A stretch of 64,000 nt of DNA from Actinomycetes bacterium (GTDB taxonomy: Bacteria; Actinomycetota; Acidimicrobiia; Acidimicrobiales; Ilumatobacteraceae), in the NCBI GenBank assembly GCA_021414085.1, contig JAIOPC010000002.1, forward strand, positions 62,001 through 126,000. The letters run 5' to 3'. Positions 1 through 64,000 of this stretch are shown here, one piece after another (within the stretch, counting starts at the first letter, position 1; every line of letters begins with the position of its first letter). The notes beneath the pieces were generated by a model, which worked only from the letters and a program-made list of their open reading frames with translations, was not told the origin of the DNA and searched no databases. A program made the position numbers and the translations under genes.

Positions 1-288
1 CAGCTGCAGGTCGGCAGCATCGACACTCGGCGAGGAGTAAATGATCAGGCCATCGGCGTCGAACGTTGCGACGAACTCGTCGCTGGAGAGTTCGAGTGCC
101 TCGACCCCGCTCAGGGAGCGCTCGACACGCTCGAGCTCCAAGTCGACGTTCGACAACCGCTCGGCGTTCGATCGCTTCCAGCCTTCGGTGAGCGCCAGCC
201 CGGTGCCACCGATCGCGAGCAGCACGGCGAACAGCGTTGCCGCGCCCGCCAAACGCGAGCGGGTTGATCGGACACCGCCGGACTTCAT
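1..288 (-). CDS. sensor histidine kinase, N-terminal part (cut by window edge)
   Basis: The frame is open from an ATG at 288 to the window edge, giving 96 codons without a stop. The product has a short basic start, one hydrophobic segment (about residues 13-32, LAGAATLFAVLLAIGGTGLA) and then an extracytoplasmic-looking stretch rich in Glu and Leu. That is the usual beginning of a membrane sensor kinase. No HAMP, DHp or ATPase domain lies inside the window. The start overlaps the response regulator stop by 4 bp (ATGA), so the two genes are translationally coupled and form a two-component system. The kinase assignment rests on this context and topology, because the catalytic part is not visible. 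Confidence 0.75.
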   Translation of the reverse strand, partial: MKSGGVRSTRSRLAGAATLFAVLLAIGGTGLALTEGWKRSNAERLSNVDLELERVERSLSGVEALELSSDEFVATFDADGLIIYSSPSVDAADLQL

Positions 289-959
289 CGTGGCGCCGCG
301 TCGATGCGATAGCCAATGCCCCGGATCGTTTCGATCGTGTCGGTGCCGAACGGTTCGTCGATCTTGCGCCGCAAGTAGCCGATGTAGACCTGCAGCACGT
401 TCGCTTCCAGATCGTCGTCGCCCCACACCTGCTCGATCAGTTCGCGCTTACGCACTGGGCGACCGGCCTGGTGCATCAGATATTGCAGCAGCGCGAACTC
501 GCGCGGTGTCAGCTCGATCGCTTCACCGTTGCGGGTGACAGTGCGCCGCGCCGGATCCAGACGTAGCGAACCCACCTCCAGCACCGCCGGGCGATCGGCT
601 GGGCCGCGTCGAATCAACGCACGCAGCCGAGCGTTCAGCACCACCAATGAGAACGGCTTGGTGAGATAGTCGTCGGCGCCGGTATCGAGCCCTTCGGCCT
701 GATCGAACTCGCCAGCCTTGGCACTGATCATCATGATCGGGGTGACGATGCCGCGCTCGCGCAGTTGCTGGCAGACGACGAAGCCGTTGATGCCCGGCAG
801 CATGATGTCGAGCAGGATCGCGTCGTAGGTCTGCTCGGTCGCCATCCACAAACCGTTTGTGCCATCGACGGCACGATCGACGGCGTAACCCTCGGCCGTT
901 AGCGAGTCGTGTATCGACTGCGCGATCAGCTCTTCGTCTTCGACGACCAGTATTCGCAT
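285..959 (-). CDS. OmpR/PhoB-family two-component response regulator
   Basis: The 224-residue protein has a receiver domain (about 1-118) and a C-terminal winged-helix DNA-binding domain (about 128-220). The receiver shows the acidic pair at Glu7/Asp8, the phospho-acceptor Asp51 in ILLDIMLP, Ser79 and the conserved Lys101 in YLTKPF. The output domain carries ELTPREFALLQYLM and the terminal RGIGYRI motif typical of OmpR-type regulators. It would be phosphorylated by the downstream kinase and bind direct repeats in target promoters. The ATG at 959 is the only good start. Its targets cannot be told from the sequence; the upstream secreted protease is a possible but unproven one. Confidence 0.95.
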   Translation of the reverse strand: MRILVVEDEELIAQSIHDSLTAEGYAVDRAVDGTNGLWMATEQTYDAILLDIMLPGINGFVVCQQLRERGIVTPIMMISAKAGEFDQAEGLDTGADDYLTKPFSLVVLNARLRALIRRGPADRPAVLEVGSLRLDPARRTVTRNGEAIELTPREFALLQYLMHQAGRPVRKRELIEQVWGDDDLEANVLQVYIGYLRRKIDEPFGTDTIETIRGIGYRIDAAPR

Positions 960-978
960 GGCTTACTCCCACCCCCGC

Positions 979-1014
979 GAACGAAGGGCCCAGCCTAGGC
1001 CGGGCCCTTCGTTC
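979..1014 (-). terminator. hairpin between protease and response regulator genes
   Basis: A perfect 13-bp inverted repeat (979-991 with 1002-1014) encloses a 10-nt loop that is itself nearly palindromic. It starts 13 bp after the protease stop and lies 20 bp before the response regulator start. There is no strong T-run on the minus-strand side; the only T-rich tail is on the plus side. It most likely ends the protease transcript, but a pure rho-independent terminator would have a U-tract. Confidence 0.6.
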
Positions 1015-1026
1015 AGTTTGTTTGGT

Positions 1027-2088
1027 TCACTCGCCGAACAGGTACTCGTCTTCAAGCATGTACTCGTCGTCCCACTCGTCGACATATTCCTCGTCGACGT
1101 ACTCGTCATCGACATACTCATCGTCGACATACTCGTCGAGGACATACTCGTCGTCGATGTACTCGTCATCGACGTACTCGTCGTCTTCCTCCCACGACCA
1201 GTCGTCGCGGCACTCTGCGTTGATGTCGTCCCAGCCGTACTCGTCGTCGGACTCGCCATCGCCCGTATCAACTGGGCGATCCTCGCTCGGTGTGTCGGGC
1301 GTAATCGACGTGATCCACGTGGTCAGCCCCGGCACATCGCTGTACACGCCCGGCGCAGCACCGCCGCACTCGACACCCCAGCTGACCACACCAACCAGGC
1401 GTGGCGTTCCGTCGGCGGCGACCACGACCAGCGGTCCCCCGCTGTCGCCGTAGCACGAGTCGGCACCGGTACCGCCGGCGCAGGTCTCGGTCGCCGGGTC
1501 GAAGCCTTCATCCTCAGCGTCAAGAGCGATCGCGCAGGTGCCGTCGTCGACCAGAGGCACCTCGGCCGCCAACAGTTGGTCGGAGGTTGGTGCTTCCTCG
1601 TTGTCGCTGGTCGTGCCCCACCCGGTGGTGATTCCCGTCGTCGCGCCGGCGACATCGTCGGCGTTGCCAAGCGCGATCGCTTGCACGGTGGCATCGAAGG
1701 TCAACGGCGCGGAAAGCACGAGCACCGAAGCGTCGGAAGTTCCGGTGGCGAAGTATGCGCCGTTCTCGAAGATCTTCGTGACCGACCGCACCTGCCCACC
1801 GCCATCGTTCAGGTTGCCGACACCGGCGTGCACGGTGATCTCGCCCGGCGCCGTGCCTTCGGTGCAGTGCGCCGCGGTCAGAATCAACGACGGCCCGATG
1901 ACAGAGCCGCCGCAGAAGTGGCCGCTGCTGTCTTGCAGCGACACTTGCCACGGCACGGCGGTGATGTCGATCGGCTCGCCGCCGACAATCGCCGATGCCG
2001 CCGGCGTGTGGAAGGCCAGCGTCGCGGCAGTCGCCGACAGCCCCAGCAGGGCGGTTGCGAGCAACTTGCGTGATTGGTGAACGGTCAT
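1027..2088 (-). CDS. secreted trypsin-like (S1) serine protease with acidic Tyr-rich repeat tail
   Basis: The 353-residue protein has a signal peptide (about 1-33, ending PAASA). The chymotrypsin-fold mature N terminus IVGG follows directly at 34-37. The catalytic triad is His74 (TAAHC), Asp119 (TSDASVLVL) and Ser216 (GDSGGP). Asp210, six residues before Ser216, is the S1-pocket residue of trypsin, so cleavage after Arg/Lys is expected. Cys pairs are visible (59/75, 203/212 and others). After the protease domain (about 34-265) comes a linker rich in Pro, Thr, Asp and Glu, then a tail of DDEYV-type repeats to the end. A good ribosome site (AAAGGAGAA) precedes the ATG. The tail function is unknown; metal or surface binding is a guess. 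Confidence 0.93.
   Translation of the reverse strand: MTVHQSRKLLATALLGLSATAATLAFHTPAASAIVGGEPIDITAVPWQVSLQDSSGHFCGGSVIGPSLILTAAHCTEGTAPGEITVHAGVGNLNDGGGQVRSVTKIFENGAYFATGTSDASVLVLSAPLTFDATVQAIALGNADDVAGATTGITTGWGTTSDNEEAPTSDQLLAAEVPLVDDGTCAIALDAEDEGFDPATETCAGGTGADSCYGDSGGPLVVVAADGTPRLVGVVSWGVECGGAAPGVYSDVPGLTTWITSITPDTPSEDRPVDTGDGESDDEYGWDDINAECRDDWSWEEDDEYVDDEYIDDEYVLDEYVDDEYVDDEYVDEEYVDEWDDEYMLEDEYLFGE
1057..1185 (-). repeat. in-frame 15-bp repeats encoding DDEYV units
   Basis: Seven consecutive 15-bp units at 1081-1185 encode five-residue blocks of the form DDEYV (variants DDEYI, LDEYV, DEEYV). An eighth unit (DDEYM) at 1057-1071 follows a three-residue break. They form the C terminus of the secreted protease. 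Codon choice varies slightly among units, so the array is not a very recent expansion, but tandem DNA of this kind can change copy number in steps of five residues. Confidence 0.9.
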
Positions 2089-2154
2089 TGGGTTCTCCTT
2101 TGTGTTGAGAACCGCAACGATGAACGATCGCTGTTGAGCGACCGATGAGACTTG

Positions 2155-3702
2155 CTAAGAGATCGCTGAGAACGGACGGCCGGGGTGTTCGCCGGTTCGA
2201 ATCGACGCGTGCTCAACCGTTTCCATCAGCGCGAGCACGCGGTGGTCTTGGCCATGCGGTGCCACGAGCTGCACGCCGATGGGTAGCCCAACGCTGCCGC
2301 GTATCGACTTGCGGGCAGTTGCGGCAACCGCGTCGATGCTGCGGCCGCCAACCTCGGCTTCGTCGGGGCGCACTTTCGTCCACGGCACGGCGCCTGCCGG
2401 ATAGCCGAGAGCGTTCCACAGGATCGCGTACGTACCCAGTGTGCCGAGTTGTTTCGATGCGCCGTGGCGGATCGCGGGCAGCGGGCTGGCAGGCAACAAG
2501 ATGGCGTCGATTCCGTCGGCAGCCATGGCAGCCGCGAACCGAATGCGATAGGCGGCGAGTTGCGCGACAACTTCGGCGTGGCTGTCGTGTGCAACGTCGA
2601 GCAATGCAAGGCCGTCGGCGAGGCCACGCTGCCCAAACACCTTCAGCAGGCCACTCATGCCTTTGCGCACTGGCGAGCGCAACTTGGAGAGTTGCATCAA
2701 TTGCTTCACGCGCGAATCGATCTTCGTGCCGGCGGCGATGTCGGCGAAGTGCACCAGCTTGTTGAAGCCGATGGCCGCAAACGCGAGACGCATTCCTTCA
2801 GCAGGGTCGGGCAACGTCCAAGTCGAAACCTGCGCGCCGGCGGCGGCGAGCTGTGCCGCCGATTCCTTCACCGCGCGCTGCGAGGTGGTACACGGTTGCA
2901 ACACGCCGTCGCTTTCCACGACGGCGACACGCAGCGAACCGATGTCGACCGTCGCGGGGTCGCCCAGTGGCATCGCGCCGTTCACGACCGACAACGCAAG
3001 TGCGATGTCGGCGGTGGTGCGGGCGAGCACACCGACCTCGCTGGCAACTTGCTGCTGCTCGAGCGAGAAGCTGCCGGTCCCGGTGTCGGGCATGCGGCCG
3101 GCCGACGGTTTGAAGCCGGCGATGCCGCAGAACGCAGACGGGTTGCGCGCGCTGCCGCCGATGTCGGTGCCCAGCCCGAGTGGCGACCCACAGGCGGCGA
3201 TGAGCGCGGCCTCGCCACCGCTCGATCCGCCGCACGAGCGCTCGCTGTTCCACGGGTTGTCGGTGCGCCCGTGCAGCGGGTTGTCGCTTTCAACGAATGC
3301 GAGGAATTGCGCAACGTTGGTCTTCGCCACCGGAATTGCGCCAGCCGCGCGTAGACGAGCGACGTGCACCTCGTCGGTGGTCGCGATGGCGTCGCGCCGA
3401 GCGATCACTCCAAAGGTCGACGGCAAGCCAGCGATGTCCAGGCAGTCCTTCAGGCTGACCGGCACTCCGTGCAACACACCCAGCCGATCGCCGCGGCGGC
3501 GCGCCTCGTCGGCCGCATCGGCCTCCGCGCGGGCATCAGCGAAGCGTTCGGCGACGATTGCGTTCAGCTGCGGCTGCACTGCTTCGATGCGATCGATGTG
3601 GGCGTCGACTGCCTCGCGCGACGAGATTTCGCCAGCGGCTATCGCCCGCGCGATCGCGTGAGCGGGTAGCTGAACAAGTGCGCTGACCTGCGAGTTTTCC
3701 AT
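2155..3702 (-). CDS. amidase signature family enzyme
   Basis: The 515-residue protein belongs to the amidase signature family, which hydrolyses carboxylic amides through a Ser-cisSer-Lys triad. Counting from the ATG at 3702, the triad is Lys85 (PVSLKDCLD), Ser160 in the Gly/Ser-rich block CGGSSGGEAAL, and Ser184 in GTDIGGSARNPS. The 24-residue Ser-Ser spacing is normal for the family. It has no GatB or GatC neighbour, so a role in tRNA amidation is unlikely and a catabolic amidase is more probable. A GTG two codons upstream (3708) is an equally possible start. The channel-like membrane gene lies 32-38 bp upstream on the same strand and may share its transcript. The substrate is unknown. Confidence 0.92.
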   Translation of the reverse strand: MENSQVSALVQLPAHAIARAIAAGEISSREAVDAHIDRIEAVQPQLNAIVAERFADARAEADAADEARRRGDRLGVLHGVPVSLKDCLDIAGLPSTFGVIARRDAIATTDEVHVARLRAAGAIPVAKTNVAQFLAFVESDNPLHGRTDNPWNSERSCGGSSGGEAALIAACGSPLGLGTDIGGSARNPSAFCGIAGFKPSAGRMPDTGTGSFSLEQQQVASEVGVLARTTADIALALSVVNGAMPLGDPATVDIGSLRVAVVESDGVLQPCTTSQRAVKESAAQLAAAGAQVSTWTLPDPAEGMRLAFAAIGFNKLVHFADIAAGTKIDSRVKQLMQLSKLRSPVRKGMSGLLKVFGQRGLADGLALLDVAHDSHAEVVAQLAAYRIRFAAAMAADGIDAILLPASPLPAIRHGASKQLGTLGTYAILWNALGYPAGAVPWTKVRPDEAEVGGRSIDAVAATARKSIRGSVGLPIGVQLVAPHGQDHRVLALMETVEHASIRTGEHPGRPFSAIS

Positions 3703-3740
3703 GGGCACAGGATGCTATTCGTCGCAGCTGGCGGCCCAGA

Positions 3741-4844
3741 TCACACGGACGACTTGCGATTCGCGCGGCCAGGGAACCACGGCGGCTTGTGGCGGCGATC
3801 GGGCATGCGGTCACTGCTCCAGCGCGCCGTAGGCGCCATTACCAACGCACACAGCGCCACCAACACCGCGTCGTAGTTCACGCGCCAGCCGGCATAGTCG
3901 AGCCACGCTTGTTGCAAGTTCTTCTTCAGTGGAATACCGGCACCACGCAACTCGACGCACAGCAGGTCGAACTCGCGCTGCGATATCGAGATCGGGTCGG
4001 TGGCTGCGGGTGCGGGGTCGTAGGGAATGCCGTAGAAGTCGGCGATGCGGCGCAGCGTGAAGAACCCGGTGCGCAACAGCACGTCGCGTTGCGCGCTGCG
4101 CGGGATGTCGAGCGTGCTGGCGACGATCGCCGCCGTGTCGAGCACACATCCGGCGGCGGTCAGCCAGTTGCGCTCTGGGTGTGGTGAGCGGAAGAACACC
4201 AGCGACGGTTGTGTGGTGTGGCTCTCTTCGACGTCGACGAACCACTCTTCCCACGGGGCGAACACGTCGGCGTCGAGATTGTCGAGCCAGCCGATCAGCT
4301 GATAGCGACGCAACAACTCCGACGGCGACGGCGGCAGACCAGCGCGCACTTCCAACATTCCCACCAACGCTTCGCGGCGACTGAACGCGCCGTAAATCGT
4401 CGGCAGGTACGAGATCAACAACGACACGATGCCGAGACCGAGGCCTGCTTCGAGGAACGTCAACATCACGCGGCCGACACCCTCGGGCCGCACGAAGCCC
4501 AGCGTGAGCAGCGACGACCCACTGGTCACGAATGCTTCGCTCAGCGGGTTGATGCCGGCGCCCCAGAACATGGCGGTGAAGCCGAGAATCATCAGCACCA
4601 CCCACACGCCCGGCAACATCACCAGCGAGATCGGCGCGTACAACGCCATCACCGCGTCGCGTCTGGCGAACGGTCGCTTCGGCGACGCGAACACATCGAA
4701 TACTGCGCGCAGCGAGCGGAAGTGCAGCCGTGTCAGCACCGAGGCCGACGCTCGTGGCAACACAACGGTCTTGATCGCCGAGCTGAGCGTCCACAGCACA
4801 ACGATCGCGCCAGCGATGGCGCCAGCAACACGGGCAACGATCAT
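3741..4844 (-). CDS. potassium-channel-like membrane protein
   Basis: The 367-residue protein has hydrophobic segments at about 5-27, 73-95 and 125-150. Between the second and third lies a short re-entrant-looking stretch SGSSLLTLGF (108-117). This arrangement (TM, pore helix, filter, TM) resembles two-TM potassium channel modules, with TLGF standing where TVGYG is usual. The long cytoplasmic C-terminal part (about 150-330) has no nucleotide-binding RCK motif that I recognise, and a last hydrophobic patch lies near 330-347. The departure from GYG means that ion selectivity, or channel activity at all, is uncertain. It precedes the amidase on the same strand. Confidence 0.6.
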   Translation of the reverse strand: MIVARVAGAIAGAIVVLWTLSSAIKTVVLPRASASVLTRLHFRSLRAVFDVFASPKRPFARRDAVMALYAPISLVMLPGVWVVLMILGFTAMFWGAGINPLSEAFVTSGSSLLTLGFVRPEGVGRVMLTFLEAGLGLGIVSLLISYLPTIYGAFSRREALVGMLEVRAGLPPSPSELLRRYQLIGWLDNLDADVFAPWEEWFVDVEESHTTQPSLVFFRSPHPERNWLTAAGCVLDTAAIVASTLDIPRSAQRDVLLRTGFFTLRRIADFYGIPYDPAPAATDPISISQREFDLLCVELRGAGIPLKKNLQQAWLDYAGWRVNYDAVLVALCALVMAPTARWSSDRMPDRRHKPPWFPGRANRKSSV

Positions 4845-4897
4845 CCGGTGAGTGTTGCATACGCAGAACTTGGCGACCCGTGTAGCGTGCCGCGGCA

Positions 4898-5284
4898 GTG
4901 ACGAGCCAACGCATAGTCAGGCTGGTCGGTGTGTACGACGCCGACAGCACGCTGCGCGGCGAGCTGTCGTATTGGGTCGGCGCTCGCCTTGGCAGACGCC
5001 ATTGCTCGCTGTGCGACATCACCCACGGGTCCGTGCGCGAGCGGCCGGAGTGGAAGACGTGTCGTGACGGGCTACCGGTGCCGTTCGATACGTATCATCG
5101 CAACGATCAGCCCGATGCGGTGCGAGCAGCAGCCGGCGCGACTGCACCGGTCGTGATCGTGCAGACGGAAACGGCGCACCTGTTGTTGCTGACGCCAGCC
5201 GAGCTGCACGCTTGTGAGGGTTCGATCGAGAAGCTGACCGACGCGATTGATGCTGCCGCTTCGCGCCTGGGGCTTGACCTCTAG
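4898..5284 (+). CDS. conserved hypothetical protein with CxxC
   Basis: This 128-residue cytoplasmic protein starts at GTG 4898. It carries the pattern HCSLCDITHG (residues about 34-43) with a CxxC pair, then a mixed alpha/beta-looking body. I recall this HCSLCDITHG-type pattern from actinobacterial proteins of unknown function but cannot name the family. The CxxC could bind metal or act in redox chemistry. It is divergent from the channel gene (53 bp apart) and overlaps the convergent SCO6745-family gene by 4 bp at its end. Confidence 0.7.
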   Translation: MTSQRIVRLVGVYDADSTLRGELSYWVGARLGRRHCSLCDITHGSVRERPEWKTCRDGLPVPFDTYHRNDQPDAVRAAAGATAPVVIVQTETAHLLLLTPAELHACEGSIEKLTDAIDAAASRLGLDL

Positions 5285-6171
5285 CGCGTCTTGCGGTCGC
5301 GTGCTGCTGGCATCCAATTCGGCCCGGCGGTGGCATCGATGCGCTCGACCAATCGGGCACCGACCGGCTCGACCAGTTCAAGAAACTGACGAGTCAACGG
5401 TTCGCCCAGAAACTGCCACGGCGTGGCGGTGAGATCGTCGAGCTGATCCTCCAACGCTTGGCGATGTGCGATGCCACGCTCGTCGACTGCACCATTGATC
5501 GCGAGCCCGCGCGCCTCGAGCTCCGCATACGCAGCAGCGAGCGCGCCGTCGTCGGCACCCCGGCTGCGCGGCAACCAGTCGCCTTCGTACGAGCGCCACG
5601 CGCCGTCGAGCACGCCCGACGCAGTGCCCGACAAGCCGTCGGCGATCTGCATCGCCCAGTGCGTGTCGCCGCGCCACTCGCGAATGCAGTTCACCGCCAG
5701 CCATGCCGACAGCAAAGCGTCGTCGGGGCGCGGCCAGTCGCGATGCGCCGCGAACAACACACGTCCGCCAACTGGCAGCGCGTCGGCAGCCGCCCACATC
5801 GACGCCGCGAGTTCGGCCAAGCCGTCGGTGATCTCGGGCACGTAAGTGCGCAGGCCTTGCACGACCGCCGCGTCGCGCGCCGCGGCTGTCGCGGCGAACG
5901 TGGTGTGTTGCCGACACAGGTCGAGGCTGAACTTGATGAAGCCCGCGTGGATGGAACCGAACGCAGCGGTGACGACACCATCGCCCGCCACGGCGAGGGG
6001 CGCGGCGCGTGTTGCGATGTAGTAGCCGGTGCCGTCGGGCACACCGAGCGCCGCGTAGTTGGCGATGCCCACCGGGTCCCAGTAGATCCATCCGATCAAG
6101 CGATGCGATGCCAGCGCACATCGACGACTGAGTTCGCGCCAGTCGGTTGCCGTCTCATGCACGTTCGTCAT
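5281..6171 (-). CDS. SCO6745-family protein
   Basis: The 296-residue protein matches the actinobacterial family named after Streptomyces SCO6745. The N-terminal part has the typical HRLIGWIYWDP...YYIATRAAPL arrangement, followed by an Ala-rich helical body with DALLSAWLAVNCIREWRGD. No catalytic motif is known to me and the biochemical function is unassigned. It starts at ATG 6171, only 29 bp from the divergent membrane-glycosidase gene, so the two promoters must overlap. Its end overlaps the neighbour on the other strand by 4 bp. Confidence 0.75.
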   Translation of the reverse strand: MTNVHETATDWRELSRRCALASHRLIGWIYWDPVGIANYAALGVPDGTGYYIATRAAPLAVAGDGVVTAAFGSIHAGFIKFSLDLCRQHTTFAATAAARDAAVVQGLRTYVPEITDGLAELAASMWAAADALPVGGRVLFAAHRDWPRPDDALLSAWLAVNCIREWRGDTHWAMQIADGLSGTASGVLDGAWRSYEGDWLPRSRGADDGALAAAYAELEARGLAINGAVDERGIAHRQALEDQLDDLTATPWQFLGEPLTRQFLELVEPVGARLVERIDATAGPNWMPAARDRKTR

Positions 6172-6200
6172 TGACCCTTTCTAACTAATCTGCATGCGCG

Positions 6201-8570
6201 ATGAAAGCCCGATTGAAGAACGACGTGGTCCGCGGGCTGTTGTGGTGGATACCGGGTTGCTTGGTCTTCTTTCGCGCTGCATTCACGAGCGGCTTCGACA
6301 AGATCACCGGCACCGACGGTGATGCGCGGCTGATCATCTTTCTGCACGAACACTGGGTGCAGGCGGCCCAAGGCGATGTGTCGTGGACCAGCCCGCAGCT
6401 GTTCTTTCCCACCAAGGGAGTGCTGGGCTACAGCGAAGGATTCCTGCTCAATGAAACCTTCTACCTACCACTGCGCGCGATCGGCATGGATCAGTTCATG
6501 GCGTTTCAATGGACGCTCATCTTGCTCAGCCTGGTTGGGTTCGTTTCGCTGTTCGTGTTTCTGCGCCGCGTGTTCAATCTCAGCGCGCCGATCTGTGCTG
6601 CGTTAGCAACCACATTCACGTTTGCCAACAACCTCTACGTGAAGTCGATTCACGCGCAGCTGTATGCCGTCCACTGGCTACCACTCATCTTGCTCTTAGT
6701 GCTGCAAGCGTTTCGCGCAACCAACCCGCGAGCGCGCAATGCGTGGGGTTTCGCCGCCGGTGCAGTGTTCGGCCTGCTGTACTTCACCTCCTTCTACATC
6801 GCGTGGTACGCGACGTTTGCCGTGCTGTGGATCGCGGGGCTGCTGTTGATTTGGCGCGTCGCTACGCGTGGTTTCGGCGCGGTGAGGCGCGCGGTTCATC
6901 CGTACCTACCGGCGACGCTGAGCGCGGCCGGTGGCTTTGGATTGGCGATGATTCCGTTTGCCATCACCTACGCGCGCATCGCCAAGACGTTCCCAGACCG
7001 GCACTACTTAGAGGCGATGGCCTACGCGGCATGGCCATCCGACATGATCAACGTGGGCGCATCGAACCTCATGTGGGGATCGGCGCTGCGCAGTGTCGTG
7101 ACGCGCGAGCGCCTGTATAACCACGAGACTTCGCTCGCACTGACCCCAATTCTCATGCTGGCGGCGCTTGTCGGCTGCGTCGTCATTCTCATTCGCCGCC
7201 GGACCGTCGCGGTCGGCTTTGCCGGCGAGCTCGGCATCGCATGCGGAGTCACCCTCGTGACCGCGACGCTGCTGCCAGTCCAGTTCGACGGCAACAGTGC
7301 GTGGGCGGTCGCGTACACGTTCTTTCCTGGTGCGCGATCACTGCGCGCGATCGACCGCATAATGCTGATCGGCGTCCTGCTGGCGGTGATGATCATCGCG
7401 ATTGCGCTCGCGTCGCTGCGCGATCGCGAACGCGTTGGTCGCGCGCGTCGTTCGCCTCGCGCGGAAGCCATTGGTATCGCCGTCGTCCTAGCCCTCATCG
7501 TCGTCGAACAGGTCAACGTCGGTGCCAGCTCGTTGGTGGACCGTTCCGATCAGCAGCAGATGCTGAGCGCTGTGCCCGATCCGCCCGACGCCTGCCAGGC
7601 GTTCTACATCACGGATTCCGGGCCCTTCGACGAGGCGCTGCCGATCTCGGCGATCGATGCGATGTTGATCGCGCAGCGCTACTCGCTTCCGACCCTTAAC
7701 GGCTACAGCGGTCAGTCGCCGCGCGGCTTTCGCTTTCTTGATCCACGCGGCGACGACTATCTGTATCGAGTTGGCTTGTGGGTGAGAGAGTTTGGCCTCA
7801 GTGAGGGTCTGTGTTCCTACGACCGCTTCACCAACGTGTGGACCGACCAAGTGCCAGCGCTACCGCCGAGCAACGCCGGGCTCGACTATCAACTGGGCGG
7901 CGCGTACGAGCCGACCAGCGACACGCAGATCGTGGCGCGCGACCGCACCGATGCACCCGACCCGAGCCGCTACAACATCTGCTACGTCAACGGTTTCCAG
8001 ACTCAGCCGGATGAGGCCGACATGTGGCTGACGGAGAATCCCGATCTGCTGTTGCGCAACGCCGTAGGCGAAGCGATCGTCGACCCGGAGTGGCCCGACG
8101 AGCACATCCTCGACGTCTCCACCCCCGAGTCGCGCGAGCGACTGCTGGAAATCGTTGGTGCGTGGATCGACGGTTGCGCCGACGATGGGTTTCAAGCCGT
8201 CGAGATCGACAACCTCGACACGTTCACGCGGTTTCCGCAGTATCTAACTGCCGAAGACGCCGTCGCCTTCGCGTACTCACTCGCGGTGCGCGCTCACGCC
8301 GCGGGGCTGGCGATTGGGCAGAAGAACGCGGCCGAGCTACTGAAGCGTCGACCGGAAACCACGTTCGACTTCGCGGTCGTCGAACAGTGCAACGAATACG
8401 AGGAGTGCAGCCTGTTCAAGGCCACGTACGGCGACCAGATGTATGTGATCGAGTACGAACGCGAGGCGTTCGAGAGCGGCTGCGAGAACTACCCGGAGTT
8501 GTCGATCGTGCTACGCGACGTGAATCTGTCGACGCCCGAATCCGCCGGGTACATCCACGACGAGTGCTGA
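6201..8570 (+). CDS. GT-C-like polytopic membrane protein fused to a GH114 domain
   Basis: The 789-residue single chain has two parts. Residues 1 to about 440 hold ten or more membrane segments with an early acidic loop (TGTDGDARL, 36-44), like GT-C glycosyltransferases and related membrane proteins that use lipid-linked sugars. Residues about 560-789 match GH114 (endo-alpha-1,4-polygalactosaminidase, a TIM-barrel family): the opening GLDYQLGGAYEPTSDTQIV, EIDNLD at 668-673, IGQKNA, and EQCNEYEEC from Glu728. The family's catalytic acids would be Asp670 and Glu728. The C-terminal part should face outside. The start at ATG 6201 lacks a clear ribosome site. There is no stop or frame change between the halves, so the fusion is real in this sequence. 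It may make or trim an amino-sugar surface polymer (inference). Confidence 0.8.
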   Translation: MKARLKNDVVRGLLWWIPGCLVFFRAAFTSGFDKITGTDGDARLIIFLHEHWVQAAQGDVSWTSPQLFFPTKGVLGYSEGFLLNETFYLPLRAIGMDQFMAFQWTLILLSLVGFVSLFVFLRRVFNLSAPICAALATTFTFANNLYVKSIHAQLYAVHWLPLILLLVLQAFRATNPRARNAWGFAAGAVFGLLYFTSFYIAWYATFAVLWIAGLLLIWRVATRGFGAVRRAVHPYLPATLSAAGGFGLAMIPFAITYARIAKTFPDRHYLEAMAYAAWPSDMINVGASNLMWGSALRSVVTRERLYNHETSLALTPILMLAALVGCVVILIRRRTVAVGFAGELGIACGVTLVTATLLPVQFDGNSAWAVAYTFFPGARSLRAIDRIMLIGVLLAVMIIAIALASLRDRERVGRARRSPRAEAIGIAVVLALIVVEQVNVGASSLVDRSDQQQMLSAVPDPPDACQAFYITDSGPFDEALPISAIDAMLIAQRYSLPTLNGYSGQSPRGFRFLDPRGDDYLYRVGLWVREFGLSEGLCSYDRFTNVWTDQVPALPPSNAGLDYQLGGAYEPTSDTQIVARDRTDAPDPSRYNICYVNGFQTQPDEADMWLTENPDLLLRNAVGEAIVDPEWPDEHILDVSTPESRERLLEIVGAWIDGCADDGFQAVEIDNLDTFTRFPQYLTAEDAVAFAYSLAVRAHAAGLAIGQKNAAELLKRRPETTFDFAVVEQCNEYEECSLFKATYGDQMYVIEYEREAFESGCENYPELSIVLRDVNLSTPESAGYIHDEC

Positions 8571-8587
8571 AATCTGCGGGACGGGGC

Positions 8588-8625
8588 CGACCTTGCCCAT
8601 ATACTTAGGTATATGGGCAAGGTCG
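8588..8625 (+). promoter_or_regulatory. 17-bp palindrome over promoter and start codon of mntA-like gene
   Basis: A perfect 17-bp inverted repeat (8588-8604 with 8609-8625) is separated by 4 nt (TTAG). A TATACT box at 8600-8605 sits in its left arm, and the ATG (8613-8615) sits in its right arm, 7 nt after the box. That spacing suggests transcription starting at or next to the ATG, so the mRNA would be leaderless. The repeat is the natural operator for the HTH domain of the encoded antitoxin and would give tight autorepression. No convincing -35 box was found. Confidence 0.75.
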
Positions 8626-9116
8626 ACACTGCCGGCATGGTGCGAGCGCTTCGATTGGGCACCGGTTTGTCGCAACACGAGTTCGCGCTCCGCGCCGACA
8701 TGGCTCAATCTGCCATCTCGAACTACGAGAGCGGTCAGAAGAGCCCTTCGCTAGCTACCCTCGCTCGGCTGGCTGCCGCGGCCGACGCCACTCTCGACAT
8801 CTCATTTTCGCCGGTTCGCTCCCCTGCAAGAGTCACGCTGACCTCCTTGCGAAGAAAGCGCGATGCGATAACCGCGACCTGCCTACGCCACGGTGCCTCT
8901 CACCCACGCGTATTCGGCTCGGTCGCGAAGGGAAAGGCCCGAACCGACTCCGACGTCGACCTACTGGTCGACCTCGAGCCCGGCCGCACGTTGTTCGACG
9001 TTGCAGCGCTTCACGACGAACTGGTGGAGTTGCTTGGTCACGAAGTCGACGTCCTCACGTCGGGTGCCGTCCGCGGACGACTGGCGCGTGTGGCCGCCGA
9101 AGCAGTGCCGTTGTGA
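8613..9116 (+). CDS. XRE-type HTH fused to minimal nucleotidyltransferase, MntA-like antitoxin
   Basis: In this 167-residue protein, residues about 7-62 form an XRE helix-turn-helix (LSQHEFALRADMAQSAISNYE). Residues about 80-165 form a minimal nucleotidyltransferase with the GSx10DxD motif (GSVAKGKARTDSDVD), which holds the metal-binding acids. MntA proteins neutralise HepT toxins by transferring AMP to a Tyr in the HepT RX4HXY motif. The partner hepT gene follows with a GTGA overlap. The N-terminal HTH makes this a two-in-one antitoxin and repressor, and a 38-bp palindrome spans its start codon. The start at ATG 8613 is supported by the promoter position rather than by a ribosome site. Confidence 0.92.
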   Translation: MGKVDTAGMVRALRLGTGLSQHEFALRADMAQSAISNYESGQKSPSLATLARLAAAADATLDISFSPVRSPARVTLTSLRRKRDAITATCLRHGASHPRVFGSVAKGKARTDSDVDLLVDLEPGRTLFDVAALHDELVELLGHEVDVLTSGAVRGRLARVAAEAVPL

Positions 9117-9439
9117 GAACAGGCGAACAACGCCTCGCCGACATCCTTGCCGCCACAATCGATGCGGCCCGTTTAGTCGAGGGCGGCCATCAACGGTTTC
9201 TGTCGGACCCATTGCTGATCCGCGCGGCGAAGAACATCATCAGCGAGATCGGCGAATCCGCTAAGGGCATCGACGACAAACTGCTCAACGCAATACCCGG
9301 CGTTCCTTGGAAGGCCGTGAAAGGCATGCGTGACAAAGTGGTTCACGACTATCCGGAGCTCGACCTCGACGTGTTGTGGGAAACGCTCGCCAACGGATTG
9401 CCCGTGATCCATCGCGCCATCGTGGAGCACACCAGGTGA
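9113..9439 (+). CDS. HepT-like HEPN ribonuclease toxin
   Basis: The 108-residue all-helical HEPN (DUF86) protein carries the active-site signature RX4HXY as RDKVVHDY near residues 81-88. HEPN toxins of this type cleave RNA, and the Tyr is the expected AMP-acceptor by which MntA inactivates them. The GTG start at 9113 overlaps the stop of the antitoxin gene, so translation is coupled. The convergent corA gene begins its 3' end 6 bp later. Confidence 0.92.
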   Translation: MRTGEQRLADILAATIDAARLVEGGHQRFLSDPLLIRAAKNIISEIGESAKGIDDKLLNAIPGVPWKAVKGMRDKVVHDYPELDLDVLWETLANGLPVIHRAIVEHTR

Positions 9440-9445
9440 CGACGG

Positions 9446-10420
9446 CTATAGCCAGCCGCTGCGTTTGAAGACTCGGTACATGAACAGCACGACGCCACCC
9501 ATTCCGATCAGCGTCAGCGGGTAACCGACACTCGATCGCAGCTCGGGCATGTGTTCGAAGTTCATGCCATATATACCCGCCACCATGGTCGGCACCGCGG
9601 CCATCGCAACCCAGGCGCTGATCTTGCGCATGTCTTCGTTCTGTTGAATTCCGGTTTGCGCGAGGCTGGCGGTCAACGCCGCGTCGAGCAGGTTCGACAG
9701 CGATCGCGTGCGGGCGATGGTTCTGCCGAGTTTGTCAGATGTTTCCATCAGCGTTTCCAGACTCTCGGCGTCGGCTTGCCGCCGAACGTGACGGATCAGT
9801 CGTTCGAGTGGCTCATCAAGCGCTTCGAGCGGACTCTGGAACAGGCGCACCTCGCGCTTCAAGCGGTAGAGCCGCCGAACTGGTTGCGTTCCGCTGTCGG
9901 AGAACACGTCGCGCTCGACTTCGATGACGTCGTGCTCGAACCCATCGAGCGCGGGGCTGTAGTCGGCAACGACCTGTTCGATGATCGCCGCCATCACGGC
10001 AAGCGGACCGTGGGCCAGGCGTTCGGGTTCCAGCTCGAGCTCCGACCGCAGGTAGGCGAGCGGACTCGCTTGGCCGTAGCGCACCGAGATGATCGCGTTG
10101 TTCCACACGATCAGCGTCAGCTCGCCAAGCGAAATCGTTTCATCGCGATCGACGTACTGCGCGGTGCGCAACACGATCTGCAGCGCGGAGCCTTCAATGC
10201 TGAGGACCGGCCGCGTGTGCGGCGCCAGCACTTCGTCGATTTCGATGTCGTCGGGATGACCGAGCGTCTCCACTGCCCGGCCCAATTCGTCGGCGTTGGG
10301 CATTCTGAACCCCAACCAGCCGAACGCGCCGGGATGCTCGGGAATCTTCGCCAGCGAGTCGAGCGTGGGTGGAAGGTCGAGTCGGTGCCCTGCTGCATAG
10401 AGTGCGCAATCGACGATCAC
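9446..10420 (-). CDS. corA: CorA-family divalent cation transporter
   Basis: The 324-residue protein, read from the GTG at 10420, gives the usual family opening V/M-IVDCALY. A large cytoplasmic alpha/beta domain is followed by a long helix and two C-terminal membrane segments. The signature YGMNFEHMPEL contains the GMN selectivity motif after the first TM, and the protein ends with the usual basic tail (FKRSGWL). It imports magnesium or another divalent ion as a pentamer. An open frame continues upstream to 10678, but that part is low-complexity Arg-rich and overlaps the divergent epimerase gene, so I rejected it. The two divergent starts are 35 bp apart. Confidence 0.93.
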   Translation of the reverse strand: MIVDCALYAAGHRLDLPPTLDSLAKIPEHPGAFGWLGFRMPNADELGRAVETLGHPDDIEIDEVLAPHTRPVLSIEGSALQIVLRTAQYVDRDETISLGELTLIVWNNAIISVRYGQASPLAYLRSELELEPERLAHGPLAVMAAIIEQVVADYSPALDGFEHDVIEVERDVFSDSGTQPVRRLYRLKREVRLFQSPLEALDEPLERLIRHVRRQADAESLETLMETSDKLGRTIARTRSLSNLLDAALTASLAQTGIQQNEDMRKISAWVAMAAVPTMVAGIYGMNFEHMPELRSSVGYPLTLIGMGGVVLFMYRVFKRSGWL

Positions 10421-10455
10421 GCTCGCCAGTGTGCCCCATCGACAGGTGCTAAGCC

Positions 10456-11256
10456 GTGACCTACATGAGGCTTGACTCGCCATCGGGTGTCGCATCGGCG
10501 ATCGTGTCGCCCGCCGATGGTGGACGTATCGCGTCGCTCGTCGTCGACGGAATGGAACTGTTCGCGCCGCAAGCCACTGAAGGGCCCCTCGCGTGGGGTT
10601 GCTACGCGACGGTTCCGTGGGCCGGACGAATTCGCGACGGACGGTTCGTGTTCCGCGACGCGACGTACGACCTGCCACGCAACCTGCCCCCGCACGCGAT
10701 TCACGGCGTTGGTTGTGAGCGACCGTGGCAAGTGCTGGGCGACGGCCGACTCGGAATCGACCTGACCGAGCCGTGGCCGTTCGGCGGTCGCGCGACGCAA
10801 ACGTTCGCGATCACCGACGACTCACTACGCATGACACTGCGCGTCGAAGCTGGCACGCGCGACATGCCGGTGGCGCTTGGTTGGCACCCGTGTCTGCGCC
10901 GCCAACTGGCGCGCGGCGCGCCCGGCGAGTTGAGCTTTGAACCCGGCTGGATGTGGCAGCGCGATGCCAGCGGCATTCCCGACGGCACGCGCGTGGCCCC
11001 ACCGCCCGGCCCGTGGGACGACGCGTTCGGCGGCGTGACCACTACGCCAGTGATTCGCTGGCCACGCGCGATCGAACTCGCGCTCGAAGCCGACTGCCCG
11101 GTGTGGGTTGTGTACACCGAACGCGCCGACCAGATCTGCGTCGAGCCTCAGACCGGAATTCCGAACGCGTTCAACACCGTCGGCGAACCGACGGTGTTGA
11201 GCGCAGGCGAATCAACGGAACTCACGCTGACAGTGCGCTGGTCGCTCAGACGGTAG
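10456..11256 (+). CDS. aldose 1-epimerase family protein
   Basis: The 266-residue protein has the galactose-mutarotase fold. Family residues seen are a His in PHAIHGVG, a second His in LGWHPC, and the catalytic Glu in CVEPQTGIPNAFN. These enzymes interconvert alpha and beta anomers of aldoses, or act on hexose-6-phosphates. The start is GTG 10456, with an ATG three codons later as an alternative. It is divergent from corA and overlaps the convergent CHRD gene by 11 bp. The specific sugar is not determined. Confidence 0.88.
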   Translation: MTYMRLDSPSGVASAIVSPADGGRIASLVVDGMELFAPQATEGPLAWGCYATVPWAGRIRDGRFVFRDATYDLPRNLPPHAIHGVGCERPWQVLGDGRLGIDLTEPWPFGGRATQTFAITDDSLRMTLRVEAGTRDMPVALGWHPCLRRQLARGAPGELSFEPGWMWQRDASGIPDGTRVAPPPGPWDDAFGGVTTTPVIRWPRAIELALEADCPVWVVYTERADQICVEPQTGIPNAFNTVGEPTVLSAGESTELTLTVRWSLRR

Positions 11257-12133
11257 CTGTCAGTTGCCAGTCGTAGTAGAAGCCGACCACGTCGATGATC
11301 ACGTGTGTGTCGGCCGACGGGCCAGCCGTGATTGCTACATGACTGGTGCTGTCGACGCGCACCATCGTGCCGTTGGCGACAGTGGTACCGACCAACGTCC
11401 AGTTAATCGTGCTTGTTGCCGGTACTGGTGTGCCGGCCGCGTGGGCGGTGAGGAAACCGGCGGGGCCGGTTTGGGTAACGGTGATCACGACGTCAGCGGC
11501 GTAGGCGCCGATCGGGACGGCCGGCAGTGAAACACCGAACGCGTCCTTGCCAGCGAACAACGAGATCGCTCGAGTCTCGTTCGGGCTGATCCTGTTGCCG
11601 TCGACGCGCGAGTCGTAGGCGCGTACTGGCGTCGCCAACCCGATGTACGTGAGCGGCACTGCGTTGTTGACGAGTTGGCCGCGCAGCGCTCCACCGGGGT
11701 AGCTGGTGGTGTCGATGTTGACGTAGTAGTTCCTCGGGTTGGTGCTGATGTCGAGCACGAGCGCGGGGTCAAGCGGCCCCAGTGCGCATGTGTCCACCGC
11801 GACACCGAAGTCGATAACAACCGGGCCGCTCACACCAGCGGCACCGCTATGCAGTTGCGCACCGGTGACGGCGTCGATGCCCGTCAGCTTGAGCGTCCAG
11901 CACACGTCGTTGCTGACACCGGTGGAAACATAAACACCAGCGGAACCGATTCCATCTGGATCGCCGGGCGTGGGAACCTCGTTAGCGCCCAGCAAGTTGG
12001 CCAGCAGGTACGCCTCCGTGTTGGGGGCCACGCCATCGGCGACCCTCACCCCCGGAGTGACGAACGCGCCGAGTGCGAGAATGCCGAAACCCGCAACTGC
12101 CATAAATGAAGTGGAAGACCTTGATCGCTTCAC
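11246..12133 (-). CDS. secreted CHRD-domain protein
   Basis: The 295-residue protein starts at GTG 12133, chosen because an AAGGAGG ribosome site lies 7 nt upstream. It has an N-terminal membrane/signal segment (SFMAVAGFGILALGAFVTPG). A CHRD-type domain (about 40-155) begins LLGANEVPTPGDPDGIGSAG and contains LHSGAAGVSGPVV and YPGGALRGQLV. The rest (about 160-295) is a second beta-rich domain opening ATPVRAYDSRVDGN and ending VIIDVVGFYYD, which I know mainly from secreted actinobacterial, especially Acidimicrobiia, proteins. Function is unknown; CHRD domains occur in extracellular and matrix proteins. It supports the proposed taxonomic placement. Confidence 0.85.
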   Translation of the reverse strand: MKRSRSSTSFMAVAGFGILALGAFVTPGVRVADGVAPNTEAYLLANLLGANEVPTPGDPDGIGSAGVYVSTGVSNDVCWTLKLTGIDAVTGAQLHSGAAGVSGPVVIDFGVAVDTCALGPLDPALVLDISTNPRNYYVNIDTTSYPGGALRGQLVNNAVPLTYIGLATPVRAYDSRVDGNRISPNETRAISLFAGKDAFGVSLPAVPIGAYAADVVITVTQTGPAGFLTAHAAGTPVPATSTINWTLVGTTVANGTMVRVDSTSHVAITAGPSADTHVIIDVVGFYYDWQLTATV

Positions 12134-12271
12134 AATCTTGCCTCCTTGCACGCCCAATCTGGTCGTGCACCCAAATCGTCCGCCCGCCGAACAACGGCAG
12201 CTAGAGGCTTGCGCCTCTGGAGTCACAGTCGCTGACCGGGACGAGTAGCACTTGTGTTACCTATTGCAGCC

Positions 12272-12535
12272 ATGACAACCGTGGGCTTGCGAGAACTCCG
12301 CCAGCACGCGCGCGAACTTGTGCGCAGAGTCGAGGGTGGCGAGGAGATTCAGATCACAGTCGCCGGGCGACTCGCGGCCCGTTTGATTCCGGCCGCGCCA
12401 CGGCGCTGGCGGCACTGGAACGAGATCGCCAGCGTATTCGCAGGCAGCCCCGACCCAGATTGGCAGCGCGACAGAGACCTGATCGATCAGTCCGTCGTGA
12501 ACCCCTGGGGGCGCACCGCCGAAAGCGGTTCTTGA
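12272..12535 (+). CDS. Phd/YefM-type antitoxin
   Basis: This 87-residue protein reads from ATG 12272 (a GTG at 12254 is less likely). It has the Phd/YefM opening VGLRELRQHARELVRRVEGGEEIQI, continued by TVAGRLAARLIP, the beta-hairpin and helix arrangement that forms the DNA-binding dimer. The C-terminal half (HWNEIASVF... to the end) would wrap the toxin. The downstream frame encodes a PIN-domain toxin that overlaps it out of frame. The dimer would repress its own promoter. Confidence 0.85.
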   Translation: MTTVGLRELRQHARELVRRVEGGEEIQITVAGRLAARLIPAAPRRWRHWNEIASVFAGSPDPDWQRDRDLIDQSVVNPWGRTAESGS

Positions 12536-12542
12536 TACCAGC

Positions 12543-12899
12543 GTGTTGATCGCCACCGGCGTGCCCATGTTGGAGGGCGACCTCGCGATCAGCACGGCGT
12601 CGCTCGCAGAACTTCACTTTGGTGTACTCGTCACGAACGACCCGACGATCCGAGCGGAACGGTTACGACGACTGTCGGAGCTTCAGCGGAAGTTCGACGC
12701 GCTGCCGGTCGACGAGGCTGTTGCCATCAGCTACGGCCTTCTCGCAGCTGCACTAGCCACCTCCGGCCGCCAACCGCGGTCTCGCGTGATGGACCTGTTG
12801 ATCGCGGCGACCGCACATGCCCACTCGGCGCGGCTGTACACGAGAAATGCCGACGACCTCGCCGGCCTAGAGCACCTGGTGGACGTCGTCGCGGTGTGA
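12543..12899 (+). CDS. PIN-domain toxin (VapC-like) lacking an obvious start codon
   Basis: The PIN-domain frame is clear: LDTSVLIATG at the front, TASLAELHFGV with the second acid, MDLLIAATAHAHSARLYTRNADDL with the third and fourth. VapC toxins are Mg-dependent RNases that need the first Asp, in LDTS. That codon lies at 12534-12536, upstream of the first usable start (GTG 12543). The frame is open from 12501, but no ATG, GTG or TTG occurs before 12543. A GCG at 12525, just ahead of GTTCTTGATACC, is one transition from a GTG that would give the expected start. As written, the toxin is probably inactive, or starts at a non-standard codon. The antitoxin stop (12533-12535) overlaps the region out of frame. 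Confidence 0.7.
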   Translation: MLIATGVPMLEGDLAISTASLAELHFGVLVTNDPTIRAERLRRLSELQRKFDALPVDEAVAISYGLLAAALATSGRQPRSRVMDLLIAATAHAHSARLYTRNADDLAGLEHLVDVVAV

Positions 12900-13048
12900 A
12901 CGGTCGGTTCGGCAGCCCGCTTGAACCGCCGGGCTCTGCTCATCGGGGAATCGGCTTACCCAGAATCGCCTACAGGCGCTTACTGCCTCTGATGTAGCTA
13001 TGCGTGACTCAGACCTGTTTCCCAGGAGACGAGTGGTCCTGCATCCGC

Positions 13049-13600
13049 TTACGCGCGCAGCCTGAGCCACAGGCGACCAAGCCACCCAGGTCCTACCCGG
13101 ATGTCGGTCCAGTCGCCGCCACGATCCACTCTATTCGAGGGAATTTCTAGGCGATCCAACCGGCGCCAACGAGCGGTCGAGTGCGTTTGCGCCCATACAA
13201 CGACACGCGTCGGCCAGGTATCTCGGTCGCCGCAGCGTCCGGTGAACACCGCCGCCATACCGAGGGTTGCGCCGCCTTGTAGTACTAAAGGCAGATTGTC
13301 ATTTGCCGCTCCATCAATTGCGACAAAGCTCAGCAGACAGGTGGGGCTCGCTTCAAACGACACCGCGAGATCCCTGACGATCACCGGTCGTTGACCGCGA
13401 ACGAACAAGGTCAGCCAGAACTCAATCTGCCACTCGGGAGCCAGATCATTGTTCATATCCCGAAACATCCGTACCCGAAGCGGTTTGACGGTCCGAAGTC
13501 GACCCTTTCTAAGCTTGTCCCACCAGAAGGTGCCCATAGTGACCACCACCGCCAGGGTTGAGACGAGCAGGGCTGGATCGCCGAAATCAGGTCCTGTCAT
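13049..13600 (-). CDS. single-TM hypothetical protein downstream of the NTPase
   Basis: The 183-residue protein has one N-terminal membrane segment (about 10-27, ALLVSTLAVVVTMGTFWW) followed by a basic stretch. A soluble beta-rich domain with many Trp and Arg follows (PEWQIEFWLTLFVRGQRPVIV). I do not recognise the family. It lies 59 bp after the NTPase stop on the same strand, or overlaps it by 14 bp if the NTPase frame is extended (see the repeat at 13676). It is probably the membrane partner of that NTPase. The 149 bp before the VapC end (12900-13048) hold nothing I can identify. Confidence 0.6.
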   Translation of the reverse strand: MTGPDFGDPALLVSTLAVVVTMGTFWWDKLRKGRLRTVKPLRVRMFRDMNNDLAPEWQIEFWLTLFVRGQRPVIVRDLAVSFEASPTCLLSFVAIDGAANDNLPLVLQGGATLGMAAVFTGRCGDRDTWPTRVVVWAQTHSTARWRRLDRLEIPSNRVDRGGDWTDIRVGPGWLGRLWLRLRA

Positions 13601-13659
13601 ACGCGTACTCGTCAGTCTTAGCGATCAGATCGACCCAGCGCAGGGTCTGGCTCAATTCG

Positions 13660-15939
13660 TCACATATCAAGATTGCCACTCCACTCCACTCCAGCCTTGC
13701 GTAGATCAGCCAGGTAGTCACGAACGGGGTGGAGCAGAGGGCGCAGCTGGACCGCCACATCGCGCTCAAGTAATCCGCACCCGACCAGGGTCCCAAGAAA
13801 CGCCGACATGATGTTGTGCGTGCGTACGAGGAACAGCGTCGAGCCGAAATCGTTCATGAAGTGTATCGCGTGTTCGAGGTCCACTCTTGGGTCGCCAGCA
13901 GGCACAGGAATCTCTATTCTGAACTTCGGCAGCAGAAACTCGGTGAGAAATCTGGCTGCGACTGCGAACCTAAAACTAGCGAGCTCTACAAGGCGATATG
14001 GGACGCCTGCCGGCCTTGATGCGTCAATCTCGTCGCCGAGCAACTTGGCTGCTTCTTCAAAGATGTGTGTGGTCTCGTCTCTCGTGGCAGCCGCCCAAAA
14101 AAGGAAGTCAGACGTGTGACAAAGGACATCAATCAGATACTCGCCAGCCCATTGAAGGCTCACCGAGATCTGCTGCGGCTCCTGTTGAGGGACCTCATGA
14201 ACTCTGGTATGCCAACCCTCTATCTCGAGAAGACCGCTATCTCCGGTGTAACGCTGCGCCGCTAGCTCGCGCACAGCGCGATTCACCTCCTCCGGTCTCA
14301 CTCCGTAGCCGTTGTCGTTGGAAAGGACGTCCTGAAGCACGGCCAGCGTCGTGGACCCTCGCTCCCGACGGCGCAGATACTCCAAAATGTGGACCTTGAG
14401 AAAGAAAATCCCTCTCGGGTTAGCCGTGCGGGACAATCGGATGAACGGAAGCGCCGCCGGCACCCGGTTGATGTTGGGCGTAGCAGAATCGTCACGATCA
14501 ACTGAGAATATGAACTTACGCAAGCTGTGAAGGCGCGTCACGATCTTGACCTGGTCGATCCACTGCGAATCGTGGGGAGTTGGGGACGCGATCAGACCCA
14601 TTATGGTCTGCGCGCTGGAGGCCGGGTTCGTTCCGGAGAGTGCATCAAGCAGAATTCTCTCGAAGGCTTCCGCGATTGCTCTCAACGAGCCGTTGTACCA
14701 CCGCGTGAAGTGATCGATGAGATTTCGATTGTTGCTCGCATATATCCCCTCCTGACAGAACAATTCCAGCACCTCCCTGTTTCTTTCAACAATCTCAGAT
14801 TGATCTGTCCCGAGCCAGGAGGAGATAAAGTCGATACGGCTGTCAAGAAAACTGGCGACGAGAGCTACGGCCATGACCCGAGCGTCGCTCCCGCCCGCGG
14901 GGGTGGATCCGGCAGGGACAATGTCCCGAACGTCATCCTCGACGTGAAGCCCCAGCGGGAACTCAATCACAGCACCGTCAATCACGGACTCAATCACCTC
15001 CGCAATCTCTGCCGCATTTCGGGGGCGAAGTGGAAGAACAAGGCTGACTTTGTTTCGGCCGCCACTCATTACGCGTGCAAATCGCGCGAAGATTTTCGCC
15101 ACTTCCAGCCTGGTCGCAGGTGGTTCGCTATCGAGATTGTCGACAATGAACACAACCCGGTGTCGAAAAGTTCTTCGAATAAAGCGCAACAGAACACTCA
15201 AGCCGTCCTCCGCCTCGTTGTCCATGAACCGCTTGCGCGCGTCGACCATCTCGGACTCGGGCACATCCTCGAGTTCCTGCCCATACTCAGTCAACACTGG
15301 CGTGAAGGCCCTAGCGTTCAGCAGACGAAATCGCTTCCACGCCACCCGCGCCTGGTGGGAGGTGATAAACGTGGGTAAAAGGTCCGCAATGATGGACGAG
15401 GCGATTTCATTTGCATTTGTTGAACGGGGAAACCCTGGTTCTCGAGCTGAATAATAGTGCAACGAAGCTGTTGCTACTTTCGCGTCTAAGGCCACCTCGT
15501 CGCCGCTCGCGACCCATCGGTCGACTCGTTCACCTACGTGCGTAAATGGATCGAGCCCGCGCATCGCATCGGGAACAGCGGTGTCCACGTTGAGACCAAC
15601 CAATTCTGGACGCCGGGCAGCGCGGTCCCAGAGGGTGGTCTTTCCGGATCCCCGCTCGGCCGACAATACCACCACGTCAGATCTCGCCCGCAGCGAAAGC
15701 TCTAAAAGTCGTTCAGCCACATGACGCTGAACGTACAGCTCATCGTCGAAGGCATCAGCCAGAAGTGCCAGCATGTCCGGGTCAACGACCTCGACAACAT
15801 CGGATTGACGTTCATCAGCGTCATCCGAGATAGGGCGGTGATGGTATCGAATTGCGATTCGAAGAACCTTCGCAAATTCCTCCGAGTCGAGGTGACTCAA
15901 CGCGCGCGGACGTTTCTCGAATCGATCAATGACACCCAT
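13660..15939 (-). CDS. large P-loop NTPase, STAND/KAP-like, probable defence protein
   Basis: In this 759-residue protein an N-terminal leader (1-85) precedes a P-loop domain. The Walker A is SAERGSGKTTL (93-103, Lys100) and the Walker B is VVFIVDNLD (262-270, acidic pair Asp267/Asp270). A region with sensor-like Arg residues follows (LVLPLRPRN), and the C-terminal half (about 480-759) is helical, including a winged-helix-like stretch (TTLAVLQDVLSNDNGYGVRPEEVNRAVRELAAQ). It resembles STAND or KAP-type NTPases found in bacterial immune loci, but I cannot name a family. Base composition is visibly more AT-rich than the flanks, which suggests transfer. It is divergent from the Mrr-like nuclease. 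Its last codons contain a pentanucleotide repeat. Confidence 0.72.
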   Translation of the reverse strand: MGVIDRFEKRPRALSHLDSEEFAKVLRIAIRYHHRPISDDADERQSDVVEVVDPDMLALLADAFDDELYVQRHVAERLLELSLRARSDVVVLSAERGSGKTTLWDRAARRPELVGLNVDTAVPDAMRGLDPFTHVGERVDRWVASGDEVALDAKVATASLHYYSAREPGFPRSTNANEIASSIIADLLPTFITSHQARVAWKRFRLLNARAFTPVLTEYGQELEDVPESEMVDARKRFMDNEAEDGLSVLLRFIRRTFRHRVVFIVDNLDSEPPATRLEVAKIFARFARVMSGGRNKVSLVLPLRPRNAAEIAEVIESVIDGAVIEFPLGLHVEDDVRDIVPAGSTPAGGSDARVMAVALVASFLDSRIDFISSWLGTDQSEIVERNREVLELFCQEGIYASNNRNLIDHFTRWYNGSLRAIAEAFERILLDALSGTNPASSAQTIMGLIASPTPHDSQWIDQVKIVTRLHSLRKFIFSVDRDDSATPNINRVPAALPFIRLSRTANPRGIFFLKVHILEYLRRRERGSTTLAVLQDVLSNDNGYGVRPEEVNRAVRELAAQRYTGDSGLLEIEGWHTRVHEVPQQEPQQISVSLQWAGEYLIDVLCHTSDFLFWAAATRDETTHIFEEAAKLLGDEIDASRPAGVPYRLVELASFRFAVAARFLTEFLLPKFRIEIPVPAGDPRVDLEHAIHFMNDFGSTLFLVRTHNIMSAFLGTLVGCGLLERDVAVQLRPLLHPVRDYLADLRKAGVEWSGNLDM
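13676..13690 (-). repeat. three-copy pentanucleotide repeat at the NTPase 3' end
   Basis: CCACT is repeated three times on the plus strand (TGGAG in the coding sense), followed by a partial copy to 13693. With three copies the NTPase ends 11 residues after the repeat begins (EWSGNLDM). With four copies the frame would run on in the neighbouring frame (AILICDELSQTLRWVDL and beyond) to a stop at 13587-13589, overlapping the next gene's ATG by 14 bp. Copy-number slippage here would swap the C terminus. Confidence 0.6.
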
Positions 15940-16280
15940 TCCCGCACAATATCCGCTTGTACGAATTGCGAGTAATGGGTAGTGGGTCAGTTGAATTGCG
16001 GGTCGTCAGTCGCTTGGGTGTCTGCGTTCCAACGTCGTTGGAACGCGAACGCGCATTTCGCGCTACAGAAACTCCATTGCGGCGGGTCCTTACCTTCTCG
16101 CAGGACGTGCATGGGCGAATCGGTCCGGCCTGCCCGACGTGTTTGCCGCACTCCAAACAGTCAAACGGGCGAGTGTCCACGATCGTCGGGCTATCAGCCA
16201 TGTCGATCATCGGGTGTGGCGCGGTTTCCCGGCGTCTGATCGAGCCGAATGTATATTCGCGAAGTGCTGGGCAAACAGGT
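15940..16280. other. 341-bp divergent intergenic region
   Basis: This stretch separates the minus-strand NTPase from the plus-strand Mrr-like gene. A plus-strand frame is open through it and in phase with the nuclease (from 15957), but its conceptual product is Cys/Arg-rich and unlike the DUF2510 start. I therefore treat it as non-coding. It must hold two divergent promoters; a TATATT at 16252-16257, 24 bp before the nuclease ATG, is a weak -10 candidate. No repeats were found. Confidence 0.4.
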
Positions 16281-17432
16281 ATGACTACTCCGGCGCCCGG
16301 CTGGTATCCGGATCCATGGAAACTCGCCCCGAATAGGTACTGGGATGGATCCGGGTGGACCGGAGCGACCGACATCAGTGCCACACCAACGAGCCAAGTC
16401 CCACCAGCGCAATTCCCGCCTCCGACGACCGATCGCGACAAGGGCGCTGCGCTGGAACAGCAAGTTGCGCGGTTCCTACGATCGAGCGGTTACGAAGCGC
16501 GCACCAACGTGATCCTCACTGGCCGCTCAGGCGCGTCCCATGAACTCGACGTTGTGGGCGAGAAGCACGACAGCCTTACTTCGTTTCTCGTCGCCGTTGA
16601 GTGCAAAGCATGGGAGCAACCGATCGAGAAAGATGTGGTCGCGAAGTTTGCCTACGTGCTTGGCGATCTGGGCATGCGGGCGGGCATCATTGCTTGCCTC
16701 TCGGGCTACCGCAGCGGAGCAGAAATTGCCGCCAAGGAAATGAACATCGAGTTATGGGGGCCGGACGAGCTGAGAAGCCGCCTCGGACAAGTTGCCCTTA
16801 GCGACATGTCGACACGAGCCCCAAAGCGTCTCGCAACAGGACTCCCATTCACCATTTCTATCGAGCAGGCCCAACCGATGATTGGTCGCGAGGCCAAAGG
16901 AAAACTCGGGTTCGGGGCCGAGGAAGTCGTCTGGATATCAGCCGCTTGGCTTCCGGTGGCGATCGTGCAGGTAGCGCTCACCTCGATCGAGGGACGTCTC
17001 AAGAAGGTCGACGCGACACGACGAATCTGGAATGTGTACGAACTTGTGGATGGCAAGTTCTTCGGCGCGTTCGCCGGTCAACCGCCGCTCGTCGACATCG
17101 ACCTCGGCAAAGTCTCGATCCGGCCAAAGCGGAAGGAAGCTTCTGCCAGCAAAGCTATTGAGGAAGCTGTCGCCAAATACAGAGGCGTCACGACGCAGGC
17201 TGCTCGAGCTCGTCACGCCTCTCACCTAGAGAGTCTTGGAATCCACGCTCCCTTCCGCGCCGTTCCGGAGTCGACCACAACAGCGTTCATGCCCGTCTAC
17301 CTCGCAATCATCAGACGCCGCGACGGCGAACGACTGGTTGCGGTCGACGGGCACCAGCCAAGAGTCCTGTACGGGGTCAGCGCCGTGCTCTCGCAACACA
17401 TTCACTGGGTTCGCGAATCATTCGGGGCGTAA
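16281..17432 (+). CDS. DUF2510 plus Mrr-like restriction endonuclease
   Basis: The 383-residue protein starts at ATG 16281, because the next residues TTPAPGWYPDPWK...RYWDGSGWTG form a DUF2510 module, which normally sits near a protein start. A PD-(D/E)xK nuclease of the Mrr type follows: ALEQQVARFLRSSGYEARTN, Asp90 in HELDVV, and Glu107-Cys-Lys109 in VAVECKAW. These are the metal-binding and catalytic residues. The C-terminal half (about 180-383) has no motif I know. Mrr-like enzymes often cut modified foreign DNA, but Mrr-cat domains also occur in other defence and housekeeping proteins. It lies between an NTPase and a type I restriction operon, consistent with defence. Confidence 0.8.
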   Translation: MTTPAPGWYPDPWKLAPNRYWDGSGWTGATDISATPTSQVPPAQFPPPTTDRDKGAALEQQVARFLRSSGYEARTNVILTGRSGASHELDVVGEKHDSLTSFLVAVECKAWEQPIEKDVVAKFAYVLGDLGMRAGIIACLSGYRSGAEIAAKEMNIELWGPDELRSRLGQVALSDMSTRAPKRLATGLPFTISIEQAQPMIGREAKGKLGFGAEEVVWISAAWLPVAIVQVALTSIEGRLKKVDATRRIWNVYELVDGKFFGAFAGQPPLVDIDLGKVSIRPKRKEASASKAIEEAVAKYRGVTTQAARARHASHLESLGIHAPFRAVPESTTTAFMPVYLAIIRRRDGERLVAVDGHQPRVLYGVSAVLSQHIHWVRESFGA

Positions 17433-17519
17433 GCCAGCAGGACCCAGCACTCGAAGCGGCCACGCCCGTCACGACACCTCCGCTGTTGTGTGATACTCCC
17501 TCAGCGGCTGGAGGGAACC

Positions 17520-18143
17520 ATGGAGAAGCTCAAGGAACTAGGCCACAAGTGCTGGGTGAAGTACCGCAGTTGGCCGTTGTGGGGCCAGATAGTGAGCGGA
17601 TTCTTTGCAGTATCCCTCGTCCTCGGCCCCTTGAGTGACAAGGAAAAGAGCGACCACATCGACGCAAGCGCGCTGGTGGCAGTTGCGACTTCTGCCACGC
17701 AAGTCTCGGAAACGCCATCAACATCGCCCGCGACTTCGTCAAGTCAGGTCAGCGAGACGACGGCGGCAACCACGACCAGCACGACGAACACAACTACAAC
17801 GTCGACTGTTGTGACGACCACGCTTCCTGCCGCAACGACAACCACTCGTGCAGCAACGCCGACCACAGTTCGCGCAACAGCGGTTCACGCGACGACAGCT
17901 CCAAAGACCACTCCGCCTGCTACCCCGGCTCCGCAAGCGCCGATCCCTTTCGCCGGCACACCCGGTGCCGCGGCACCGGGGGGATGTAGCCCGAACTATT
18001 CACCGTGCGTACCGATCGATTCGGATGTCGATTGCGCAGGTGGAAACGGTAACGGGCCGAGCTACGTGCAAGGCCCTGTTTCCGTCATTGGGACGGATGT
18101 GTATGGGTTGGATCGTGATGGAAATGGAATCGGTTGCGATTAG
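17520..18143 (+). CDS. membrane-anchored Thr-rich protein with excalibur-like C-terminal domain
   Basis: The 207-residue protein starts at ATG 17520, set by GGAGGGA just upstream. A short cytoplasmic start is followed by one membrane segment (about 22-40, LWGQIVSGFFAVSLVLGPL). A long Thr/Ser/Ala/Pro linker (about 60-150) comes next, then a Cys-containing domain (CSPNYSPCVPIDSDVDCAGG and on) ending GLDRDGNGIGCD. The terminal DxDxNGxxC pattern is a calcium-binding excalibur-like motif common in secreted actinobacterial proteins. It should be a surface protein. It may simply be a bystander between two restriction loci. Confidence 0.78.
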   Translation: MEKLKELGHKCWVKYRSWPLWGQIVSGFFAVSLVLGPLSDKEKSDHIDASALVAVATSATQVSETPSTSPATSSSQVSETTAATTTSTTNTTTTSTVVTTTLPAATTTTRAATPTTVRATAVHATTAPKTTPPATPAPQAPIPFAGTPGAAAPGGCSPNYSPCVPIDSDVDCAGGNGNGPSYVQGPVSVIGTDVYGLDRDGNGIGCD

Positions 18144-18229
18144 CGCACATGCGCAATCGCTCCGGCCCTCGCACACATCTGGCACGATGTTGACCCGGGC
18201 CGGCAGGGCCCGGCACTCACCGTGACAGC

Positions 18230-21007
18230 ATGACCGACAACCAACTTCCCGCAGAGGCGCAGGCTCGTGCGCTCATCGACGCTCAGCTGCGACGCGCCGG
18301 TTGGCATGTCTGCGATCGCAAGGACATCGACCTGGTTAACCACCAGGGCGTCGCCGTTCGCGAGGTGATCATGGCCGCCGGGCACGGTCGCGTCGACTAC
18401 TTGCTGTTCGTAGATCGTCGAGTCGTCGGCGTCATTGAAGCCAAACCGATTGGCACGGCACTCGCCGGGGTGCAGTGGCAGTCAGCGATGTACGCCGTAG
18501 GTCTTCCGGATGCGTTCCGACCAACGGCCGTGCTGGTTGGCGATCGCCTTCCATTCGTGTTCGAGGCGTCGGGCACCGAGACCCAGTACACCAACGGATA
18601 CGACCCGCATCCGCGAGCCCGTAAAGTGTTCAACTTTCCCAAACCGGCCACGCTCGCGCGAATCCTGCGTGAGGCAGCAGATGACGCGGCGTCACCAACA
18701 TGGCGAGCGAAGGTCACTTCATTGCCGCCGTACGACAACTATGACCTTCGACCCGCATCCAGGGTTGCAGTTGGCGCCGTCGAACGATCGTTGGCTACTG
18801 GTCAGCACTCGCGCTCGTTGGTTCAGATGGCCACCGGTGCCGGTAAGACACGCATGGCCGTGACGGAGTGCTATCGGCTGATTCGCTATGGCGGCTTCAA
18901 CCGCATTCTGTTCCTCGTCGACCGCAACAACTTGGGTGACCAGACGCTGCGCGAGTTCCGTGACTTCTCGACTCCCGATGATGGTCGGAAGTTCACGGAG
19001 CTTTACCCGGTGGACAAGCTCACCGGTGCCGGGATGGTCGACTCGTCCAAGGTCGTTATCTCCACTATCCAGCGCGTCTTCTCGGTGCTGCGCGGGCAGG
19101 AAGTCCCCGACGATGACGACCCGAACATCGACGACTACACGCCGGACAAGCCAGTCACTGTCGACTACGCCGAAGCGCTGCCACCGGAGACGTTCGATCT
19201 GGTCATCGTCGATGAGTGCCACCGCTCGATCTACGGGTTATGGCGCGGCGTGATCGAGTACTTCGACGCGCACATACTCGGTCTCACTGCAACGCCCACC
19301 AAACAGACCTTCGGCTTCTTCCAGCAGAATTTGGTCTCCGAGTACACCTACGCCCAGTCCGTTGCCGACGGAGTCAATGTGGACTTCGATGTGTACCGAA
19401 TCAAGACCGAAATCACCGAAAAGGGATCGACGATTGAAGCGGGGACCGTCGTGCCCATACAGGATCGTCGCACTCGCCAGCAACGGCTCGAAGAACTCGG
19501 TGAAGATTTGGAATACAAGCCGAGCGAGCTCGACCGTGCGGTAACCAGCCGAGCGCAGATCAGACTCGTCTTGGAAACCTTCCGCGACCGGTTGCCGCTC
19601 GAGATCTTCCCCGGCCGCAACACCGTCCCGAAGACTCTGATCTTCGCCAAGGACGACAACCACGCCGAAGAGATCGTGACGCTCGCTCGTGAGGTGTTTG
19701 GGAAGGGCAACGACTTCGCCGCCAAGATCACCTACACAGCCAAGGATGCGAAGGCGTTGCTGCAGCAGTTCCGCAATTCGCCAACGCTGCGCATTGCTGT
19801 CACGGTCGACATGATCGCCACCGGCACCGACGTCAAGCCGATCGAGTGCGTGTTCTTCATGCGCGACGTGCGATCGCGCACCTACTTCGAGCAGATGAAG
19901 GGACGTGGCGCTCGCACCATCGACGACGCCACGTTCCGGACGGTGACACCCGACGCGAACAACAAGCGACGCTTTGTCATCGTTGATGCCGTTGGTGTCA
20001 CCGAGCATCCATTCGTCGACGCCGCACCACTCGACCGCAACAAAGGCCTCAGCCTGAAGCAGCTGATGGAAAGGGCGGCGAACTTCACGATCACCGCGGA
20101 AGAAGTCTCGACTCTCGCGTCTCGTCTTGCCCGTCTGGATCGCGAACTCACTCCGAAGGAACGCATCGAAGTCGCAACGCTTGCCAAGGCACCCCTCGCC
20201 GAGATCACGCGCGGTCTGCTGACTGTCGTTGACCCAGACGTGTTGGAAGGATTGGCACAGGGCGCTCCGCTGGGAGACGACGGCCAGCCGAATATCACGC
20301 AGGCGCTTGCGCTACACGTACAGCAGGTGGTCACGCCGCTCGCCGGCAACCCTCAACTTCGCCAGCGCTTGCTCGAGATTCGCGAGAGCCACGACCGCGT
20401 GATCGACGAGGTATCCGTCGACGCTCTAACCGCGGCGGGCGGAGTCGTTGACAAAGGCAAGGCGCTCAACGTCGTGACCTCGTGGAAGCAGTTCCTCGAA
20501 GACCATCAAGACGAGATCATCCTCATCCACCTCCTCTACAGCCAGAACCAGAACGCGAAGGTGACGTTCCAACAGTTACGTGAGCTCGCTGACCAAATCG
20601 AACGACCACCGCGCTCGTGGACAGTCGATCTCATTTGGAATGCCTACGAGACCCTCGACAGCGAACGCGTTCAGAAAGCGAATCAGCACACGGCGACAGA
20701 TCTCATTGCGCTCGTTCGATTCACCCTCAACCAGCAGAACGAGCTGGTTCCGTACGCCACTGGAGTCGAGGAGCGCTACACCAACTGGCTTGCGCAGCAA
20801 GCGCAAGAAGGCGTGAAGTTCAGCGACAGGCAGCGGTGGTGGCTCGACCGAATCAAGGACACCATCATCCAGTCGGCAAACATCACAATCGACGACCTCG
20901 ACGCGGCGCCATTCACCGAGCGCGGAGGCGTCGACGGCTTTGGTCGCGATCTCGGACCAAGGGCGCAGACCATCATTACAAGCCTCTCCGAAACGCTCGC
21001 CGCGTGA
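18230..21007 (+). CDS. hsdR: type I restriction enzyme, R subunit
   Basis: In this 925-residue protein the N-terminal nuclease carries Asp56 in GRVDYLLF and Glu70-Ala-Lys72 in VIEAKP, a PD-(D/E)xK site. The SF2 motor follows, with Walker A GAGKT (Lys206), DECH at 328-331, LGLTATPT, and later helicase motifs (VTVDMIATGTDVK, MKGRGAR). The C-terminal region resembles the EcoEI-type R C-terminal domain, which binds the methylase core. It translocates DNA and cleaves far from an unmethylated site. The hsdS start overlaps its stop (GTGA at 21004-21007). hsdR first, then S and M, is a less common gene order. Confidence 0.96.
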   Translation: MTDNQLPAEAQARALIDAQLRRAGWHVCDRKDIDLVNHQGVAVREVIMAAGHGRVDYLLFVDRRVVGVIEAKPIGTALAGVQWQSAMYAVGLPDAFRPTAVLVGDRLPFVFEASGTETQYTNGYDPHPRARKVFNFPKPATLARILREAADDAASPTWRAKVTSLPPYDNYDLRPASRVAVGAVERSLATGQHSRSLVQMATGAGKTRMAVTECYRLIRYGGFNRILFLVDRNNLGDQTLREFRDFSTPDDGRKFTELYPVDKLTGAGMVDSSKVVISTIQRVFSVLRGQEVPDDDDPNIDDYTPDKPVTVDYAEALPPETFDLVIVDECHRSIYGLWRGVIEYFDAHILGLTATPTKQTFGFFQQNLVSEYTYAQSVADGVNVDFDVYRIKTEITEKGSTIEAGTVVPIQDRRTRQQRLEELGEDLEYKPSELDRAVTSRAQIRLVLETFRDRLPLEIFPGRNTVPKTLIFAKDDNHAEEIVTLAREVFGKGNDFAAKITYTAKDAKALLQQFRNSPTLRIAVTVDMIATGTDVKPIECVFFMRDVRSRTYFEQMKGRGARTIDDATFRTVTPDANNKRRFVIVDAVGVTEHPFVDAAPLDRNKGLSLKQLMERAANFTITAEEVSTLASRLARLDRELTPKERIEVATLAKAPLAEITRGLLTVVDPDVLEGLAQGAPLGDDGQPNITQALALHVQQVVTPLAGNPQLRQRLLEIRESHDRVIDEVSVDALTAAGGVVDKGKALNVVTSWKQFLEDHQDEIILIHLLYSQNQNAKVTFQQLRELADQIERPPRSWTVDLIWNAYETLDSERVQKANQHTATDLIALVRFTLNQQNELVPYATGVEERYTNWLAQQAQEGVKFSDRQRWWLDRIKDTIIQSANITIDDLDAAPFTERGGVDGFGRDLGPRAQTIITSLSETLAA

Positions 21008-22236
21008 GTATTGAGATATCGGCGTTGCCACTCACGTGGATGACAAGGCGTCTAGGTGAGATCGCCCTAGAAATCCAGCCCGGTTTCGCCTCAGGGGATC
21101 ACAACGCCAGGGGCGACGGCGTCATCCACGTTCGACCTATGAACATCAGTCGTACAGGGCAGTTGGTGTTCGGCGAAGTGAAGTACGTGAAGGACAAGAG
21201 TTCCCGTCGACTTCATGAAGGTGACGTCGTCTTCAACAACACCAATAGTCCGGCACTCGTTGGCAAAACTGCAGTGTTGCTCACTGAACAAGAGATCGCG
21301 TTTTCGAATCACATGACAAGGGTGCGCGTTGACCAAGAGGTGATCGATCCCAGGTTTCTCGCGGCGCAGCTTCACGGCATGTGGATGAACGGCTACTTCG
21401 AGGAGATTTGCTCGAACCATGTCAATCAGGCGAGCGTCTCAACCAGACGCTTGGCCGATGTCAAGGTCGTCGTTCCACCCCTGGCCGAGCAGCAACAGGT
21501 CATCGGGCTCCTTGAGGAGACCGTCTCACGACTCGATCTCGCAGTAGCAAGCCTGCGAATGGCACGCGCTAAGGCGGATCTACTCACGGCATCGGTGTTG
21601 TGGTCGGCCACGGGATCCCTCAGCGGCGACAGCACGACTTTAGGGGCCGCGGCTAAGTGGTTCAGCGGCGGAACCCCGAGGACGGGAACACCCGGTTACT
21701 ACGGTGGCGAGATTCCGTGGGCCGTGATCGGCGACCTGACCGAAGGAGCAGTGGTGACGACCGCCAAGACCATAACTCCGGCTGGGTTGAAGGGCTCGAG
21801 CGCCAAAGTTGTCGAGCCGGGCACGGTGCTACTCGCAATGTACGGAGCATCAATCGGCCGCACGGGCATCGCGTCAGTGCGCATGGCTACGAACCAGGCG
21901 ATTGCATGCGCCAAAGTCAACCCGAACGAGGTTCGCCCCGAGTTCCTTCTTCGGTTTCTGCAGGCGCAGAAGCCAGCGTTCGTGAGAGCTGGCCAGGGCG
22001 GCGCGCAACCAAACATCAGTCAGACCATCATCAAGGCCTGGCCATTCACGCTGCCGAGCCTCGCGGAACAAGATGAAGCTGTCGCGATGATCGACGAAAG
22101 CCTGACTCGACTCTCGATCTCGATAGCTGGCATCGATCGGGCAGAGCATCTCGCCGCCGCCGAACGACGAGCGCTATTTAACTCCGCATTCGCCGGCAAG
22201 CTCACAACGAGTTGGAGAAGGACTCACCATGGTTGA
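21004..22236 (+). CDS. hsdS: type I restriction-modification specificity subunit
   Basis: The 410-residue protein starts at GTG 21004, overlapping the hsdR stop; a longer open frame upstream is only a shadow of hsdR. It has two target-recognition domains, each ending in a conserved helix. TRD1 (about 1-190) ends VVVPPLAEQQQVIGLLEETVSRLDLA. TRD2 (about 200-400) opens AAKWFSGGTPRTGTPGYYGG and ends FTLPSLAEQDEAVAMIDESLTRL. The two halves would read the two parts of a split target. The target sequence cannot be deduced. It overlaps hsdM by 8 bp. Confidence 0.93.
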   Translation: MSIEISALPLTWMTRRLGEIALEIQPGFASGDHNARGDGVIHVRPMNISRTGQLVFGEVKYVKDKSSRRLHEGDVVFNNTNSPALVGKTAVLLTEQEIAFSNHMTRVRVDQEVIDPRFLAAQLHGMWMNGYFEEICSNHVNQASVSTRRLADVKVVVPPLAEQQQVIGLLEETVSRLDLAVASLRMARAKADLLTASVLWSATGSLSGDSTTLGAAAKWFSGGTPRTGTPGYYGGEIPWAVIGDLTEGAVVTTAKTITPAGLKGSSAKVVEPGTVLLAMYGASIGRTGIASVRMATNQAIACAKVNPNEVRPEFLLRFLQAQKPAFVRAGQGGAQPNISQTIIKAWPFTLPSLAEQDEAVAMIDESLTRLSISIAGIDRAEHLAAAERRALFNSAFAGKLTTSWRRTHHG

Positions 22237-23713
22237 CGCACGGCAACTAGTCGACAAGTTGTGGAACTTCTGCCACCTGCTTCGGGACGACGGTGTCTCC
22301 ACCATCGATTACACGGAGCAGCTCACGTATTTGTTGTTCTTGAAGATGGCACATGAGCGGGAGCACCGAGCCCTCAACCCGGAACGAATCGTTCCCGACG
22401 ACTGCTCCTGGCAGCTACTACTCGACAAGTCCGGTCCGGAACTCGAATCGACTTACCGGCACGTCCTCGACACGCTCGCGCGACAGCCAGGCACCCTCGG
22501 TGTCATATTCCGCAAGGCTCAGAACAAGATTCAGGATCCGGCCAAGTTGAAGCGCTTGATCGTCGACTTCATCGACAAGGAAAACTGGTCTGCTACCGGT
22601 GTCGACATCAAAGGTGACGCATACGAAGGACTGCTCGCAAAAGGCGCTGAGGACATCAAGTCCGGCGCAGGCCAATACTTCACTCCTCGAGCGCTGATCG
22701 CAGCGATGGTCGACTGCGTGCAGCCAACTGTGACCGACACCGTCGTGGATCCGGCATGTGGCACCGGCGGCTTCCTTCTGGCCGCGTACGAATACGCAGC
22801 GCGCGATGCAAAGAACCTCACACAAGACCAACGAACACACTTGCGCGACGGGTTCGTTTGCGGGTTTGAGTTGGTCGACGGCACGGCGCGCCTTGCGGCG
22901 ATGAACATGATCCTGCATGGCATGGGCCGCACTGACGGACCATCGCCAATCGAAGTGAAGGACTCGCTCACAGCTGACCCCGGCCGACGCTGGAGCGTGG
23001 TTCTGGCAAACCCGCCGTTTGGGACCAAATCGTCGGTCACGATGGTCAGTGCCGATGGCCGCAAGACAAAGGATGACCTGGAAATCGTGCGCGATGACTT
23101 CTGGGTCACGACATCGAACAAGCAGCTGAACTTCGTGCAGCACATAAAGACCATTCTCGACATCAACGGTCGCGCCGCCGTCGTACTGCCCGACAACGTC
23201 TTGTTCGAGGGCGGTGCTGGTGAGGCAGTCCGGCGTCGGCTCTTGAAGGAGTTTGATGTCCACACGATGCTCCGGCTTCCAACGGGTCTCTTTTATGCCG
23301 GCGGCGTGAAAGCCAACGTACTGTTCTTTGACAAACGCCCAGCGGGTGAGCGGCCGTGGACCGAGACGCTTTGGGTGTACGACTTTCGCACGAACCAGCA
23401 CTTCACCCAGAAGACCAAGTCGATGAGGCGGGAGCACCTCGATGAGTTCGTCGACTGCTATCGGCCGGGTCAATCGCGCAGTAGTCGGGTCGAGTCCGAG
23501 CGTTTCCATTCGTTCACATACGACGACCTCGTCGCGCGTGACAAGGCCAACCTCGACATCATCTGGCTGAAGGACGACAGCCTCGAGGACGCCGCCAACC
23601 TCCCCGCTCCCGACGTCATCGCCGGAGAGATGATGGAGGAACTTGAGGCAGCGTTGGCGGAGATCGCAGCGATCGTCGAGGCGCTTAAGCCTGAGCCGAT
23701 CGCAGACGCGTGA
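22229..23713 (+). CDS. hsdM: type I restriction-modification N6-adenine methylase
   Basis: The 494-residue protein opens with the HsdM N-terminal helical domain (LVDKLWNFCHLLRDDGVSTIDY). The SAM-binding motif I is DPACGTGGF (from residue 174) and the catalytic motif IV is NPPFG (from 261), the adenine-N6 form of (N/D)PP(Y/F). It modifies host sites and forms the M2S core for HsdR. Its ATG at 22229 overlaps hsdS. The DUF262 gene follows after 35 bp and probably shares the transcript. Confidence 0.96.
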   Translation: MVDARQLVDKLWNFCHLLRDDGVSTIDYTEQLTYLLFLKMAHEREHRALNPERIVPDDCSWQLLLDKSGPELESTYRHVLDTLARQPGTLGVIFRKAQNKIQDPAKLKRLIVDFIDKENWSATGVDIKGDAYEGLLAKGAEDIKSGAGQYFTPRALIAAMVDCVQPTVTDTVVDPACGTGGFLLAAYEYAARDAKNLTQDQRTHLRDGFVCGFELVDGTARLAAMNMILHGMGRTDGPSPIEVKDSLTADPGRRWSVVLANPPFGTKSSVTMVSADGRKTKDDLEIVRDDFWVTTSNKQLNFVQHIKTILDINGRAAVVLPDNVLFEGGAGEAVRRRLLKEFDVHTMLRLPTGLFYAGGVKANVLFFDKRPAGERPWTETLWVYDFRTNQHFTQKTKSMRREHLDEFVDCYRPGQSRSSRVESERFHSFTYDDLVARDKANLDIIWLKDDSLEDAANLPAPDVIAGEMMEELEAALAEIAAIVEALKPEPIADA

Positions 23714-23748
23714 CGCAATTCTCGACTCGATAGAAGGAACGGTGAGCC

Positions 23749-25941
23749 ATGCAGGCCAGCGACATGAAGCTCGGCAAGGTGCTGTCGAACAACCAACTGT
23801 TCGTCATTCCGCTGTTCCAGAGACCCTATGTCTGGTCCGAGAAGAGGAATTGGATACCGCTATGGGACGACATCCGACAAGCCGCTGAAGCCGCGGAGGC
23901 CGAGTGGCAACCCGGTGAGGAAGCCGATCCCACCACGTACTTCCTCGGTGCCATTGTCACGCAAGAGCGAAGGCGAGCACCGCAGCGGCTGACATCAATG
24001 AACATCATCGATGGACAGCAACGCATGTCGACGGTTCAGGTGCTGCTCGCTGCCGCACGCTCACAGGCTGTGCGGACGGATTGTGACTCTGTCGCTGGCC
24101 GGTTGGAGAGCCTGGTTTCGAACAACGATCGCGCAGTCCATCCCGATCACCCCGAGGACAAACGCAAGCTGCTGCCACTCCCCCAAGATCGTGCCGCGTA
24201 CCTATGGGCGGTACGTGAACCTGGTTCAGAAGTCGAGCGGCCTGCCGAACCGAAACAGCTCTGCACCGCACGCGACTGGTTCGAAGCTCAGCTTGACGAC
24301 TGGTTGACCGTTGATGGGGTCGACAGCGCACGCAGGCTGGAAGCGCTGCACTTCGCGATCGACGAGCGTATTCAAATCGTGCACATCATGCTGGAGACTA
24401 ACGAGGACCCGCAGGTGATCTTCGAGGCCTTGAACGGTCGCGGCGAGCCCCTGCTCCCTGCCGACCTAATCAAGAACCTGCTCTTCCAAACCGTCGACCA
24501 GCAGGGCGAACACGCCCGCGCCGACGACTTGTTGCTCAACGGCTGGCTGCCCTTCGACTCGTCACCGTGGCGCGACCCGGTGACAACCGGCCGCATAACA
24601 CGCGCGTTCATCGACGTGTTTCTCGGCTATTGGCTCACTGCTCAGACCGCCAAGGAGGTGTCCGTTGAGCACCTCTTCGGTACCTTCAAGCGCTGGCTAC
24701 AACATTCGGGTGAGCCGGCGGCCAAGGTGATCAAGCGGTTGCGAGCCGACGGCGAGGTTTTCCTGGCCCTGCGTGGACTCGACCCGCGCTCACCGGTCGG
24801 TGCGCTCGTCGACTCGATGGAGGCAACGCTGACCTCGACCCCGTGGCCCGTGCTGCTCAACCTTCGAACTCGGGTTGGCGTGCCAGATTCGGAGATGGAG
24901 ATCGCAGCACGCGCAATCGATTCGTTCATCATGCGCCGCGCGATTTGCGGGCAGACGGCCAAGGACTACAACCGACTGTTCCTGCAGGTCCTCAACGCGT
25001 CGAAGGAAGCTCTGCCGGGCGAAGCCGGGCGGGTCGTGCGCGACATGCTTGCGGGGCAGACGGCCAGTTCCAGAACATGGCCAAGCGACAGTGAGTTCAT
25101 GGCCGGCCTGCTTGCCGCAGACCTGTTCGACAAGCAGTATCGGGCGCGCATGCGCTCGCTGCTGGTCGGTCTGGAGAATCAGCTGCGCTCGACCTTGAAC
25201 GAGGACGTGGGAGCCGTGAGTGCCAAGAAGTCCGACCTATCGGTCGAACATCTCCTGCCACAAAAGTGGCAGGACGGTTGGCCAACCGTCGATGGAACCG
25301 AGGAGGCCGCCACGCAACGTCAAGACGCTGTGCATCGCCTCGGCAACCTGACACTCCTTACCCACGCGCTGAACCCAACACTTAGCAACAAGAATTGGGC
25401 CGCCAAGAGCGCCGAGCTTCGGCGCCAAGCGTTGCTGCGACTCACCACATCGTCGGTGTTCGCCGCGCCAACCAATGGTGAGGAGGACTGGACTGATCAT
25501 GAGTGGTCCGCGGTCTGGGACGAGGAGCGAATTCGCCAACGAAGCATCTGGCTCGCGCAACTCGCTGTCGAGACGTGGCCACGCCCCGAAGGCGGCGACG
25601 AGGTCGACTGGAGAAGCAGGCTCGAATCTCCCAATACGTCAGAATCAGGGCGACGCACCTTCTCAACCACCGTCTTAGACCTGGTTGAAGCAGGACTGCT
25701 ATCACCGGGTGACGAGTTGGTGTGGAGCCGACCGCAAGTCGGCGATCGCCACGTATGCGTGGTCACGAACGATGGCCACCTCAAGCTTCCGGACGGCCGG
25801 ACCAAGCGAACCCCATCGGGCGCCGCAATCGCCATGGCTGGCGGAAGTTTCGACGGCTGGGAGGTCTGGAGGGTGCCTGCGAAAGCCAACCAATCGCTAG
25901 GCGATCTGCGGGACGACTATGAGCGCCAGGTCGGCCAGTAG
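23749..25941 (+). CDS. GmrSD-like DUF262/DUF1524 nuclease with C-terminal RAMA domain
   Basis: In this 730-residue protein the DUF262 part (about 1-260) has IPLFQRPYVW and IDGQQRMST (Asp88 in DGQQR), the ParB/Srx-like NTP-using motif. The DUF1524 part (about 440-590) has SVEHLLPQKW with His501 and HRLGNLTLLTHALNPTLSNKNW, an HNH-type nuclease. The last about 90 residues (TVLDLVEAGLLSPGDELVW to FDGWEVWRV) look like a RAMA domain, associated with methylase and restriction proteins and thought to read DNA modification. GmrSD-type enzymes cut modified phage DNA. Placement directly after hsdM pairs a modification-dependent enzyme with a classical R-M system. Confidence 0.88.
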   Translation: MQASDMKLGKVLSNNQLFVIPLFQRPYVWSEKRNWIPLWDDIRQAAEAAEAEWQPGEEADPTTYFLGAIVTQERRRAPQRLTSMNIIDGQQRMSTVQVLLAAARSQAVRTDCDSVAGRLESLVSNNDRAVHPDHPEDKRKLLPLPQDRAAYLWAVREPGSEVERPAEPKQLCTARDWFEAQLDDWLTVDGVDSARRLEALHFAIDERIQIVHIMLETNEDPQVIFEALNGRGEPLLPADLIKNLLFQTVDQQGEHARADDLLLNGWLPFDSSPWRDPVTTGRITRAFIDVFLGYWLTAQTAKEVSVEHLFGTFKRWLQHSGEPAAKVIKRLRADGEVFLALRGLDPRSPVGALVDSMEATLTSTPWPVLLNLRTRVGVPDSEMEIAARAIDSFIMRRAICGQTAKDYNRLFLQVLNASKEALPGEAGRVVRDMLAGQTASSRTWPSDSEFMAGLLAADLFDKQYRARMRSLLVGLENQLRSTLNEDVGAVSAKKSDLSVEHLLPQKWQDGWPTVDGTEEAATQRQDAVHRLGNLTLLTHALNPTLSNKNWAAKSAELRRQALLRLTTSSVFAAPTNGEEDWTDHEWSAVWDEERIRQRSIWLAQLAVETWPRPEGGDEVDWRSRLESPNTSESGRRTFSTTVLDLVEAGLLSPGDELVWSRPQVGDRHVCVVTNDGHLKLPDGRTKRTPSGAAIAMAGGSFDGWEVWRVPAKANQSLGDLRDDYERQVGQ

Positions 25942-26134
25942 CCGCCCTCGAAGATCAGCGATTTCGCATCCGACCCGATCAGGCCGAAGTTGCTACCGCT
26001 TCGACGCCGACGATCAGCTGATGAACAGCTCCATGCACTTATCGACATTGTTAACCGCAGAGTGGGCGGGCCCATTCGCGGTGGTCCAGGTATGAATCAC
26101 CAACGTTGTTGCAGATGCTTGACCGGTCTAGTAG

Positions 26135-26166
26135 ACTTAGCCTCGCCCAGGCAGGCGAGGCTAAGT
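26135..26166. repeat. 13-bp inverted repeat upstream of the small-protein/protease operon
   Basis: Perfect 13-bp arms (26135-26147 and 26154-26166) are separated by CAGGCA. They sit 194 bp after the DUF262 gene and 38 bp before the next ATG. There is no T-run, so an operator for the downstream genes or a protein-bound terminator are both possible. The rest of 25942-26203 shows no gene. Confidence 0.55.
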
Positions 26167-26203
26167 TGATTCCGGTCGATTATCTGGGAGTAGTGGATCA
26201 GGT

Positions 26204-26446
26204 ATGCCAACGCAGTCAAGCAAACCTCGGAACACGAACTCGCTGGCGGCGACTGTCGCTCCACGGCTACCAGCTAGCGATGATCCTGTCCCGCCAGCCG
26301 GGAAAAATCCGGCCGCGGTCGCGCTTGGCAGACTCGGTGGACAGAAGGGAGGGGCCGCCAGGGCGGCCAAGCTCTCCCCCGCGAAGCGATCAGAGATCGC
26401 GAGACTGGCTGCTGAAACACGATGGAGGCGTCGCGATGGTAGTTGA
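26204..26446 (+). CDS. small basic protein with GRLGGQKGG...RW motif
   Basis: The 80-residue protein has a disordered Pro/Ser-rich first half, then KNPAAVALGRLGGQKGGAA and KLSPAKRSEIARLAAETRW. I know this second half from small proteins on mobile elements and beside restriction genes; its function is unassigned, and the basic helices suggest nucleic-acid binding. Its end overlaps the serine-protease ATG by 11 bp, so the two are coupled. A longer frame in the protease phase runs through the same bases but is Arg/Pro-rich and was rejected. Confidence 0.65.
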   Translation: MPTQSSKPRNTNSLAATVAPRLPASDDPVPPAGKNPAAVALGRLGGQKGGAARAAKLSPAKRSEIARLAAETRWRRRDGS

Positions 26447-27326
26447 CGGGGAGCTACACAGTTCCAACCGCATCATCGAGCTTGAGCTGCGACGGAGGGC
26501 CGAAGAGGTAGAGCGCCTTATGGGCGCCAATCTGCTTTCCTACATCGGCCCGATTGATGACGTGGCACAGTCGCTGGTGAAGGTCGCAATCGAGTCGATC
26601 GAGGTTCGCCGCCGCCGACTGGTAGTGAACCTTGAAACGAATGGTGGATTGATCGAATCAGCTGAACGCATCGCCCACACGCTCAGGCATCACTACCCTC
26701 GCACTGTCGACTTTGTGGTCACGACATACGCAATGTCCGCTGGCACGGTTCTGGTCATGGCCGGAGACAACATCTTCATGGACTACTCGGCCACTCTGGG
26801 ACCGATCGACCCACAACTCTCGCGACCGGGCAGCGGAATGTATGTTCCCGCCCTCGGTTATCTCGAACAGTTCAATCGACTGATCGAAAAATCTGCTGCC
26901 TCCGGGCTCACCAAGGCCGAGATGGCCTACCTGCTCAACAGTTTCGATCCCGCCGAACTGTACCGATATGAACAGGCACGAGAACTGTCTATCGCTCTGT
27001 TGGAGGAGTGGTTAGTCAAGTACAAGTTCAAGAATTGGAAGGAGACGAAGACTCGAAGGATCAAAGTGACAACCGCAATGAAGAAGCAGCGAGCCGCTGA
27101 GATCGCGAAAAAACTGAACGCTACTGAGCACTGGCATTCGCATAGTCGTGGGATATCCATGGCTGTGGCGCGACGTGATCTGAACCTTCAGATCGAGGAT
27201 CTTGAGGACACGCCGGAGATCCGGGACGCTCTGGCGGCTTACAACAGCCTGCTACTGGACTATCGCATGCGGAGAGGACACGGAGAGATCTGTGTGGATT
27301 GGACTGGAGGTTACATTGGCAACTAA
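26436..27326 (+). CDS. SDH/ClpP-crotonase-type serine protease
   Basis: The 296-residue protein starts at ATG 26436 (MVVDGELHSSNRIIELELRRR). It matches the serine dehydrogenase proteinase (SDH_sah) group of the ClpP/crotonase fold: VNLETNGGLIESAERIAHTL forms the oxyanion strand region, and YAMSAGT holds the nucleophile Ser101, followed by GDNIFMDYSATLGPIDPQL. The family normally has an Asp/Lys or His partner further on. Proteins like this cluster with mobile and defence genes, but their targets are unknown. It is coupled on both sides: 11 bp overlap with the small basic protein and 11 bp with the 74-residue ORF behind it. Confidence 0.75.
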   Translation: MVVDGELHSSNRIIELELRRRAEEVERLMGANLLSYIGPIDDVAQSLVKVAIESIEVRRRRLVVNLETNGGLIESAERIAHTLRHHYPRTVDFVVTTYAMSAGTVLVMAGDNIFMDYSATLGPIDPQLSRPGSGMYVPALGYLEQFNRLIEKSAASGLTKAEMAYLLNSFDPAELYRYEQARELSIALLEEWLVKYKFKNWKETKTRRIKVTTAMKKQRAAEIAKKLNATEHWHSHSRGISMAVARRDLNLQIEDLEDTPEIRDALAAYNSLLLDYRMRRGHGEICVDWTGGYIGN

Positions 27327-27540
27327 CACAAGAACTTCGACCCAACCAGCGACTGGATCACGGAGCGCAGACGAACTGGTTGACGCCATTTCGCGTGCCC
27401 TGGGCACGACAGTCGGTGACACTCTTGCAGTTCTATCGGAACTGCGGGATTTAGGAGTCGAGCGGCCGTCGTACAACCTGTCGAGTCCCCACGGCTCGGG
27501 GCTCGACCATCGATTCAAAACGGCGCGCGAAAGAGACTAG
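27316..27540 (+). CDS. small hypothetical protein, coupled to the protease
   Basis: The 74-residue protein is read from TTG 27316, chosen because GGAGG lies 5 nt upstream inside the protease 3' end. After a Thr-rich start comes one helical segment (SADELVDAISRALGTTVGDTLAVLSELRDLGV) and a polar tail. No family is recognised. The 11-bp overlap with the protease suggests the two function together, for instance as an adaptor or inhibitor (inference). Confidence 0.5.
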   Translation: MATNTRTSTQPATGSRSADELVDAISRALGTTVGDTLAVLSELRDLGVERPSYNLSSPHGSGLDHRFKTARERD

Positions 27541-27583
27541 GACTGCGGTGCTGACCGCGGTCGAATGAGACCCTCTACGCTCG

Positions 27584-28342
27584 TCAGTCGCGACGGCCAA
27601 TCGCCGTGATGAGCATTGTCATGCCCTTGCGATCTCGGTTGATCTGCATTCGCGCAGGCAAACGTGTGTTGTCGGCAACTATGTCGCCGTCAATCCAACC
27701 ATCAGCTCGGTTCGCGACGAGATAGTCGCTCGTGGTCGGACCCAACCGTAGACGTTTCCCGACGAGGTCGACTGGAAGGGCCGCGCGGTGGGTGCTAACG
27801 AACTCGTTGCCCACCTTGCTCCATCGGATGACAGCGCATAGGCGACCTGCAACGTCGGTCACTCGCGCCGCTGCAGCCGAGATCGAAACTTCGGCGTGAC
27901 CGCTCATCGCACGAAGAAGATTCAGTGTGAACGTAGGTCTCGCCCAGAAGCGGACCTGATCGTTCACCCACGTTCTCGGCATGAGCAGAGCTGCCGCGAA
28001 CGCATCACACAAGTGTTCTTCATCGATCTCAGAATCACACATCGCACGTCGATACACGACCCGATCCGGATCAGAGGATGGACCGAGCACTACGTGTGCG
28101 ATCTCGTGGGCAAGAGTGAAGCGCTGGCGCGTCTTAGGACGTGCCGGATTCAGCTGAATAACCGGCCCAATAGGCGTCCACATGGTGCGCCCGTCCTCGA
28201 TCATCGGCGCAGTTTCAACAGTCGCTACGCCGACCATCTCCGCGACGCGTCCAACGTCCACCGGTATCGACTCGCCAACAGCCCTCAACAGATCATCTGC
28301 CACCCGCTCGGCGAGTTTGAGGCTCTCAATGGACCTAGACAC
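27584..28342 (-). CDS. ImmA/IrrE-family metallopeptidase
   Basis: The 252-residue protein is read from GTG 28342, where GGAAGG lies about 10 nt upstream and the start overlaps the previous stop by 8 bp. An ATG at 28384 would overlap 50 bp and is less likely. The zinc site is HEIAH (79-83) with a third ligand Glu in the CDSEIDEEHLCDAFAAALLMP region; LLMP is a family hallmark. The C-terminal part (about 150-252) is beta-rich and unassigned. ImmA/IrrE peptidases cleave HTH repressors in response to DNA damage or infection. Here the upstream partner itself carries an HTH, so it is the obvious substrate candidate. Confidence 0.88.
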   Translation of the reverse strand: MSRSIESLKLAERVADDLLRAVGESIPVDVGRVAEMVGVATVETAPMIEDGRTMWTPIGPVIQLNPARPKTRQRFTLAHEIAHVVLGPSSDPDRVVYRRAMCDSEIDEEHLCDAFAAALLMPRTWVNDQVRFWARPTFTLNLLRAMSGHAEVSISAAAARVTDVAGRLCAVIRWSKVGNEFVSTHRAALPVDLVGKRLRLGPTTSDYLVANRADGWIDGDIVADNTRLPARMQINRDRKGMTMLITAIGRRD

Positions 28343-29702
28343 CCATAGCCCTTCCGAACGCGATCCAGTCGGTTGCCGTTTCAAGCCGCATCCGTCGCTT
28401 CCCCGTGCCAGCGAACGCTAAAACCGCTTCTCCTTCGCGCGCAAGGTTGTAAGTCTCAACAAACGACCAGCCTTCAATAAGGCGGGCCTCGTCGAGTGAC
28501 ACAAGTGCCTCGGCCGAAAGCCGCATTGACGACAACTCTGACGGCATCCCACTGTCGTTCCAAGGGCCCACTACACGTGAAATCGCGTGAAGCTCCTCCC
28601 GGGAAGCTCCCGCGTAATGTGTTGGCGACCGCATAATTTCTTGAACTCGGGCTGCAGTGATGGAATTCCGCCGGAGTGAGCGAGCGGTCACCTCGCACGA
28701 GGCGATCTGGCGGCGCATCGCAAGCCAAGCATCCCGGAATCGCTGCTCTCGTTCGGACCTGTTCGCGACGTGGTAGCGGGAGTCGTCGATGAGATCATGT
28801 GCGACAGGGGTGAGTTTCAGCCGAAGATCTGCCGCGTCATCGAACTGGATTACCGTGACTGAGCCGGTGCTGCCCATCAGTATTCGAGATAGCGCAACCC
28901 CGGCTGGCGTCACGAGTACGATCGGCACAAGGTGGCGTTCTGCCCAGACGATTTCCTTTCCGGCACCAGTCGATGCGTGGCGCCCCAGCATCACAAGAAG
29001 ATCGGAGTGGGCGACCAGTGAGTAGTCGATGCCATGGACTTCGGCGGGCATCATTCGTTGGCTTCGAGCAGGATGAGTAGTGAATACCGGCTGGTGGACG
29101 CGATAACCCTGTTCCGAAAGTATCGATGCCACGTGCTGCGACTCCGCTTCGATTTGCTCCAGGGCGTCGTTCTTCAGCCGCGTTAGGGCGCTGGCTATAT
29201 AGGCGGTCGGTGTCCCGGGCATCGACGCGACTCCTAGGTCGATCCTCGACGCCAGCCGTACTGCCTCGAGGCTCTCGGGCTCAACGAAGCCGGGCAGCTC
29301 TAGCTGGTCCGAAATCGGGCACCGTTCGAGCAGAGTGATGCGCCCGGCGAGCCACGGCGGAGGAGGAGTAGGCACTCCCTGCAGCAGCAATGAATACAGC
29401 TCCTTAAACAGGGGATCGTCGGCCTCGAGCGCTAGGTCGTACCCCAACGTTGCAGCGACCGCTCTCGCACACGCCGCCGCGAGTCGGTCGTTAGCAACAT
29501 CCAAGCATCGGGCACGGGCCGTGACCTCAATGCAGTTAGTCAGAAGGTGCGGCAATGATAAATCAGCGTCGTTGAGCTGACGAAGTGTCGCAGCCACCTT
29601 TTCAGCGCGGTGTGGCTGGAACGTGGTACCCCGGCAGCTACCCGATGTCACGAGCTCGTCATAAATCGTCAATAGATCGGCGGCGGTAATCTCAACGTTC
29701 AC
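28335..29702 (-). CDS. nucleoside 2-deoxyribosyltransferase-like protein with C-terminal HTH
   Basis: In this 455-residue protein the N-terminal 1-160 is helical and unassigned. Residues about 167-265 have the NDT/TIR-like alternation: YIASALTRLKNDALEQIEAE, LSEQGYRVHQP, DYSLVAHSDLLVML, then GRHASTGAGKEIVWAERHLVPIVLV. The STGAGKE block with Glu250 fits the catalytic Glu of deoxyribosyltransferase-like and NAD-processing domains. Residues about 330-385 (RQIASCEVTARSLRRNSITAARVQEIMR) look like a helix-turn-helix. A role as an NAD or nucleotide-degrading effector is inference. The ATG at 29702 overlaps the 2-TM gene by 4 bp and its stop overlaps the ImmA/IrrE start, so this is a coupled operon. 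Confidence 0.6.
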   Translation of the reverse strand: MNVEITAADLLTIYDELVTSGSCRGTTFQPHRAEKVAATLRQLNDADLSLPHLLTNCIEVTARARCLDVANDRLAAACARAVAATLGYDLALEADDPLFKELYSLLLQGVPTPPPPWLAGRITLLERCPISDQLELPGFVEPESLEAVRLASRIDLGVASMPGTPTAYIASALTRLKNDALEQIEAESQHVASILSEQGYRVHQPVFTTHPARSQRMMPAEVHGIDYSLVAHSDLLVMLGRHASTGAGKEIVWAERHLVPIVLVTPAGVALSRILMGSTGSVTVIQFDDAADLRLKLTPVAHDLIDDSRYHVANRSEREQRFRDAWLAMRRQIASCEVTARSLRRNSITAARVQEIMRSPTHYAGASREELHAISRVVGPWNDSGMPSELSSMRLSAEALVSLDEARLIEGWSFVETYNLAREGEAVLAFAGTGKRRMRLETATDWIAFGRAMGV

Positions 29703-30019
29703 TTCGACTCCTTCGATCCGAAGTAGAACCCGAGAATCGTTCCGGCGATGCCAACGACTCCTGGAAACGTTGCACCCATGATGCCCTCAACATCCTTCCA
29801 GGGCCGACCGGACACCGACACCTGCCAAATCGGGACGCCGACGACATAAACGAGAAGGACCAGAACACCGATCGCGAGCTTGCTGCGGAGCTTCTCCCTG
29901 CTCTCGTCGGGGTCGAACTTCTTCCCCACTTCCGGCGGTGGAGCCTCGCGCTCAGGTAACCCGAAGTCCTCCGGCTCCACCGCTTCAATCTGATTGTCCT
30001 TGCCTGCCTCGGTCGTCAT
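29699..30019 (-). CDS. small two-TM membrane protein
   Basis: The 106-residue protein has an acidic, Pro-rich cytoplasmic N terminus (1-44), TM1 at about 48-67 (LAIGVLVLLVYVVGVPIWQV), a short loop and TM2 at about 80-100, with a tiny basic tail (GSKESK). No family name is known to me. Two-TM proteins in immune operons are often membrane-disrupting or membrane-anchoring parts. It is the second gene of a four-gene minus-strand operon (19 bp after the RHH gene, 4 bp overlap with the next gene). Confidence 0.65.
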   Translation of the reverse strand: MTTEAGKDNQIEAVEPEDFGLPEREAPPPEVGKKFDPDESREKLRSKLAIGVLVLLVYVVGVPIWQVSVSGRPWKDVEGIMGATFPGVVGIAGTILGFYFGSKESK

Positions 30020-30038
30020 CGACGCCCCCCTTACTTGA

Positions 30039-30260
30039 CTACCTCACGAACTCGACCTCTCGAACCGAGCCGTCCTTGTTTTTGACCAAAATGGTGCCTC
30101 CGTCCCCGAGCACCCGACTAACGAACTGCTCGGTCGCAAGAGCCAATCGGATGGCATCGTTCTTGTTGACCTGTTCCTTCTCCGCAATCTCCTCCACCCT
30201 GCGCCGGTCGATCGCACGAAGCGACACGGTCACTCGGTTGATCTCTTGTTCACCGCTCAT
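30039..30260 (-). CDS. ribbon-helix-helix regulator, first gene of four-gene operon
   Basis: In this 73-residue protein RVTVSLRAIDRRRVEEIAEKE (residues about 9-29) is the strand and first helix of a CopG/Arc-type ribbon-helix-helix, and NKNDAIRLALATEQFV is the second helix. The C terminus ILVKNKDGSVREVEFV forms a beta extension. The start is ATG 30260 with GAGAGGGG upstream. It probably represses this operon. The 180 bp between it and the divergent adenosine deaminase hold the promoters; I found no clear boxes or operator repeat there. Confidence 0.75.
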   Translation of the reverse strand: MSGEQEINRVTVSLRAIDRRRVEEIAEKEQVNKNDAIRLALATEQFVSRVLGDGGTILVKNKDGSVREVEFVR

Positions 30261-30440
30261 AATCCACCCCTCTCAATCGTGGGCCTGCCCTATCAGACCC
30301 TCTCTTGTGTGTCGCAGTGTAACAAAACTGATGCAGATTTGCCACCGATTAGATGTGAATTTGTAGCGGTGTCTCCGCGACTGACGAAGTCCCGCGAAGG
30401 GGGCGCCACGGCGGCCCATGGGCATATCGTTGGCGACACC

Positions 30441-31523
30441 ATGACGCAGCGGACCAACATCGACGACGCGCGGGGGCTTCCGAAGTCGTTGCTACACGAT
30501 CACCTCGACGGTGGGCTGCGGGTGGCAACGGTGCTGGAATTGGCCGACGAGATCGGCTGGACGCTTCCCACTACTGACCCGACCGCGCTGCAGGCGTGGT
30601 TCACCGCCGGCGCGGCCAGCAAGGATCTGCTGCAGTACCTCGCCACGTTCGAGCACACGCTCGCCGTGATGCAGACCGAGGCCCACATCGAACGCATCGC
30701 GGCTGAGGCTGCGCTCGACCTGGCCAACGACGGTGTCGTCTACGCCGAGGTGCGGTTCGCGCCAGAACTGCACGTGCACAACGGACTCACTATGGCGGCC
30801 GTCGTCAGCGCCGTCACTGCCGGGTTCCGCCGTGGCGAACGAGAGGCGGCCGCCGCCGGCAAGTCGATTCTGGTCAACGCGATCTGTTGTGCGATGCGCA
30901 CCGAGCAGCGATCACTCGAAGTCGTGCAGTTGGTCGAGCGCATGCGCGACTACGACGACAAAGTGGTCGCGTTCGACCTCGCCGGCGCCGAGACCGGCTG
31001 GCCACCCTCGCTACACGCCGAAGCGCTCGCGTTCGCACGCCAACACCACATCAACATCACGATCCACGCATCCGAACCACCCGACCTAGAACTAATCGAC
31101 GACGCACTGCAACACGGCGCGCATCGCATCGGCCACGGCGTTCGCCTGCGCAGCGACATCACCACCCGCACCGACGGTTCGCTGCAACTCGGCCCACTCG
31201 CCCGCTACGTGTACGACCACCAGATTCCGCTCGAGATGGCGCCGACATGCCACGTCCACGTTGGCGCGGTGCCCGACTTGGCATCGCACCCGATCGGGCC
31301 GATGCTGCGCCACGGCTTCAACGTCAGCGTCAACACCGACAACCGACTGATGAGCGGCGTCATGCCCTCGACGGAACTACTCGCCGTCGCCACCACCTTC
31401 GACCTCACAATGGCCGAGGTCGAACAGCTGGTTGTCAACGGCGTGATGGCCGGCTTCGCGCCACTCGAAGTTCGCAAACAAATCATCGACCAACAAGTCC
31501 GCCCCGCTTTCGCCACCGCCTAG
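30441..31523 (+). CDS. add: adenosine deaminase
   Basis: The 360-residue protein starts at ATG 30441; an open frame reaching 30246 is not part of it. It is a metal-dependent TIM-barrel enzyme: HDHLDGG with His19/His21 as zinc ligands, IHASE with catalytic Glu212, HRIGHG, and SVNTDNRLMSG with the Asp that binds zinc. It converts adenosine or deoxyadenosine to the inosine form in purine salvage. The NTDNR version rather than NTDDP is normal for actinobacterial Add. It sits at the edge of the accessory island. Confidence 0.95.
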   Translation: MTQRTNIDDARGLPKSLLHDHLDGGLRVATVLELADEIGWTLPTTDPTALQAWFTAGAASKDLLQYLATFEHTLAVMQTEAHIERIAAEAALDLANDGVVYAEVRFAPELHVHNGLTMAAVVSAVTAGFRRGEREAAAAGKSILVNAICCAMRTEQRSLEVVQLVERMRDYDDKVVAFDLAGAETGWPPSLHAEALAFARQHHINITIHASEPPDLELIDDALQHGAHRIGHGVRLRSDITTRTDGSLQLGPLARYVYDHQIPLEMAPTCHVHVGAVPDLASHPIGPMLRHGFNVSVNTDNRLMSGVMPSTELLAVATTFDLTMAEVEQLVVNGVMAGFAPLEVRKQIIDQQVRPAFATA

Positions 31524-31533
31524 CGGCTAGCGC

Positions 31534-31776
31534 TCAGGCGCGTTGCGAGGCGTTCGCCAACCGCTGCTCAGTGACCGGACCAGGAAGCGGGCGAACATGC
31601 ACCAATCCGTCCGCGGCGACGTCGATGACTTCTGCGATCGCAATAGCCGAACCGGAACCGACGACTAGCAGTCGGCCGGGCACCACGACCGACTGGTCGG
31701 CTGCCTGATCGACGTACGTCCACGGAAAGCCCGTTTCGTCTTCGGTGTTCAGGTCCACGAACAGATCGATTTTCAT
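31534..31776 (-). CDS. hypothetical protein
   Basis: The 80-residue soluble beta-rich protein contains DLNTEDETGFPWTYVDQA and LVHVRPLPGPV; the second looks like a conserved core seen in short actinobacterial proteins of unknown function. The ATG at 31776 overlaps the upstream frameshifted gene by 4 bp, so the two are a coupled pair. It is convergent with adenosine deaminase (10 bp between stops). Confidence 0.6.
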   Translation of the reverse strand: MKIDLFVDLNTEDETGFPWTYVDQAADQSVVVPGRLLVVGSGSAIAIAEVIDVAADGLVHVRPLPGPVTEQRLANASQRA

Positions 31777-32185
31777 GCTTCCTCCTGTCGGTACGCCGGG
31801 TTGCTGACGATGCGGTGCGACACCGCCAGTAGGCGGGCAACACCAGTATCCACGTCATCGTAGAACGTGATCGTCACATGCGGGCTCCGGAATGTCGGTA
31901 CGACCTCAAACCGGCATCGATCACGTCGGCCAATCGGTACACAAACAGGGTCGCGAAGGCCTCGAGGCGGTCCTCGCCGATGTCGAGCACCTCGTCGTCC
32001 GATCTGGCATAGAACGCCGACAACCCAAAGCGACCCCATTCCTCGAACCGCCGCCGGAACAGTTCCGCCTGACGCCGAGATGTCTCTGGTTCGATCGAAG
32101 CGATGCCGCGCACGACGAGCCATGCATCATCCGGGATGGCGGCATGCCGAATCCGCGGATGATCAATAGGCGGCTCACCGGACAT
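31773..32185 (-). pseudogene. hypothetical gene split by a single-base frameshift
   Basis: Two overlapping frames make one protein of about 137 residues. The first frame, from ATG 32185, gives DDAWLVVRGIASIEPETSRR, then RFEEWGRFGLSAFYA and FATLFVYRLADVIDAG. The second frame continues with FEVVPTFRSPHVTITFYDDV to the stop at 31773. The switch point is a T-run in the coding sense (AAA at 31908-31910 on the plus strand); one more T would give ...DAGFEVVPTF without a break. The continued part retains protein-like sequence and the 4-bp overlap with the next gene, so the break is either very recent or a base-calling error. Function is unknown. Confidence 0.7.
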
Positions 32186-32206
32186 ACCCGAACGCCAGGT
32201 GGGGAG

Positions 32207-32404
32207 TCAGCCCAACCCGACGAACAGAGGCTCGTCGAGTGCGGGCACGCGGTGAACAGTGGTAGCCGACAAGCCCGCCTTTGAGGCCTGGTCCAGCAAT
32301 ATTCCGAGTTCAGCTGCGTCGGCAAGAACCTCGCCGGCTTTGTCGACGGCCACCCATCGGCCGCGGTAGCGCTCGACGTCGTCCTTCTTCATAACGCGAA
32401 CCAT
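32207..32404 (-). CDS. small conserved hypothetical protein
   Basis: The 65-residue protein is read from ATG 32404 (ATG 32392 gives 61). It has RYRGRWVAVDKAGEVLADA near the front and ends VPALDEPLFVGLG. This resembles short actinobacterial proteins of the DUF5678 type, which carry a WVA.D..G.V...A.....L pattern. Function is unknown. An open frame to 32542 overlaps the divergent reductase and was rejected. Confidence 0.55.
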   Translation of the reverse strand: MVRVMKKDDVERYRGRWVAVDKAGEVLADAAELGILLDQASKAGLSATTVHRVPALDEPLFVGLG

Positions 32405-32513
32405 ACCGGGCCAAGCGGTGGCTGAAACTTCACGTTGGGAATTGCCTGGCACACGGATCTTCGCAAATCCGCCGTCACGCCCGAGCGCGACAGCGGCGCG
32501 CTGCCCCGGATAG

Positions 32514-33509
<996 letters not shown>

Positions 33510-33551
33510 CCGAACCAGACGGCAGATTCGATGAGAACCGACCACGCCAAC

Positions 33552-33644
33552 TCAGCTTGCGACCTTGCGGTACAGCAGTGCGGTGCCGATGGCGATCGCT
33601 AGCACGATGTAGCCGGAGAACATGAACGTGTCAAACCTATACAC
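33552..33644 (-). CDS. possible tiny single-TM protein or gene remnant
   Basis: A 30-residue frame from GTG 33644 encodes a basic start, one membrane helix (MFSGYIVLAIAIGTALLY) and the end RKVAS. It resembles the CcmD-like class of tiny membrane proteins in shape only. It lies in the 191-bp gap between the reductase and the HTH-nucleotidyltransferase genes and could equally be the tail of a lost gene. Confidence 0.3.
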   Translation of the reverse strand: MYRFDTFMFSGYIVLAIAIGTALLYRKVAS

Positions 33645-33652
33645 GTCATAAG

Positions 33653-33668
33653 TGAGACAAATGTTTCA
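33653..33668 (+). promoter_or_regulatory. imperfect palindrome and -10 box before the HTH-nucleotidyltransferase gene
   Basis: TGAGACA-AA-TGTTTCA (one mismatch between arms) is followed by TATGCT at 33671-33676, 25 bp before the GTG start at 33701. The spacing fits an operator just upstream of, or overlapping, the promoter of a self-regulating HTH gene. Confidence 0.35.
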
Positions 33669-33700
33669 TCTATGCTGTGCATGTCTGATACCCTTCCGCC

Positions 33701-34324
33701 GTGGACTTCCGACACCCGGTCGAAGCAACGATTCCCGGCGCCCAAGGGCGAGTTATTGCCGCACTCCTCGGGACGAGCGGGGAAGTCAACCTGCGCACGG
33801 TCGCTCGCATTGCCGGTGTCAGCATTGCCCAGGCGTCAAGAGTGCTACCGGGACTTGTCGACCTGGGGATGATTGAACGTCGCGAAGTCCCTCCCTCGTC
33901 GCTGTTCCGGCTGGTGCCCGAGCACGTCGCCACACGCGCACTACTGGCGTTAGCGAATTCCCGCAAGGTTGTCATGGCCGAAATGGGCCACGTAGCCGCC
34001 GAGATCCGACCCGCACCGATCAGCGTTATCGCGTTCGGTTCATTTGCGCGCGGGGATAGCGAACCCGATTCCGACATCGACGTAGTCATCGTTCGCCCAG
34101 CCGGAACTGACGCCGACGCCGACGACTGGACTCGTGCGATGGACAAATGGCGAGCCGTCGTCGGCCGAGTCGCTGGCAACACCATCGAGATTCTCGATGT
34201 CGATGCTGACGGGGTTGCCGCCAAATTGTCGGGCGGAAGCCAGTTGTGGCGCGATATTCGTCGTGATGGCCAGGTGGTGTTCGGAAAACCACTCGACGCA
34301 CTGGCGGACCGACTCAATGCCTAA
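33701..34324 (+). CDS. winged-HTH plus minimal nucleotidyltransferase protein
   Basis: In this 207-residue protein residues about 10-75 form a winged helix (LRTVARIAGVSIAQASRVLPGL). Residues about 95-200 form a nucleotidyltransferase with GSFARGDSEPDSDID, an intact GSx10DxD motif, plus IEILDVD as the third acid. The layout parallels MntA-type antitoxins with a built-in repressor. The expected downstream partner is missing: only a 21-codon ORF overlaps the stop. It starts at GTG 33701. It may be an orphan antitoxin or regulator. Confidence 0.8.
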   Translation: MDFRHPVEATIPGAQGRVIAALLGTSGEVNLRTVARIAGVSIAQASRVLPGLVDLGMIERREVPPSSLFRLVPEHVATRALLALANSRKVVMAEMGHVAAEIRPAPISVIAFGSFARGDSEPDSDIDVVIVRPAGTDADADDWTRAMDKWRAVVGRVAGNTIEILDVDADGVAAKLSGGSQLWRDIRRDGQVVFGKPLDALADRLNA

Positions 34325-34382
34325 ACCACTTCGCACCCGCTGTGTTCAGGTCGGACAGCGCGCCGCAAATTCCGTGACGTGA
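34317..34382 (+). pseudogene. truncated start of the partner gene of the HTH-nucleotidyltransferase
   Basis: A 21-codon frame begins at ATG 34317, overlapping the previous stop (ATGCCTAA). It reads MPKPLRTRCVQVGQRAANSV and ends in TGA shortly after. The start overlap is what one expects of a coupled second gene, usually a HEPN or similar partner, whose body has been lost. The unrelated PPOX gene begins its 3' end 12 bp later. Confidence 0.4.
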
Positions 34383-34394
34383 GCACGAAGGAAC

Positions 34395-34829
34395 TCAATC
34401 AGCCACGTTGACTTTGGCGGTGATCTTCGTTGGCGTGACGCGCACGACCATTTCTGGCGGCACTGAGTTGCGTTCGGCGTACTGGTCGGCGCGGTCGGCG
34501 CCCATGTAACGACCGCCGATGCGGCCCGCCCAATAACGCAGCGCTTCTGGATCGGTCGAGGTCGTCGCCCGACCCTCGACGGTGAGGAAACTGAACGGCG
34601 GCGTTTCGTCGTCGAAGCACAAGGCGACACGCGGATCGCGCAGGATCGCCTTGCCCTTCACCGTGTTGGCGGCCGTTTGAAAGACGATGTCATCGCCGTC
34701 GAGGTCGACCCACACCGGGGCGACGTGCGGCGAACCGTCGGCGCGTACGACGGCGAGCTTCGCGGTGCGGGCAGGCGTGGCGGAGATGAACTCCCGCCAC
34801 CAACCATCGGGAGCTGTCGTGTACGGCAT
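34395..34829 (-). CDS. PPOX-class F420-dependent oxidoreductase-like protein
   Basis: The 144-residue protein has the split-barrel flavin/F420 fold. It shows ARTAKLAVVRADGSPHVAPVW, DDIVFQTAANTVKGKAILRD, VALCFDDETPPFSFLTVEG and a long last helix region ending VVRVTPTKITA. The KxRN-like phosphate-binding position and HVAPVW are typical of actinobacterial F420-binding members that reduce small molecules. Substrate unknown. ATG 34829. It stands alone between two other minus-strand genes. Confidence 0.85.
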   Translation of the reverse strand: MPYTTAPDGWWREFISATPARTAKLAVVRADGSPHVAPVWVDLDGDDIVFQTAANTVKGKAILRDPRVALCFDDETPPFSFLTVEGRATTSTDPEALRYWAGRIGGRYMGADRADQYAERNSVPPEMVVRVTPTKITAKVNVAD

Positions 34830-34853
34830 GCAGCAGTTCTAGCCGTCAGGTCT

Positions 34854-35549
34854 CTACGTCGTTGGCCATCTCGGCGGCGGCCCAGCGGCAAATTTGCGCA
34901 TGCGGTCGCGTTCCTCGGGTGACATGTTGGGGTCGGTCAGTCGATGATCGACACACGCCGGGATCGCGCGCCGCGCGGCGACTTTGTCGACGCGGCTCAA
35001 GAACGCTTTCAGCATCACGCGCCGTCCGATGGGAACGATGAAGCGATCAATGCCACCGGCCGGCGGGGTCGCGCACGCGAACAGCACCCAGGTGTCGGCA
35101 ACATCGAACGCAGGATCACCCGCCGACGCGTTGGCCCAATCGATCACCATCGGACCATCGGGGGTCATCATCACATTCAGCGGATGAAGGTCGCGGTGCA
35201 CGATCCGATCGCCGGGCAACGGTGCGACTCGAAGGCCTGGTGGCGCCGGGATGCGATGCAGCTGCTCGTGCAGGTCGGCAAGCAGTCGAGCGGATCGCCT
35301 GATGGGGAATGGCGGCTTGCCCGCCGCCTCCATCATCGTCGGACCGGCAAGCCGATCCATGACGAGGTAACCCTCACCCGCGTCGTACACCGCGGGGCAC
35401 GGGTAGCCGTGCGATCGCACGTACTGCATGATCTCGGCCTCGGCGACCAACGATCGGCCGTCGCGCGCAACGCGCAGCACGCGACCCTCGCCATGTTCAA
35501 AGATCTCGCTGTCGCGCCCCTCTGCGAGCTTCGGTCCCTGCGGTTCCAC
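34854..35549 (-). CDS. aminoglycoside phosphotransferase (APH)-family kinase
   Basis: The 231-residue protein has a kinase-like fold. The Gly/Ser-poor N-lobe has ILRVAR-like VLRVARDGRSLVAEAEIM; the catalytic loop is HRDLHPLNVM with the Asp base; and the metal-binding Asp is in VIDWANASAGDPAFDVA. The family phosphorylates small molecules such as aminoglycosides, choline or sugars, and resistance should not be assumed. It lies 2 bp after the RHH gene, in an operon of three (35851-36042, 35552-35854 and this gene). Confidence 0.85.
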   Translation of the reverse strand: MEPQGPKLAEGRDSEIFEHGEGRVLRVARDGRSLVAEAEIMQYVRSHGYPCPAVYDAGEGYLVMDRLAGPTMMEAAGKPPFPIRRSARLLADLHEQLHRIPAPPGLRVAPLPGDRIVHRDLHPLNVMMTPDGPMVIDWANASAGDPAFDVADTWVLFACATPPAGGIDRFIVPIGRRVMLKAFLSRVDKVAARRAIPACVDHRLTDPNMSPEERDRMRKFAAGPPPRWPTT

Positions 35550-35551
35550 GC

Positions 35552-35854
35552 CTACGCGGCGCTCGTTGGAAGACGGCGGCGCATCTCGTCGAGAGCTGCG
35601 ATCGCGACATCGAGCGCTTCGCGCTCGGGCAACCGCGCCGGCTGCAACCCGTCGGTGAGCAGCTGTCGGGCTAGATGCGACACGGTTAGACCGCGTTCGG
35701 CCGCGACCTCCGCCAAGCGAGCGTGCATCGCGATCGGCAGCCGCAACGTGAGATGACGCATCCCGTCGTCGACGGGCTCCGGCAAGTCAGCAGGCCGCGT
35801 GAGTTTCTGACCCGTCTGCTCCTCAAGCCACTGAATGGCATCCATCGCCATCAT
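35552..35854 (-). CDS. ribbon-helix-helix (CopG-like) protein
   Basis: In this 100-residue protein RHLTLRLPIAMHARLAEVAAE is the strand and first helix, and TVSHLARQLLTDGL the second, of a ribbon-helix-helix DNA-binding dimer. It resembles HicB or CopG-type antitoxins, but no toxin-like gene is adjacent; the partner could be the short upstream protein. The start overlaps the upstream gene by 4 bp. Direct repeats ahead of the operon are a likely binding site. Confidence 0.8.
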   Translation of the reverse strand: MMAMDAIQWLEEQTGQKLTRPADLPEPVDDGMRHLTLRLPIAMHARLAEVAAERGLTVSHLARQLLTDGLQPARLPEREALDVAIAALDEMRRRLPTSAA

Positions 35855-36042
35855 TCCCCTCTCGTTTCGCGCAATGCATCCCTTAGAACAAACGCAATGC
35901 TGACTGCATGCGACCTGTTGGGTTCCATCTCGCCGGTCCCGTCTATCAACGCACGTAGCGACGTGAACAGCTTGACCAAAGCCTTGTGCGATAGATGAAC
36001 ACCGTCAGCCGGCAACCAGTCAAGGTCATCCGGTTCGCTCAC
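35851..36042 (-). CDS. short hypothetical protein, first gene of RHH operon
   Basis: The 63-residue protein is read from GTG 36042 (a GTG at 36060 is the outer limit). It is acidic at first (VSEPDDLDWLPADG), then has two helices (HKALVKLFTSLRALIDG, and one with RSHAVSIAFVLRDAL). Family unknown. Its stop overlaps the RHH start (ATGA), so the two are coupled and may form a small regulatory or toxin-antitoxin-like pair. Two direct repeats sit immediately upstream of the chosen start. Confidence 0.5.
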   Translation of the reverse strand: MSEPDDLDWLPADGVHLSHKALVKLFTSLRALIDGTGEMEPNRSHAVSIAFVLRDALRETRGE

Positions 36043-36060
36043 TGTAACACGCTGTAACAC
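36043..36060 (-). promoter_or_regulatory. two direct repeats with 10-bp period, probable RHH operator
   Basis: GTGTTACA occurs twice in the minus sense (36060-36053 and 36050-36043), spaced so that copies repeat every 10 bp. It lies directly before the GTG start of the operon that encodes a ribbon-helix-helix protein. Such helical-turn spacing suits cooperative binding of RHH dimers. Confidence 0.55.
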
Positions 36061-36143
36061 ATTGGGGACCCCAATCGATCGTTGGATCTGATGGGGACAC
36101 CGGTCCCAATGTGCGGACTAGCCGCTGTCGGCAACATAGCGTC

Positions 36144-36484
36144 TTCACCCGCGACTTCGCGCGCAACATCGGCGCCGAGATCATGGGGCGCAACAAGTTC
36201 GGCCCGCAGCGCGGCCCGTGGGAGAACCTCGATTGGCAGGGCTGGTGGGGCGACAACCCGCCGTTCCACACTCCCGTGTTCGTGCTCACGCACCATCCAC
36301 GCCCCAGCTTCACGCTCGCCGACACCACGTTCCGCTTCATCAACGCCACACCGGCCGAAGCGTTGCAACAGGCCAAGGCCGCGAACGGTTGTGGACGTCG
36401 CCCGACGAATTGCTCGATCGCCTCCACCTCGAGCGCGTGCCAAGCCCCAGCGGTGTGACGCACCACATCTTCTGGCGGCGCTGA
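36144..36484 (+). pseudogene. remnant of a RibD/DHFR-type reductase gene
   Basis: The first frame (36144-36386) encodes FTRDFARNIGAEIMGRNKFG, then WWGDNPPFHTPVFVLTHHPR and AEALQQAKAAN. This is the middle of the dihydrofolate-reductase-like family that includes the RibD C-terminal domain. A second frame then gives ERLWTSPDELLDRLHLERVP and ends VTHHIFWRR, which is the family's C-terminal end. The N-terminal strands and about 40 residues in between are missing, and the two pieces are out of frame, so the gene is dead by an N-terminal truncation plus an internal deletion. Confidence 0.7.
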
Positions 36485-36496
36485 ACGACTGACGCG

Positions 36497-36584
36497 GGTT
36501 GGGCGCGAAACCATGCCGCGGCCGACCTCATACGCGCCCGTGGGCGCGGGAGCGGCCGCTGCTGACATCAAATCGCGCCCAACC
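36497..36584. repeat. 88-bp element of three nested inverted repeats
   Basis: The outer arms are 12 bp (36497-36508 with 36573-36584), the middle arms 7 bp (GCGGCCG 36518-36524 with CGGCCGC 36553-36559) and the inner arms 7 bp with a 2-nt loop (36533-36539 with 36542-36548). All are perfect and concentric. It begins 10 bp beyond the stop of the oxidoreductase operon, so it may fold in its 3' mRNA as a terminator or stabiliser. A REP-like element is another possibility. Confidence 0.7.
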
Positions 36585-36594
36585 AACCGCGGCG

Positions 36595-38031
36595 CTAGCG
36601 AGTTGCGAGTTCGGCCGCCATGCTCGCACCCCGCTCGAACGCCTGCTCGTTGAGTTCGACCAGGGCTCGCTTACCGCGGAGCGCGCTGCGTATCGCCGCG
36701 AGGAACGTCTCCTTCGGAAAGAGCTGAGTGACACCCTGCAGCGCGCCGAGGGCCACCACGTTCTTGACAAGCACCGACCCGAGCTCGTTCGCAATCTCGG
36801 CGAAGGGCACGCCGACGACGCGCACACCATCCGTCAGCGTGTCGGGCAACGTCGTGATCACTGAGCTGTCGTAGATGATGGTGCCGCCGGTGCGCACGCT
36901 CGGGCCGAACTTGGCGAGGCTGGGAGCGTTGAACGCCACCAACACATGGGGATGCGGGGCCGCCGGCGACAGCACCTCGTTCAGCGCGACATGCACGTCG
37001 GCGTACGAGGTACCACCGCGCGATTCCGGTCCGTAGCTGGGGATGTGGGTCGAGTCGAAGCCCTCGCTGATAGCGGCGCGGGTGATGAGCATCGCCGTTG
37101 TCTGTGCACCGTCGCCGCCAGCGCCCGCCAGCTTGAAACTGATGTCCTCCGCATCGAGGTGCAACGGAAACGTGGTCGCGTACCGTTCCGGCCGTTCGGT
37201 CGTCGTGCCCAGCGCAGCCAGCGTTCGCTCGGGATCAAAGGTCGGTGTCGGGAAGGGCGGGTAGCCGGGGCCGTCGGTGACGTCTTTCTTCACGCCCAAC
37301 GGGAACACCGGCTCCATGCTTTCGCGCACCCAGGCCTCGGCGGCTTCGGGTTCCAGGTTGAGGTGGATCGGGCACTCGGACAGCACCTCGATCAGCGCGA
37401 AACCGGTGCCGTTGACTTGCAGCTCGAGCGCCTTCTTGATCGCGCGCTTGGCATGCGTGCGGCGGCGGTTGTCGTACAACGCGACGCGCTCGACGAAGAC
37501 GGGGCCGTCGAGTCCGGCAATCAGCTCGGCGACCTTCAACGGTTGTCCGGCGAACAACGTGCGGCCGGTCGGTGTGGTCGTCGTCGGCTGACCGATCAGC
37601 GTTGTCGGTGCCATCTGTCCGCCGGTCATTCCGAAAGTGGCGTTGTTGACGAAGATCACCGTCATCGGAATGCCCATCTGCGCGGTGCTGATGATCTCGG
37701 CCAGTCCGATCGACGCTAAGTCGCCGTCGCCCTGATAGCTGATGACGATCGAATCGGGGTTGGCAGTCTTGTGACCGATGCCGACAGCCGGCGCGCGACC
37801 ATGCGCAGCTTGCGTGTTGCCAACGTCGAAGTAGTAATAGCTGAACACGGCGCACCCGACAGGCGACACGAGCACAGTGCGATCCTTCACACCGAGTTCA
37901 TCGATGGCTTCGGCAAGATACTTCTGCACCAAGCCGTGGCCGCAGCCCGGACAGTAAGTGGTCGCGTGCGCATTGATCCCTTCGGCATGGTCGTGACGCT
38001 CGAACTGGCGAAAGAAAACTGACGATGGCAT
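36595..38031 (-). CDS. 2-oxoacid:ferredoxin oxidoreductase, fused beta and gamma subunits
   Basis: In this 478-residue protein the N-terminal half (about 1-270) is the beta, thiamine-diphosphate subunit: YCPGCGHGLVQKYLAEAI, SYQGDGDLASIGLAEII (the GDG...metal/TPP motif) and VNNATFGMTGGQMAPTT. The C-terminal half (about 290-478) is the gamma subunit: FKLAGAGGDGAQTTAMLITR, SYGPESRGGTSYADV and VVALGALQGVTQLFP. The complex oxidatively decarboxylates a 2-oxoacid to acyl-CoA and reduced ferredoxin. It follows the alpha gene with a TGATG overlap. A branched-chain or aromatic 2-oxoacid substrate is plausible but not shown. Confidence 0.93.
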   Translation of the reverse strand: MPSSVFFRQFERHDHAEGINAHATTYCPGCGHGLVQKYLAEAIDELGVKDRTVLVSPVGCAVFSYYYFDVGNTQAAHGRAPAVGIGHKTANPDSIVISYQGDGDLASIGLAEIISTAQMGIPMTVIFVNNATFGMTGGQMAPTTLIGQPTTTTPTGRTLFAGQPLKVAELIAGLDGPVFVERVALYDNRRRTHAKRAIKKALELQVNGTGFALIEVLSECPIHLNLEPEAAEAWVRESMEPVFPLGVKKDVTDGPGYPPFPTPTFDPERTLAALGTTTERPERYATTFPLHLDAEDISFKLAGAGGDGAQTTAMLITRAAISEGFDSTHIPSYGPESRGGTSYADVHVALNEVLSPAAPHPHVLVAFNAPSLAKFGPSVRTGGTIIYDSSVITTLPDTLTDGVRVVGVPFAEIANELGSVLVKNVVALGALQGVTQLFPKETFLAAIRSALRGKRALVELNEQAFERGASMAAELATR

Positions 38032-39458
38032 CAGTGCACCCCCTGCATGCTCAGCACGTATTCCAGGCCCATCACGTGTTCAACAATCTCGGCCTGCGAC
38101 GGCAACACCCCACCCTGGCGACGCACGTGACTGATCTCTGGAGCGAACAAGTCGGCGTGGCTGAGGGCCAAGCGCATCTCGTCCTCCAACTGACCGCTGC
38201 TCGCTTCGACCACGACGAGGTGGCGTGCGCGATGTGTCACCTGACGCAGCGCATCGATCGGGAACGGCCACAACGTGATCGGGCGGAACAACCCGACCGA
38301 CACACCCTTGTCACGCAACTCCTTGACCGCACCCTTCGCCAGTTGCGCTGGAGTGTTGCACGCGACGAGCACGACGTCGGCGTCGTCGCAGCGGTGCAGG
38401 TCGGCGCGCTGCTCTTCGGCCGCCATCTGCGCGTACTTCGCGTCGAGGGCTTGGTTGTGACGCTCGAGCCCGGCCTCCGACAGTTCGATGGAACAGATCA
38501 GGTTGCCGCGATGCGAGTGGTCGCCATAGACAGCCCACTCGGGGATGCCGGGCACAACCATGTGATCGGGCAGGCGCACCTTGCCAGTCATTTGGCCGAG
38601 ATAGCCGTCGCCGAGAATCACCACCGGGTTCCGATACTTGAACGCCAACTCGAATGAGAGCATCGCGAGGTCGAGCATCTCCTGCGGGGTTGCAGGTGCC
38701 AGCACGATCGCGTGCGTGTTGCCATGGCCAAGACCGCGGCAGGCCAGCTTGATGTCGGCTTGCTCGGGTCCGATGTTGCCCAACCCAGGCCCGCCGCGCA
38801 TGATGTTCACGAAGACCGCCGGCACCTCCGCGCCGATCATGTACGACATCCCTTCCAGCATGAGACTGAAACCAGGCGAGCTGGTGAAGGTGATGCACCG
38901 CTTCCCCGCCCCTCCCGCGCCGTACATCATGTTGACGGTGGCGATCTCGCTGACCGCTTGCACGAACACGCCGTCGAGCATCGGCTGCACCTTCGCCATC
39001 ATCTCGGCACCCTCGGTGGACGGCGTGATCGGGTAGCCGAAGACGTGCCGACATCCAGCGAGGACCGCGCCGACCGCCGCCGCGTACGTGCCCTTCACGA
39101 TGAGCGGCGCGCGTTCTGACAACGCGACCGTGCTGTCGGGCCACGGCTCGGGTATCGGTGCGTCGTAGGGCCGGGGGCCATTCAGCTCGGCGGGATCGAC
39201 CAACTCGAACGCGGCCTCCTCACCCTCCGGTCGCAGACCGAACGGTTCCGGACACGCGTCGATGCACAGCCCGCAGCTGTTGCAGCGCTCGAGGTCGAGC
39301 GCGATCGGGACGAGGCCGGTGATCGGATTGATCTCGGTGCCCAGTGTGATGCAGTCCCTTGTGCACGCATCAAGGCAGCGGCCGCAGCCCTTGCAGAACT
39401 CGGGCACCACGAAGGGCGGATGCTTGTGAGCTGTCTTGTTCTCGACAATGTCGGTCAT
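38031..39458 (-). CDS. 2-oxoacid:ferredoxin oxidoreductase, alpha subunit with N-terminal ferredoxin domain
   Basis: The 475-residue protein starts at ATG 39458 (GGAGGTGAT 5 nt upstream); an open frame to 39833 was rejected. Residues about 10-70 hold two 4Fe-4S motifs, CKGCGRCLDACTRDC and CNSCGLCIDACPEPF. The alpha domain (about 110-475) has HVFGYPITPSTEGAEMMAK, SPGFSLMLEGMSYMIGAEVP and IMRGGPGLGNIG. It provides the pyruvate/2-oxoacid-binding and electron-transfer parts, paired with the beta-gamma fusion downstream. The divergent acyl-CoA synthetase starts 60 bp away, which suggests shared control. Confidence 0.94.
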   Translation of the reverse strand: MTDIVENKTAHKHPPFVVPEFCKGCGRCLDACTRDCITLGTEINPITGLVPIALDLERCNSCGLCIDACPEPFGLRPEGEEAAFELVDPAELNGPRPYDAPIPEPWPDSTVALSERAPLIVKGTYAAAVGAVLAGCRHVFGYPITPSTEGAEMMAKVQPMLDGVFVQAVSEIATVNMMYGAGGAGKRCITFTSSPGFSLMLEGMSYMIGAEVPAVFVNIMRGGPGLGNIGPEQADIKLACRGLGHGNTHAIVLAPATPQEMLDLAMLSFELAFKYRNPVVILGDGYLGQMTGKVRLPDHMVVPGIPEWAVYGDHSHRGNLICSIELSEAGLERHNQALDAKYAQMAAEEQRADLHRCDDADVVLVACNTPAQLAKGAVKELRDKGVSVGLFRPITLWPFPIDALRQVTHRARHLVVVEASSGQLEDEMRLALSHADLFAPEISHVRRQGGVLPSQAEIVEHVMGLEYVLSMQGVH

Positions 39459-39518
39459 GGCATCACCTCCAATTCGCGATTGATTTTCGGCTGAACTGCA
39501 CTCACCGACTAGGGCCTT

Positions 39519-41663
39519 GTGGCCATACCTCAGATTGCCGGCGATGACGAAACTGGTGACATGGAGAAGGGGTTGCGCCCAGCGCTCGACGGCTTCAGCT
39601 CGCCGCGCGCGATCGCGGTCGTTGGTGCCAGCAGCGACCCGACGACGATTGCCGGACTGCTCTTCGCCAACCTGGTCGACAGCGGCTTCGGCGGCGTCGT
39701 GCTGCCCATCAACCCGCACCACACGGAGGTGCGCGGCATCCGCGCGTATGCGGATCTCGCCTCCTGCCCGACCACGCCCGATCTCGTCGTCGTCTGTGTG
39801 CCGGCCGACGCGGTCATCGACGTGGTCGCGCAAGCAGGTGACTTCGGTGTGGGGGCGGTGTGCGTGATATCGGCCGGGTTCGCGGAAGTCGGCCCGCAGG
39901 GCGCAGCGCGCCAGGCGCGCCTAGTCGCGACCGCGCGCGAACGAGGGGTGCGGTTGGTGGGGCCCAACTGCACGGGAATCCTCGGCGGCGTCGGCGAGGG
40001 GCGGTTCAACGCCACCTTCAGTCGCACATTGCCCGCTGCTGGCGGCGCGTTCTTGCTGAGCCAGTCGGGTGCGGTCGGGTTAGCCGTGCTCGAGGCCGCC
40101 GACGCGCGCGGTCTCGGCATCGGCGCGTTCGTATCGATCGGCAACGCCGCCGACGTGTCGACCAACGACCTCTTGCGCTACTGGGAAGACGAGTCCGCGG
40201 CGGACGTGATCTTGCTGTACCTCGAATCGATCCCCGGGCCCGCATCGTTCCTGCGCGTCGCGCAACGCCTCGGCAGGCGCGTGCCGATCGTCGCGGTCAA
40301 GGCCGGGCGCACGGTGGCCGGCCGCCGCGGGGCCGCATCGCACACGGCAGCGCTGTCGGGCGGCGACGTCGGCGTCGACGCGCTGCTGCACCAAGCGGGC
40401 GTGATCCGCGCCGGGTCGATCGATGAGATGCTCGACCTGGCGACGATGTTGAGTTGCACGCGGCGATACAGCGGACGCCGAGTCGCGATCGTCACCAACG
40501 GCGGTGGGCCGGGGATTCTGGCGGCCGACGCGTGCGAAGCCAACGGGCTGGAAGTCCCCGAACTGGCTGCGTCGACCGCCGCGCAGTTGCGCGCGTTACT
40601 CGCGCCCGAGGCGAGCGTGGCCAACCCCGTCGACATGATCGCCAGTGCCACCGCCGCGCAGTACGGGCAGGTCACGCGCATCGTGGGAGCCGAGTCGGAT
40701 GTGGATGCCGTGATGGTGTTGTTCAACACACCACTGATCACCCGGGCGGTGGAGGTCGCCGACGAAATGATCGCCGCCCGCGCCGTGTTGGCCGACGACG
40801 TCGCGCTCGTCGGTGTGTTCATGAATCGCGACGGAGCTCCCGCCACGCTGCACGCGGCCGGTATTGCTTCGTTCACGTCGCCCGAGAACGCGTCCCGCGC
40901 ACTCGCGCGCGCGATCGCTTGGGATGAACGCCGGCGCCGACCGGAAGGCACGATCCCGCGACCGGCCTTCGACGTCGCTCAGGCACGCCGCATCGTGAAC
41001 ACCGCTGCCAGTACTGGCGAAGGATGGCTGGACACAGTGACAGTCGCGGCGCTTCTCGATGCATGCGGTATCGCGTCGGTTCGCAGTCGACTGGTGTCCA
41101 CGCCGGAGGAAGCCGAGCAGGCACAAATCGACTTCGGCGGAACCGTCGTGATCAAGGCGGCGGCGGCAATTCACAAGAGCGACGTCGGTGGCGTACGCAC
41201 CGGCATCACCACCGCCTTAGATGCCGCGGCGGCGGTGCGCGCGATCCGCTTGGCCCTCGTCGACGCTGGTCTGCCCGACGCCGCCGACAAGTTCCTGGTG
41301 CAAGAGCAGATCAGCTCGGGACTCGAGATGATCGTCGGCGTCAACCGCGATCCGCTCGTCGGGCCACTCGTCGTCGTCGGCCGCGGCGGCACCGCCGTCG
41401 AGGTGCTGAACGACGTCGCGGTGCGCGTCGCCCCGCTGACGGATCACGACGTCGACGAGATGGTCGAGACGCTGCGCTCCTATCCCCTACTCACCGGCTA
41501 CCGCGGAGCCGCGGCGCTCGACGTCGCCGCCCTGCGTGATGTGCTGCACCGCATCTCGACCCTGGTCGCGGAGATCCCCGAGATCGCCGAGATCGACCTC
41601 AACCCCATCTTCGTGCTCGAACACGGTGTCGCCATCGCCGACGCCCGCATCCGCCGCACCTAG
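39519..41663 (+). CDS. ADP-forming acyl-CoA synthetase, fused alpha-beta
   Basis: The 714-residue protein starts at GTG 39519; ATG 39561 is an alternative. The CoA-binding domain (AVVGASSDPTTIAG) is followed by succinyl-CoA-ligase-like domains with the phospho-His in ASHTAALSGG. The ATP-grasp part at the C terminus has TVVIKAAAAIHKSDVGGVRTG, EQISSGLEMIVGVNRDPLVGPL and EIDLNPIFV. It converts acyl-CoA plus ADP and phosphate into the acid plus ATP. Together with the divergent oxidoreductase this makes a 2-oxoacid-to-acid route that conserves energy at the substrate level. It overlaps the convergent DUF1801 gene by 4 bp. Confidence 0.93.
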   Translation: MAIPQIAGDDETGDMEKGLRPALDGFSSPRAIAVVGASSDPTTIAGLLFANLVDSGFGGVVLPINPHHTEVRGIRAYADLASCPTTPDLVVVCVPADAVIDVVAQAGDFGVGAVCVISAGFAEVGPQGAARQARLVATARERGVRLVGPNCTGILGGVGEGRFNATFSRTLPAAGGAFLLSQSGAVGLAVLEAADARGLGIGAFVSIGNAADVSTNDLLRYWEDESAADVILLYLESIPGPASFLRVAQRLGRRVPIVAVKAGRTVAGRRGAASHTAALSGGDVGVDALLHQAGVIRAGSIDEMLDLATMLSCTRRYSGRRVAIVTNGGGPGILAADACEANGLEVPELAASTAAQLRALLAPEASVANPVDMIASATAAQYGQVTRIVGAESDVDAVMVLFNTPLITRAVEVADEMIAARAVLADDVALVGVFMNRDGAPATLHAAGIASFTSPENASRALARAIAWDERRRRPEGTIPRPAFDVAQARRIVNTAASTGEGWLDTVTVAALLDACGIASVRSRLVSTPEEAEQAQIDFGGTVVIKAAAAIHKSDVGGVRTGITTALDAAAAVRAIRLALVDAGLPDAADKFLVQEQISSGLEMIVGVNRDPLVGPLVVVGRGGTAVEVLNDVAVRVAPLTDHDVDEMVETLRSYPLLTGYRGAAALDVAALRDVLHRISTLVAEIPEIAEIDLNPIFVLEHGVAIADARIRRT

Positions 41664-42010
41664 GCGGCGATTTCTTTCAGGCGTGCGCGCACGAGCTTTC
41701 GCACCAGCGTCTTCGGCAGTGGCCGATCAATCGGGAACTGCAACGTGCCCTTCGACGACGCGCTGCACCACGAGGGGATGCCGTCGATTTCGCTCAAGAC
41801 ACTTCCGCTGTGCGGGAAGTACGAGCAGTGCTGCTTGAACCCTTCGAAACCCGCCACCCCTTTTCCGTCGACCTTGAAGCACGGCATGTTGTAGCTGATG
41901 CATTCCTCGGCGTCGGGCAGCAAGTCGCGCAGCACTACCAACAACGCGGTCAACGTGTCGCGTTGCGGCTGCGGAAGCTTCGCGAGATGGGCATCGATCG
42001 GCTTGGCCAC
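41660..42010 (-). CDS. DUF1801 (YdhG-like) domain protein
   Basis: The 116-residue protein is read from GTG 42010 with GAGGG upstream; the open frame to 42349 is a shadow of the next gene. It shows VAKPIDAHLAKLPQPQRDTL, AEECISYNMPCFKVDGKGVAG, HCSYFPHSGSVLSEID, and the basic end PLPKTLVRKLVRARLKEIA. This fold is common and small but has no firm biochemical role. It lies 10 bp after the luciferase-like gene, probably in one transcript. Confidence 0.88.
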   Translation of the reverse strand: MAKPIDAHLAKLPQPQRDTLTALLVVLRDLLPDAEECISYNMPCFKVDGKGVAGFEGFKQHCSYFPHSGSVLSEIDGIPSWCSASSKGTLQFPIDRPLPKTLVRKLVRARLKEIAA

Positions 42011-42020
42011 TGCACGTCCC

Positions 42021-42833
42021 TCAGCGAGAGCGGTTGACTTCGTCGCGCCATGCCAACCATTGCTCGCCGGCCGCGACGTTCCAGTCGGGTCCGTTGAACC
42101 CGAGCGTGAATTGTGTGAAGCCCATCTCCAGCAACTCCGGCGCGTCGTTCGCAAGGAATCCATCCACGTCTTCTGGTTCGACACCAAGACCCATCTCGAT
42201 CTCGTCGATCGATCGCCCGACATCGGCGCAGTGCCCCTGCAACGCAGCCAGTGGTTCGCGCAGGTCGTCGGCCTTGCCGGGGAACAGCGCATGCCACCCA
42301 TCGGCGTACTCGGCCACAAGGCGCAAGGTGCGCCGCAGACCAGTACCACCGATCAGCACCGGCACCTTGCGCGTGGGCGGCGGTTGCAGGCGCGCGAAGC
42401 GCGACGCGATTCGTTGCAACGACTCTTCGAGCGCATCGATGCGCCCACCGGCGCTACCGAACGGGTAGCCGTACTCGTCGAAGTCCTTTTCGAACCAACC
42501 CGACCCGACGCCCAACAGCACTCGCCCAGGCGCGATGTGATCGATGGTGCGAATCATGTCGGCGAGCAAATCGGGGTTGCGGTACGCGGTGCACGTCACC
42601 AACGTGCCGAGCTCGATGCGCGTGGTGCGCGCCGCCCACGCTGCCAGCACGGTCATTGCCTCGAAGTGATCCCCATCTGCCGCGCCGTACAGCGGGTAGA
42701 AGTGATCCCAGTTGTAAACGATGTCGTAACCACGCTCTTCTGCCGCCACCGCCCCATCGAGTAGCTGGCGCATCGCGCCATGTTGCGGATGAAGTTGTGC
42801 GGCAATGCGCACCGGACGACGAGTAGCGCTCAT
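42021..42833 (-). CDS. luciferase-like F420-dependent oxidoreductase
   Basis: The 270-residue protein starts at ATG 42833, the start supported by the family opening RRPVRIAAQLHPQHGAMRQL. It is a TIM-barrel LLM-class protein: IVYNWDHFYPLYG, TRIELGTLVTCTAYRNPDLLADMI, GRVLLGVGSGWFEKDFDEYG and VPVLIGGTGLRRTLRLVAEY are typical of the F420-binding actinobacterial subgroup. The substrate is unknown. It pairs with the DUF1801 gene downstream. Confidence 0.88.
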   Translation of the reverse strand: MSATRRPVRIAAQLHPQHGAMRQLLDGAVAAEERGYDIVYNWDHFYPLYGAADGDHFEAMTVLAAWAARTTRIELGTLVTCTAYRNPDLLADMIRTIDHIAPGRVLLGVGSGWFEKDFDEYGYPFGSAGGRIDALEESLQRIASRFARLQPPPTRKVPVLIGGTGLRRTLRLVAEYADGWHALFPGKADDLREPLAALQGHCADVGRSIDEIEMGLGVEPEDVDGFLANDAPELLEMGFTQFTLGFNGPDWNVAAGEQWLAWRDEVNRSR

Positions 42834-42910
42834 GGGCTTATTCAATCTGGCGCGGTCAGGCAGACGCCGGGACATAAGTCCCAAGAGGCCCGTCGAGCGC
42901 TGAACCCCGA

Positions 42911-43519
42911 CTATTGGGCGAGCACCGACAGCAGAGTGGTCGGCCCCGCGTGGGTACCAACCGCGACGTTCGCAAACCCGTGTTGACGACAAAGCGCGGC
43001 GAACGCCTCGGGCTGTTCGACAGTCCAACCATGACTCGCCGTACCGCTGGCATTCATATCGTCAATGCGCCGCTCGATCACCAACAACCGGCCACCGGGC
43101 GCAAGCACGCGGCGAGCTTCGGCGAGGGCGCGATCGACATCGGCCCAGTGGTGCACCGTCGCCAACGACCACACCACCTGCGCCCAGTTGTCGTCAACAG
43201 GCAGCGACTCCGCAGTGCCCTTGCGCCAATCCAAGCCAGCACCCGAACGCCAGCGAACGCGCGCAACCCGCAACATCACTGCCGCCGGATCGACGCCGAT
43301 GACCTCGGCCCCCAACGCCCGCGCGTGGTGCGCGGCGACACCGGGTCCGCAGCCGACATCAACCAACCGTTCGCCCGACTGCAACTTGGAAAGCTCGATC
43401 GCCAGCTTCGCCGCATTATCGCGGCCAGACAGAAACCCGACGGCGGCCAACAGACCACTCACTCCGGAGAAGCCAGGGTGATGCGAATGATGATTAGGGA
43501 CAACGTGATGAGTGCTCAT
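42911..43519 (-). CDS. class I SAM-dependent methyltransferase
   Basis: The 202-residue protein has an N terminus with six His in the first 14 residues (STHHVVPNHHSHH). Then come the Rossmann motifs LVDVGCGPGVAAHHARALGA (motif I), EVIGVDPA (the ribose-binding Asp), WSLATVHHWADVDRALAEARRVLAPGGRLLV. The type is that of small Methyltransf_11 enzymes. The His-rich start might bind metal (inference). ATG 43519. Substrate unknown. Confidence 0.88.
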   Translation of the reverse strand: MSTHHVVPNHHSHHPGFSGVSGLLAAVGFLSGRDNAAKLAIELSKLQSGERLVDVGCGPGVAAHHARALGAEVIGVDPAAVMLRVARVRWRSGAGLDWRKGTAESLPVDDNWAQVVWSLATVHHWADVDRALAEARRVLAPGGRLLVIERRIDDMNASGTASHGWTVEQPEAFAALCRQHGFANVAVGTHAGPTTLLSVLAQ

Positions 43520-43567
43520 GGTCCCACTGTGGAGGTTGAACCTGGGTTTAAGTCAAGTCATTCTTTC

Positions 43568-43834
43568 TTACTTGCCGCTTTTCGAAGCGCGGTAGATCAG
43601 CAGCACAACAATCGCGCCGACGACCGAACTCACGAGACCACCGGCTTGAATCGCGCCGTCCTCTACGTCGTTACCGAAGATCACGTAGCCGAGAAAGCCG
43701 CCGACGAGACTGCCGACAACGCCCAGCAACCAAGTGCCGCCAAGCGACATCGTGTCGTTGCCGGGCACCACCAGCCGAGCGAGCGCACCAATGACAAGGC
43801 CAACGCCGAGCAGAATGAGAATGAACCAGATCAC
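43568..43834 (-). CDS. GlsB/YeaQ/YmgE-family membrane protein
   Basis: In this 88-residue protein three hydrophobic segments include WFILILLGVGLVIGALARLVV and LLGVVGSLVGGFLGYVIFG, and there is a Gly-rich DGAIQAGGLVSSVVGAIVVLLIY end. It is the transglycosylase-associated/YeaQ family, commonly linked to envelope stress, with unclear mechanism. The family motif GxLAR followed by PG is present (ALARLVVPG). ATG 43834, with an AGGAGG-like site upstream. Confidence 0.9.
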   Translation of the reverse strand: MIWFILILLGVGLVIGALARLVVPGNDTMSLGGTWLLGVVGSLVGGFLGYVIFGNDVEDGAIQAGGLVSSVVGAIVVLLIYRASKSGK

Positions 43835-43983
43835 AAGATCCTCCTAGTTTCGATTACAGAACGTCAGTGGAATACCCACGCTTCGACCAACGAAACATGG
43901 TCATGGTGCCGGAGAGACCTCCGCTTCTCACGAAGGGTCGCAAGCCCCTACCCCTGCGGTCGGCGGCAGGCGAGCGTGATGAT

Positions 43984-45099
43984 GTGAACCACTTGGACGA
44001 TGCGCGACTGCGCACGCTGCTCGGGCGCAGCCTGATGACGACACACGACTGGTCGACCAGCGACCTCGACACGTTGCTGGCCGTTGCTTCCAGGCTGGAG
44101 GAATTGGACCGCGCCGGAACCCCGGTCGATGTGCTGCGCGGGCAACTCGCCTACGCGATGTTCTTCGACAACTCGACGCGCACGAAATCGGCGTGGGCGG
44201 GCGCGGCCGCACGCCTGGGCATGAACCCGATCATCGTCGACGGTTCCTCAACGCAGGTGTCGCACGGCGAGACCGCCGAGGAAACGGGAGCGATGTTGGG
44301 CATGAACGCTCACGCACTTGGTGTGCGCCACGACTTGATCCTCGGCGAGGGCAACACGTTCATGCGCGACGTGCTGCGCGGTATCGACAGCTACCTCGCG
44401 GCGACGAGCGACCCGCGATCGGTGCCGGTGGTGAACCTGCAGTGCGATGTCGATCATCCGACGCAATCGTTGGCGGATCTGCTGTGGTTGCGCGAACACT
44501 ACGGTGGCTCGATCGCCGGCAAGAAGATCACCATGTCGTGGGCCTACTCGCCCAGCTACGCCAAGCCGTTGTCGGTTCCCCAAGGTGTCGTCTCACTGCT
44601 CACGCGTTTCGGTGCTCACGTCACGCTCGCGCATCCACCCGGCTACGAGTTGCTCGCCGACCCGTTGGCATGGGCTGCTGAAGGTGCAACCGAGAGTGGC
44701 GGATCGTTGCGCACCACCGACAACATGGACGACGCCTTCGCCGGTGCCGATGCCGTCTACCCCAAGTCGTGGGGACCGCAGACTCTGATGCTGGAGCGCG
44801 TAGCAGCCAATCGTGAAGGCAACACCGCGGCCATGCGCGACATCGAACAACGCGCGCTCGCCAAGAACGCCGAGCACCGCGACTGGATCTGCGATGAGCG
44901 CCGAATGGCCCTCACCGCCGACGCGCTGTACCTGCACTGTCTGCCAGCCGACATCGGTGCGGAAGTGAGCCCGGGCGTGATGGATCGCTTCCGTGTCGAC
45001 GTGGCACGCGAAGCCAACAAGAAGGTGTACGTGATCATGGCGCTGCTCGCCACAGCCAAGGTGCCCGATCTCGCCGCAGTGCTCACCGGAGGTGTGTGA
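43984..45099 (+). CDS. ygeW: knotted carbamoyltransferase, YgeW-like
   Basis: The 371-residue protein starts at GTG 43984; the open frame from 43867 adds an unlike extension. Carbamoyl-phosphate loop residues are in FFDNSTRTKSAWAGAAARLG. QVSHGETAEETGAML, VNLQCDVDHPTQSLADLLWL, MSWAYSPSYAKPLSVPQGVV and YLHCLPADI follow YgeW closely rather than ornithine transcarbamylase. YgeW has no agreed substrate. With the next two genes it makes the ygeW-ygeY-carbamate kinase set known from E. coli and clostridia, thought to break down a carbamoylated purine-derived or other nitrogen compound to carbamoyl phosphate and ATP. Confidence 0.9.
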   Translation: MNHLDDARLRTLLGRSLMTTHDWSTSDLDTLLAVASRLEELDRAGTPVDVLRGQLAYAMFFDNSTRTKSAWAGAAARLGMNPIIVDGSSTQVSHGETAEETGAMLGMNAHALGVRHDLILGEGNTFMRDVLRGIDSYLAATSDPRSVPVVNLQCDVDHPTQSLADLLWLREHYGGSIAGKKITMSWAYSPSYAKPLSVPQGVVSLLTRFGAHVTLAHPPGYELLADPLAWAAEGATESGGSLRTTDNMDDAFAGADAVYPKSWGPQTLMLERVAANREGNTAAMRDIEQRALAKNAEHRDWICDERRMALTADALYLHCLPADIGAEVSPGVMDRFRVDVAREANKKVYVIMALLATAKVPDLAAVLTGGV

Positions 45100-46679
45100 T
45101 GAGTCCAGCCGACCACTCAACGCTTGATCGCAAGGTTGCCGAGTTGGCTGAGCGCTATCTGCCGCTCGCCGTCGGCATCTTGCGCGAAGCGATCCGCATC
45201 CCCAACGATGTCGTCGACCTAGCAGTCGACGAAGGCGGTGATCCGAGCGCCGGGTTGTCGAACCACGAAGGCGCCCGCGTGGGCTTCTTGCGCGACACGA
45301 TCATCGATATCGAAGCGGTACGCCACGCGGACGATGTGTGGTTCGACGAATTCGGCAACCTGGTGTGGGTCGTGCGCGATCCGTTCGATGGCGTCGCACC
45401 CGAGCACCAGCGGATCATCTACTTCGACGGCCACAGCGACACCGTGCAAGCGCTGCGCGAGCAGTGGCGCGACAAGTTAGGCGGCGCGATCGATGCCTAT
45501 GCGGGACTTGTCGACGAGACCGCGCTCGACCCTGCCGCGCTGCGTGCACAACTGGGATATGTGCCACCGCAGAGCGAGTGGGAACACCTCGTGTTCGGGC
45601 GCGGCGCGGCCGACCAACTGGCCGGCGTCGTCTCGCAGATCATCGCCACCAAGATCATGCTCGAACTCGTCGATGAAGGCGCTCTGCACGGATGCATCGT
45701 GCGCGCCTACGCGACCGTCGCCGAAGAAGACAACGACGGTGGCGGGCCGCGGTTCGTCACTGCCGATGTGTTGCCGGGCGCCGGACCAGAACTAATCCCC
45801 GATGTGGTCGTGCTGACCGAAGGCACCGGTGACGCGGTGAAGGGAGCGCTTGGCATCTACCGCGGCCAGCGCGGTCGGATGCAGATCGAAGTGACGGTGG
45901 TCGGTCGTTCGTGCCACGGCTCGATGCCGTTCGAGGGACTCAACCCGCTCGAGCACGGCGGTGCGATCATCGCCGAGGCAGCGCGTCGACACGTGGCTGG
46001 CGACGGGTTCGCCGAACATCCCTTCCTCGGCCGCGGCACGCGCACCGCCTCGTGGTCGGCGTTACAAACGCCCAGCGACTGCGCGGTGCCCGATCGCTTC
46101 GCCTTCCGATTTGATCGTCGCCTCACCGTTGGTGAAACCCCCGAGCAAGCGTTGGCCGACATCGAATCACTCGACGCCGTAGCCGCGGCACGCGCTGCGG
46201 GCCTCACCGTGACGGCCGAGGTGCCGCGCTACACGCAACGCACCTGGCGCGGCTACCAAGTCGACAACGCGCAGATCTATCCCGGCTGGATCACGCCGGC
46301 CGATCATCCCGCGATCTTGGCCGCCGTCGACGCATACCACCGCGTTGTCACGCCGCACGTCGTCGAGCCGGCCGAAGCCTCCGGCGCGACGTTGCGCCGC
46401 GAACCGCGCGTCGACAAGTGGATCTTCTCCACCGACGGTGTCGGATACCCAATCGCGATCGACGACACCACCATCGATGTCGGAGCCGACAAGGGCTGGG
46501 TCGTTTCCGGCGCGGTGAAGCATCCGGCAATGTTTGGCATCGGTGCTGGCGTCGAACAAAACACTCACCGCATCGGCGAGTATGTCGACCGCCGCGAACT
46601 GCAGCACGCGATCGCCGTGCTGGCGCGCTTCCCACGCGCGTTCGCTGATCTGCGCGCTGCTTCAGCCGACGGGTCTTGA
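45099..46679 (+). CDS. M20-family hydrolase, YgeY-like
   Basis: The 526-residue metallopeptidase-family protein is longer than the usual about 400. Metal residues are His and Asp in YFDGHSDTV, the acid pair in TVAEEDNDGG, and a late His in GIGAGVEQNTHRIGEYV. The dimerisation domain has GRSCHGSMPFEGLNPLEHG and RFDRRLTVGETPEQAL. The N-terminal 90 residues and an insertion after 280 account for the extra length. The ATG at 45099 overlaps the ygeW stop by one base. YgeY-type proteins are labelled selenium-metabolism linked in some clusters, but no selenium genes are seen here, so hydrolysis of a carbamoylated or peptide-like intermediate is the safer reading. Confidence 0.85.
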   Translation: MSPADHSTLDRKVAELAERYLPLAVGILREAIRIPNDVVDLAVDEGGDPSAGLSNHEGARVGFLRDTIIDIEAVRHADDVWFDEFGNLVWVVRDPFDGVAPEHQRIIYFDGHSDTVQALREQWRDKLGGAIDAYAGLVDETALDPAALRAQLGYVPPQSEWEHLVFGRGAADQLAGVVSQIIATKIMLELVDEGALHGCIVRAYATVAEEDNDGGGPRFVTADVLPGAGPELIPDVVVLTEGTGDAVKGALGIYRGQRGRMQIEVTVVGRSCHGSMPFEGLNPLEHGGAIIAEAARRHVAGDGFAEHPFLGRGTRTASWSALQTPSDCAVPDRFAFRFDRRLTVGETPEQALADIESLDAVAAARAAGLTVTAEVPRYTQRTWRGYQVDNAQIYPGWITPADHPAILAAVDAYHRVVTPHVVEPAEASGATLRREPRVDKWIFSTDGVGYPIAIDDTTIDVGADKGWVVSGAVKHPAMFGIGAGVEQNTHRIGEYVDRRELQHAIAVLARFPRAFADLRAASADGS

Positions 46680-46680
46680 C

Positions 46681-47583
46681 GTGCGGGTCGTCGTTGCGCT
46701 TGGCGGCAACGCGCTGCTGCGACGGGGCGAGCGGCCCGATGCCGAGCCACAGCGTCGCAACGTGTTACACGCAGCCGAGTCGTTGGTCGCACTCGCGGCT
46801 GCGCACGAACTGATCGTCACGCATGGCAATGGTCCGCAGGTTGGAGTGCTGGCAGTCGAATCCGCCAGCGACCCGATGCTGACCCGCCCGTTCCCGCTCG
46901 ATCATCTCGGGGCTGAAACGCAGGGACTGATCGGTTACTGGTTGGCGCAGGCCCTGCGCAACGCAATGCCTGCGCGGCAGGTCGCGGCCGTGCTGACGCA
47001 ATGTGTTGTCGTCGCCGACGATCCGGCATTCGACAAGCCCACCAAGTTCGTCGGCCCTACGTACGACGAAGCCACAGCACGTCGGTTGGCCGAGCAACAG
47101 AACTGGACTGTGACTCGCGACGGCGACTATTGGCGGCGAGTGGTGGCTTCACCCGAGCCGCACCGGATCGTTGAGTCCGAGACGATTCGAATGCTCACCG
47201 AAGCTGGCGTGCTCGTCGTGTGCGCTGGCGGTGGCGGTGTGCCGGTGATCGAGGTGGCTGGCGAACTGCGCGGAGTCGAAGCGGTCATCGACAAGGATCT
47301 CACCGCCGCGCTGCTGGCCGAAGTGCTCGCTGCCGACGCGTTGCTGTTACTCACCGACGTCGTCGGAGTGGAAAGCGACTTCGGTCGGCCGGATTCGCAG
47401 GTGATCCGTGACACGACGCCCAGCGAGCTGCGCGCACGCACCTTTCCGGCAGGTTCGATGGGCCCGAAGGTCGACGCGGCCTGTCGCTTCGTGGAACGCA
47501 CGGGCGGCGTTGCCGCGATCGGTTCGCTCACCGAAGCAGCGACGGCGCTGGCGGGGACCACCGGCACGTTCATTCATCGGTAA
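46681..47583 (+). CDS. arcC: carbamate kinase
   Basis: The 300-residue protein starts at GTG 46681, one base after the M20 stop. It has the amino-acid kinase fold: VVVALGGNALLRRGERPDAE, IVTHGNGPQVGVLAVES, PLDHLGAETQGLIGYWLAQAL, VVCAGGGGVPVIEV and AVIDKDLTAALLAEVL. It makes ATP from carbamoyl phosphate and ADP. With the YgeW-like enzyme upstream this would be the energy-yielding last step of the pathway. There is no arginine deiminase nearby, so this is not the classical ADI operon. Confidence 0.95.
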   Translation: MRVVVALGGNALLRRGERPDAEPQRRNVLHAAESLVALAAAHELIVTHGNGPQVGVLAVESASDPMLTRPFPLDHLGAETQGLIGYWLAQALRNAMPARQVAAVLTQCVVVADDPAFDKPTKFVGPTYDEATARRLAEQQNWTVTRDGDYWRRVVASPEPHRIVESETIRMLTEAGVLVVCAGGGGVPVIEVAGELRGVEAVIDKDLTAALLAEVLAADALLLLTDVVGVESDFGRPDSQVIRDTTPSELRARTFPAGSMGPKVDAACRFVERTGGVAAIGSLTEAATALAGTTGTFIHR

Positions 47584-47595
47584 TGCCGCGGCGGG

Positions 47596-48111
47596 TCAGT
47601 TGCCGACGTGTGCGTCGTACAGTTCGCGCGGCCAGTACCTCACCGGCGTGATGCCATCTTGTTCAACAAGCTCGGTACGCACCCTTTGGTACTCGTAGCA
47701 GTTGAGTTCGTACTGATTGCCCCACGGGTCGGCGAGGTTGAAGGCCCAGCACATGTCGAAGTCGATCATGTCGTTCGCAACGAGGGCTTGGCCCGCGGGA
47801 GTGTCGATCGCACCGGGCAGCGAGCGCGTGAACGCGGCGAACGTGTCGAAGTCAACACTGAACGCCACACCCGTTTCTTGCGCGACCATCGGATGACCTT
47901 CGCTCGCCTCGAAGAGCGCCAGCATCGTCTTGCCACCGTCGGCAGAAATCTGTAACGGCCCGCCCTCGAAACCTGTCGCCCAGAATTCGTAGTCGGCCAC
48001 CGGTTCGAACCCCAGATGTTCCCGATACCAGTCGGCAGCTTCGGCTCGGTTCGGTACGCGAATGTGCACGTGGTCGAGCCTGCCCATGCGGAACTTGCCT
48101 GATTCGGCCAT
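47596..48111 (-). CDS. VOC-family (glyoxalase/dioxygenase fold) protein
   Basis: This 171-residue protein has two beta-alpha-beta-beta-beta modules: MGRLDHVHIRVPNRAEAADW with WYREHLGFEPVADY, and FNLADPWGNQYELNCYEY at the end. The metal position His of DHVHI and Glu of YELN are in place. Substrate unknown. It is convergent with the carbamate kinase gene (12 bp between). Confidence 0.88.
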   Translation of the reverse strand: MAESGKFRMGRLDHVHIRVPNRAEAADWYREHLGFEPVADYEFWATGFEGGPLQISADGGKTMLALFEASEGHPMVAQETGVAFSVDFDTFAAFTRSLPGAIDTPAGQALVANDMIDFDMCWAFNLADPWGNQYELNCYEYQRVRTELVEQDGITPVRYWPRELYDAHVGN

Positions 48112-48158
48112 TCCGTGAACTCTAGAAACCAGTCGTCACGACGCGTACGCTCTCGCCG

Positions 48159-48554
48159 ATGGACATCACCGCGGCTGCGCAGCGTTGGGGCACTACGTGG
48201 CAACGTGCGTGGGCGCAGACCGATGTCGCACCCATCGCTGCGCTCTACTCGCCCGACGTCGTGTACAGATCACATCCGCACCGAGAGCCCGAGCATGGTG
48301 GCGCGCTCGGCTACGTGAGCCGCGTGTTCAGCGAAGAATCAAACGTCGAGTGCCGGTTCGGAGAGCCGATCGCCGTCGGCGACCGCGCTGCCGTCGAATG
48401 GTGGGCGAGCATGAACGAGGGCGCGCAAGAGCTCACACTCTCGGGCGCGACCGTGCTGCGGTTCGATGCCGACGGACTGGTCATCGAACACGTCGACTAC
48501 TGGGGGCAATCCGATGGTCGCCTCGCGCCCTACACGGGCTGGGGTCGGGGATGA
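48159..48554 (+). CDS. SnoaL-like/NTF2-fold protein
   Basis: The 131-residue small cone-shaped fold protein shows WQRAWAQTDVAPIAALYSPDV, YRSHPHREPEHG, AVEWWASMNEGAQELTL, and LRFDADGLVIEHVDYWGQ. These proteins often bind or isomerise small ligands. No specific activity can be assigned. It begins a plus-strand run of four small genes with short spacing. Confidence 0.85.
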   Translation: MDITAAAQRWGTTWQRAWAQTDVAPIAALYSPDVVYRSHPHREPEHGGALGYVSRVFSEESNVECRFGEPIAVGDRAAVEWWASMNEGAQELTLSGATVLRFDADGLVIEHVDYWGQSDGRLAPYTGWGRG

Positions 48555-48561
48555 TGATCGC

Positions 48562-49065
48562 ATGCAGATCGAGATCGCTCCGCTCCGCGGCCTCGGCCAC
48601 CTGAGCACAACACTCGCGACGTGGCACGTTGCCGAGTGGGGCCACCTGTACGACCCGGCGATCTGGAACCACGAGATCAGCATCGCCGAATTCGACGCGA
48701 TGGCCGACGGTTCCACCACCGACCAAACGTGGGTTGCGTTCGATGGTTCGATTCGCGGCGAGACCGACGTGTTGGGTTCGGTGTCGTTGCTGACGACCGA
48801 CGACCTTCCCGGCTTCGCCCATCTGACCCCGTGGCTAGCCAGCCTGTTCGTCGCGCCGCACGCTCGCGGTCGCGGCGTCGGGTCGATGCTGGTCGAGCAC
48901 GCGCTGGCCGACGCGCACTCGAACGGCATCGCAACTGTGTACCTGTTCACGGCTGGCCAAGAGCAGTACTACCTCGCTCGCGGTTGGCAGACGATCGAGC
49001 AGCTCGAACACCGCGGCGAGCAGGCTGCCGTAATGGTGCGCACAACATCGCACGCCGCGCGCTGA
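48562..49065 (+). CDS. GNAT-family N-acetyltransferase
   Basis: The 167-residue protein starts at ATG 48562, 7 bp after the SnoaL-like stop. The acetyl-CoA-binding motif A is LASLFVAPHARGRGVGSMLV, with the RGRGVG pyrophosphate loop; the C-terminal motif is LFTAGQEQYYLARGWQ. The acceptor is unknown. It is probably co-transcribed with its neighbours. Confidence 0.9.
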   Translation: MQIEIAPLRGLGHLSTTLATWHVAEWGHLYDPAIWNHEISIAEFDAMADGSTTDQTWVAFDGSIRGETDVLGSVSLLTTDDLPGFAHLTPWLASLFVAPHARGRGVGSMLVEHALADAHSNGIATVYLFTAGQEQYYLARGWQTIEQLEHRGEQAAVMVRTTSHAAR

Positions 49066-49079
49066 GTAGCGTTCGCGTG

Positions 49080-49472
49080 ATGGATGACCCCGCACGTGCG
49101 ACGATGCCGTTTTGCGTAGAGCTCGGCATCACAACTCAATTGGCGACGCAAGAACGTGTCACCCTGACGATGGAGTGGACTGCCGAGCGGTGCACCATCG
49201 GTGGAGCGATGCACGGCGGCGCCATCATGTCGCTCGCCGACTCGGCCGGTGCGATCTGCGCGTTTCTCAACCTGCCAGATGGCGCTGCCGGCACCTCGAC
49301 GATCCAATCGGCAACCAACTTTCTCGCTGCCGTCAGGTCGGGCACCATTGAGGCAACAGCAACACCACTGCATGCTGGCAAGTCCACGATCGTGGTGGTC
49401 ACCGAAGTACGCAACGAAGGTCGCCTGGTCGCAGTCACCACTCAAACTCAGACGGTCTTGCGACCCAAGTAA
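49080..49472 (+). CDS. PaaI-type hotdog thioesterase
   Basis: In this 130-residue protein the hotdog helix GAMHGGAIMSLADSAGA carries the HGG and Asp used by PaaI/YbgC-type thioesterases, and NFLAAVRSGTIEATATPLHA is the following strand pair. It cleaves acyl- or aryl-CoA esters. ATG 49080 is preceded by an in-frame GTG one codon earlier. It is the third gene of the 48159-50483 run. Confidence 0.88.
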   Translation: MDDPARATMPFCVELGITTQLATQERVTLTMEWTAERCTIGGAMHGGAIMSLADSAGAICAFLNLPDGAAGTSTIQSATNFLAAVRSGTIEATATPLHAGKSTIVVVTEVRNEGRLVAVTTQTQTVLRPK

Positions 49473-49499
49473 CCCGGCACTGGGTACCGTGCAGTCGGT

Positions 49500-50483
49500 A
49501 TGGTCCCGCTGTCTACTCTCGACCTCGCCTCCGTGGGTGAGGGCGAGACGATCGCCGACAGCTTCGCCGGCTCCGTGGCCCTCGCACAGCTCGCCGAGCA
49601 AACGGGCTACAGGCGAGTTTGGTACGCCGAGCATCACTCGATCGGATCGATCGCCTCATCGGCCACCTCCGTACTGATCGCCCACGTCGCCGCGCACACC
49701 ACGCGCATCCGCCTTGGCGCGGGCGGGATCATGCTGCCCAACCACTCGCCGCTCGTTATCGCCGAGCAATTCGGCACGCTGGCCACCCTGCACCCGGGCC
49801 GCATCGACCTCGGACTTGGCCGCGCTCCCGGCAGCGACCAAGCCACCGCGCGAGCGATGCGACGCGGACCAGATGCTGCCGAACAATTCCCGGAAGATGT
49901 CGTCGAGTTGCGTGGGCTGCTCAGCGACCGCAGCCCAATCCCCGGTGTGCGGGCGGTCCCCGGTCAGGGCACGCACGTGCCGATCTACATCCTCGGGTCG
50001 TCGCTGTTCGGAGCGCAACTCGCCGCGATGCTCGGTCTGCCCTACGCGTTCGCATCGCACTTCTCACCGCAAGCCCTCCACCATGCGATCCACGCCTACC
50101 GCGAGGGCTTCCAACCGTCGGCACAACTCGATCGGCCGTACGTGTTCGCCGGCGTGAACGTCGTGGCTGCCGACACCGAGGCGGAGGCCCGCAGCCACCT
50201 CGAAGCAACCCGCCGCGCACGCGTGCGCAATCTGTTCAGCCGCGGCGAGCAGCGCTTGAACGACGACGAGGTCGACTCGGTCTTGCGTTCACCGCAAGCG
50301 GCGCACATCGACCAGATGTTGACCTACAGCGCGGTGGGCACACCCGACACAGTTGCCGCCTACCTCGACCAGTTCCAACGCGACACCGGCGCCGATGAGC
50401 TGATCGTCGTTCACCACGCCACCTCTGTGGCGGGCAGGCTGCGTTCGGTGCAGTTGCTCGCCGAAGCGGCCAACCTCTGCTAG
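49500..50483 (+). CDS. luciferase-like monooxygenase, MsnO8-type
   Basis: This 327-residue FMN-dependent LLM-class TIM barrel opens [80 protein letters not shown] and [20 protein letters not shown] mark the bacterial alkanal-monooxygenase-like (MsnO8) subgroup. It probably oxidises a small organic substrate and needs a flavin reductase from elsewhere. It overlaps the convergent hypothetical gene by 4 bp. Confidence 0.9.
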
Positions 50484-50902
50484 CGCTTTTGGATCGCTCG
50501 CATCCGGTTGTTACGCGCGTTGTGTTCGACTTCGGCCAACCCGAGCGCTTCGAGCACAGGTGGTACATAGTTTCCGAAACGACCGCGAAGCCCCTTCTTG
50601 AGGCCGTACCACCCACCCACCGGGTTACTCGCAGCGCGTCCCCAAGCCTCGACGGTGCCTTCTTCGGCTTCTTTCTGTTCGTCCTTGTTGCCAAGCGGCA
50701 TCCAATCGCCGTGCTCCACGAGCGCCGCGTGTAAGTCGTTGATGCACGACAGGTGATAGCGCACCTCGGTGGTACCGACCTGCACTACCAACGCGGGTGG
50801 ATCGGCTTTGGGATCACGGTAGGCCTCGAACTCCGACCCACCCGGAGGGGTGGACAAAACCCACGGATCGTCCGGTGTTCCGGCTCCTTTGACTTTGGCC
50901 AT
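50480..50902 (-). CDS. conserved hypothetical protein
   Basis: The 140-residue soluble protein has a pattern conserved in many actinobacteria: [61 protein letters not shown] and [20 protein letters not shown] recognise it as a family without known function. ATG 50902 has GGAGCACC-type spacing. The 104 bp between it and the permease end hold no gene. Confidence 0.75.
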
Positions 50903-51006
50903 CGGGGTGCTCCTTCGTTTCGAGATTGAAGCCCACGCTAGACAACGCTAAGTGACATCTCTTGTCATGAATGTCGCGGACCGGACGAGCACGATGTCGC
51001 CAGGTG

Positions 51007-53445
51007 CTATTCGACGACGCGCAGCGTCCCAGGAACATCCATACGCAGCAGACGGCCGAGTGTCAACAGGGGAGCCACCGCCACCGCGACGATGCCAACG
51101 ACGATCGCCGACACGTACGTGCCGGTGTCGATGACGATGTCGAGCCGCATGTCGGGCATCGTCGATTGCAGCAGCCTGGTCATCACCCAGTGATGGATCG
51201 CACGTCCGACCCCCAGCCCGATCAACGTGCCGAGTAATCCGTACAGAGCGCACTCAACGATCTCGAGCACCATCACGCGGTGAACGGGCAGGCCGAAGGC
51301 GAAGAGGGTTGCGCGTTCGCGCCTTCGTTCGTCGGCGTTGATGCTGGTCGCGTTGTACGCGATGAGAAGCGCCAGGACCAGCAAGAAGCCTTCGAGCACA
51401 CGCAGGATCCCCGTGAACTCATTGACGCTGTCGCGCACGATCTTGCTAGAGGTTGCCGCCGCGACCACCGAGTTGACGCCGGGGAGGTCGAACAGTTCGG
51501 CTGCGACATCATCGGTGCTGCTTCCAGCTGCCGGCACAACGTAGAGCTCGTTGGCCAGACCAGTCGCACCGAACGAGCTCAGCAGCGAGCGATCGAAGTA
51601 CACCGGAAAGCGGAACGGGCTGGGGTGAATGCCGATCACTCGCAAGCTGCTGGTGGTGGTCGTGAAACCGATGCCATCGCGAACCGGATGGGTGAGTTCG
51701 ACTTCGTCTCCGACGTCGACGCCGAGCTCGTCGGCCGCCGGTGCGGAGATCACGATGCCCGGCTCGGTTGGCGCAACCCCGCTGATCGGCGTCCACACGC
51801 CGCCTGCCAAGTCGAGCGCTTCGATGACGACATCGAATCCCTTGGCGCCGGACACGGTGAGGTGACCTGCCAGCTGCAACACGGGCGAGGTCGTCCCCAC
51901 ACTGGTGGCCGCGGCAACCGACGCCACCAGAGTGCCGTCATCGGTAGTGATCGAGTCGAGACCGACCACGACGCGATCGGGGTGATCCTTGAGCACGATG
52001 GTGTCGTTGCGCGCCATGGTGCTGCGGAACGAATCGAGCATGCCCAGGACCGCGACGAGCGTCGCCACCGCCGCACCAATGCCGAGAGCAGTCAATAGCG
52101 TGCGCCGCGGTGCGCGCAGCACGTTGCCGACTGGCATTCGGCGAAACGCGCTGCGCGGCCACCGCAGGACACGCAGGATGTGCGCGAAGCCGGTGTTCGT
52201 CGAGCGGTGCACCGTCGCGACCGCGTCAACGGGCGTCATGCGCGTCGAACGCCAGACAGGCCAAGCGGTGGCAACCACTGGGATGACGAACCCAAGACCT
52301 GCGCCGCGTAGGAACGGCTGCCATTGAAAGCCAGTCCTCCAGATGGGCAACGGCAGCATCTCGAGGTACACGGGACGCAGCAAGGCGACCGCCAGCGATC
52401 CAACGGCGATGCCGAGCAGCACACCCGCGATACCGATCTCGATTCCGACGAGTAGTGGTCGCCATGCCAACTGCACACGTGAAGCACCGAGCGCCAAACC
52501 GATTCCAACCTCGCGGCGCTGGGAATCGACCATGCGGCTGGAGAGGTTGAAGGCGGCGAATGCAGCGCCAGCGAGAATAAGGCCGGCGAAGACGTTCCAA
52601 AACTTTCGGTCGTTCTTGATGTCTTCGTATAGAACCCGATAAGCGTCTTCGTCGGAGGCAGTCATCACAGTGACGCCCAGGCCGAGCGACGATCCATCGA
52701 ACGCGGCCTGCACATCAGCGCGTAGTGCTTCGATGTCGACCTCGTCGCGAACGCGTAACACCAGATCGTTCACCGCGCCGGGTCGATCAGCGATTTCTTG
52801 CGCTGTGGTCAAGCTGGTGAACAGAGCGGCAAAGTTCGCCTGTGCGAAGAAGCCGCCGTCCTCAGTCGTGATGAAGAAGTACTCGGGTCCCATCCCGATA
52901 CCGACGAGGTCGAGTGTTGCTCCCCCTCCGAGCCGAACGGTGCCATCGGCCTGCAATCCGTAGAAGTCGGCAAAGTTGCGTTCCACGAGGGCCACTGGTT
53001 GACCGTCATCGGCTGCGACGAGCGCCCTTCCCTGGTCGTCCGCAACTGCGACCGATGTCAGCTGCGGGCCACCCTCCGAAACATCGAGACCGATCACTCT
53101 TCCGGGAACTCTGATCGATTTGGCACTAGTGGAGGCATCCACCTGCGTGTCGAAGATCAGCCGTTCTTCCGCGTGCTCGATGAGCGATGGGTCAGGCAAG
53201 GATTCGAGCACAGTAAGCATCGCACCGCGGTCGGCGTAGAGACCCTCCGTGCCCCGCACGCGCAGGTCGTACATCCCGGTCGCGGCGAACGATGCGTCGT
53301 TGCTCACCCGCCGCCAAGTGGCGGTGCCGCTCAGCGCCGAGTAAACGCCAGTGCCGATCGCGATCACCATCGCAATCGCGGCGACCTGTAACCATCGCTT
53401 ACGCAAATCCCGTAGTGACCAGCGCAGTAGGAACCTGGGGGTCAC
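51007..53445 (-). CDS. FtsX/MacB-type ABC transporter permease
   Basis: The 812-residue protein is read from GTG 53445, 7 bp after the ATPase stop. It has one N-terminal TM (LQVAAIAMVIAIGTGVYSAL) and a large extracytoplasmic domain (about 45-280). Three TM helices of the first FtsX domain (about 290-400) follow, then a second TM, a second outside domain, and three TM helices at the C terminus (about 690-800). It works with the preceding LolD-like ATPase to move or extract lipids, lipoproteins or peptides, or to drive a cell-wall hydrolase. No adaptor (MacA) or hydrolase gene is adjacent. Confidence 0.9.
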   Translation of the reverse strand: MTPRFLLRWSLRDLRKRWLQVAAIAMVIAIGTGVYSALSGTATWRRVSNDASFAATGMYDLRVRGTEGLYADRGAMLTVLESLPDPSLIEHAEERLIFDTQVDASTSAKSIRVPGRVIGLDVSEGGPQLTSVAVADDQGRALVAADDGQPVALVERNFADFYGLQADGTVRLGGGATLDLVGIGMGPEYFFITTEDGGFFAQANFAALFTSLTTAQEIADRPGAVNDLVLRVRDEVDIEALRADVQAAFDGSSLGLGVTVMTASDEDAYRVLYEDIKNDRKFWNVFAGLILAGAAFAAFNLSSRMVDSQRREVGIGLALGASRVQLAWRPLLVGIEIGIAGVLLGIAVGSLAVALLRPVYLEMLPLPIWRTGFQWQPFLRGAGLGFVIPVVATAWPVWRSTRMTPVDAVATVHRSTNTGFAHILRVLRWPRSAFRRMPVGNVLRAPRRTLLTALGIGAAVATLVAVLGMLDSFRSTMARNDTIVLKDHPDRVVVGLDSITTDDGTLVASVAAATSVGTTSPVLQLAGHLTVSGAKGFDVVIEALDLAGGVWTPISGVAPTEPGIVISAPAADELGVDVGDEVELTHPVRDGIGFTTTTSSLRVIGIHPSPFRFPVYFDRSLLSSFGATGLANELYVVPAAGSSTDDVAAELFDLPGVNSVVAAATSSKIVRDSVNEFTGILRVLEGFLLVLALLIAYNATSINADERRRERATLFAFGLPVHRVMVLEIVECALYGLLGTLIGLGVGRAIHHWVMTRLLQSTMPDMRLDIVIDTGTYVSAIVVGIVAVAVAPLLTLGRLLRMDVPGTLRVVE

Positions 53446-53452
53446 ATGCCAC

Positions 53453-54220
53453 CTACCAACGCAGGTCGGCGACGTCGGCACGACCCTCGAGTGGCGGCCC
53501 GTCGCTGACGATGCGCCCGCTGCTCAACTCGATCACTCGATCGGCGACGCGGGAGATTTCGCGGTTGTGCGTCACCACAATCACCGTGTGACCGGCGCGC
53601 GCGAGTTGCTGCAGCACCTCGAGGACTTGCACACCCGTGCGGAAGTCGAGGTCACCTGTCGGTTCGTCAGCGACCAGGATCGGGTTGCCGGTTGCGAGCG
53701 CCCGCGCGATCGCGACGCGTTGCTGCTCGCCGCCGGAGAGCTCGCTCGGGTAGTGCAACCCTCGGCCGCTGAGACCGACGCTGGCGAGGGCGTCTTCGGC
53801 GACGCGACGTGCACCGCGACGACGCCCGGAGATCTCGACCGCGCACTGCACGTTCTCCACAGCAGTCAAGGTCGGAAAGAGATTGAAAGTCTGGAATACG
53901 AACGCCACCGTGTCGCGCCGCAGTCGTGAGAGCTCGCGCCGACTCGCACCGGTGACATCGCGCTCGGCAACGATGATCCTGCCCTCACTCGCCACGTCGA
54001 GCGCGCCGATCATGTTGAGCAACGTTGTCTTGCCACTTCCCGACGGACCGAGCACGACGACGAACTCGCCTTCATCCACTTCAAGATCGATGTCGCGCAG
54101 GGCGTACACGCGACCCTCGCCCACCTCGTAGAAACGCGACACTCCAACGAGCTTGACCGCGGTCGCTGCCCCCGGTCGGTGCCCAGGGTGCGCGGGATCA
54201 GGAGAAAGTATCGACTCCAC
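53453..54220 (-). CDS. LolD/MacB-type ABC transporter ATP-binding protein
   Basis: In this 255-residue protein the Walker A is [15 protein letters not shown], the Q-loop is [18 protein letters not shown], the signature is [15 protein letters not shown], the Walker B is [12 protein letters not shown], and the switch His is in [10 protein letters not shown]. It drives the permease encoded just downstream. It starts at GTG 54220; the first about 20 residues ([15 protein letters not shown]) are an unusual extension before the domain begins. Divergent from the P-type ATPase. Confidence 0.94.
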
Positions 54221-54351
54221 GATCTCATCGTCGGTGGCGCAACGGCCTTGGACTAGGGGCCTTCGTCCCAGCCGATCGAACGTGGGCGTCGGGATCGGCC
54301 ATCACGATCACAAACGACTTTGTGCCCTGCTGTCGAGTCTCCAGCGGGGCG

Positions 54352-56883
54352 ATGATGGTGGTGATGTCGGTCGCTGCGTCACCTGGCTCGCTCACCGGCG
54401 CAGAAGGTCTGTCGTCGGCGGAAGCGGCGGCCCGCCTGAAGCGCGACGGACCGAATCTGGTGGTGCCCGAGAACCGAGCGTCACGACTGAAGCGACTGCT
54501 CGGACCGTTGAGCGATCCGATGGTGGCGTTGCTGTTGATCGCGGCGCCGACGTATCTGGTGATCGGCGAGACAACCGATGCGATCGTCGCATTCATCGCA
54601 CTCGGGCCGATCGCTGCAGTGGGTTGGTTGCTGGAATCGCGAGCAGAACGCACACTCGAACAGTTGCGTCGGATGACCGCGCTCACCGCGGCCGTGATGC
54701 GCGATGGTGCCGAACGCTCGGTGCCCGCCGACGAAGTCGTGGTCGGCGACCTGATCCGCGTGCATGAGGGCGATGTGATCCCCGCCGACGCGGTGCTCAC
54801 TGCGTCGACGCAACTGCTGGTCGACGAGTCGTCGTTGACCGGCGAGTCGTTGCCGGTCGACAAACATCTCGACGCCTTCGACGCGGAGGCGACTTCGCTG
54901 TGGGCGGGGACGACCGTGCTGACCGGCAGCGCGCAAGCGGTGGTCACCGCCACCGGCTCCGCAACGCGTTATGGCAGCATCGGCCGACTGGTCGCGAACG
55001 CGCGCGCCCCGCGCACGCAGTTGCAGTTGGCGCTGATGCGGTTGATCTGGGCCTTGTCGTTGGTCGCGTTGGTGTTCTGCGTGGCAGTGATCGCCGCCGT
55101 GTTGCTGCACGGCGACGGGTGGGGCGCGGCACTGATCGCCGGAGTGAGTCTTGCGATCGCGGCGATACCCGAAGAGTTCTCCATGGTGTACACGCTGTAC
55201 CTCGCACTAGGCGCTCGCCGGCTGGCACAAGATCGGGCATTGGTACGCCGGTTGCCCAGCGTGGAAACGCTGGGGTCGACCACGGTCATCTGCACCGACA
55301 AGACCGGCACCCTCACCGCGGGCCGGGTTGCAGTCGTGGCGATCTGGACGCCAGGCGGTGGGCACCTCAATGGCGATGACGCGTTAGGGAACGAAGGTGA
55401 CGCGTTACTAAAGGCAGCTGTGCGGGCGTGCGAGCCGCTCCCGTTCGATCCGCTCGATCTCGCCATTGTCGAGTTCGCGCGCAACCATGGGCTCGACATC
55501 GAACAGTTGCACAGTGACGAATTCGCTGCCGACTGGCCGTTCGATGCAACCGAGCGCTACCTCACGCACGTTTGGGTCGACAGTGCTGAACGCACGACGC
55601 GGCTCGTCGCAGCGAAAGGCTCGATCGAGGGCGTGCTGGATCACAGCCGTGCAGACCAATCCCTTCGCGACGCGGCGGAAGCCGCCAACCACTCGTTCAC
55701 CGCCGACGCGATGCGCGTGATCGCCGTCGCTTTCGGTGAGTCCCCATTGACCTCCACGACAAGAAGCCACGACGAAGCATCGCTGCAGTTCGCTGGGCTG
55801 ATTGCCTTCAGTGACCCACTACGTGACGGCGTGACAGAGGCGCTCACCGAGTGCCGCGCAGCAGGCATCCGCGTTGTGATGATTACGGGTGATCACCCCG
55901 CGACCGCGCATGCGATTGCGACCGGGCTCGGGCTGCCGCACGAACACAATGGTGCCGATCTGATCGTCACCGGCGCGGACCTTGATGACGCTGATGTCGA
56001 GCGGCTCGACGAGCTCGCAGCCACTTCGAACGTTTTCGCGCGAACTCGCCCGGAGCAAAAGCATCTACTGGTCGAGGCGCTGCGCCGACGGGGAGAAGTC
56101 GTCGCCATGACCGGCGATGGGATCAACGACGCGCCCGCGTTGCGAGAGGCGGACATCGGCGTCGCGATGGGCAAGCGTGGAACGGCGGTCGCCCGCGAGT
56201 CGGCATCGATCGTGCTGCTCGACGACAACTTCGCGACCATCGTGACTGCGGTCAGAGATGGGCGCCGAATCTTCGACAACCTCACTCGCGCCTTTGCCTA
56301 CCTCATCGCGTTCCACCCTCCGCTGCTACTGAGCGCGCTCATCATCCCCCTTCTCGGACAGCCACTGCTCTTGCTGCCGATCCACCTGGTCTTGCTCGAG
56401 CTGCTGTTGCACCCGATCGTCTCGCTGGTGTTCCAGGCCGATCCCGCCAGCAGCGACGTCATGAGTCGGCCACCGCGCCCGGTTGGCGATGCGCTGCGCC
56501 TGCGTTCTCTCGCACGCGCTTACGCGGTCGGCATCGTGCTCGCCGGGGTCCTGATCGCGATGTACCTGACTGCGCTGGAGGGCTGGCCAGAGGACCAAGC
56601 ACGCGCGCTGGCGTTCTGCACACTGCTGGCGAGCCAGCCGCTTCTGCTACTCAGCATGCGCAGCCCCGAACGACCGATGTGGTCAGGCGGCCAGCCGTGG
56701 ACGCGCACCATCGCGATAGTGATCGCCGTGCTGGCAGCGACCACGTTGGCGTGCGTATATGTCGCGCCGTTCGCCACGCTGCTGCATCTCGAGCCGTTCC
56801 CCGCGCCGTGGTGGATAGTCGTCGCGGCCGCGGCGGCGACCACCGCATGGACAGAACCGTTTAAGCGTCGGCGGGCGTCCTAG
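54352..56883 (+). CDS. P-type cation-transporting ATPase
   Basis: The 843-residue protein is read from ATG 54352 (others at 54355 and 54364; an open frame to 54322 exists). It has the cation ATPase N-terminal domain (LSSAEAAARLKRDGPN), the actuator SLTGESLPVDK, a phosphorylated Asp316 in CTDKTGTLT, and the hinge MTGDGINDAPAL. About ten TM helices are present. TM4 IAAIPEEFSMVYTL (PEEF where PEGL is usual for calcium pumps) makes the ion uncertain. The family is P2-like (calcium/magnesium/unknown). It is divergent from the ABC ATPase and lies between two FtsX permease genes. Confidence 0.9.
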   Translation: MMVVMSVAASPGSLTGAEGLSSAEAAARLKRDGPNLVVPENRASRLKRLLGPLSDPMVALLLIAAPTYLVIGETTDAIVAFIALGPIAAVGWLLESRAERTLEQLRRMTALTAAVMRDGAERSVPADEVVVGDLIRVHEGDVIPADAVLTASTQLLVDESSLTGESLPVDKHLDAFDAEATSLWAGTTVLTGSAQAVVTATGSATRYGSIGRLVANARAPRTQLQLALMRLIWALSLVALVFCVAVIAAVLLHGDGWGAALIAGVSLAIAAIPEEFSMVYTLYLALGARRLAQDRALVRRLPSVETLGSTTVICTDKTGTLTAGRVAVVAIWTPGGGHLNGDDALGNEGDALLKAAVRACEPLPFDPLDLAIVEFARNHGLDIEQLHSDEFAADWPFDATERYLTHVWVDSAERTTRLVAAKGSIEGVLDHSRADQSLRDAAEAANHSFTADAMRVIAVAFGESPLTSTTRSHDEASLQFAGLIAFSDPLRDGVTEALTECRAAGIRVVMITGDHPATAHAIATGLGLPHEHNGADLIVTGADLDDADVERLDELAATSNVFARTRPEQKHLLVEALRRRGEVVAMTGDGINDAPALREADIGVAMGKRGTAVARESASIVLLDDNFATIVTAVRDGRRIFDNLTRAFAYLIAFHPPLLLSALIIPLLGQPLLLLPIHLVLLELLLHPIVSLVFQADPASSDVMSRPPRPVGDALRLRSLARAYAVGIVLAGVLIAMYLTALEGWPEDQARALAFCTLLASQPLLLLSMRSPERPMWSGGQPWTRTIAIVIAVLAATTLACVYVAPFATLLHLEPFPAPWWIVVAAAAATTAWTEPFKRRRAS

Positions 56884-56998
56884 ATACGGAGTTCAGCGGC
56901 CCTCGGGAGCTTGGCATTCAGCGGGCCGTACCAGTTGGCGAAGTGCTCGGGCTCAGTCAGTTTGAAAGGTGCGGCCAGATCATTGCGGCCAAGGTGGT
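56880..56998 (-). pseudogene. possible C-terminal remnant of an unidentified gene
   Basis: In the 207-bp gap after the P-type ATPase, the minus strand has an open frame of about 37 codons without a start. It encodes DLAAPFKLTEPEHFANWYGP and ends AELRI before a TAG at 56880-56882. The composition is protein-like, unlike the Arg-rich shadows nearby. A stop lies just upstream. It looks like the last piece of a deleted gene, but could be chance. The rest of 56884-57090 shows nothing else. Confidence 0.25.
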
Positions 56999-57090
56999 GG
57001 TGTCAGCATCACCTCCGTGACGGTGGCAACCACCCTGGACGGATCGGCCGCAACCGAGTGTGATTGCTGGCAGGAGGCGACAGGCGAGCG

Positions 57091-59547
57091 ATGAAGGATT
57101 CTGCGACATGGCTGTGGGCACGCAGCATCGTGCGGCGAAACATGCGCTCGACAGTCTTCCTCATCGTGTTCGTCGGCGTGGCCGCGGCGGCGGCGATGAC
57201 GGCGTGGGAATTCTCGAGGCGCGCCGAGACGGTGATCGATCGCCGACTCGACCATGTGTTTCCGGCAGACGGCTCATTGAGCACGTGCCCGCCCGGCGTA
57301 GATCCCGGCATCGACCTCACGCTGTGCTTCGGCGTCGACTCGAATGAGATTGCGTACCAGGCGTTGATCGCATCGCCAGCGGTCGCCGCGGCCTCGCTCG
57401 TTGCAGGTTCGCAGTTCGCGATCTCAACGACGCGCGACGGTCTGCCACTCGTCACCTTCGGTGGTGGGACAGTGCAACGCCTCGGTCGGATTGGCGAACC
57501 CGTCATCGTCTCCGGCCAGGCTGGGTCGGACGACGCGGCCGACGAGATCGTTCTTGCTGAATCGACGGCACGACGGCTTGGCATCGACGCCGACGCAACG
57601 GTGTGGGTCGCTGGTTGCACCTTCGACTTCGGTCAGAGTGAATCGATCTGCGGCGAGCCGGTACAAGTGCGCGTCGCAGGCATCGCCCGTACGGAACGCG
57701 ATCTGCTACCAGCGCGCCGGCAACCGCCCGGTCTCGACGATCGGGAGGACAGCGACTTCGGCCTGAGCGCGGGCATAGCGTGGTCCGAGTCGTTCGGCAG
57801 ACAGTACGCCGTCTTCGTGCAGCTGACATTCCGACTCGCGCCGAGCGCCACTCTCGACGACGTCCGCGCCGACGTGCAAGCCGGTCTGCCCGAAGGGTGG
57901 ACGGTGCTGGTAGTGCCAACCGAAGACTCGACGACTTTCAACGGCTTGGGCCAATCGACCCGACTGCAGGCCGATGCGCTCCTTGCAGTCGCCGCGATCT
58001 TGGCTGTTGCAGGCGCCGTATTCTGCGCGCAGGCACTGACGCGTCAATCTCGACGCGAGATGGCTGACCGCGGAGTTTCCAAGTCGCTCGGTATGACGCG
58101 CCGCGATCTCGCGACCGTGGCGCTGCTGCGCAGCGCGCCGATTGCCGCGGGAAGTGCCACGATCGCCGTCGTTGGCGCCGCCATCGCATCGGGGTTCGGA
58201 CCCACAAGCCTCGCGGGTCGGGCCGAGGTAGATCCGGGCATTCGCATCGACCTTCCGGTGCTCGTTCTCGGCGCCGTTGCCACATTGGTGCTAGTCGTCA
58301 CCGTGTGTGTGTTCGTGTCGGTGCGTACAACCACACCCATGCGACGCGAGCCCGTGCGATTCCTTCCGACTGGCGTTACAACCTACGCACCACCAACCGC
58401 TGTCGCGGGCCTCGCGCTTGCCCGCTCGCCGCGCACCGGCGGCGGCGGCAGCAGAACAGTTGTCCTCAGCGCCGCCGCCGCGATCGTTGGCGTGATCACC
58501 GCCGGCATCCTCGCCGATGGTCTTGACGCGGTACTTGCCGAGCCGCGCGAGTTCGGATCGGCGTGGCAGTACTCGTTTACCGACTTCGCCGGCGGTGGCC
58601 AGTCGATGGAAGACGCCATCGAACGGTTCACAACCGATCCACTGCTCACCGACGTCACGTTCGTCAGCAGCAGTGGGCCGCTGTCGCTTCCATCGGTCTC
58701 AGAATTCTGGGTCCTCAGCTTTACGTCAATCAAGGGCGACCTCGGACCGGTGATCGTTGAAGGGCGGGCTCCGATTGCTGACGACGAGGTAGCCGTAGGC
58801 ATCGCGACCCTCGAAGCTCTCGGCAAGAAGGTCGGCGACGTGATCGATGGGCTTCCAATAGTGACGAGTGGTGGCGCCGCGACCGAATCAGAAACGGGCA
58901 CGCTGGGGCCGTTGACAATCGTCGGCGTTGCGTTGATCAGCGACGACACCGTCGGCGTCGGGCCCGGCAGCGGCATCATCCTCACTGAATCCGCTCGCCT
59001 GCAGATCGACCCTGCGGCGTTTCCCGTCGTGCTCGTGCGCACCGATCCCAGCGTCACCGATGTGGAAACCGCAACTCGCCTGCAAGACAGTTACGGACAG
59101 GTCACGGTTCCGAGCCCACAATCCGACATCTCGAACCTCTCACTCATCTCCGGCACCCCGTGGCTGATCGCACTACTCGTCGCCGCTCTGGCGGCGGGAG
59201 CGCTCGGTCACTCGCTGATCAGCGTCGTGCGCCGCAACCGGCGCGACATTGGTGTGCTGCGCGCGCTCGGGTTCACACGACGCCAAGTGTCGGCGTGTGT
59301 GTCGTGGCATGCGAGTCGCATTGCCGTTCTGGCCATTGCGCTCGGAGTCCCACTCGGCATCATCGGCGGGCGTTGGGCGTGGTCGACGTTGGCCAACTCG
59401 GTCGGTCTCGCGCTCGACCCAGTCGTCGGTGTCGTCGTGCCGCTAGTCGCAGCTGGCGCGACCTTCGTCGCTGCGAATGTTGTTACGGCGATTCCGACTC
59501 GTCAGGCCCGCCAACACGATCTCGCCAACTCATTGCGCGACGAGTAA
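57091..59547 (+). CDS. FtsX-like permease without an adjacent ATPase
   Basis: The 818-residue protein starts at ATG 57091. It has one N-terminal TM (VFLIVFVGVAAAAAMTAWEF), an outside domain with paired Cys (CPPGVDPGIDLTLCFG, and GCTFDFGQSESICG), and three TMs near 300-410. A second TM lies near 460, followed by a second outside domain and three TMs at the end, including VVRRNRRDIGVLRALGFTR, a common FtsX cytoplasmic loop. No ATPase gene follows; it may share the LolD-like ATPase 3 kb away or use one elsewhere. A close paralogue in layout to the permease at 51007-53445, but divergent in sequence. Confidence 0.88.
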   Translation: MKDSATWLWARSIVRRNMRSTVFLIVFVGVAAAAAMTAWEFSRRAETVIDRRLDHVFPADGSLSTCPPGVDPGIDLTLCFGVDSNEIAYQALIASPAVAAASLVAGSQFAISTTRDGLPLVTFGGGTVQRLGRIGEPVIVSGQAGSDDAADEIVLAESTARRLGIDADATVWVAGCTFDFGQSESICGEPVQVRVAGIARTERDLLPARRQPPGLDDREDSDFGLSAGIAWSESFGRQYAVFVQLTFRLAPSATLDDVRADVQAGLPEGWTVLVVPTEDSTTFNGLGQSTRLQADALLAVAAILAVAGAVFCAQALTRQSRREMADRGVSKSLGMTRRDLATVALLRSAPIAAGSATIAVVGAAIASGFGPTSLAGRAEVDPGIRIDLPVLVLGAVATLVLVVTVCVFVSVRTTTPMRREPVRFLPTGVTTYAPPTAVAGLALARSPRTGGGGSRTVVLSAAAAIVGVITAGILADGLDAVLAEPREFGSAWQYSFTDFAGGGQSMEDAIERFTTDPLLTDVTFVSSSGPLSLPSVSEFWVLSFTSIKGDLGPVIVEGRAPIADDEVAVGIATLEALGKKVGDVIDGLPIVTSGGAATESETGTLGPLTIVGVALISDDTVGVGPGSGIILTESARLQIDPAAFPVVLVRTDPSVTDVETATRLQDSYGQVTVPSPQSDISNLSLISGTPWLIALLVAALAAGALGHSLISVVRRNRRDIGVLRALGFTRRQVSACVSWHASRIAVLAIALGVPLGIIGGRWAWSTLANSVGLALDPVVGVVVPLVAAGATFVAANVVTAIPTRQARQHDLANSLRDE

Positions 59548-59614
59548 ACAGGTTCGACGATTCCTCGACGATGGGCTGTGGCGTACGATCGCGGCTGACA
59601 GAGGGAGGCGCACC

Positions 59615-60460
59615 ATCAGCATCACCGCCAGCGACTTCGTGGATCTCGAGCGCTACCCGATCGATCGTGCCGGTTCGGCGCGCCAGGCTGTCATCGACAG
59701 CGCGCGAGCTGCGATCGATGCCGACGGCTGCGCGGTCCTGAAGGGCTTCATCCGTTCAGAGCGTCTGGGCGAACTAGTCGCCGAGTGTGACCGCGTGGCG
59801 ACCCACGGCCACCACAACTACAACCGCACCAACCCCTACTTCACTGTCGACCAGCCCGAGCTGCCGGCGAGTCATCCGCTGCGCCGCTTCTTCGATCGTT
59901 CGAACGCTTTCGTTCCGGCCGACAACTTCGGCGACGACAGCGCCCTGCGAGCGATCTACGAGTGGCCCGCTTTCGCGCCGTTCATCCAAGAGGCGCTTGG
60001 CGAGCAGCAATTCTTCCGTTACGCCGACCCGTTGGCCGACGTCATCGTCAACCTGGCGGTCGAGGGCAACGGCTTTCCGTGGCACTTCGACACCAACAAC
60101 TACACCGTCACGCTCGCCATCCAGAACGCTGAAGCGGGCGGCGCGTTCGAATACAGCCCGCACCTGCGCACCCCCACTGACGAGAACTACGCCGGGGTCG
60201 AAGCCGTGCTCGACGGCGACAAAGCACTCGTGCGCACGCTGCAACTCGAACCGGGTGACTTACAGATCTTCAAGGGCCGCTACTCGCTGCATCGCGTCAC
60301 ACCACTCGCTGGCCCGCGCGCACGATACGTCGCCATCTTCAGCTACGTGGAAGAGCCCGCGATGGTGGGCAGCCCGGAACGAACGCAACAGCTATACGGC
60401 CGAGTCCTTCCCATCCACCTCGAGCGCGCCGGAATGCGGGCCGACACACTGGTCGACTGA
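59615..60460 (+). CDS. Fe(II)/2-oxoglutarate oxygenase, BesD-like family, apparent ATC start
   Basis: The 281-residue protein has a jelly-roll with WHFDTNNYTVTLAIQNAEAG (His157-x-Asp159), FEYSPHLRTPTDENYAG, GDLQIFKGRYSLHRVTP (His226) and ARYVAIFSY with the 2-oxoglutarate Arg. The HxD...H triad is complete, which fits a hydroxylase rather than a halogenase of the BesD group, where the Asp is replaced by Gly. The substrate may be a free amino acid (inference). A GGGAGG site at 59603-59608 is followed 6 nt later by ATC, at the point where homologues start. The first normal start is GTG 59639, which would cut eight conserved-looking residues. Confidence 0.82.
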   Translation: MSITASDFVDLERYPIDRAGSARQAVIDSARAAIDADGCAVLKGFIRSERLGELVAECDRVATHGHHNYNRTNPYFTVDQPELPASHPLRRFFDRSNAFVPADNFGDDSALRAIYEWPAFAPFIQEALGEQQFFRYADPLADVIVNLAVEGNGFPWHFDTNNYTVTLAIQNAEAGGAFEYSPHLRTPTDENYAGVEAVLDGDKALVRTLQLEPGDLQIFKGRYSLHRVTPLAGPRARYVAIFSYVEEPAMVGSPERTQQLYGRVLPIHLERAGMRADTLVD

Positions 60461-60473
60461 ATTGCCGACGACG

Positions 60474-61540
60474 ATGAAGGCTGTCGTCACGACCGGCAAC
60501 GGCGGCTACGACAAACTCGAGTACCGCGACGTCGCCGTCCCCAAGCCAGGTCCCGGCGAAGTGCTGTTGCAGGTTCTCGCGGCTGGCGTCAACAACACCG
60601 AGATCAACACCCGCCTTGGCTGGTACTCCGCAGCAGTCACCGCCAGCACCGCGGCGACTGCGGTCACCGAAGAACAACACGCGGTCGCCAAGGCGGACGG
60701 CGGGTGGAACGCGGCGACACCTTTTCCGTTCATCCAAGGAACCGATTGCTGCGGCCTTGTGGCCGCGGTCGGCGATGGCGTCGATGCGCGCATCATCGGT
60801 GGACGAGCGTTGGTGCGGCCATGCATGCGTCCCGCCGGGTTCGGGTCGATGGAGAACATCTGGATGGGCTCCGACTTCGACGGTGCCTTCGCGCAGTTCG
60901 TCAAGGTGCCAGCGACGGAAGTGTTCAAGGTGGACTGCGAGTGGAGCGACGCCGAACTCGGCTCGATCCCGTGCGCATATGGGACGGCAGAAACATGCTG
61001 CACCGCACCGGTGTGTCGCGCGGCGAACACGTGCTGGTGGCGGGCGCTTCCGGTGGCGTCGGCTCTGCCGCCGTGCAACTGGCGAAGCGGCGCGGCGCAA
61101 CGGTGACAGCCATCGCAGGGCGCGAGAAGATGGACCGCGTGCGCGCAATTGGCGCCGACCGCGTGATCGATCGCAACGACGACATCGTGCAGTGCCTGGG
61201 TGAGGAAGCCGTTGATGTTGTCGTCGACAACGTGGCCGGCCCCACGTTCGGCGCGATGTTGCAGGTGCTCAAACGCGGCGGCAGATTCACGTCGTCGGGA
61301 GCGATCGGCGGCCCCGTCGTGTCGCTCGACATGCGCACCTTCTACCTGAAGGACTTGACCCTCGTCGGCTGCACCGCGTGGGACGAGCCCGTGTTCCCCA
61401 ACCTGATCGGCTACATCGAGCGCGGCGAGATCCGCCCACTAGTCGCCAAGACATTTCCCCTCGACCAAATCGCTGCAGCACAACGCGAGTTTCTCGAGAA
61501 GAACCACGTCGGCAACTTCGTCCTCATCCCCCCGCCGTGA
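60474..61540 (+). pseudogene. zinc-type alcohol dehydrogenase/quinone reductase, split by frameshift
   Basis: An MDR-family protein of about 355 residues is encoded in two frames. The first part (ATG 60474) has the GroES-like domain: MKAVVTTGNGGYDKLEYRDV, GEVLLQVLAAGVNNTEINTR, GTDCCGLVAAVGDGVDAR. It runs to SIPCAYGTAE. The second frame continues MLHRTGVSRGEHVLVAGASG, the GASGGVGSAAVQLAK Rossmann motif, and ends HVGNFVLIPPP. One extra A in the AAA at 60991-60993 would join them as ...GTAENMLHRTG. Either a recent mutation or an assembly error. It lies 13 bp after the oxygenase gene and may be its operon partner. Confidence 0.82.
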
Positions 61541-61559
61541 CATCGCCAGGCGGAATCCG

Positions 61560-61892
61560 TCACGCGTCGTCGATGCCTTCGGCCATCTCGGCGGGGAGGT
61601 CACGGCGCGAATGCAGGACGCGCCAGACGTCGACGCGAGCGACCTCCGGCACGTAGAAGATCAGATGCGGAAAGCCGCGGAGTGGCCACGCACGGAGATC
61701 GGGGATCCCCAGCTCGTATGAAAAGCGCAGAGTGCCGACGAGTGGTGCCCGACTGATCCGGGCAAGGGTGTGCTCAAAGGCATCGATGAATTTCAGCGCA
61801 AGGACCACGCCCGCCTCAGTGAGATAATGGTCGACGGCGAGTTCGATGTCGTGTGCTGCAGCCGCGCGAAGATCGACCGGACTGCGTGCCAC
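61560..61892 (-). CDS. parE: ParE/RelE-type toxin
   Basis: The 110-residue protein has the ParE fold: DIELAVDHYLTEAGVVLALKF is the first helix pair, PHLIFYVPEVARVDVWRVLHSRRD the central sheet and final helix, with the RVLHSRRD end typical of the family. ParE toxins poison gyrase, RelE relatives cut mRNA; which applies is uncertain. It starts at GTG 61892, 3 bp after the antitoxin stop. Confidence 0.88.
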   Translation of the reverse strand: MARSPVDLRAAAAHDIELAVDHYLTEAGVVLALKFIDAFEHTLARISRAPLVGTLRFSYELGIPDLRAWPLRGFPHLIFYVPEVARVDVWRVLHSRRDLPAEMAEGIDDA

Positions 61893-61895
61893 CGC

Positions 61896-62129
61896 TCAGG
61901 CGCCTGATCGGATGCGATCGCGCAAAGCGGCGAAGTACCCATCGTCGGCGGCTGGCCCGACTTGCGAAGTTGCGCCGGCCAGCAGCAGACGTCGGAGCTC
62001 TTGGCGGTCCATGTCGCGACGAATGAGGTCGCGCACATACTCGCTCGTGGACCCATAGGCACCGCCACCGACCTGATCGTCGACGTACGACTTGAGTTCG
62101 TCCGGCAGGGACACGTTCATCGTGGACAT
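61896..62129 (-). CDS. parD: ParD-type antitoxin
   Basis: In this 77-residue protein STMNVSLPDELKSYVDDQV is the ribbon and first helix, and GSTSEYVRDLIRRDMD the second, of a ribbon-helix-helix. The C-terminal half (LRRLLLAGA... onward) would cover the toxin. ATG 62129 is preferred over the longer open frame to 62165. It binds its own promoter as a dimer; 105 bp separate its start from the divergent metY gene. Confidence 0.9.
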   Translation of the reverse strand: MSTMNVSLPDELKSYVDDQVGGGAYGSTSEYVRDLIRRDMDRQELRRLLLAGATSQVGPAADDGYFAALRDRIRSGA

Positions 62130-62234
62130 GCCGACAGAGTACCCAGTCATGGCAAAGATTGCCATCGTCCGCCAAAATGACCGCCGATTTCGCGGGGCGG
62201 CCGCCTCAATGGCCGATCACTACAGTGACCAAGC

Positions 62235-63350
62235 ATGGTGACGCCTGACTTCTTGCGCTTCGACTCGTTGAGCTTGCACGCCGGCCAACGCCCCGACCCA
62301 ACCACCGGCGCCCGCGCTGTGCCGATCTACTTCACCACGTCGTACGCCTTCCCGGACACCGACGAAGCGGCGGCGCTGTTCAATCTCGAGGCGCCCGGGC
62401 ACATCTACAGCCGCATCTCAAACCCGACGGTCGCAGTGCTCGAAGAACGCATCGCCGCACTCGAAGGCGGCGTCGGGGCAGTGTGCGCGGCCAGCGGCAC
62501 CGCCGCGCTGCATCTCGCGGTTGCCACTTTGATGAGTGCCGGCGACCACATCGTCGCGTCCAAGAACCTGTACGGCGGGTCGTTCAACATGATGAACCTC
62601 ACCTTGCCGCGGTTCGGTATCACCACCACGTTCGTCGACCCGCGCGACCCCAGCGCGTTCGCCGCCGCCATTCAGCCCAACACCAAGCTCTGTTACGGCG
62701 AGACGCTGGGCAACCCAGGCATCGAAGTCATGGACGTGGCCGCGATCGCCGATGTTGCCCACGCTCATGGATTGCCGCTGATGGTCGACTCGACGTTCTC
62801 GACGCCGTACTTGTTCCGGCCCATCGAACACGGCGCCGACATCGTCTTGCACTCGGTCACCAAGTTCCTCGACTTCGGCGCGTGCATGAGCCCGCACAAC
62901 GCGTTCGCACTCTTGCAAGGAATCGAAACACTGCCGTTGCGCATGGCCCGCCACGTTTCCAACACCGACCGCGTCCTCGAGATGTTGCAGCGCAACGATG
63001 CAGTGAGCTGGGTGAAACACCCGCGCGTTCCCTCGCACCCCGACTTCGAGCTGGCCAAGCGGCTGTACCCCAAGGGAGTCGGCGCGATCCTCAGCTTCGG
63101 CGTGAAGGGCGGCCGCGCTGCGGGGCGTCGGTTCATCGAGGCAGTGCAACTCGCGACACACCTTGCCAACGTCGGCGACGCCAAGACGCTTGTCATCCAC
63201 CCCGGTTCGACGACACACGGTCAGCTCACCGACGAACAGCTTGCTGCCGCTGGCATCTCAGAAGATTTGGTGAGGTTGTCGGTCGGACTGGAAGACCCCG
63301 ACGACATCATCGAAGATCTTGAACGCGCCTTGAAGGCCAGCCAAAGATGA
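62235..63350 (+). CDS. O-acetylhomoserine sulfhydrylase (MetY-like) with large internal deletion
   Basis: The 371-residue protein is about 55-60 residues shorter than usual (about 430). It is a PLP enzyme of methionine/cysteine synthesis: FDSLSLHAGQRPDPTTGARA, YSRISNPTVAVLEERIAALE, CAASGTAALHLAV, ETLGNPGIEVMDVAAIADVA and the PLP Lys210 in LHSVTKFL. Normally TKFLGGHG and a long active-site segment follow. Here TKFL runs straight into DFGACMSPHNAFALLQGIET, which belongs about 60 residues later. The cut is in frame (junction near 62870/62871). The enzyme likely lost activity or folds differently. Followed by an alpha/beta hydrolase gene with ATGA overlap, reminiscent of the MetX neighbour of MetY. 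Confidence 0.88.
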   Translation: MVTPDFLRFDSLSLHAGQRPDPTTGARAVPIYFTTSYAFPDTDEAAALFNLEAPGHIYSRISNPTVAVLEERIAALEGGVGAVCAASGTAALHLAVATLMSAGDHIVASKNLYGGSFNMMNLTLPRFGITTTFVDPRDPSAFAAAIQPNTKLCYGETLGNPGIEVMDVAAIADVAHAHGLPLMVDSTFSTPYLFRPIEHGADIVLHSVTKFLDFGACMSPHNAFALLQGIETLPLRMARHVSNTDRVLEMLQRNDAVSWVKHPRVPSHPDFELAKRLYPKGVGAILSFGVKGGRAAGRRFIEAVQLATHLANVGDAKTLVIHPGSTTHGQLTDEQLAAAGISEDLVRLSVGLEDPDDIIEDLERALKASQR

Positions 63351-64000
63351 TCGTGTCCGTCGACGGCGTCGATGCTCACGCCGCGACCGGCGGGATCGAA
63401 CTATCGGGCAACGACCCGGTGGTGTTGTTGATCCACGGCGCGGGGATGGACTCGACCGTGTGGCAACTGCAGACCCGGTACCTCGCGCATCGCGGTTTGC
63501 GTGCGGTCGCGGTCGACCTGCCCGGCCATGGCCGCAGCGAGGGTCCAGCGCTCACAACGGTCGCGGCGCTGGTCGACTGGACCGCGCGCTTCGTTGCCGC
63601 CGCGGGGTTCGCGTCGGTGCACGTTGTCGGACATTCGATGGGCACGTTCATCGCGCTCGAGTTGGCCAGCCGTTACCCAGACATCGTCGACTCGATCACG
63701 TTGTGCGGCACCGCCACTGCGATGCCGGTGCATCCCGACTTGCTCGCAGCTGCCGACAACGATGTGCCCGCCGCCGCCGCACTGTTGGCCGCGTGGGGTT
63801 ACGCCAAGCCCGCGCAGATCGGCAGCAATCCAACACCCGGGTTGTGGATGCTGGGTGGAACACGCGCGCTGGTCGAGAACAGCGCGCCAGGTGTGTTGGC
63901 GACGGACCTGCGGGCGTGCGCCGACTACGACAACGCCCTCGCTGCGGCATCGTTGGTGAAGTGCGCGGCCACGGTGATCATCGGCCTTGGCGACCGAATG
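63347..64000 (+). CDS. alpha/beta hydrolase, cut by window edge
   Basis: It is open from ATG 63347 to the end (218 codons). It has VVLLIHGAGMDSTVWQLQ (oxyanion hole region), AVDLPGHGRSEGP, and the nucleophile elbow VVGHSMGTFIALELAS with Ser in GHSMG. The Asp and His of the triad should be near the window end or beyond (IIGLGDRM is the usual pre-Asp strand). An overlap with metY suggests co-expression. It is of the general hydrolase type and shorter-lidded than MetX, so an acetyltransferase role is not supported. Confidence 0.88.
   Translation, partial: MIVSVDGVDAHAATGGIELSGNDPVVLLIHGAGMDSTVWQLQTRYLAHRGLRAVAVDLPGHGRSEGPALTTVAALVDWTARFVAAAGFASVHVVGHSMGTFIALELASRYPDIVDSITLCGTATAMPVHPDLLAAADNDVPAAAALLAAWGYAKPAQIGSNPTPGLWMLGGTRALVENSAPGVLATDLRACADYDNALAAASLVKCAATVIIGLGDRM

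Follow-up and report, generated by a model that had tools for sequence, protein, structure and literature searches.

Why would a predicted membrane glycosyltransferase and a secreted glycoside hydrolase be encoded as one protein? The question is raised by a gene in a 64,000-nucleotide stretch of DNA, here called the window (GCA_021414085.1, contig JAIOPC010000002.1, 62,001–126,000 of the forward strand; G000:C13:62001–126000 in our genome handles). In answer we propose, as an evenly balanced call, that the fusion joins a GT-C-like transferase to a GH114 domain on the outside of the membrane, where the hydrolase would trim the transferase's chain. The features concerned, in window coordinates, are as follows.

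6201–8570, + strand: fused gene for a GT-C-like membrane protein with GH114; one uninterrupted frame of 789 aa from an ATG
6201–7523, + strand: polytopic membrane part, residues 1–441; 11 predicted helices, N-terminus in and C-terminus out by hydropathy and K/R counts
6282–6506, + strand: first long predicted outer loop, residues 28–102, from hydropathy and alignment; all nine aligned sequences have D41 and E50
7524–7856, + strand: predicted outer C-terminal domain of the GT-C-like family, residues 442–552; C465, C538 and W547 invariant (9 sequences)
7842–7859, + strand: junction TDQVPA, residues 548–553, leading from W547 to the mature GH114 start (LPPSNAG, residue 554)
7860–8567, + strand: GH114 domain, residues 554–789 (Pfam match 562–776), without a signal peptide of its own
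8208–8210, + strand: D670, facing Asp189, the Ega3 nucleophile, in the alignment
8382–8384, + strand: E728, facing Glu247, the Ega3 acid/base, in the alignment
5281–6171, − strand: divergent neighbour, an HTH_67 family protein that nothing links to the fused system

Two halves in one open frame

The initial annotation described a single open frame with an acidic first loop and an intact GH114 domain, and the description holds: 6201–8570 is read through on the forward strand into 789 aa with no stop inside, the loop placed by hydropathy at residues 28–102 contains 8 D/E versus 4 K/R, and EIDNLD (residue 668) and VVEQCNEYEEC (residue 726) lie within a PF03537 match over residues 562–776 (E 5.2e-48, 163.7 bits against a curated cut-off of 27). 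A phmmer search of the PDB aligns this half with Ega3 (6oj1) over residues 629–754 only (E 4.8e-10). By hand count, D670 (the D of EIDNLD) and E728 (the first E of EQCNEYEEC) face residues 148 and 206 of the 6oj1 chain, which an offset of 41 turns into Asp189 and Glu247, given as the verified nucleophile and acid/base of Ega3 in the accessible part of PMC12054363. From this conserved D/E pair, the GH114 half would cut galactosamine-containing chains with a retaining mechanism. The same part of that paper describes GH114-type enzymes as common across bacteria with few characterised, and the bacterial GH114s attempted there did not yield correctly folded protein. Our structure models are, as predictions, too poor for active-site work (mean pLDDT 46.8), and the GH114 half is too poorly modelled for a (beta/alpha)8 barrel to be read from it. 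The host genome holds one GH114.

Residues 1–552 have no Pfam match above cut-off (DUF3007 appears at E 0.17 only) and no NCBIfam match, the sole NCBIfam row falling in the GH114 half; a PDB sequence search with this half matched no solved structure. It is a real protein family, as its relatives align over approximately residues 13–552 with E values down to 1.1e-111. Three of these come from the same genus (G302, 40% identity; G305 and G019, 39% each), one from elsewhere in the family (G711) and six from the order (G258, G550, G482, G291, G047 and G434); three Sphingomonadaceae plasmids carry further relatives at 29% identity, one of which gives an hhalign probability of 100 over 522 columns. 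Identities across the relatives span 27–40%, and D41, E50, W52, C465, C538 and W547 are among the positions invariant in nine aligned sequences. One of nine family members reaches DUF7657 (PF24677; 27.7 bits against 26), for which a search of open-licence papers found no literature. A test for kinship with YfhO (PF09586) found none, with no Pfam match and an hhalign probability of 1.8% against one YfhO of the host genome.

Hydropathy places 11 segments before residue 442 at a lax threshold of 1.2 and 7 at 1.6. Lysine and arginine make up 21 of 68 residues in the loops taken as inside and 22 of 275 in those taken as outside, an enrichment in the assumed inner loops from which the C-terminus is predicted to lie outside. 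By this topology prediction the membrane half would tether the GH114 half to the outer side of the cytoplasmic membrane.

A first-half model built from five sequences (mean pLDDT 51.5) was compared with the PDB using Foldseek, which ranks ArnT first and second (5ezm, E 1.3e-4; 5f15, E 2.0e-3), followed at ranks 3–6 by AglB (3waj, 0.029), OST (6ftg, 0.096; 6ezn, 0.14) and ALG3 (9s6r, 0.16); the model is of low confidence, E falls below 0.001 at rank 1 only and TM-scores are approximately 0.2. We take all six to be GT-C enzymes. VIA-align returns AftA (Z 7.8), AglB, OST and Pmt4 mixed with unrelated helical proteins, with Z under 9. The first half has GT-C hallmarks: many predicted helices, a long first outer loop and the conserved acidic residues D41 and E50. 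As its sequence matches neither a named GT-C family nor a solved structure, we call it GT-C-like and claim no membership. Its weak fold resemblance, together with the gene neighbours of its relatives described below, points to a polyprenyl-phosphate-sugar-dependent glycosyltransferase as the most likely identity, in which case the membrane half would take its sugar from a polyprenyl-phosphate carrier and attach it to a glycan at the cell surface. Of the original interpretation, the architecture of two domains and the intact state of GH114 stand, as does, on weak fold evidence only, the GT-C-like first half.

Rarity and origin of the fusion

The same architecture was sought in other genomes, and both halves are matched in one frame in the window genome alone, out of 15 genomes searched in the genus, 221 in the family, 397 sampled from the order and 296 sampled from the class, with overlap among these samples. 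Our genome searches score only the best candidates in each genome (2 to 4 in the large searches), so a fusion may have been overlooked. The initial annotation could place the architecture nowhere in the literature; among the open-licence papers listed in our searches no title or abstract opening describes such a fusion, and none concerning a GT-C protein fused with a glycoside hydrolase domain was found. Among GH114 proteins, seven hydrophobic stretches precede the domain in the window gene, against none or one in the other 85 of 86 loci (the 85 including the duplicates L009/L129, L014/L144 and L025/L136, the weak matches L039 and L138, and the frames L020, L028, L035, L036, L055 and L150 that run off their locus, of which L055 and L150 were re-read longer; L162–L165 were left out of the count). 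Eleven unusually long GH114 frames elsewhere have one or two hydrophobic stretches each, and none is polytopic. Relatives of the first half in named genomes numbered zero in a first scan and four in a second, each ending by residue 550. Plasmid searches matched 27 records, each over less than 80% of the query; phages gave no match, and no viral contig was confirmed. The host genome itself yielded one member of the first-half family and no second copy of either part, the profile search having scored the best 3 of 17 candidates. A different combination was seen in two other genomes (L156 and L157), where a GH114-type domain shares a frame with WD40/TolB-like propeller repeats, the repeat type being judged by eye.

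The junction lies between complete domains. The first half is complete to W547, and its stand-alone relatives stop within about two dozen residues past this position, approximately where GH114 starts in the fused protein. The nearest stand-alone GH114 (G300, locus L063, same genus) is 67% identical over residues 553–789 and at the equivalent place reads LVGCSTSDGAPAVVGRVLPPANA, a lipobox-like signal followed by the same domain start. The window GH114 is sister to this copy with support of 98/95 in a smaller tree of 42 hand-picked loci, which omits the close phylum-level GH114s L148, L149 and L152 (48–50% identical), and of 97/96 in a larger tree, which adds those three and two others and still places the window beside G300. 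A lipobox-like motif occurs shortly before the domain in 9 of the 17 other GH114s in the window's 18-row clade (L033, L035, L038, L046, L048, L080, L081 and L152 by pattern, L167 by eye); such calls are pattern matches and not proof of a lipoprotein. Two more members (L044 and L047) have the pattern somewhere upstream, one (L036) is cut off, and five of the 17 lack it (L043, L045, L079, L148 and L149). The complete first half and the lipobox-like signal of the nearest GH114 together suggest that the fusion replaced a secretion or lipid-anchor signal: a whole membrane protein probably took over the place of that signal, so uniting a complete GT-C-like membrane glycosyltransferase with what would be the mature catalytic domain of a secreted GH114 endo-alpha-1,4-galactosaminidase. 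Proteins of the window's first 40 kb compared with the ORFs of 16 loci returned the fused gene and a few scattered matches, so the flanks do not reveal the origin of the fusion. The fused gene is probably a new, lineage-specific domain architecture assembled within known kinds.

Neighbourhoods and co-occurrence of the two genes

The neighbouring ORFs scanned in the window (HTH_67, amidase, an MNT/HepT pair, CorA and CHRD) include no glycan genes and no cluster of deacetylase and synthase, and PelG, the sole Pel gene searched for, has no match in the host genome (97% complete). The MNT/HepT pair directly follows the fused gene: an HTH plus nucleotidyltransferase gene (8613–9116, + strand) overlaps a HepT-like gene (9113–9439, + strand) by 4 bases, and the two are likely an MNT-HEPN toxin–antitoxin. 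Further along, 13660–25941 is of defence type, with an AAA_16 protein scoring below cut-off, an Mrr_cat/DUF2510 protein, type I restriction R, S and M genes and a GmrSD protein with a RAMA domain. GC content in the window is 0.565–0.624 over 12–30 kb, against 0.62–0.68 before 12 kb and after 34 kb.

Among six partly annotated loci that carry first-half relatives, three are glycan loci. In G258 (L067) the start of the gene overlaps the stop of RmlD by 4 bases, with an RmlB-like gene before it and GT2 and GT4 genes after; in G550 (L068) a GT2 gene overlaps the start of the relative by 4 bases; and on the Sphingomonadaceae plasmid CP099616.1 (L118) a full-length relative (11036–13620) overlaps the gene of a PAP2 phosphatase and lies next to an exopolysaccharide cluster containing glycosyltransferases, a sugar transferase, an O-antigen ligase, export genes and a UbiA-family prenyltransferase above its NCBIfam cut-off. 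The other three (L062, L069 and L070) are not glycan loci: the scanned ORFs of L069 and L070 contain no glycan genes, and L062, from the same genus, lies among a UvrD-like helicase, an Exo_endo_phos protein and a 2-oxoglutarate dehydrogenase-type protein, with a galactokinase-type GHMP kinase approximately 5 kb off and neighbours largely common to L061 and L065. For the GT2s of L067 and L068, the best models among polyprenyl-phosphate-sugar synthases are AglJ and then PpgS, with scores below 40% of the cut-offs (PpgS, 79.7 and 75.7 against 370 bits). The closest GT2 in the host genome (69%) is on contig C17, beside a YfhO-type protein and away from the fused gene, and at best argues for a shared carrier pool. 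On that contig (L175, 9591–12783, − strand) the GT2 gene adjoins the YfhO-family membrane protein, a probable pair for lipid-sugar transfer.

Do the two genes travel together where they are separate? Ten other genomes have a first-half gene (G019, G302, G305 and G711 from the family search; G258, G550, G482, G291, G047 and G434 from the order sample; a 61-residue, stop-ridden match in G634 was excluded), and two of them, G302 and G258, also have a GH114 gene, each on another contig. A GH114-half match in G019 (E 7.7e-4) was not confirmed by Pfam search. Across the order, GH114 was found in 23 of 337 genomes, the host included. In the phylum as a whole, GH114 and remote matches to the profile of the first half share genomes above expectation (12 of 30 versus 62 of 325; one-sided p 0.004, uncorrected for lineage and assuming identical samples up to handle G1093). 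The two lie on different contigs in all 12 of these genomes, as they do in G302 and G258. This co-occurrence is a weak pointer to coupling and leaves our estimates as they were.

Readings of the fusion and known systems

Given the domains above, the preferred reading is that the adjacent hydrolase would trim, release or re-link a chain that the transferase helps to build, the role proposed for Sph3 and Ega3 next to Gtb3 in fungi. The functional coupling that this entails, taken as a step by itself, we place a little short of even. The initial annotation had gone further, with one protein that makes or exports an alpha-1,4-galactosaminan-like polymer and trims it; that part stays a suggestion, the two genes lying mostly apart in near relatives and PelG not being found. 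The boldest reading would be a one-piece make-and-cut enzyme, whose GT-C half takes lipid-linked galactosamine as its substrate, or else lengthens a wall glycan that bears galactosamine, and whose GH114 half trims or transglycosylates the product outside. We consider this rather unlikely; were it true, it would amount to a bacterial galactosaminan pathway independent of Pel.

The strongest competitor is a simple exchange of anchors, in which the membrane protein is a new surface anchor for GH114 and the two enzymes act on unrelated glycans. The lipobox-like motif in 9 of 17 clade GH114s fits this well, as both forms would reach the outer face of the membrane, and so do the mostly separate genes in near relatives and the single fused genome; yet a protein of 11 helices that keeps its conserved outer-loop residues makes an odd anchor, and the domain of the first-half family is preserved as far as its last invariant residue. 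We lean against this explanation while regarding it as a real contender.

A recent neutral fusion, or a first step of decay with one or both halves dispensable, would suit the single genome and flanking genes that are not common to the relatives compared. Against it, the catalytic D/E pair is retained, searches of the genome turned up neither part a second time (with the best 3 of 17 first-half-profile candidates scored) and dN is below dS in both halves (GH114 half against the nearest stand-alone copy, dN 0.23 and dS 0.98; first half against G302, 0.61 and 1.15, and against G019, 0.71 and 1.53), averages that include the time preceding fusion and are hence not decisive; we judge it quite improbable. 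That an assembly or binning chimera joined two genes is highly improbable: the single genome and a GC3 dip at the junction (0.75–0.80 before residue 520, 0.69 at residues 521–555 and 0.82–0.87 after, a profile that settles neither fusion nor chimera) speak for it, but the join is in frame, without a stop and between complete domains, it lies in a gene that begins 68 kb into a 288-kb contig of a 3.2-Mb genome in 18 contigs (97.28% complete, 0.06% contamination), and the nearest kin found of both halves belong to the same genus. All homologues found do encode the two parts separately, a finding that the initial annotation had named as telling against the fusion if accompanied by a stop between the parts; in the assembly that frame is open.

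The fusion is a rare natural hint at the possible partner of a GH114-type enzyme and supplies a testable substrate idea for an unnamed GT-C-like family. If the halves share a substrate, it would indicate Pel-independent making and trimming of galactosamine glycans in Actinomycetota.

Within each half, the closest comparisons are with proteins that stand alone. The first-half family (G302, G019, G305, G258, plasmid CP099616 and others) has the same outer C-terminal domain and ends without GH114, whereas the G300 GH114 has its own lipobox-like signal and no membrane transferase in frame. Ega3 of Aspergillus fumigatus (6oj1/6ojb) is of the same GH114 family, with the catalytic D and E aligned with those of the fused protein; it is membrane-bound and part of a polymer pathway in the accessible text of PMC12054363. 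Unlike the fused protein it is fungal and has no transferase fusion described in that text, and the match is limited to residues 629–754. In mycobacteria, PpgS and Rv3779 pass lipid-linked GalN to arabinogalactan outside the membrane, according to the portion of PMC9671496 that we could consult; no homology to the fused protein is shown, and no hydrolase is described in that portion.

The nearest functional parallels are systems of several proteins. Galactosaminogalactan production depends on Sph3, whose proposed role is to cut the chain leaving Gtb3, and Pel production depends on PelA, as reported in the available parts of PMC8647848 and PMC12054363. The fungal galactosaminogalactan and Pel systems differ from the fused gene in using separate proteins and a deacetylase in the pathway, and PelG was not found in the host genome. 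Sph3 and Ega3 with Gtb3, and likewise PelA, nevertheless place a hydrolase beside a membrane synthase, as the fused protein does, and by this analogy a coupling of synthesis to trimming, as in fungal galactosaminogalactan or Pel, is plausible for the fusion.
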